A stretch of 25,802 nucleotides of DNA. It comes from an uncultured Collinsella sp. Its GTDB lineage: Bacteria; Actinomycetota; Coriobacteriia; Coriobacteriales; Coriobacteriaceae. Of the stretch, positions 1-25,802 are shown one piece after another (position 1 is the first letter of the stretch; every line of letters begins with the position of its first letter). The DNA lies in contig CAAFPY010000024.1 in the NCBI GenBank assembly GCA_900764955.1, positions 1 to 25,802 on the forward strand. The letters are read 5' to 3'. The notes beneath the pieces were generated by a model. It was not told the DNA's origin, did not search any database, and was given only the letters and a program-made list of their open reading frames with translations. The position numbers were made by a program, and so were the translations under genes.

Positions 1-226
1 CGGCGGCCCGTTCTGGGCGCGCCTCAATCGTAGCCCGAGACGGGCCCGGGCTGACAATTTCGACTGTAATGGACGTTCTTAAATGACTACTTAGGATGAG
101 CGTCCAAAATCCGTACTCGTTCGATTGGCGCATGTCTACGCAGCGTAGGTTGTCGAGCCTGGCCTTCAAATGGATACTGACTGTCGAACCGGTTCACTCC
201 ATTTCTTCAATTTGATTGGATAGCCC
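1..226. other. Intergenic stretch with GAGCGT-type palindrome
   Basis: I find no credible gene here. The segment holds an imperfect hairpin: 69-78 (ATGGACGTTC) pairs largely with 98-107 (GAGCGTCCAA). The stretch 98-120 closely resembles 965-988 downstream of the next gene; both run from GAGYGTCCAAAA to CTCGT. No convincing -10/-35 pair for the gene at 227 was recognised, and its ribosome binding site is poor. Confidence 0.5.
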
Positions 227-847
227 ATGAACCAGACACGGCAAACCAATGCCTCCCATACTTTTTTGGCAGCGCATGCCATCAAGCAGCTGCGCGAAGA
301 GCGCGGCCTCACCCAGCGCGCCCTGGCGGAAAGCCTTGGCGTGACCGATAAAGCCGTCAGCAAGTGGGAATCCGGCCGCGGCCTTCCCGACATTTCCCTC
401 GTTGAGCCTTTGGCCCAGAGACTCGGCATAAGCGTGGCTGAGCTTTTGGCTGGTGACATTCGGGCCAACGCCAACCGTGCAGGCAATATGCTCAAAGGCG
501 TCTTTTACGTTTGCCCTATCTGCGGAAACGTTGTGCACGCGCTCGGAGAAGGCAGCTTTAGCTGCTGTGGCTCCACGATGTTTCCCCAGGAGGCCGAAGA
601 GCCGGACGCGGACCACGCCTTTTCCATCGAGCGCATCGAGGACGATTGGTACGTCACGCTCGATCATCCCATGACCAAGGATCACTACATTAGCTTTGTG
701 GCATATGCGACTATGGACGGCATCTGCTTTAAGAAGCTCTATCCAGAGCAATCGGTGCAGCCGCGCTTCCATATTACCGGGCGCGGCAGGATATATCTTT
801 ACTGCAACCAACACGGACTCTTTACGTCGCTGACGCCTCGCAAATAA
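227..847 (+). CDS. XRE-type HTH / desulfoferrodoxin fusion (superoxide reductase-like)
   Basis: This 206-residue protein joins an N-terminal XRE helix-turn-helix (about residues 17-75, with the typical TQRALAESLGVTDKAVSKWE core) to a full desulfoferrodoxin domain (about 92-203). Center I rubredoxin-like ligands are all present as C96, C99, C113 and C114. The catalytic non-heme iron Center II ligands are present as H130, H147, H153, C193 and H196, in HPMTKDHY and YCNQHG motifs. Superoxide reductases reduce superoxide to peroxide without making oxygen, which suits an anaerobe. The Glu-Lys pair that precedes the first His in classical enzymes is replaced by A128-D129. The HTH fusion suggests either a redox-sensing regulator or a DNA-associated reductase; HTH-desulfoferrodoxin fusions are a known but little-studied class. 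The start at 227 is the only one preserving the HTH, although its ribosome binding site is weak. Confidence 0.9.
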   Translation: MNQTRQTNASHTFLAAHAIKQLREERGLTQRALAESLGVTDKAVSKWESGRGLPDISLVEPLAQRLGISVAELLAGDIRANANRAGNMLKGVFYVCPICGNVVHALGEGSFSCCGSTMFPQEAEEPDADHAFSIERIEDDWYVTLDHPMTKDHYISFVAYATMDGICFKKLYPEQSVQPRFHITGRGRIYLYCNQHGLFTSLTPRK

Positions 848-893
848 CGGCTGTCTATCCGCCCTCCTCATGCGTTCCCGGGGGACCCAAAAT

Positions 894-957
894 GAGCGTG
901 GATAATCTCCCGGTTTTGGCCTGTGTGCGGGCTCAAAGTGGGAGATTATCCACGCTC
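894..957. repeat. Perfect 18-bp inverted repeat (GAGCGT-type palindrome)
   Basis: Arms 894-911 and 940-957 are exact reverse complements (GAGCGTGGATAATCTCCC and its complement) around a 28-nt loop. It lies between two convergent genes, so it could work as a two-way terminator, but there is no clear T-tract. Its ends (GAGCGT and ACGCTC) match the neighbouring 965-988 element, which argues for an intergenic repeat family. Confidence 0.8.
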
Positions 958-964
958 GTTATCT

Positions 965-988
965 GAGTGTCCAAAAATCCACGCTCGT
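965..988. repeat. Short GAGTGT...ACGCTC palindrome
   Basis: GAGTGT at 965-970 and ACGCTC at 981-986 form inverted ends around CCAAAAATCC. The element is nearly repeated at 98-120, on the other side of the HTH-desulfoferrodoxin gene. It sits directly against the stop codon of the RpiR-type regulator at 991. Function is unknown. Confidence 0.55.
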
Positions 989-990
989 CG

Positions 991-1845
991 CTACTTGAGT
1001 CCGGGCAGGCGGGTGTAGGGGAACGAGCGCTCTAAGAACTCGGAGCAGCGGGCGTAATCTTTGGCAAAGTAGCTGCTATAGAGCGAATCGAGTACGTATT
1101 GCACGGCGATATGGCTGGCGAACTGCGTGATGCGGTGCGTCATGCTCTCGTGATCGCTTACCGTGAGATAGGCGGCAAAGCCGGGGTGAATGCGGGCACA
1201 GTACGGCGTGCCGATGACGATGACCGGGACATGTCGACTGCTAAGGATCGGCAAGATCTCCTTGAGGTTGGGGGCAAGGCCGCTGTAGGAGATGATGATT
1301 GCCACATGGTCGGGACCCGAGGCGAGCGCCGTGCGCACCTGCGCCTCGACGCTGTCGTGGCACGTCGCGCTTTTGCCGGCGGAAAGCAGGCGATCGCGGA
1401 ACATTCCCGCTGGATACAGGTTATGCGAGCCCGTGTAGATGTCCACGGTGCCGGCGCGCATGATGAGCTTGGCGGCGTGGTCGAGCTGTGCAGGGTCGAG
1501 CAGCTCCTGCGTTTCGGCCAAGGTGGTCTGGTAGAGCCCCTCCATGCGCTCCATCACCTGCGCAGGGGTGGAGGTGGCATCGAAGGGAAAGTTGATGTCC
1601 ACGTCGCGCCGGTTGCCCGCCTCGGTCGCCTGGCGGATGAGCTCGACCTTGAGGTCTTTGAAGCCCTCGAGGCCGAGCTTTTTGCAAAAGCGGTGAACGC
1701 TCGCGACCGAAACGTTGGCGCGCGCGGCAAATTCCTTAATGGAAAGCCCGCGCACATCCTCGCCCATGGCGAGGGCCGTTCGCCCAAGTTGTTGCTCGGT
1801 GGGGGTGAGGCTTTTGCCCTGCGTGATCTTCCGCCTGATATCCAT
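991..1845 (-). CDS. MurR/RpiR family transcriptional regulator (HTH + SIS)
   Basis: The 284-residue product has the two-domain RpiR layout. An N-terminal HTH (about residues 1-75; recognition region near 35-57, with LSIKEFAARANVSVASVHRF) is followed by a SIS phosphosugar-binding domain (about 120-250) with the ISYSG loop. Such regulators sense phosphorylated sugars and control nearby catabolic genes. The start at 1845 has AGGAG four bases upstream. The gene lies 166 bp downstream of, and on the same strand as, the large glycoside hydrolase, so it may be co-transcribed with it. The likely ligand is a sugar phosphate from this cluster, but the sequence does not say which one. Confidence 0.92.
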   Translation of the reverse strand: MDIRRKITQGKSLTPTEQQLGRTALAMGEDVRGLSIKEFAARANVSVASVHRFCKKLGLEGFKDLKVELIRQATEAGNRRDVDINFPFDATSTPAQVMERMEGLYQTTLAETQELLDPAQLDHAAKLIMRAGTVDIYTGSHNLYPAGMFRDRLLSAGKSATCHDSVEAQVRTALASGPDHVAIIISYSGLAPNLKEILPILSSRHVPVIVIGTPYCARIHPGFAAYLTVSDHESMTHRITQFASHIAVQYVLDSLYSSYFAKDYARCSEFLERSFPYTRLPGLK

Positions 1846-1920
1846 ATGGCTCCTATGCGTTTGCGTCGCGATAAACCAATCATAGCGATAAATAAAACGT
1901 TCGGCTTGGCTGGGAGTTTT

Positions 1921-1947
1921 GGTCCGCCGGTCTATGAACGACGGACC
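1921..1947. repeat. Inverted repeat between glycoside hydrolase and rpiR-type gene
   Basis: GGTCCGCCG at 1921-1929 pairs with CGACGGACC at 1939-1947 with one mismatch and a 9-nt loop. It lies between the stop of the large hydrolase and the start of the regulator, both read on the minus strand. No T-tract follows on that strand, so a partial terminator or an operator are both possible. Confidence 0.4.
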
Positions 1948-2011
1948 GCTCGACGCTGTGCGGGCTCAACATAGGGGCGCTGTCCTTGTTGGGCCGTTTG
2001 TGCCCGGGGCG

Positions 2012-4603
2012 TTACCCGAGCACGCGTACGGGCCCCAAGAGGCCGCTGGGATCGGAGGGCTCGGTCATGCCGAACATGTCGGGGACGGCGTGGTCGAGGG
2101 TGTTGATGATGTCAACCGTAAGCGCGTGCTCACCGGCCAAAAGCGCGCCGGCCTCAAAGCGGTAAGGCGGACAGATGCGTGTGCCGAGGGATTTGCCGTC
2201 GAGGGTGACGGTTGCGGTCTCAAAGACCTCCCCAAGGTCGATGACGGTGCGGCTGGCCGCTTCGCCCAGGACAAAGGAAGCCCGGTAGCGGAATGTGCCG
2301 GCCTTGCCGGGGAACTCGGCCGAGGAAAGGTCGTGCAGGTCTGCAAGCTCAACAGACTCGCCAAAGGCATCGGTGCCAGGGGTAGAGAAGGCAACCGTCC
2401 AGGGCCCGTCGATGCATGCGGCTTCGTCTTCGGCGGTTGCCACAGCAACGGAACCTGTAGCCCCAAGGACCACGATGCAGCTCTCGTAGGGAGCCAGCTC
2501 GAGCGTGCCGTCAAAGGCGGCGGGATCGGTGCCGTTGAACAGGTCGAGGCGCGCGCCTGCAACGGGTGTGCCGCCGGCAAGCGCAATCTGAGTGGAGATA
2601 CCCTGCTTGGGATGCTCGTTGACGAGCATCAGATAGGTCTCGCCCGCCCGCTCGTAGCGCAGTGCGCGCAGCCAGGGCTGGGACTCGGCACAAACCACGG
2701 TCTGCATACCGGTGTCGGCAAGCGTGCCTGCGAACTCGGCGGTTGCCAGGAGCTTGATGCCGGCGACCGCGGCTGCATCCACGGAGGCAAAGCCCTCGCG
2801 GGCTGCAATATCACCGTCGTAGCGCTTGCTCGGCAACTCATCCAGCGCGTACACGGCAACACCTGCGGCTGCGGCGCGCGCGGCAAAGTCGAGCACGGCT
2901 CCGCCGACAAACTCGGCTCCGGGCATCACCAGGCAGCGGTATGCCTGGCCGTTCACGCTAAAGCCGCTACCGTCTGCGGCAATTTCAACGGCATAGCGCC
3001 CTGCGTCCTCAAATGCCTCTGCCGGCACGATGTCAAAGTCGACCTGCGCGCGCATAAGCTCGGAGGCGGCATGCTGCATAAAGTTCGCCTCGCCTGCCCA
3101 CTCGGCGTCCGCATGGTAGAGAAGCGCCACCGGGGTCGTTGCGCGCCCGCCGCTCAGCAGGCTCGCCGTACGGTTCATGTAGCTCATAAGCTGCCCAAAG
3201 TGTGCAAACTGGGGGTTTTGGCCATGCGCATAGAAATGCGGCGGGCAGTCCCAGTCGGGGAAGGCGGCCATGCTAAAGGCATGCGGCACAAACCAATTGA
3301 CGCCGCGCACCAAAAAATGATCGGCGATCCACTTCATCTCGCGTAGGCCTTCGTGCCATCCAAATGCGCCAAAGACCTCGGCCATGCAGCGCCCCTGCTT
3401 TTTGGGGTCGAGGTGTGCTGCCGAGGAGCCCAGCTTGGGCAGCACGTAGTTATAGAACTCGAGGTCCCACACGCCGCGTCCGTAGCTGTGAAGGCCGCGG
3501 TCCATGCCGGGTACCAGCTGGTTGATCACGATGTCGACGCCCGCCATGTCCTGACCGCCCACGGCGCGGAAGTAGTGCCCGGCGCCCACGCCCAGGCGCG
3601 CGTGGCAGTCCTTGTCCTCGATAACGTGGCCGATGTGCTGCACGCCGCGCGCGCGGCACCAGTCTCCGAGCTGGTCGCAGAAACACTCCTTATAGAGGGT
3701 GCTCGCGATGTCCATATAGACGTGGCGTACGTGCGCGCCGGCCGGCTCGCGGTCCCACAGGTGCGGGAGCTCGGCCAGGTAGCGCTCGCCCAGTGCCGCG
3801 CGCAGGCGACGCTCAAGCTCGGCCGACCAGGGTAGGGGCGCGGTGGCCTTGCCGATGAGCGTGTCCGAGATGCCATCGGGGCCCGTGGTGCCCTTCTCGT
3901 TGGCAAATCCGGGCTCATCGGAGAAAAAGCCCAGGATCGTCTTGCCAAACTCATCGCCCAGATGCTCAAAATGCGGCTCGTAGACAGCATCGATGAGCTG
4001 CGCCACCGAGGCGCGGTCGACCATATTGATGTAGTCCTCGTTGTAGGAGGTCTTGCCGCTCGTGAACATCACGCATGCCTGCGTGAGGCCCGCAGGTGCA
4101 TCGAAGACCAGGCGGCTGGGGTTGCCGTCTGCATCGTCGATTACTCGGTAAGCGACGTCGACGGGGCTGCCGTCCTGCATAAATGTCACGCCGTAGAAGC
4201 GCTCCGTTTTGTCGAGCATGTTGGCGAGCGCGATGCTCGCGGCGGACGTGGGGCCCACGATGTCGAACGTGCGGTGCGTGAGCACGATCTTGCGGAGCTC
4301 GGGCACGGCCTCCTTGACGGCGCCGTTGGCAAAGCCCGTGGGGAAGTGCGCGTCGTCCAAGATCCAGAGCTTAAGGCCCAGCTGCTTGCACTCGTCAATG
4401 ACAAAGCGCAAGTCGCGCCACCAGCCCTCGCCGCAAAAATCGGGGTGTGGGCGGCTTTCGAGACAGACCTCGTGGATGTCGGCGCCGGCGATCTTTTCCA
4501 GATACTCGGCAATGGTCTTATGGCTCTCGCCCTTCATCCACAAAAACGGAAGCACGTGGTTGTCGTATGTGCCCTCGAGCACCTGCTGATAGTACGCGGT
4601 CAT
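2012..4603 (-). CDS. GH106-like glycoside hydrolase, substrate unknown
   Basis: The predicted product is 863 residues, cytoplasmic (no signal peptide). The reading frame stays open 153 codons further upstream, but AGGAGG just before the ATG at 4603 fixes the start. The N-terminal half looks like a TIM-barrel hydrolase, with GWWRDLRFVIDECKQLGLK and WILDDAHFPTG near residues 60-95 and a DEP acidic pair at D229-E230. A mid-region RGVNWFVPHAF segment recalls GH106 alpha-L-rhamnosidases. The C-terminus is a beta-sandwich of the kind that closes such enzymes (VIDLGEVFETATVTLDG, ending GLLGPVRVL). I infer a glycosidase acting on an imported glycoside; rhamnosidase activity is only a family-level guess. 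It is divergent from the AraC regulator and followed by the RpiR regulator, either of which could control it. Confidence 0.75.
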   Translation of the reverse strand: MTAYYQQVLEGTYDNHVLPFLWMKGESHKTIAEYLEKIAGADIHEVCLESRPHPDFCGEGWWRDLRFVIDECKQLGLKLWILDDAHFPTGFANGAVKEAVPELRKIVLTHRTFDIVGPTSAASIALANMLDKTERFYGVTFMQDGSPVDVAYRVIDDADGNPSRLVFDAPAGLTQACVMFTSGKTSYNEDYINMVDRASVAQLIDAVYEPHFEHLGDEFGKTILGFFSDEPGFANEKGTTGPDGISDTLIGKATAPLPWSAELERRLRAALGERYLAELPHLWDREPAGAHVRHVYMDIASTLYKECFCDQLGDWCRARGVQHIGHVIEDKDCHARLGVGAGHYFRAVGGQDMAGVDIVINQLVPGMDRGLHSYGRGVWDLEFYNYVLPKLGSSAAHLDPKKQGRCMAEVFGAFGWHEGLREMKWIADHFLVRGVNWFVPHAFSMAAFPDWDCPPHFYAHGQNPQFAHFGQLMSYMNRTASLLSGGRATTPVALLYHADAEWAGEANFMQHAASELMRAQVDFDIVPAEAFEDAGRYAVEIAADGSGFSVNGQAYRCLVMPGAEFVGGAVLDFAARAAAAGVAVYALDELPSKRYDGDIAAREGFASVDAAAVAGIKLLATAEFAGTLADTGMQTVVCAESQPWLRALRYERAGETYLMLVNEHPKQGISTQIALAGGTPVAGARLDLFNGTDPAAFDGTLELAPYESCIVVLGATGSVAVATAEDEAACIDGPWTVAFSTPGTDAFGESVELADLHDLSSAEFPGKAGTFRYRASFVLGEAASRTVIDLGEVFETATVTLDGKSLGTRICPPYRFEAGALLAGEHALTVDIINTLDHAVPDMFGMTEPSDPSGLLGPVRVLG

Positions 4604-4642
4604 GGATCCTCCTTGGCTCGATTGATCTGCTGCATAGCACAG

Positions 4643-4671
4643 ATTATGGACGCGTCGGCGCGTTCTGCTAA
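4643..4671 (-). promoter_or_regulatory. Predicted promoter of the GH106-like gene with palindrome in its spacer
   Basis: On the minus strand TTAGCA (4671-4666) is followed after exactly 17 bases by CATAAT (4648-4643), 40 bp before the start codon. The spacer contains ACGCG-TCGG-CGCGT (4650-4663), a plausible operator for the divergent AraC regulator or the RpiR regulator. The region also serves as the upstream region of the AraC gene. No binding data are implied. Confidence 0.5.
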
Positions 4672-4717
4672 TATCTGAATCACGACGAACTATGACCAAA
4701 TCAACGATTGGCAAGCC

Positions 4718-7320
<2,603 letters not shown>

Positions 7321-7357
7321 TTGACAAGATGAGTGCCACCGGGGAAAGCCTTGGGAC

Positions 7358-7376
7358 GGGCTCTCGATTCGAGCCC
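7358..7376. repeat. Weak hairpin after the GH1 gene
   Basis: GGGCTC (7358-7363) and GAGCCC (7371-7376) form a 6-bp stem with a 7-nt loop between the GH1 stop and the next promoter. There is no T-tract, so it is at most a weak terminator. Confidence 0.3.
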
Positions 7377-7381
7377 TCACC

Positions 7382-7410
7382 TTAGCAATTTGATCATTTG
7401 GCACTATAAT
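7382..7410 (+). promoter_or_regulatory. Sigma70-type promoter of the PTS EIIA gene
   Basis: TTAGCA (7382-7387) is separated by 17 bases from a perfect TATAAT (7405-7410), about 50 bp before the EIIA start. This suggests the EIIA gene is expressed independently of the upstream glucosidase. Confidence 0.75.
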
Positions 7411-7459
7411 CACCATAGGGATGCGCATAACGTTGCGCTTAATCAAGAGGAGAAAACAT

Positions 7460-7996
7460 ATGGGTCTGTTTGATATGTTCAAGAAGAAGGCTGAGCCCGC
7501 GGCTGTCGCTGCTCCGGCCTCCATCTCTGCTTCTGCCGGCGCCGACGTGCTGTGCTCGCCCGTCAAGGGCAAGGTCATCAAGATGGCCGACGTGCCCGAT
7601 CCCGTCTTTGGTGGCGAGGTTTTGGGCAAGGGCTGCGCCGTGTGGCCCGAGGACGATCTGGTCTACGCTCCCTGCGACGGCAAGGTGACCGTCACCATGG
7701 GTCACGCCGTGGGTCTGCAGTCCGATAGCGGCATCGAGGTTCTTGTGCACGTTGGCGTCGATACCGTCAACATGAACGGCGACGGCTTCGAGGGCTTCGT
7801 CAAGGCCGACGACGTCGTCAAGGCTGGTCAGCCCATGCTCAAGATCGACCGCGCCAAGATCGCCGCTGCCGGCTACAAGGACTGCGTTGTCGTGGCTGTG
7901 TCCAACACCGCCGAGTTCGCCGACGTCGAGCTCGCCGTCGAGGCTGACTCTGCTGTCGCCGCCGGCGATGTCATCGTCAAGGTCGTCCGCAAGTAG
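7460..7996 (+). CDS. Stand-alone PTS EIIA component, glucose family
   Basis: The 178-residue soluble protein is a single EIIA-Glc-type domain. It relays phosphate from HPr to an EIIB domain, and in some bacteria it also signals carbon status. The conserved histidines are H82 (in GHAVGL) and H97 (in LVHVGVDTV), 15 residues apart as in the family prototype, with H97 the expected phosphorylation site. The start at 7460 has GAGGAG seven bases upstream and gives the usual N-terminal GLFDMFKKK; the frame extends 13 codons upstream without support. It has its own promoter and a strong terminator, so it is monocistronic. It probably serves EIIBC permeases encoded elsewhere, possibly the one feeding the neighbouring phospho-beta-glucosidase. 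Confidence 0.95.
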   Translation: MGLFDMFKKKAEPAAVAAPASISASAGADVLCSPVKGKVIKMADVPDPVFGGEVLGKGCAVWPEDDLVYAPCDGKVTVTMGHAVGLQSDSGIEVLVHVGVDTVNMNGDGFEGFVKADDVVKAGQPMLKIDRAKIAAAGYKDCVVVAVSNTAEFADVELAVEADSAVAAGDVIVKVVRK

Positions 7997-8021
7997 TCTG
8001 CGGCAACATAAGGGTGTTTTG

Positions 8022-8052
8022 GGGTGGTCGGGTTATCCGGCCGCCCTTTTTT
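8022..8052 (+). terminator. Rho-independent terminator after the EIIA gene
   Basis: A 10-bp stem with two G-U pairs (8022-8031 with 8037-8046) and loop GTTAT is followed by six T (8047-8052). Confidence 0.9.
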
Positions 8053-8231
8053 ATTACAATGCGGCGGAACGTTTTATTGCGCGTTGGGCGGACCGGTAAA
8101 CCGTTCGGACGTTAAATCGAGCCGATTGCGCCTTTGCTTTGCCGGGGGTGTTCGTTAGCGGCTAGTATGGCCTTATTGTTACGACGTGCACCGCGTCGGG
8201 AAGCGCGGTGCCGCTTGTTGGGAGGAATGTC

Positions 8232-8789
8232 ATGAAGAAGAAGCTGCTGCTTGCGCCCCTGATGGCTGTTCTGGTCGCGTGCGTGGTTGTGCTTTCCGGC
8301 TGCGGAGGTCCTTCGGTTGAGGAGCTCATCACCGAGGATCTTACGACGCAGTTTGACGAGGTCAAGAACGGCGGCGACGACTTCCTCGCCGGCCTGGAAG
8401 AGGCCTCGGGCGACGAGTTCGAGCAGCTGGGCATCGATCCCAAGGAGTACGCCAAGAGCTATCTCGAGGGCTTTGACTACAAGATCGGCGACGTGACGGT
8501 CGACGAGGACAAGGGTACCGCAACTGCCGAGGTCACCATTACCTGCAAGTCCATGAACCAGATCGTTGAGGATTTTGCCACCCAGTACCAGGAAAAGGTC
8601 GCCGCGCTCGATTCGATGCCTTCCGATGACGAGCTGTACAAGATGGCCGGTCAGGTTATGGTCGATGTGACCAAGGCTGCTAAGACCAAGGACACCAAGG
8701 TCACCTTCAAGTATTCCTGCAATGACGACGGCGAGTGGTCTGCAGACGATTCTGCAACCAACGAGATGATGAATGCCATGATGAGCTAG
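8232..8789 (+). CDS. Small secreted lipoprotein, function unknown
   Basis: The 185-residue product begins with a lysine-rich N-terminus and hydrophobic stretch ending in the lipobox LSGC, predicting lipidation at C24 and anchoring outside the membrane. The mature part is acidic and mostly soluble (residues about 30-185), with a central beta-rich stretch (KIGDVTVDEDKGTATAEVTI) reminiscent of small NTF2/cystatin-like lipoproteins of coriobacteria. I do not recognise a specific function. The ATG at 8232 has GGAGG upstream; an upstream in-frame ATG at 8208 would disrupt the signal peptide. It sits alone between terminator-like hairpins, so it is likely a single-gene unit. Confidence 0.85.
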   Translation: MKKKLLLAPLMAVLVACVVVLSGCGGPSVEELITEDLTTQFDEVKNGGDDFLAGLEEASGDEFEQLGIDPKEYAKSYLEGFDYKIGDVTVDEDKGTATAEVTITCKSMNQIVEDFATQYQEKVAALDSMPSDDELYKMAGQVMVDVTKAAKTKDTKVTFKYSCNDDGEWSADDSATNEMMNAMMS

Positions 8790-8792
8790 GGG

Positions 8793-8822
8793 AGTTACGG
8801 CGTTTTACCAAACGCCGTAACT
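8793..8822 (+). terminator. Strong hairpin after the lipoprotein gene
   Basis: Perfect 13-bp arms (8793-8805 and 8810-8822; AGTTACGGCGTTT and its complement) enclose the loop TACC, starting four bases after the stop codon. No T-tract follows directly, but position and stability make termination the likely role. Confidence 0.75.
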
Positions 8823-8834
8823 GTTCGACGCTGC

Positions 8835-8934
8835 GCGGGCGCCAGAGCGACAACTTGTCATTCAAAGAGGACGGCATGACCAGAAGGTCTATGCCGTCCT
8901 CTTTTCATGCCAATTTGTTCGCTCTGGTGCCCGC
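8835..8934. repeat. ~100-bp imperfect palindrome with nested stem
   Basis: The outer arms 8835-8853 and 8915-8934 match as reverse complements with one substitution and one indel. The inner arms 8864-8877 and 8891-8904 are a perfect 14-bp match, and the tip continues GACC-AGAA-GGTC. The inner stem is followed by TTTTC. Overall the DNA can fold into one long hairpin. It may act as a second terminator, but its length suggests a MITE- or REP-like element. No coding sequence is present. Confidence 0.8.
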
Positions 8935-8982
8935 TCGCTGCCCGTCCTCTACCTGCGGCGTTGCCATGGTAGTCATTGAGGT

Positions 8983-9027
8983 GGCAGTTGAGGACGTTCC
9001 TTTTCTGCCGGCAGTTGGGGACACCCC
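8983..9027. repeat. Two imperfect GGCAGTTG direct repeats
   Basis: GGCAGTTGAGGACGTTCC (8983-9000) and GGCAGTTGGGGACACCCC (9010-9027) are offset by 27 bp. They lie in the gene-free repeat region before the 62-bp array. Role unknown. Confidence 0.45.
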
Positions 9028-9056
9028 TTGCGCCAGCGTTGCATCGCGAACGCTCG

Positions 9057-9226
9057 GGAAAATGCGACCCGGTTTTTGGCCGAATAGTGGGTCACGGTTT
9101 CCGGATGGGGTGGGTTGCGGAAAGTGCGACCCGGAATATTGCTCCACAACGGGATGCCGTTTCCCCGATGGGGCTCAAGCGGAAAGCGCGTCCCATTCCG
9201 GAGCTCCAAAACGGGATGCGCTTTCC
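9057..9226. repeat. Three tandem 62-bp palindromic units
   Basis: Left arms GGAAAnTGCGACCC-like start at 9057, 9119 and 9181. Right arms GGGnnnCGnTTTCC-like start at 9089, 9151 and 9213. The spacing is exactly 62 bp in both series. Within each unit the arms are inverted repeats; in the third the match is 13 of 14. This is a REP/BIME-type palindromic array lying just past the stop codon of the HAD phosphatase gene. Confidence 0.85.
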
Positions 9227-9268
9227 GCGCGGAAGAATTGTCGCAGCTACGTTAAGCAGTGCCGCTCG

Positions 9269-9934
9269 CTACTCGCCCAGCACCAGCGCCGCGAGCTCTG
9301 CCTGGGTGTCCACCACGTAGTCGGCGCCGGCGGCCTCCAGCTCTGCGCGGCCGCGGAAGCCCCAGCTGACGCCGGCGCTCTTAAGGCCGGCGTTGTGGCC
9401 GGTCAGGACATCGACATTCGAATCGCCCACATAGAGCGTGGTTGCCGGATCGGCGCACAGCTCCTTCATCACGTGCAGCGTGACGGGTGCCTCGGGCTTA
9501 GGCGGAAACGCATCGACACGGCCTTGCACCAGCGCAAAGCGCTCGGAACCAAAGTATTTCTCGATAAGCGGGGCTGCCGAAATATGATCCTTGTTGGTGA
9601 GCACGGCAAGCTGAATGCCCGCGGCGCGCAGACGGTCGAGCATCTCAATCGTGCCGGCGTAGGGGGCGGTGTGGTCCTCCTTGTGCTCGCTGTAATAAGC
9701 CCTAAACTCGGCAAGCGTCTGCTCAAACATACGGCCGTCGCCCGCATACTCGGCGGGCATAAAGCGCTCGACCAGCTTGAGCATGCCGTTTCCCACCTTA
9801 TAGCGGTACTCGTCCACGGCAAACGTGGGCCAGCCGTGCATCTCGCAGGTGTGGTTGCCGGCGGCCGCCAGGTCTTCGAGCGTGTTGAGGATTGTGCCGT
9901 CAAGGTCAAAGATCACGGTGGAAAAAGCTGCCAT
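9269..9934 (-). CDS. HAD family phosphatase (phosphoglycolate phosphatase-like)
   Basis: The 221-residue cytoplasmic protein has all four HAD motifs: D10 and D12 in FDLDGT (nucleophile and acid/base), T113 in VLTNK, K146 in PPKPE, and D171/D175 in YVGDSNVD. A helical cap lies between motifs I and II, as in subfamily I phosphatases such as Gph. The likely role is hydrolysis of a small phosphorylated metabolite; the substrate cannot be read from the sequence. The ATG at 9934 has GGGAG upstream and starts directly before the first beta strand. Frame-open extension to 10015 is not supported. Neighbours are repeats on both sides, so the gene is probably monocistronic. Confidence 0.9.
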   Translation of the reverse strand: MAAFSTVIFDLDGTILNTLEDLAAAGNHTCEMHGWPTFAVDEYRYKVGNGMLKLVERFMPAEYAGDGRMFEQTLAEFRAYYSEHKEDHTAPYAGTIEMLDRLRAAGIQLAVLTNKDHISAAPLIEKYFGSERFALVQGRVDAFPPKPEAPVTLHVMKELCADPATTLYVGDSNVDVLTGHNAGLKSAGVSWGFRGRAELEAAGADYVVDTQAELAALVLGE

Positions 9935-10004
9935 AGGTACGCTCCCATCAAGATGACTCATCAAAACGGCACCCATGATAGCGCGTGCCGTTCCAGTCGG
10001 GCAT

Positions 10005-10124
10005 GAGCGGGCCAAATGTCCCCCGTGGGACTGAGGGGGCCAAAAGTCCCCGTTAAAACGCTTAAATGGCCTCTAACAGGTACATTTGGCCCCCTCAATC
10101 CCACGGGGGACACTCGGCCCGCTC
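10005..10124. repeat. 120-bp palindromic element, copy 1
   Basis: The left arm starts GAGCGGGCCAAATGTCCCCC and the right arm is its near reverse complement, ending GGCCCGCTC. The core between the arms includes TTAAAACGCTTAAATGGC. A second copy lies at 12582-12700, after the C69 peptidase gene. The element contains no gene. The rest of the gap, 10125-10346, holds the probable promoter region of the peptidase; I see only a TGAGAAC/GTTCTCA inverted pair (10250-10256 and 10289-10295) there. Confidence 0.85.
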
Positions 10125-10346
10125 AATCTTGCGCACGGGGCTTATCGGCCTGTTCAACCCTGCGGGGAATGCCGCCTGCCAGATGCAAACGACCGGTCGC
10201 GGGTTGTTACGAGTGCCATGTCCATACTTCCTTAACACATAAGATAAGCTGAGAACGGCATATTCAATCCGATTTACCCAGCTAAAGTGTTCTCATTACG
10301 CATATTGTTGGTGGGTAGTTCGGGCTCCGTGTGGAGGGGAGAACGT

Positions 10347-12493
10347 ATGAGGTTACCGGCTTTTGCTAAGAAGGCGTTTAGGGGGGGGGCATAGTCGCGG
10401 CGCTTGTGCTTGCCATGCCCGCGCCCGCGCTCGCCTGCACGCAGGTTTACATCGGTAAGAACCAGACAACGACGGGCGATACCTATGTCGGTCGCGCCGA
10501 GGACTATTCACCTCGCTACTGCAAGACCTTTGGCGTGCAGCAGCCGATCGACAACCCTGTCTTCCGTTCTTTCGAGAACGATTCTGTGCCGGGGACCGGC
10601 TTTGAGTACACCTATCAGGGTCGCTCGTATCGTTACACCTATGTTCGTGACAATCCCGATGCGTGGGATGCCCAGGACGACGAGGCAGCGTCCCGCGTGT
10701 ATTCCGAGGCCGGCACCAACGAGCGCGGTGTCTCCGTTTCCGCGACGCTCACAACGGATTACAACGACGGAATCAAGGCTATCGACCCTCTTGTCGACAC
10801 GGGCATCGGCGAGTATAACCTGGCCGACTACCTGTTGAGCGTTTCGTCCTCGGCGCGCGACGGCGTGGAGAAGCTCGGCGCCATCATCGATCAGTATGGC
10901 TCTCAGGACTGCAACCAGATCGTCATTGCCGACAATACCGAGACCTGGATTTTCGCTCAGCTTTCGGGCCATCAGTGGATTGCCGTCAAGATGGGCGACG
11001 ACGTGGCGTCCGTTAATCCCAACATCGGCGGCCTGCAGTATAAGGTCAATCTTGACGATGCGAGTCAGTGCCTGCACTCGGCCGGTGTCGTGACGCTGCC
11101 CGAGTCCAACGGCGTTCTCGTAACCTATGACGACGGCACGCCGAACATCTTCAAGACGTATGGCAAGGAGAATTCGGGTTCGTCGCAGAATACGCGCCTG
11201 GCCCAGGGACGTGCTTACTTCGGTGCTGCCCTTGCGCCTCAGACGGACTATAACGTTGATGAACAGGGTCGCGTCACCTCGCTCATCGACCCGCAGCTGA
11301 CGTTTACGCCGGGCATCAAATCCGATACGTTCACGGCGTTGCGTTCCCTCGCTGCCCGCGGCGAGCAGGATGACAGCCTCAACGCCAATCTCAACAGTGC
11401 CCTGTATGCCATCGGCAACAACAGGACGACCGAGAGCAATATCTTCCAGATTCGGTCCGGCCTTTCCAGTGATATCGCCACGATTCAGTGGGAAGCGCTT
11501 TCGCGTTGCGAGTTCAGCGTGTACCTGCCCAGCTACTCTGCGCTGTTGACGGAAGTTCCGGCTGACTACTTCCCGGCGTGGAACACGGTGGACGGCACTT
11601 ATACAGGACGCAAGGACGACGTCGCGCAGGCTTTGGTCGAAAAGGACGGCAAGAACCTCGACTACGTCTTCATGGACATCAACACGCTCGCCTACAACAA
11701 CCGTGCCTCGATGGGTGAGAACGTGCGCGCCTACCTCGATGTCCTTCAGAAGCAGGTTATCGCCCAGCAGGACGTTGTTGACGGGTTGATGCAGGCAACC
11801 CCTGCCGATCAGCGCACGGACCTTGCCAACAAGGCGTTTGCCGCAGTGAGCGAACAGGTCTACAACAAGGCGGCCAAGCTTCTCGATGAGATGCGCGCCT
11901 ATGTGAATGCGGGAGATACCTCGAGTGCGTTTATGCCGAGCGACTATGACGCCGAGAATGGAACCTCCCGGACCCCGATTATGTACGCGTCCGCTTTTGT
12001 TGCTCCCAGCATCACGGCTCAGCCGCAGTCGGTAACGTGTGCTCAGGGCGCTGAGGCCAAGCTGAGCGTTGCCGCGACGGTTGATGACAGCGTGGATGGC
12101 TCGGATGCCCAGCTTACCTACCAGTGGTTCGTCAAGGGCGAGGACGGTAACTTCTCTGCCATCGACGGGGCGACGGCGGCTGAGTACGTCGCCGCGACGA
12201 CCGAGGTCGGTTCAAAGGTGTATCGCGTTGAGGTGACGAGTGCTGCCGGGCTGGTTTCCACGTCCGATGAAGCGACGGTGACCGTGACGCAGGCTGCGCA
12301 GGAGGAGCCTGGGCAGAAGCCCGGTCAGAAGACGGATGTGAAGACGGACGTCAAGACCGATACCGCCAAGAAGGCGACCAAGGGAGGGCTTGCCAAGACC
12401 GGTGATTCGTCTGTGGTGATCGTGGCGCTTCTGACGGTGGCTGGAGTTCTGGCCGTTATGGGGGCCGTGCTTATCCGCAAGCGTGCGAATTAA
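10347..12493 (+). CDS. Secreted C69-family peptidase, sortase-anchored; frameshifted at a poly-G tract
   Basis: An ATG at 10347 with GGAGGGGA upstream starts a signal peptide, but the frame hits TAG at 10392 because of nine G at 10381-10389. One extra G restores a 715-residue protein with a charged N-terminus, hydrophobic core and an ALA cleavage site directly before C31. C69 peptidases are N-terminal-nucleophile hydrolases, so signal-peptide removal would itself expose the catalytic Cys (CTQVYIGKNQTTTGDTYVGRAEDY). The catalytic domain covers roughly the first 500 residues. An Ig-like domain follows (ITAQPQSVTCAQGAEAKLSV onward), then a Lys/Thr-rich linker, the sortase-type signal LAKTGD, a membrane helix and a RKRAN tail. 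If the frameshift is real, translation may still begin at GTG 10406 without a usable signal peptide. Likely role: dipeptidase or amidase at the cell wall. Confidence 0.85.
10381..10389 (+). repeat. Homopolymer of nine G inside the C69 signal-peptide region
   Basis: The tract separates the start codon and n-region (10347-10380) from the rest of the open frame. Lengths of 7 or 10 G would put both parts in one frame; 9 does not. Homopolymer slippage or a sequencing/assembly error would both explain it. Confidence 0.9.
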
Positions 12494-12526
12494 CCGGAGC
12501 GGGTCATAGACGACAGCCCTAACTAA

Positions 12527-12562
12527 AAACGGTCCCGTACGAGTAATCGTGCGGGACCGTTT
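12527..12562 (+). terminator. Terminator after the C69 peptidase gene
   Basis: 15-bp arms (12527-12541 and 12548-12562, one G-U pair) enclose a 6-nt loop. An A-run precedes and T-richness follows, so it may work in both directions. Confidence 0.85.
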
Positions 12563-12581
12563 GCTTGAGCTAAAGCAAAAT

Positions 12582-12700
12582 GAGCGGGCCAAAAGCCCCC
12601 CGTGGGACTGAGGGGGCCAAAAGTCCCTGTTAAAACGCTTAAATGGCTTCTAACAGGTACATTTTGCCCCCTCAGCCCACGGGGGACATTCGGGCCGCTC
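12582..12700. repeat. 120-bp palindromic element, copy 2
   Basis: This stretch is nearly identical to 10005-10124, from GAGCGGGCC to GGCCGCTC, including the core TTAAAACGCTTAAATGGC and CCTGTTA/TAACAGG inner arms. The two copies bracket the peptidase gene in the same orientation. Confidence 0.85.
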
Positions 12701-12767
12701 AATCTTGTGGGCAGGGACGGCTCGGTGGACGGCTGGCGATATGGGCTGCCTATAGGCGGTTATCCGG

Positions 12768-12781
12768 GAGCCATATGGCTC
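12768..12781. promoter_or_regulatory. Perfect 14-bp palindrome GAGCCATATGGCTC
   Basis: A fully symmetric site located 26 bp before the predicted -35 box of the riboswitch-controlled gene. It could be a regulator binding site; no regulator is assigned. Confidence 0.4.
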
Positions 12782-12807
12782 GGATATGGCGGTTTTTGTG
12801 TAGTGCA

Positions 12808-12837
12808 TTGACCGATTTACCTGCGGTAACGTACACT
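12808..12837 (+). promoter_or_regulatory. Predicted promoter of the riboswitch-controlled gene
   Basis: TTGACC (12808-12813) and TACACT (12832-12837) are 18 bases apart. Transcription would start around 12844, just before the riboswitch aptamer. Confidence 0.6.
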
Positions 12838-12854
12838 TCCTCCGTTAAAAAATA

Positions 12855-12972
12855 GAAGCCGGAGCACGGGTGCGCGCGAGTGCATAAAGGGGAATCGGGT
12901 GAGAATCCCGAGCAAGGCGGTTACTGTGTGCGGGCGCGCCCGCGAGTCAGATTACCTGCCCGTGCTCTTCTC
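12855..12972 (+). ncRNA. Cobalamin riboswitch
   Basis: The closing stem P1 pairs 12862-12870 (GAGCACGGG) with 12959-12967 (CCCGTGCTC), nine perfect base pairs. Inside lie the conserved core AGGGGAATCGGGTGAGAATCC at about 12887-12907, the ACTGTG segment near 12923-12928, a GCGGGC/GCCCGC hairpin, and the 3' box GAGTCAGATTACCTGCC at 12944-12960. This ordered set is the adenosylcobalamin/cobalamin aptamer signature. It lies in the 5' leader of the large surface protein, whose start codon is about 175 nt further on. High B12 would be expected to reduce expression. Confidence 0.9.
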
Positions 12973-13097
12973 GAAACCGAGGGCCTCTCTGTTTGCCGCT
13001 GGATTCCGGTCTACAAGGGGTGCTGCTGAGCGTGCGTTTTGCTGCCGATAGGGTGGCTGACGTGCGCCTTTGTGCTGCCGGGGCATCGCCTGCCCCG

Positions 13098-13140
13098 CCT
13101 TCTTCGCCACGGCTCTATTGCAAGTTCGCGAAAGAAGGAG
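13098..13140 (+). promoter_or_regulatory. Candidate ribosome-binding-site-sequestering stem of the riboswitch
   Basis: CCTTCTTCGC (13098-13107) pairs with GCGAAAGAAGG (13128-13138), ten base pairs with a single A bulge. The right arm contains most of the AAGGAG ribosome binding site that serves the GTG at 13146. This is the usual design for translational control by riboswitches in Actinobacteria. Confidence 0.6.
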
Positions 13141-13145
13141 AACGG

Positions 13146-16100
13146 GTGACGCGAAACAACATTATGCTCAAGCGCCTGGGAGCCGCTGCTTTCTCGGTGC
13201 TACTCGTCTGGTCGATGCCGGGTACGTCAGCATTTGCCGAGGGCATGGCAGAAATCGCTGTGCAGGCGCAGGCCCAGGCCTCGCAGCAGGCGGATGCTGC
13301 CGAGAATGCCGACGAGACGAGTTTCACTGCGGACGAGCAGACGGGTGCTGAAGGCGCCGAGGCGTCGGCGGACGAGGCAAGATCCGACGTTGCTCCGTCT
13401 GCCGATGAGGGGCTTGCCGCCATGCTGAGTGCGGACGGGCAGAACGCCGCCGCGGTGAACGTCGACGATGACGACGCCGATGTTCAGCAGGCACGTGACG
13501 TGCGTGTCGCCAAGGCCGGCGAGACTGTGATGGTCTCTTCTGCCGATGAGCTGCCCACCACCATCGAGGCCGGGGCTGTCGTGAAGCTCGCGGCGAATAT
13601 CAGTCTTGGCGCCGACCAGCAGATCGAGACCGTGGCCGGCACGCTCGATGGCCAGGGCCACAGCACCGTGCTTAACGGCAAGGCACTTGCGAAGAGCGTG
13701 ACTGGCACGGTGCAGAATCTGGGCGTGACGGGCCGGGCAACCATGGGCGATTATGAGGGCGCCCTTGCGATCAATTGCTCGGGAACCGTGCAGATGTGCT
13801 GGTCGACGGCCACTTTGAGCGATGGCGGCTCTTGGGCCGATTACGGTGGCCTGGTGGGAACGCTCAACGGTGGGTCTGTAATCAACTCCTATGTTTCCGG
13901 ATCGATGTCGGGCTTTTGCGCCCACGGCCTTGTTGGATATTACAAGTCTGGCACCGTGGCCAACAATCTGTTCACTGTGGGCGATCAGGCGTGCGGCTAC
14001 AAGGTCGATTCTTCCTTCGGCAGCAAAATCTCTGTCGACGACCTCAAGACCCAGGCCTCGGTCGATAAGCTCAACACCGATGCTCCTGCCACCGGCTTTA
14101 GCTGGTCTGCACAGGGCGGTTTGCCCGTGCTGGTCTCGGGCAGCGCCGTGGTCGTCGTGAACAAGGGTGCCCTCAAGGCCGCCATCGACGATGCCAGCGC
14201 CAAGGTCGAGGGCGACTACACGGCCAAGAGCTGGTCCAAGCTCGCCGAGGCCCTTGCGAACGCCCAGGACGTCTACGCCAACGATGACGCTGCACAGGCC
14301 GAGGTCAACGCTGCAACCAAGGCACTCACCGATGCCACCGCCGCGCTCGAGAAACCCAAGCCCACTGAGCCCGTGGCTCAGCCGCAGAGCGTAGTGCACC
14401 TGAGCTCGCAGAGCGACCTCGACGCCTTCATGGGCAAGTTCAAGCCTGCCGACGTCGACGCCTACTACGTCCTCGACAACGACATCACCATCGACGACGA
14501 GTACTTCTTTGCCCCCACGGGCATGCTCGCGGGTACGCTTGATGGTCAGGGCCACGCCATCACCTTCACCAACGGCGGTGGCGTGAAGTCGCTCATGGAC
14601 GGCGTTGCCTCCACGGGCGTGGTGCAGAACATCTCGTTCGCCGGCGAGCTGAAGCGGGCGACGGACGGCAAGGCGTTCGGCCCCCTGGGCAACAAGGTTC
14701 AGGGCGCCGTGCTCAACTGCTCCACGAGCGTGACCGGCAAGGGCGTAGCGGGCTTTGCGCGCACGCTCGACGGCGGCATCGTGTCCAACTGCGTTTCGAC
14801 CTCCAAGGGCACGGCGGGCGCGCTGTTCGCGACCTATAGCGCGGGCCAGCTCGTCAACACCTACTGGGGCGCATTCCTCACCAACAAGATGGGCGCTCCC
14901 GCCTCGGCGCTCGTCAACTCCTATGCTGTCGACCCCGCTGACATGGCCACCGATGCCTTCGCCGATCTTATCAACGCCAACTGCGGCGCCAACGGCAGCA
15001 GCTGGGGTATCGATAAAAATGGCACGCCGGTCTTTGGCTCGGGCAACAGCTACCAGGCGCCCGAGGACACCACGCCCGACGACGCCTACACCGTGAGCTT
15101 CACGGCCAACGACGGCGCCAGCCAGACGGTTGCCGGCCATATGCTCGAGGTTTCGCCTGATGCTGTGGACGCCTACCGCAAACTTGGCGTCTTTGCACTT
15201 AAGGGCGTCCCGGCCACGAGCACCATCACCTGGGGCACCGATGACGCCAACCGCGGCAACATCGGCATCAACGAGTCCACGGGAGAGCTCTACATCTACG
15301 ACAACGCTACCGGCACGGTGACCGCCACCGAGCACAAGGCCGATGGCTCCGAGCAGACCGTGGCTACCATCAAGATCAAGGCCAAGGCCAAACAGTTCGA
15401 CGACTTTGAGCTGTGGTATCGTGCCTCCGACGGCACCGTGAGCAACGTGACCGATGGTGCGGCTACCGTCCAGGGCTCCGAGGTGCGCAACCTCGAGATT
15501 CGCGTGCATTACGTCGACGCCGATAAGGGCGAGTACGTGCCCGTCTCGTTCAGCCGCTTCCACTTTGCCTCGAGCGATCCTACGACCATCTACAGCAACG
15601 ACTACTCGGCCTGCTTTTACTTCAAGCATGCCGGCAGTGCCACGATCACCGTTACCCCGCGCGACGCCGCATCTGCGGGCGCCGGCTCCAAGAGCGTGAC
15701 GCTGACGTCAGAAGCCGTGGCCGCCACGTCCATCTCGATGGGCTACAACGAGGACGGCGCCACCGTCTACCTGCAGGGCCGCAACCCACTCTCCGAGTGC
15801 GGCGCGTTTTTGACCGATCACGCACGCCCCGTGGTGACGCCCGACAACGCCACCAACCGCGACAACTTTACCGTGACGAGCAGTGATCCTGCCGTGGCGG
15901 CCTACACTACCGCGGGCGAGATCGGCTACACGGCGTACAAGGCCGGCACCACCACGTTTACCGCGACGCTGCCCGACACGGACGCCGATGGCAAGGTCAT
16001 CAGCGCGTCGCTCGACGTGACTTATGCCTACCAAAATCCGCTTGCGAGCGTGACGGCCGGTACGGACAGCCTCTACCTCAAGGCCGGCTCGGCGCAAAAG

Positions 16101-17666
16101 CTCGACCTGACCTTTACCGGTAAGAACGACGCGGATGGCTGGAGCGTGACCGAACCCGGCCTCACCTGGACGTTCAAGACGCTCGACGGCAAGGACGCCT
16201 CGGGGATCGTGAGCATCGACCGCAACGAGAAGGGCGCTTGGAAGCACGTCGACGGCGCTCCCGACGACGGCCTGTACGTGGCCTCGAGCGACTACACGGT
16301 GACGGCGCTTTCGGCCGGCACGGTGGTCGCGACGGGTACGCCGGTGGACACGACTGCCCCCGCCGATCCCGTGACGCTTGCCATCACCGTGGCCGGTGTG
16401 GCCGCGAGCCCCGCCACGAGTGAGTCCGCCTCGGCGGGCATCGACGCTGCCGCTGCGTTCATCGACGCGCGCCGCAGCTCCGACGCCTTCCAGTTCGGCG
16501 ACGAGTGGGAGATCTACGACTTTGCCAAGGCGGGCCGCAAGATCGATTCCAAGCTGCTCGACAACTACCATGCCTCGCTGGCCGAGCACAAGGCCGAGTG
16601 GGGGAGTGCGACCTGCGCTCTGACCGAGACCGAGCGTGCGGCGCTGGCTCTCTCCGCCATAGGCAAGGACATCACCAACTATGACGGCGTCAACCTGGTC
16701 GAGCTCATCTGCAGCCGCACCGATATGACGCGCGCCAACGAGAAGATCTTCGCGCTGATGGCGCTCAATGCGAGCGGCTCGGATGCGCCCGCCGGCTCCG
16801 CCTGGACGTGCGCGAGTCTCGTGGATGCCGTCTGTGAGCTCCTCGGCAGCGACGAGGCTGTGGAGGGTACGCGCCTGGGCGACGTGGACCTGACGGCTAT
16901 GGCGATCCAGGCCGTGGCGCCTTACGCGGTTGACACCAAGGTCGATGCTGCCATCGAGAATGGCCTCTCCTACCTCAAGGGCAAGATGAATGCGGGCACC
17001 TGCGACTTTGGTTCTGCCGAGGCCAATGCTCAGGTGATCCTTGCGCTGCTTTCGCTCGACCGTGACCCGGCCAACCCCGTCAACGGGTTTGCAAATGCCG
17101 CGACCAACGTGGTGTGTGCGCTGGACCTGTACCGCGTGGACGGCGGCAACGGCTATGCGCACAGCAAGGGCGGCACGGCCAACGCCATGGCGACCGAGCA
17201 AGCGCTCCGCGCGCTCACGACGTATCGTGTCTCCTCGGGAGAGACGATTGCCTGGAAGACGGCCGTGATGGCGGGCAAGGACTCGAGCAGCAACGACCCG
17301 CAGAAGCCCACGGTGGCGCCGGGCGTTCTGACGCTGGGTACCGGGTCGGCCAGCGGTGCCGGCAACGGAACCGGCGGTTTTGCGGCCGTGATGGCTCCTG
17401 TGGCCGCCAAGGCAGCTGGCGATTCCAAGGACGAGGCTGAATCCGGCAAGAAGGATTTGACGGAGTCTTCCGTCGCCGGTAAGACAGACAAGAGCGGCAA
17501 AAAGTCGGGCACGTCCGGCAAGACCGCCGCGTTGAGCGCCGGCGCCGCCAACAAGGCTGCGGACGCGGGTCCAAACGGCTTTGCTATCGCTGGCGTTGCC
17601 GTGGGCATCGTCGGTATCGGGGCCGTCGGCGGCTGGTTTGTCTACACCAAGCGCCGCGCGGCGTAG
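13146..17666 (+). CDS. Large membrane-anchored surface protein with beta-helix, FIVAR, Ig-like and alpha/alpha-toroid regions; B12-controlled
   Basis: The 1506-residue product starts at GTG 13146 with AAGGAG five bases before it; ATG 13164 is the alternative, and the open frame upstream to 12993 overlaps the leader. A signal peptide ends near AFA (about residue 32). Next come an acidic linker, a GLUG/beta-helix-like part (about 165-262, GTLDGQGHSTVL), a FIVAR-like helical module (about 337-406), a second beta-helix-like part (about 417-639, GTLDGQGHAITF), and several Ig-like strands (about 645-1090). A helical region (about 1092-1365) resembles the alpha/alpha toroid of prenyltransferase and transcobalamin/intrinsic-factor alpha domains. 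A disordered KS-rich linker, a membrane helix (about 1478-1500) and a KRRAA tail close it. No LPXTG-like sortase motif is recognisable. The cobalamin riboswitch in its leader suggests a role in corrinoid binding; that is inference. Confidence 0.85.
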   Translation: MTRNNIMLKRLGAAAFSVLLVWSMPGTSAFAEGMAEIAVQAQAQASQQADAAENADETSFTADEQTGAEGAEASADEARSDVAPSADEGLAAMLSADGQNAAAVNVDDDDADVQQARDVRVAKAGETVMVSSADELPTTIEAGAVVKLAANISLGADQQIETVAGTLDGQGHSTVLNGKALAKSVTGTVQNLGVTGRATMGDYEGALAINCSGTVQMCWSTATLSDGGSWADYGGLVGTLNGGSVINSYVSGSMSGFCAHGLVGYYKSGTVANNLFTVGDQACGYKVDSSFGSKISVDDLKTQASVDKLNTDAPATGFSWSAQGGLPVLVSGSAVVVVNKGALKAAIDDASAKVEGDYTAKSWSKLAEALANAQDVYANDDAAQAEVNAATKALTDATAALEKPKPTEPVAQPQSVVHLSSQSDLDAFMGKFKPADVDAYYVLDNDITIDDEYFFAPTGMLAGTLDGQGHAITFTNGGGVKSLMDGVASTGVVQNISFAGELKRATDGKAFGPLGNKVQGAVLNCSTSVTGKGVAGFARTLDGGIVSNCVSTSKGTAGALFATYSAGQLVNTYWGAFLTNKMGAPASALVNSYAVDPADMATDAFADLINANCGANGSSWGIDKNGTPVFGSGNSYQAPEDTTPDDAYTVSFTANDGASQTVAGHMLEVSPDAVDAYRKLGVFALKGVPATSTITWGTDDANRGNIGINESTGELYIYDNATGTVTATEHKADGSEQTVATIKIKAKAKQFDDFELWYRASDGTVSNVTDGAATVQGSEVRNLEIRVHYVDADKGEYVPVSFSRFHFASSDPTTIYSNDYSACFYFKHAGSATITVTPRDAASAGAGSKSVTLTSEAVAATSISMGYNEDGATVYLQGRNPLSECGAFLTDHARPVVTPDNATNRDNFTVTSSDPAVAAYTTAGEIGYTAYKAGTTTFTATLPDTDADGKVISASLDVTYAYQNPLASVTAGTDSLYLKAGSAQKLDLTFTGKNDADGWSVTEPGLTWTFKTLDGKDASGIVSIDRNEKGAWKHVDGAPDDGLYVASSDYTVTALSAGTVVATGTPVDTTAPADPVTLAITVAGVAASPATSESASAGIDAAAAFIDARRSSDAFQFGDEWEIYDFAKAGRKIDSKLLDNYHASLAEHKAEWGSATCALTETERAALALSAIGKDITNYDGVNLVELICSRTDMTRANEKIFALMALNASGSDAPAGSAWTCASLVDAVCELLGSDEAVEGTRLGDVDLTAMAIQAVAPYAVDTKVDAAIENGLSYLKGKMNAGTCDFGSAEANAQVILALLSLDRDPANPVNGFANAATNVVCALDLYRVDGGNGYAHSKGGTANAMATEQALRALTTYRVSSGETIAWKTAVMAGKDSSSNDPQKPTVAPGVLTLGTGSASGAGNGTGGFAAVMAPVAAKAAGDSKDEAESGKKDLTESSVAGKTDKSGKKSGTSGKTAALSAGAANKAADAGPNGFAIAGVAVGIVGIGAVGGWFVYTKRRAA

Positions 17667-17717
17667 CGAGCCTCTGCCTACCAGGTAAATACTGCAAGGA
17701 GTATGGTCTTGCAAAGC

Positions 17718-17758
17718 GAAGGGCCCTCCTGCCGATCAGCTCGGCAGGAGGGCCCTTC
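17718..17758. terminator. Long hairpin between convergent genes
   Basis: Perfect 18-bp arms (17718-17735 and 17741-17758) with loop TCAGC lie between the surface protein gene and hypE. It probably ends transcription from both sides, although T-tracts are weak. The rest of the gap to 17847 holds only a GAGTGGGCC-like remnant of the 120-bp element, and that match is weak. Confidence 0.8.
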
Positions 17759-17847
17759 CATCTCCTCGCGGTTTGAGTGGGCCAACGTCCCAGTGAAAAT
17801 GGGCGGGCCGATTGTGGCCGGATGCTGAGCAGCTTGCAGAGCAGCCG

Positions 17848-18882
17848 CTAGCAAATTCTCGGCAGCTGTTCTCCTACGAGCATGTCGAGAATACGGGTCG
17901 ATCCCCAGCCGGTGCGTACGCGCACGGCGGGACGGGCGCCCTCGGCAAGCGGCAGCACGCGACCGATAATGGCGGCATGCTCGCCGTAGCGCGCGGCGCG
18001 CATGGCTGCCAGCGCGGCATCGGCCTGCTCGGCCGGCACCACGGCGACCATCTTGCCCTCGTTTGCCACCTGCAGCACGTCATAGCCGAGCATCTCGCAA
18101 GCCGCCTGCACATCGGGACGCACGGGCACGGCGTCCTCATCGACCTCCATCGCAACGCCGCTGGCCTGGGCAAACTCGTTGAGCGTGGATGCCAGGCCGC
18201 CGCGCGTGGGGTCGCGGAAGCAGCGGGTGTCGGGGGCGGCGGCGAGCACGTCGGCAATCAGATGATTGAGCGGTGCGGCGTCGCTTTCGATGGTGCTCGA
18301 AAACGCCAGGGCCTCGCGTTGGCTCATGATGGCGATGCCGTGGTCGCCTAGCGTACCCGACACCAGGATGACATCGCCGGGCCGACAGTTTGCACCGCTG
18401 AGCGCTACGCCCGCGGGCACTTCGCCCACGCCGGCGGTATTGATGTAGACGCCGTCGGCACCTCCACGCTCGACCACCTTGGTGTCGCCGGTGATAATCT
18501 TCACGCCTGCCTCATGTGCCGTTTCGGCCATGGTCTGCACAATCTGGCGCAGCTTGTCCATGGGATAGCCCTCTTCGAGGATAAAGCCGCACGACAGGTA
18601 GCGCACGTTAGCGCCCGAGGTCGCGACGTCGTTGACGGTTCCACATACGGCGAGGCGGCCGATATTGCCGCCGGGGAAGAACTGCGGCGTTACCACAAAG
18701 CTGTCGGTCGACATGGCGATTCGCCCGCTTGCGGGCAGTGCGGCGACACCGGCATCGTTGCCTGCAAGCAGCTCGGGCGACCCAAAGGCATCCAGAAAGA
18801 CCTCATCGATAATGCGCTTCATCATCTGGCCGCCGGAGCCGTGGCCCAGCAGGACAGTGCTATCGGTGGCATTACGGGACAT
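17848..18882 (-). CDS. hypE: Hydrogenase maturation protein HypE
   Basis: HypE (344 residues) dehydrates the carbamoyl group placed on its C-terminal cysteine by HypF, producing the thiocyanate that becomes the cyanide ligands of the [NiFe] site. The essential Cys is present as the last residue, in the ending PRIC. PurM-like ATP-binding motifs are visible: HGSGGQ near the N-terminus, GNDAGV, STDSFVV, GDTKVV and DPTRGGL. The ATG at 18882 has GGAG eight bases before it. It is the last gene of the hyp operon, 48 bp after hypD. Length and motifs are normal for the family. Confidence 0.97.
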   Translation of the reverse strand: MSRNATDSTVLLGHGSGGQMMKRIIDEVFLDAFGSPELLAGNDAGVAALPASGRIAMSTDSFVVTPQFFPGGNIGRLAVCGTVNDVATSGANVRYLSCGFILEEGYPMDKLRQIVQTMAETAHEAGVKIITGDTKVVERGGADGVYINTAGVGEVPAGVALSGANCRPGDVILVSGTLGDHGIAIMSQREALAFSSTIESDAAPLNHLIADVLAAAPDTRCFRDPTRGGLASTLNEFAQASGVAMEVDEDAVPVRPDVQAACEMLGYDVLQVANEGKMVAVVPAEQADAALAAMRAARYGEHAAIIGRVLPLAEGARPAVRVRTGWGSTRILDMLVGEQLPRIC

Positions 18883-18930
18883 ATCGAAAACTCCAATCGT
18901 GGGTGGTGCCGGTACGCGGGGGCGTCCGGG

Positions 18931-20043
18931 CTAGTCGCGGTATCTAAAGTACGCCGCGCAGCTACCTTCGGAGCTCACCATGCACGGGCCGACGGGATGT
19001 TCGGGCGTGCAAGCGCGGCCAAACAGAGGACAGTCGCTCGGCGTGATGGCTCCGCGCAGCACGTCGCCGCAGCGGCACCCGCGTGGCTCGACCGTCGCCT
19101 CAACGGGCACATCAAAGCGGGCGCCGGCATCAAAGCGCGCGAATTCGGGTCGGATGGAAAGACCCGAATTCACAATCGGTCCCAGCCCGCGCCACGTTGT
19201 GTCGCACGGCTCAAACACCTGCTCGACCAGCTGGCGCGCCACGGGGTTGCCGTCAGCGTTGACGCCACGGCGGTAGGCGTTGTCGATTGCGGGCCTGTGC
19301 TCGACAACCATCTGGACCAGCATGCAGATGCCCTGCAAGATATCGACCGGCTCAAACCCGGTGACTACGCCGGGGGTCTCGAACTCATCGACCAAAAACC
19401 TAAAGGGTGCCAGGCCCGTGATGGTAGCGACGTGACCCGGCAGGATAAAGCCGTCGATGGCGGTCTCGGGGTCGTTGGAGATCGCACGCAGAGCCGGCGG
19501 CGTGGTCTTGTGAGCACAGTAGACCGAGAAGTTCTGGAGCCCGCGCGCGTCGGCCTCCAGGATAGCGGCGGCAATGGTGGGCGTTGTGGTCTCAAAGCCG
19601 ACGCCCATAAAGATGACCGGGCGTTCGGGATTTTGCTCGGCAATGTCGAGTGCGTCGAGCGGAGAATAGACGATGCGGATGTCGCGCCCCGCCGCCTTTT
19701 GCGCGGCAAGCGAGGTGGACGATCCGGGCACGCGCATCATGTCGCCAAAGGTGGTGATGATGGCGCCGTCCATGTTGGAAAGCGCGATTGCGTGATCGAT
19801 GTCGCGGTTGGCGGTGACGCAAACGGGGCACCCCGGGCCGCTTAGCAGTTTGAGCCCCGTCGGCATAATGGAGCGAAAGCCATAGCGGCCAATGCTCACG
19901 GTATGCGTACCGCAGACTTCCATAAGGTTGATGCTGCGGTTGCCGACAAGCTCATGAATACGATCGATGAGCTCGCGGGCCAGCTTGGGGTCGCGAAATG
20001 CCGAAAAGTCGATACCGGAGCGAACCGGCTGCGCCGCCGCCAC
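18931..20043 (-). CDS. hypD: Hydrogenase maturation protein HypD
   Basis: HypD (370 residues) is the [4Fe-4S] scaffold on which, with HypC, the Fe(CN)2CO unit is assembled. The signature cysteines are present: C44 in MEVCGTHT and C72/C75 in GPGCPVCVT. FMGVGFETTTP and the C-terminal cluster-binding cysteines (GCRCGD, DCPLFGRAC, GPCMVSSEGSCAAY) are also seen. It starts at GTG 20043, overlapping the last base of the hypC stop (TAGTG), which points to translational coupling with hypC. Confidence 0.97.
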   Translation of the reverse strand: MAAAQPVRSGIDFSAFRDPKLARELIDRIHELVGNRSINLMEVCGTHTVSIGRYGFRSIMPTGLKLLSGPGCPVCVTANRDIDHAIALSNMDGAIITTFGDMMRVPGSSTSLAAQKAAGRDIRIVYSPLDALDIAEQNPERPVIFMGVGFETTTPTIAAAILEADARGLQNFSVYCAHKTTPPALRAISNDPETAIDGFILPGHVATITGLAPFRFLVDEFETPGVVTGFEPVDILQGICMLVQMVVEHRPAIDNAYRRGVNADGNPVARQLVEQVFEPCDTTWRGLGPIVNSGLSIRPEFARFDAGARFDVPVEATVEPRGCRCGDVLRGAITPSDCPLFGRACTPEHPVGPCMVSSEGSCAAYFRYRD

Positions 20044-20303
20044 TAGTATGCCTCGGCCGGGTTGGTGGCGAGTTGGTCTTCTTCGGCCAGCTCGGTCATG
20101 GTATTGACGAGCTCGAGTGTCTCTTGGGCTTCCTGCTCGTCGACAATCTGAATGCCAAAGCCGGCGTGCACGAGAATATAGTCGCCTACCTGTGCCGTCG
20201 GCACGAGGCGCAGCGAAACGGGGCGCTCGATGCCCATCATGTCGACGGTCGCCTTAAGGTCGTCGTCGCGTTTGACCACTTTACCGGGAACGGCAAGGCA
20301 CAT
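20043..20303 (-). CDS. hypC: Hydrogenase maturation chaperone HypC
   Basis: The 86-residue protein begins MCLAVPGKV, with the invariant Cys2 that binds the iron unit and the hydrogenase large-subunit precursor. The family core GDYILVHAGFGIQIVDEQEA follows, then an acidic tail. The ATG at 20303 has GGGGA upstream. It overlaps hypD by one base, the usual hypC-hypD arrangement. The chaperone shuttles the Fe(CN)2CO unit from HypD to the hydrogenase. Confidence 0.97.
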   Translation of the reverse strand: MCLAVPGKVVKRDDDLKATVDMMGIERPVSLRLVPTAQVGDYILVHAGFGIQIVDEQEAQETLELVNTMTELAEEDQLATNPAEAY

Positions 20304-20404
20304 AATGTTCCCCTTTTATACGTTTTGCGCTGGACAGGCGCCTAATTACCCATCAGTTGATGGTAGCGCTCGCGGGAGTCACGAGCAAACGCGTTACACC
20401 TGTG

Positions 20405-20451
20405 AGACGGCGGCGCGCAGGCTGGCAAAACAGCCTATCGCAACGCCGTCT
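20405..20451 (-). terminator. Nested hairpin over the end of hypF
   Basis: Outer arms 20405-20412 and 20444-20451 (AGACGGCG/CGCCGTCT) enclose inner arms 20419-20424 and 20431-20436 (AGGCTG/CAGCCT). The hairpin overlaps the hypF stop codon and lies in the 131-bp hypF-hypC gap. With no clear T-tract on the minus strand it may trim rather than end the transcript. Confidence 0.45.
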
Positions 20452-22888
20452 GCGCGAGGCGAGCGCGAGCGATGGCGGCCTGACCGTAGGCGATGCAGCC
20501 GTCGTTGGCGGGTACAGCGTGGGGGACCAAGACGGCAAGACCGGCGTCTTTGAGTTCGTGGGTAAGGAGCTGAAGCAAAAGCCGGTTCATGAACACACCG
20601 CCCGAGAGCGCGACGGTATCGATGCCTTCGCGCGCGCAGATTTCGCGTGCGATGTGGGTCGTAGCGTGCGTAATGGCGATGTGAAACCCGAGGGCGAGCC
20701 GGTCGGCCGGCGCGCCTGCCTCGATTCCATTCAGAAGAGCTTCGATGAGCGGTTGGGGGTCCAAGATGGGGGAGTCGTCGGCAGACGTGAATACGCCTGT
20801 GTGATTGTCGTCGAGACGAACGGTCTTACCGCCGAGCGCGCGCCAGGCGGCGGCTTCGAGTTCTATGGCGGGTTCGCCCTCGTAGGTTGCCTTGCCGCAG
20901 ATGCCCAGAATCGCTGCCGCGGCATCAAAGAGACGCCCCATGCTGCTGGTACGCGGGCTGTTGATGCCGCGCTCGATCATGGTGGCTGTCACGCTGCGTG
21001 TTTGCTCGTCGAGGGTGCCCAATAGCCCCGCGGCACCCGGATGCTCGAGCAGGCCGAGCTCGCTCAGCAGGGCAAAGGCATTGCGCCGGGCATCGCGCAC
21101 GGATGCGGCTCCGCCTGGCAGCGCCCAGGTGCGCAGGTGCGCGGCGCGTTCAAAATCGGCAAGGCCGGCGATAAGAAACTCACCGCCCCATATGGTGCCG
21201 TCGGTGCCGGCACCCGTACCATCGAAGGCAATACCGAGGACGCGCGCATCGGGCGCAAGCCGGCCAGCGACAATCGCCTCTGCCATTACGCTCGCGATGT
21301 GCGCATGATGATGTTGGATTTCGATTAGCGGCAGACTGTGCTCCCGTGCCCGCTCACGCGCCCACTGGCTCGATAGATAGTTGGGATGCATGTCGCATGC
21401 CAGGGCGGCAGGCGTCAGGTCAAAGAGGTTTTCTAGACGTGCGCGGGCGGCGCTCCAGGCATCGAAGGTCGCGCCGTTTTCGACATCGCCGATATGCTGC
21501 GACACAAAACAGGCCACATGGCCGTCGGCGTCCTCGCGCGTGAGCGCGATCGTGGCTTTTTGCTGCGGCCCGCAGGCGAGCACGCAGGGCGCAGTGCCGT
21601 CGAGCGCCGGCAGCGACAACGGTTGCGGCGCATATCCGCGTGCACGACGCACAGGCATGACGGTGCCGTCGACCACACGTACCACGGAGTCGTCGTAGCG
21701 TGAGAGAATCGCACGGTCGTTGCCAAGTAGCGCGTCGGCGATGCCGGCGGCAACAAGATGTTCCCATGCAAGTGCATCGTCGGTCTCGATAGGTTCCTCG
21801 CTCAGGTTTCCGCTGGTCATGACCAGCGCGTGCATGCCATGCGACGAGGCAGCTGCAAGCAGCAGATGCTGAAGCGGTGTATAGGGGAGCATGACGCCGA
21901 GCTCGGGTAGATCGTGCGCGACGGATGGCGCGAGCGTAAGGCCGTCGGGGGAATCTCCCTCGCCAACAACACGGCGGCGCAGCGGCACAATGGGGCGGAT
22001 GCTGCCGGCCAGCAAGTCGCGCTCGGCATCATCGACATGGCACAGGCGTTCAGTATCGGCAAGGCTGCGCACCATAACGGCAAGCGGCTTGTTGCTGCGG
22101 CGCTTGCGACGGCGCAGCTCGACCACCGCCTGCTCATTGGCGGCGTTGCAGGCCAGATGGAATCCGCCCAGCCCCTTGATGGCGACAATACCGCCGCTGG
22201 CCAGCAGCTCGACACAGCGGTCAATAATGGCATCGCTGGTTTCGCGCGTGCTGCCGACGGCCGGCATCGCCCCCAGACCCTCGAGCTCCATGTCGCCCGC
22301 CGCCTCGCGCCAGGTAATATGTGGCCCGCAGTCAAAGCAGGCATCGGGCTGCGCATGAAAGCGCCGGTCAAGCGGGTCGCCATACTCTGCGGCGCACTCG
22401 GGGCACATAGGAAAGCAATCCATCGACGTGGCCGCTCGGTCATAAGGCAGCGACCGGATGATGGTAAAGCGCGGCCCGCAGTTGGTGCAGTTGATAAAGG
22501 GGTAGTGATAGCGTCGGTCGGCGGGGTCGAACAGTTCGCGCAGGCAGTCGTCACAGGTGGCGATATCGGGGGAGATGAGCGTCGTGTGCACGGTCTGATC
22601 CTGCGACGCTACAATACGAAAGGCCTGCTCATCGTCGGCATCCCAAGCGTCGGGCTCCAGGTCCTCAACAGCGACATGCTCAACGCGGGCCGCGGCAGGC
22701 GCGTGCTCCGACAGCGCGGTGACAAATTCGTCGAGTGCCTCGACTGAAGCATGCGCCTCGATGTGCACGCCATCGCCCGCGTTGAGCACCCAGCCGCAAA
22801 TGCCATGCGCCATAGCCTCGCGATACACAAATGGCCGCATGCCAACGCCCTGCACAATGCCCGTCTCATGAATATGCACATGCCGCAT
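20435..22888 (-). CDS. hypF: Carbamoyltransferase HypF
   Basis: HypF (817 residues) uses carbamoyl phosphate and ATP to carbamoylate HypE, the first step of cyanide-ligand synthesis. Domains in order: acylphosphatase (about 1-90, GIVQGVGMRPF), two zinc fingers starting at C112/C115 (CDDC...CTNC and CPEC...CFDC), a YrdC-like domain (about 205-390, GIVAIKGLGGFHLACNA and KPLAVMVR), and a Kae1-like domain with the HHHAH metal motif at 526-530. The ATG at 22888 has GAGGGGA upstream. The frame extends further upstream only as an antisense shadow of nikR. It is followed by hypC and preceded by nikR, across a repeat. Confidence 0.96.
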   Translation of the reverse strand: MRHVHIHETGIVQGVGMRPFVYREAMAHGICGWVLNAGDGVHIEAHASVEALDEFVTALSEHAPAAARVEHVAVEDLEPDAWDADDEQAFRIVASQDQTVHTTLISPDIATCDDCLRELFDPADRRYHYPFINCTNCGPRFTIIRSLPYDRAATSMDCFPMCPECAAEYGDPLDRRFHAQPDACFDCGPHITWREAAGDMELEGLGAMPAVGSTRETSDAIIDRCVELLASGGIVAIKGLGGFHLACNAANEQAVVELRRRKRRSNKPLAVMVRSLADTERLCHVDDAERDLLAGSIRPIVPLRRRVVGEGDSPDGLTLAPSVAHDLPELGVMLPYTPLQHLLLAAASSHGMHALVMTSGNLSEEPIETDDALAWEHLVAAGIADALLGNDRAILSRYDDSVVRVVDGTVMPVRRARGYAPQPLSLPALDGTAPCVLACGPQQKATIALTREDADGHVACFVSQHIGDVENGATFDAWSAARARLENLFDLTPAALACDMHPNYLSSQWARERAREHSLPLIEIQHHHAHIASVMAEAIVAGRLAPDARVLGIAFDGTGAGTDGTIWGGEFLIAGLADFERAAHLRTWALPGGAASVRDARRNAFALLSELGLLEHPGAAGLLGTLDEQTRSVTATMIERGINSPRTSSMGRLFDAAAAILGICGKATYEGEPAIELEAAAWRALGGKTVRLDDNHTGVFTSADDSPILDPQPLIEALLNGIEAGAPADRLALGFHIAITHATTHIAREICAREGIDTVALSGGVFMNRLLLQLLTHELKDAGLAVLVPHAVPANDGCIAYGQAAIARARLAQTALR

Positions 22889-22910
22889 GTGGCTTCCCCT
22901 CGTCAAAACC

Positions 22911-22988
22911 GACCAAAAAGGGACAGGTTTATTTTGGTCGGTAAAACTTCTAAACCTGCCAAAACAAACCTGTCCCTTTATGGCAGGT
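22911..22988. repeat. Interlocking inverted repeats between nikR and hypF
   Basis: Arms 22915-22937 and 22959-22981 match over 21 of 23 positions (AAAGGGACAGGTTT core). Two shorter hairpins compete with it: 22911-22918 with 22932-22939 (GACCAAAA/TTTTGGTC) and 22954-22960 with 22982-22988 (ACCTGCC/GGCAGGT). Only one long or two short stems can form at a time. It lies in the 118-bp gap of the nickel operon. Confidence 0.8.
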
Positions 22989-23006
22989 GCGCTGTGGGAA
23001 ATCCCG

Positions 23007-23501
23007 CTACAGCCCCAGGCTCTGCTTGGTGGCGGCGCACGTGAGCTCGCCGTGCTTAACGCCGCGCAGCCCCAGCAACCGGTCGGCCAGCTCGTAGACA
23101 CGCTCGCCGCGACCCTTGAGCGCCAGAATCTCCAGGCAGTTGTGGTGGTCCAGATGCACGTGCATGGTCGAGACGATCTCGTCGGTGTAGTCGTGCTGCA
23201 CCTCGTCCAGACGGCGCGCCAGATCGCCGGTATGGTGGTCATAGATCATGGTGAGCGAACCGATGACCTGCTCGTCGGGCGTGCGCATCTGTTCCTTGGC
23301 GATCGAGGCGCGAATCAGATCGCGTACGGCCTCGGATCGGTTAGCCACGTCACCACGGCGCGCGATCTGCTCGTCAAAGCGGCGCAGCAGGTCGTCGGGC
23401 GCGGTGACCGAAAAGCGGACCAGCTCGGAGCTGGAGCCGCTGTAGCGGCAGCTCGCATCGTCGTCCGCACCGTGATCGTGCGCGTGCTCGTGCTCGGCCA
23501 C
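23007..23501 (-). CDS. nikR: Nickel-responsive transcriptional regulator NikR
   Basis: NikR is a nickel-sensing ribbon-helix-helix repressor; here it is 164 residues. After a His-rich N-terminus (EHEHAHDHG), which may bind extra metal, comes a ribbon-helix-helix domain (about 26-68) and then an ACT-like nickel domain. The high-affinity nickel ligands are present: H89 in IYDHHTGDL, and H114, H116 and C122 in MHVHLDHHNCLEI. These match H76, H87, H89 and C95 of the E. coli protein. The start is GTG at 23501, one base after the stop of the small upstream ORF, so they are probably coupled. It likely adjusts hyp expression, and possibly nickel uptake, to nickel supply. Confidence 0.95.
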   Translation of the reverse strand: MAEHEHAHDHGADDDASCRYSGSSSELVRFSVTAPDDLLRRFDEQIARRGDVANRSEAVRDLIRASIAKEQMRTPDEQVIGSLTMIYDHHTGDLARRLDEVQHDYTDEIVSTMHVHLDHHNCLEILALKGRGERVYELADRLLGLRGVKHGELTCAATKQSLGL

Positions 23502-23502
23502 G

Positions 23503-23751
23503 TTACACCAGTTTCACAGAGCCGACGGAGTTGTGATCTGCCTCGATGGCCTCCTCGTAGCCCTCGAGCGCATCGTGCGCCTCGTGCAGCGCAGACATGG
23601 CGGCCTCGAGCTTGGCGCCAATGCGCTCCATGTCAAAGTTCTCGGTCGCGTGCAGCAGCTGATGGCTCCACTCGTGAGCGAGCTCAATGGTGTCGTCGAC
23701 CTGCTTGACGCTCATGGCAAGCTGGCTCATGTTCATTCCGACGTCATGCAT
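23503..23751 (-). CDS. Small His/Met-containing helical protein upstream of nikR, unknown
   Basis: The 82-residue product is not a family I recognise. It is predicted to be largely helical and amphipathic, with seven histidines (e.g. EWSHQLLHATE, LHEAHDAL, ADH) and a Met-rich start (MHDVGMNMSQLAM). The ATG at 23751 has AGGAG eight bases upstream. It is the first gene of the nikR-hypF-hypC-hypD-hypE strand and abuts nikR by one base, so a role in nickel handling, in the place where HypA or HypB would be expected, is possible but unproven. There is no signal peptide or membrane segment. Confidence 0.75.
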   Translation of the reverse strand: MHDVGMNMSQLAMSVKQVDDTIELAHEWSHQLLHATENFDMERIGAKLEAAMSALHEAHDALEGYEEAIEADHNSVGSVKLV

Positions 23752-23828
23752 GGGGAGTCTCCTTTTGTACGGGGCGATATGGTGGTTCAGATTCTACTAC
23801 GCCCGCCTTGGGCGCCGCCGCATAAGAA

Positions 23829-23861
23829 AACGGGCGCGAGTCCGTCTGACCCGCGCCCGTT
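23829..23861 (-). terminator. Rho-independent terminator after trxA
   Basis: On the minus strand, 10-bp arms AACGGGCGCG (23852-23861 and 23829-23838) are followed by TTTTCTTATG. It separates the thioredoxin gene from the nikR-hyp operon. The rest of 23862-23972 has only a small GAGCGGT/ACCGCTC-like hairpin near 23928-23946 and no gene. Confidence 0.85.
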
Positions 23862-23972
23862 CACTGGGGGCTGTTTGTGTCTACCATACTATCCGTGGTC
23901 GCATGCCTTGCGTTTGGCACTCCGGTGAGCGGTGCGAAACCGCTCATGGACGGCAGACAAGTAACAAGCGTA

Positions 23973-24293
23973 TTACAGATGTTTCTCCAGCAGTGCCTGA
24001 AGTCTTGCCTTGGGCAAGGCGCCGACCGAGCGGTCGACCTCCTCGCCGTTCTTAAAGACGATCAGCGTGGGGATGCTCATGACGCCAAACTTCATGGCCA
24101 GGTCCTGGTTGTCGTCGACGTTGCACTTGGCCACAGCCAACTTGCCGGCCAGCTCGTCGGCAACCTCGTCTACGATGGGCGAGAGCGAGCGGCAGGGGCC
24201 GCACCACGGGGCCCAAAAATCAACCAGTACGGGCAGGCTATCGTTGACGACAGCGCCGAAGTTCTCGGGGGTAATCTGCTTAATGTCAGCCAT
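23973..24293 (-). CDS. trxA: Thioredoxin
   Basis: The 106-residue protein is a single classical thioredoxin domain with WCGPC at residues 30-34 (C31 and C34 redox pair), the FWAPWCGPC context, the IPTLIVF cis-proline loop and the conserved buried Asp (D25). It reduces disulfides using thioredoxin reductase. The ATG at 24293 has GGAGG upstream and gives the usual length; an open extension upstream to 24377 lacks support. A small hairpin (24312-24318 with 24322-24328) and a TATAAG box (24348-24353, minus strand) lie in its leader. It is separated by a terminator from the nickel operon. Confidence 0.95.
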   Translation of the reverse strand: MADIKQITPENFGAVVNDSLPVLVDFWAPWCGPCRSLSPIVDEVADELAGKLAVAKCNVDDNQDLAMKFGVMSIPTLIVFKNGEEVDRSVGALPKARLQALLEKHL

Positions 24294-24395
24294 GGTGACC
24301 TCCATAATACGACGCGGCTCGGCCGCGTAAAACTCAGTACGACCGTGCTTATACCCAGCGGCCCGCAAAGCAACCACTCGCGGGCGGCTCTTTTA

Positions 24396-24401
24396 TATAA
24401 T
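24396..24401 (+). promoter_or_regulatory. TATAAT -10 box
   Basis: A perfect TATAAT sits 28 bases before the start codon at 24430. No good -35 is seen at 16-18 bp. A GCCCGC/GCGGGC inverted pair (24361-24366 and 24380-24385) lies just before. Confidence 0.45.
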
Positions 24402-24429
24402 GGTGGGCACGCAAACGATTGGAGAGCGC

Positions 24430-25005
24430 ATGCCCACGTCACAAAGCCAGAAAAAAGAAGCCATCGCTCAGGCGACCGAGCAGGAGCTCGCGTCGCTTGC
24501 AGATCGCGGTGTGCGCATCGCGGGCAACGCGTGCTCGCCGATTGTGCTGGTCAAAGGCGATTTGGATGAAGCCGAGTGCTCGGGCGGCGAGCTGGCTGCC
24601 GGCGCGGATGGCGCCGCGTTGCGCAAGGCGCTCGGCGCTATCGGATATGCCCCCGAGGATTTTTGCGTGCTGGCAAGCGTCGCCGGCACGGGCGACGGAG
24701 CGGTCGCGGCGGGCAAGGCCCTGACGTGCGATCTGTTCCGCGAGGCGCTGGAGACCTTAGACCCCGAGGCGGTGCTGCTGCTGGACAACAGCGCGGCCGA
24801 TGTCATGCGCGAGACCTATGCCGATATGCTTGTGGCGATTGATGACTTTGACACTGCCATGCTCAAGCCCGGCCTGGTCGCCCATGTGCAGGGGCGCCGC
24901 GTGCTGGCGCTCGACGGTTTTGAGGCGGCGCTCACCGACAAGGCCGCCAAGCAGCGCATGTGGGCCTACATCAAGCAGCTGACCCCGGCGGCTGCACCGC
25001 TGTAG
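24430..25005 (+). CDS. Conserved-type hypothetical protein, faint uracil-DNA-glycosylase-like fold
   Basis: The 191-residue product is soluble and mostly alpha/beta. Segments such as SPIVLVKGDLDEAE, GADGAALRKALGAIGYAPEDF and PEAVLLLDNSAADVM are spaced like the GEAPG, G-x-G-x-x-L and PKVIVALG blocks of family 4/5 uracil-DNA glycosylases. The catalytic residues and iron-sulfur cysteines are not recognisable, so I would not assign enzyme activity. The ATG at 24430 has GGAG six bases upstream. The gene is divergent from thioredoxin and convergent with the kinase at 25024. Function unknown. Confidence 0.75.
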   Translation: MPTSQSQKKEAIAQATEQELASLADRGVRIAGNACSPIVLVKGDLDEAECSGGELAAGADGAALRKALGAIGYAPEDFCVLASVAGTGDGAVAAGKALTCDLFREALETLDPEAVLLLDNSAADVMRETYADMLVAIDDFDTAMLKPGLVAHVQGRRVLALDGFEAALTDKAAKQRMWAYIKQLTPAAAPL

Positions 25006-25023
25006 CGAGGCTGGCGGCAGCCC

Positions 25024-25802
25024 CTACATCACGGCGCGCAGCTCAAACCGGTCGCCGTTAATGCGGAACTGGCAGTTGCCGTTCATGCGCTCGACGGCAA
25101 GCTTAATGCTCTTGGTGCCAAAGCCGTGCCCAGTGTGCTGAGCCACGGGCATGCCGTCGACCATGTGCGGCGCACGGCCAAACGTGTTGGAAACCAGCAA
25201 TAGAAGCTGACCGTCTTCGTAGCGAAGGTCCAGGTCGACAAACCGCTTGCCTTCGGGGGCGGCGCTCGCCGCGGCGATGGCATTGTCCAGGGCGTTCGAT
25301 ACCACACTGAACAGATCGGCATCGCCCACGTGGACGGTTTCGGGCACGGCGGCTCGCAGGTCGGCGGTGATGCCGTGCGCGTTGATGTCCGCGGAAAGCG
25401 ACGAGAGCGCAATGTTGACCGTTTCGTTGGCGCAGTAGCGGCGCACAGCGGTGCGGTCGTTGGTCTCGCAGAGCGCGTCGATACGCTCGAGCGCCTCATC
25501 GGTGTGACCCTCTTCGATCAGGGCCGCAAGACCGCGCAGGTAGTGGCGCATGTCGTGACGGAGAACCGAGAGCTCGCGTCCGGACTGGCGCCAGGCTTCG
25601 AGCTCTTTGATGGCCGCGCTGTCGCGGGTCGCGAGCATCCAGCGCTCGCGCTCGGCGATTTCCTTTGCCTCGTATTCGCGAAGGTAGACGGCAAGAAACA
25701 TAAGGTAGAACGCGCAGAGGGCGAACGCCAAAAACTCAACGGTTACCACCGAGCCCGCGTGGAAGAGCGCGGGATAGACGGTGGCGGCGGAGTCGAAGGC
25801 GC
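25024..25802 (-). CDS. Sensor histidine kinase, GHKL/AgrC-type (partial, N-terminus off window)
   Basis: The frame remains open to the window edge, so the N-terminal sensor is missing. What is seen begins with hydrophobic membrane segments (FLAFALCAFYLMFLAVYL), then a linker helix. The H-box SVLRHDMRHYL carries the phosphorylatable His, and the GHKL ATPase has its N box SNALDNAIAAA and G box GHGFGTKSIK. The RHDMRHYL style and short dimerisation region match HPK10-type kinases, which often pair with LytTR response regulators in peptide or quorum signalling. The partner would lie beyond the window. Signal unknown. GTG at 25749 is a possible internal start, but coding continues upstream. Confidence 0.88.
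   Translation of the reverse strand, partial: AFDSAATVYPALFHAGSVVTVEFLAFALCAFYLMFLAVYLREYEAKEIAERERWMLATRDSAAIKELEAWRQSGRELSVLRHDMRHYLRGLAALIEEGHTDEALERIDALCETNDRTAVRRYCANETVNIALSSLSADINAHGITADLRAAVPETVHVGDADLFSVVSNALDNAIAAASAAPEGKRFVDLDLRYEDGQLLLLVSNTFGRAPHMVDGMPVAQHTGHGFGTKSIKLAVERMNGNCQFRINGDRFELRAVM

Follow-up and report, generated by a model that had tools for sequence, protein, structure and literature searches.

The window analysed in this study, meaning the whole stretch of 25,802 nucleotides from an uncultured Collinsella sp., carries on its forward strand a cobalamin riboswitch aptamer of short form (RF00174; 12851-12977) and, behind it, the reading frame of a surface protein of 1506 residues, P0001, which starts with GTG at 13146, ends at 17666 and has GAAGGAG just upstream of its start. 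A C69 peptidase gene (10406-12493) lies upstream and is followed by inverted repeats, one of them terminator-like (12770-12790), while hypE, hypD and hypF, for hydrogenase maturation, stand downstream in a row on the strand opposite to the surface-protein gene (17848-23242, minus strand). Because the inverted repeats with their terminator-like site follow the peptidase gene and the hyp genes are on the other strand, the riboswitch can serve the surface-protein gene alone. Among the matches listed for HypD (18931-20043), the three of 120 rows with an organism name were Enorma massiliensis (76%), Coriobacteriaceae bacterium (75%) and Collinsella species (72%). Between the peptidase gene and the riboswitch we also observed an imperfect inverted repeat of 120 bases (12581-12701); a like repeat precedes the riboswitch in the orthologous loci L004 and L005, together with overlapping loci of the same genomes, and the exact pattern occurred in no other of 194 loci. 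Elsewhere in the window, a frame of 1016 residues (2012-5062, minus strand) gave a weak match, under the cut-off, to the rhamnosidase family GH106, and consecutive genes for an AraC-type regulator, a GH1 glycosidase and a protein with a PTS EIIA domain (4718-7996, plus strand) look like an ordinary cluster for sugar use. A near-mode search of phage records returned no match to 12500-17700, and the two plasmid records that matched, both from Vescimonas fastidiosa, covered 11-18% of the protein within its toroid part, so that an origin in mobile DNA was rejected.

The earlier note had placed a cobalamin aptamer at 12855-12972 and named a covariance search as its check. With cmscan, only one RNA in the whole window exceeded its gathering score, namely RF00174 at 12851-12977 (plus strand), with 49.0 bits against a cut-off of 31.5 and an E-value of 1.3e-9, and the earlier limits were thus essentially right. 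The aptamer has the B12 box and the P3-P6 core of RF00174, and its peripheral extension is much reduced, six bases taking the place of 61 model positions. The B12 box itself, AGTCAGATTACCTGCC (12945-12960, plus strand), is exact and is the sole match of the window at up to two mismatches, where shuffling gives an expectation of 0.01. Just 5' of the aptamer lies a promoter-like site, TTGACC and TACACT separated by 18 nt (12808-12837, plus strand), recognised by consensus match only, which is conserved in the orthologous leaders L003-L005 and diverged in L006. Matches to miRNA families were all under their own cut-offs, and were taken as chance matches to long hairpins.

With regard to the expression platform, a terminator-like hairpin lies across the 3' end of the aptamer (12968-12983, plus strand); it is a weak consensus match and a possible transcriptional platform, and three terminator-like consensus sites were observed in the region against 0.9 in shuffles. 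Another predicted hairpin (13098-13138, plus strand) pairs part of the Shine-Dalgarno, as a suggestive fold only, and the GTG start is paired in a predicted outer helix (13083-13152). In each of the five leaders, the predicted fold leaves the Shine-Dalgarno or the start region paired at least in part, L006 using a different sequence for it, and the z-score of the leader fold is -1.53 in the window and between -1.08 and -2.72 in the four orthologs. These predicted folds suggest that ample cobalamin would shut expression, probably at translation; since shuffles fold nearly as well and the terminator-like hairpin overlaps the end of the aptamer, translational control is offered here as a suggestion. 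We also looked by eye for a kissing-loop contact of L5 with a conserved hairpin further downstream; pairing is possible in the window and not in L006, and the idea was dropped.

The conservation of this leader was followed in a family comparison of 65 genomes, made up of the nearest genome, G001, and its kin. Full-length orthologs of P0001 were found in four of them, at 91% in G036, G037 and G039 and at 54% in G034. RF00174 exceeded its cut-off in only three of the 65, exactly the three with the 91% ortholog, where it sits directly upstream of that gene, and weaker matches were obtained in seven more, in a search whose strict filters miss weak matches, including that of G034. The orthologous leaders scored 46.8-48.2 bits in three cases and 25.7 bits, below the cut-off, at the equivalent place in G034. 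When the P2/P3 helix of the window was compared by hand with that of L006 in the register of alignment A4, nine pairs were kept, three of them changed on both sides and a fourth on one side only, while L003-L005 show one A-C mismatch in this helix. These observations bear on the explanation that the riboswitch is real and its regulation lost, leaving a decaying aptamer before a constitutive surface protein. The short form of the aptamer, the one broken P2/P3 pair in L003-L005 and an expression platform seen only as weak or suggestive predicted hairpins would agree with such decay, whereas the aptamer is retained by four orthologs whose protein identity goes as low as 54% (one aptamer scoring below the cut-off), the changes between the window and L006 preserve pairing, and the B12 box is exact; we therefore consider lost regulation improbable.

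P0001 had been described as secreted and membrane-anchored, and as carrying beta-helix and Ig-like modules. In addition to the full reading frame, a signal peptide (residues 1-31; 13146-13238) and a C-terminal membrane segment with a KRR tail (residues 1478-1500; 17577-17645) were read from the sequence by eye, the LPxTG motif is absent from the C-terminus, and the protein accordingly looks secreted and anchored in the membrane as far as its sequence tells. Between these ends, all on the plus strand, AlphaFold2 gives a first beta-rich, solenoid-like region at about residues 127-272 (13524-13961), the helices of a FIVAR three-helix domain at residues 340-402 (14163-14351), which also matches PF07554 with an E-value of 9.9e-8, a second beta-rich region at about residues 416-575 (14391-14870) and a row of Ig-like beta domains at about residues 589-1083 (14910-16394). 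The model of this N-terminal stalk has a mean pLDDT of 78.7 and a pTM of 0.34, and most of the structures it matches, at a TM of about 0.1, are rows of S-layer, cadherin and other Ig-type domains; a single-sequence search of the PDB with the whole protein returned no match.

The stalk is followed by an alpha/alpha toroid at residues 1091-1363 (16416-17234, plus strand). The AlphaFold2 model of residues 1090-1400 has a mean pLDDT of 85.6 and a pTM of 0.85, with helices across 1091-1363, in line with the limits of about 1092-1365 proposed before, and in the comparison with transcobalamin, which had been put forward as a check on the fold, ranks 1-10 of Foldseek were all transcobalamin. The identity to the transcobalamin chains listed is 12-18%, and VIA-align did not single out transcobalamin for this toroid. 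Profile searches with alignments A1 and A2 extend to cyclases, prenyltransferases and TED proteins and do not get to transcobalamin, so that sequence does not establish homology to transcobalamin. PF01122 likewise gave no match in the toroid of the window and one among the 13 members of A1 (E-value 0.048), and over 36 genomes it matched in none, the controls being likewise without match. In alignment A2, which consists of the window, L006 and 62 of the 79 toroid loci described below, W1121, Y1141, R1164, D1248, T1250 and Q1352 are invariant across all 64 rows. The GCGEQ motif, which is the thioester motif of thioester (TED) domains, is absent. DxDD is the class II acid motif of squalene and terpene cyclases. 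It bears on the explanation of the toroid as a terpene cyclase-like or sugar epimerase-like enzyme, linked to the riboswitch through some B12-dependent pathway, which we hold to be highly improbable: the protein looks secreted and membrane-anchored, the relatives of the toroid adjoin ECF transporter genes, and DxDD is not found in the toroid, the sole D.DD of the protein being at residue 107 and position 1249 being M, I, V or L in 62 of the 64 rows of A2.

The company that this toroid keeps in other genomes was investigated next to its fold. The toroid search returned 86 proteins at an E-value of 0.001 or lower, including DUF4430 proteins of Paenibacillus, and the aligned relatives, several of which are DUF4430 proteins, share 25-50% identity. 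In public genomes, 79 toroid loci were obtained, representing the best 80 of 537 confirmed relatives, almost all of them from Firmicutes with one Nocardioides and many from MAGs. Within these best 80 of 537, 33 of the 61 toroid ORFs that could be tested (from 79 loci) were preceded on their own strand by a B12 box at a distance of at most 1.5 kb, compared with 21 of 546 other ORFs of at least 200 residues in the same loci, the boxes being called at up to two mismatches and not each confirmed by the covariance model; the Fisher p for this comparison overstates independence, because the loci are the best 80 of 537 and are related to one another. For the same best 80 of 537, RF00174 was searched in the genomes of 39 of the 79 loci and matched at some position in 36 of them (33 over the cut-off). 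DUF4430 was found in 71 of the 79 loci and inside the toroid ORF itself in 51, by a profile of eight segments of which three come from toroid proteins and which is biased toward finding DUF4430; 55 of the 79 loci have an EcfS-like protein and 53 an EcfT-like one, the EcfT profile resting on proteins without any named-family match (L156 and L157 proteins scanned). Moreover, in the class to which the window belongs, the toroid was detected in 44 of 396 genomes at an E-value of 1e-6 or lower. The RF00174 search covered 43 of these genomes, three of them within the strict-filter family search and 40 in a further search, G438 being left out. In 25 of the 43, a match (E-value of 0.001 or lower) precedes the toroid on the same strand by at most 7 kb, exceeding the cut-off in 12 genomes and staying below it in 13; toroid genes account for 26 of all 55 RF00174 matches in these genomes.

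The arrangement is seen at its fullest in the operon of G112, which runs riboswitch, toroid, DUF4430, EcfT-like protein, fused EcfA (EcfAA') and EcfS. The family matches of its ECF S component are of the riboflavin or folate type, and from the genomic company we infer that this component carries corrinoids; the EcfT-like protein has no family match and is presumably an EcfT, judged by its place and likeness. A compact operon with riboswitch, a toroid protein that has an LPXTG anchor match below the cut-off, DUF4430, EcfT-like protein, fused EcfA and EcfS, was noticed in L156 (2005-7579, minus strand), and could serve as a small model system for the whole uptake path. With this context, the link to B12 is a strong one.

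P0001 departs from most of these relatives in its surroundings. No DUF4430 was found in the protein by a Pfam scan for PF14478, or over the whole window with a home-made DUF4430 profile, and DUF4430 and ECF genes were found neither in the window nor in the roughly 20 kb of sequence that surrounds L163 and L164, two of the four orthologs. It is at this point that another explanation has to be weighed, namely that P0001 belongs to a B12-uptake regulon and its toroid binds some other partner, such as a wall polymer, a mucin or a DUF4430 protein, and no corrinoid, the protein being produced under B12 scarcity as a scaffold or an adhesin. The absence of DUF4430 from the protein and its neighbourhood, the very large stalk of Ig-like and FIVAR modules, and the VIA-align result, which does not pick out transcobalamin, would all suit such a role. 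Against this, P0001 retains the W, Y, R, D, T and Q that are invariant over the 64 rows of A2, and the same domain shares its ORF with DUF4430 in 51 of the 79 loci of relatives (best 80 of 537), as in transcobalamin, and we judge a toroid with a partner other than corrinoid to be unlikely.

Both DUF4430 and transporter genes are encoded elsewhere in the family. An EcfS of the same kind as that of G112 was detected in 61 of the 65 family genomes and a protein with a B12-binding domain in 59 of the 65, and a corrinoid could therefore be imported and used. PF14478 was searched in 14 genomes, seven of them family members, and DUF4430 genes were present in all seven and in all 14; in the family the DUF4430 protein has about 300 residues, and six of the seven genomes have a much longer frame as well. 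In all four ortholog genomes a DUF4430 gene is on a different contig from the toroid gene. Directly before a giant multi-DUF4430 gene we found an AdoCbl-II-like element, at 29-31 bits under the Rfam cut-off of 36.5, in L151 (15945-16055, minus strand), L152 (15256-15366, minus strand), L153 (2454-2564, plus strand) and L155 (12543-12659, minus strand); the genomes with such leaders are G037 and G039, which have the toroid, and G001 and G007, which do not. Elements of this kind occur once per genome in 52 of the 65 family genomes at an E-value of 0.01 or lower, exceeding the cut-off in seven, and Rfam models may under-score this subtype. Of these 52, nine are placed about 3 kb ahead of EcfS and five ahead of DUF4430, the DUF4430 positions coming from seven family genomes only.

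These findings raise the tentative idea of a split transcobalamin, in which the corrinoid pocket would be shared by the toroid giant and the multi-DUF4430 giant, encoded far apart behind cobalamin riboswitches of their own and with similar C-terminal anchors, so that assembly of the receptor at the surface would require both proteins to be produced and a corrinoid to bridge them. The separate contigs in the four ortholog genomes, the AdoCbl-II-like leaders before the giant DUF4430 gene and a shared tail speak for it; the last 31 residues of P0001 have 55% identity to the giant DUF4430 protein, which is weak evidence because the match is short, partly low-complexity and not significant once a low-complexity filter is used. 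On the other side, neither a giant DUF4430 gene nor, in the family search, an AdoCbl-II-like element was found in G034, which has the 54% ortholog, and in G036 the locus is broken across contigs. We regard this arrangement as doubtful, with the balance tilting against it.

Setting the alternatives aside, our preferred reading, at a probability of roughly three in four (0.74), is that P0001 captures corrinoids at the surface of a Coriobacteriaceae gut bacterium and is repressed by cobalamin; corrinoid binding and the response to B12 are both predicted, from its relatives and its leader. The earlier note had proposed surface corrinoid capture, and this proposal gains support from a riboswitch over its cut-off, the toroid fold, and the DUF4430, ECF and riboswitch company of the relatives. 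What was observed is the aptamer, the signs of secretion, the toroid and its associations in the genomes; from these we infer capture, hand-over and repression as follows. When cellular cobalamin is low, the leader would leave the gene open and the protein would be made; its stalk of FIVAR, beta-rich and Ig-like domains would carry the toroid through the wall for display, and the cavity of the toroid would hold a corrinoid. The corrinoid would perhaps be enclosed by a DUF4430 beta-domain protein whose gene lies elsewhere in the genome, in the way that the beta-domain of transcobalamin shuts over B12, after which the load would pass to an EcfT-EcfA-EcfS transporter, be imported and be supplied to a B12-dependent enzyme. 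With ample cobalamin, the riboswitch would fold against expression, probably at translation.

With reference to known systems, Burroughs et al. 2007 described bacterial surface proteins that combine an alpha/alpha toroid with a transcobalamin-like beta-grasp domain (SLBB), FIVAR and Ig modules, and operons with CbiO and CbiQ, predicted that they scavenge B12, and proposed that the animal carriers were acquired from Gram-positives (PMC1796856); the word riboswitch does not appear in that text. We equate their SLBB with DUF4430/PF14478, and, judging by the shared domains, the toroid relatives found here would be the same proteins. P0001 resembles these scavengers in its homologous toroid, its apparent secretion, its FIVAR and Ig-like modules and its predicted role in scavenging B12, and its relatives adjoin ECF-type genes as CbiO and CbiQ do there; it differs in having no DUF4430 in its chain or alongside, and in sitting directly behind its own cobalamin riboswitch. 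A bacterial scavenger with toroid and SLBB was thus already predicted, and what is unusual here is the variation without a DUF4430 lid or an adjoining transporter and with a riboswitch of its own. Compared with animal transcobalamin, intrinsic factor and haptocorrin, P0001 has the same alpha/alpha6 toroid, but it is without the C-terminal beta-grasp domain (DUF4430/SLBB) and is membrane-anchored instead of soluble. The vitamin B12 transporter ECF-CbrT of Lactobacillus delbrueckii resembles the present case in the predicted corrinoid uptake of the ECF type, the toroid genes of the relatives coming with EcfT-like, EcfA and EcfS genes, a likeness of system type; ECF-CbrT, however, is a membrane transporter whereas P0001 would be a surface capture protein, and the main text of its paper mentions neither DUF4430 nor a riboswitch (PMC5997447). 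BtuG and BtuH of Bacteroides, which are B12-binding lipoproteins, capture B12 at the surface of gut bacteria ahead of a dedicated transporter, a role like that proposed here for P0001 (PMC6143338, PMC8941943). In a 2024 review of Clostridioides difficile riboswitches, three cobalamin riboswitches are placed before biosynthesis, cobalt ECF and BtuCDF-like genes (PMC11477304).

In the openly licensed literature of PubMed Central we found no paper connecting a cobalamin riboswitch with a bacterial surface protein of transcobalamin-like type, although subscription work may exist, and no experiment on such proteins. Surface capture of B12 by Gram-positive gut bacteria, of the kind that Bacteroides carries out with BtuG and BtuH, appears largely untested in that literature. 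The latter, Gram-negative proteins of other folds, we take to be analogous to P0001 and not homologous. The gene of P0001 links a transcobalamin-like toroid directly to a cobalamin riboswitch, and the recurring pattern of toroid, DUF4430, ECF transporter and riboswitch makes the 2007 proposal, that the B12 carriers of animals came from bacterial surface proteins, directly testable. For the organism itself, P0001 is probably a B12-repressed surface protein of a human gut lineage, which may compete with the host and with other microbes for corrinoids.
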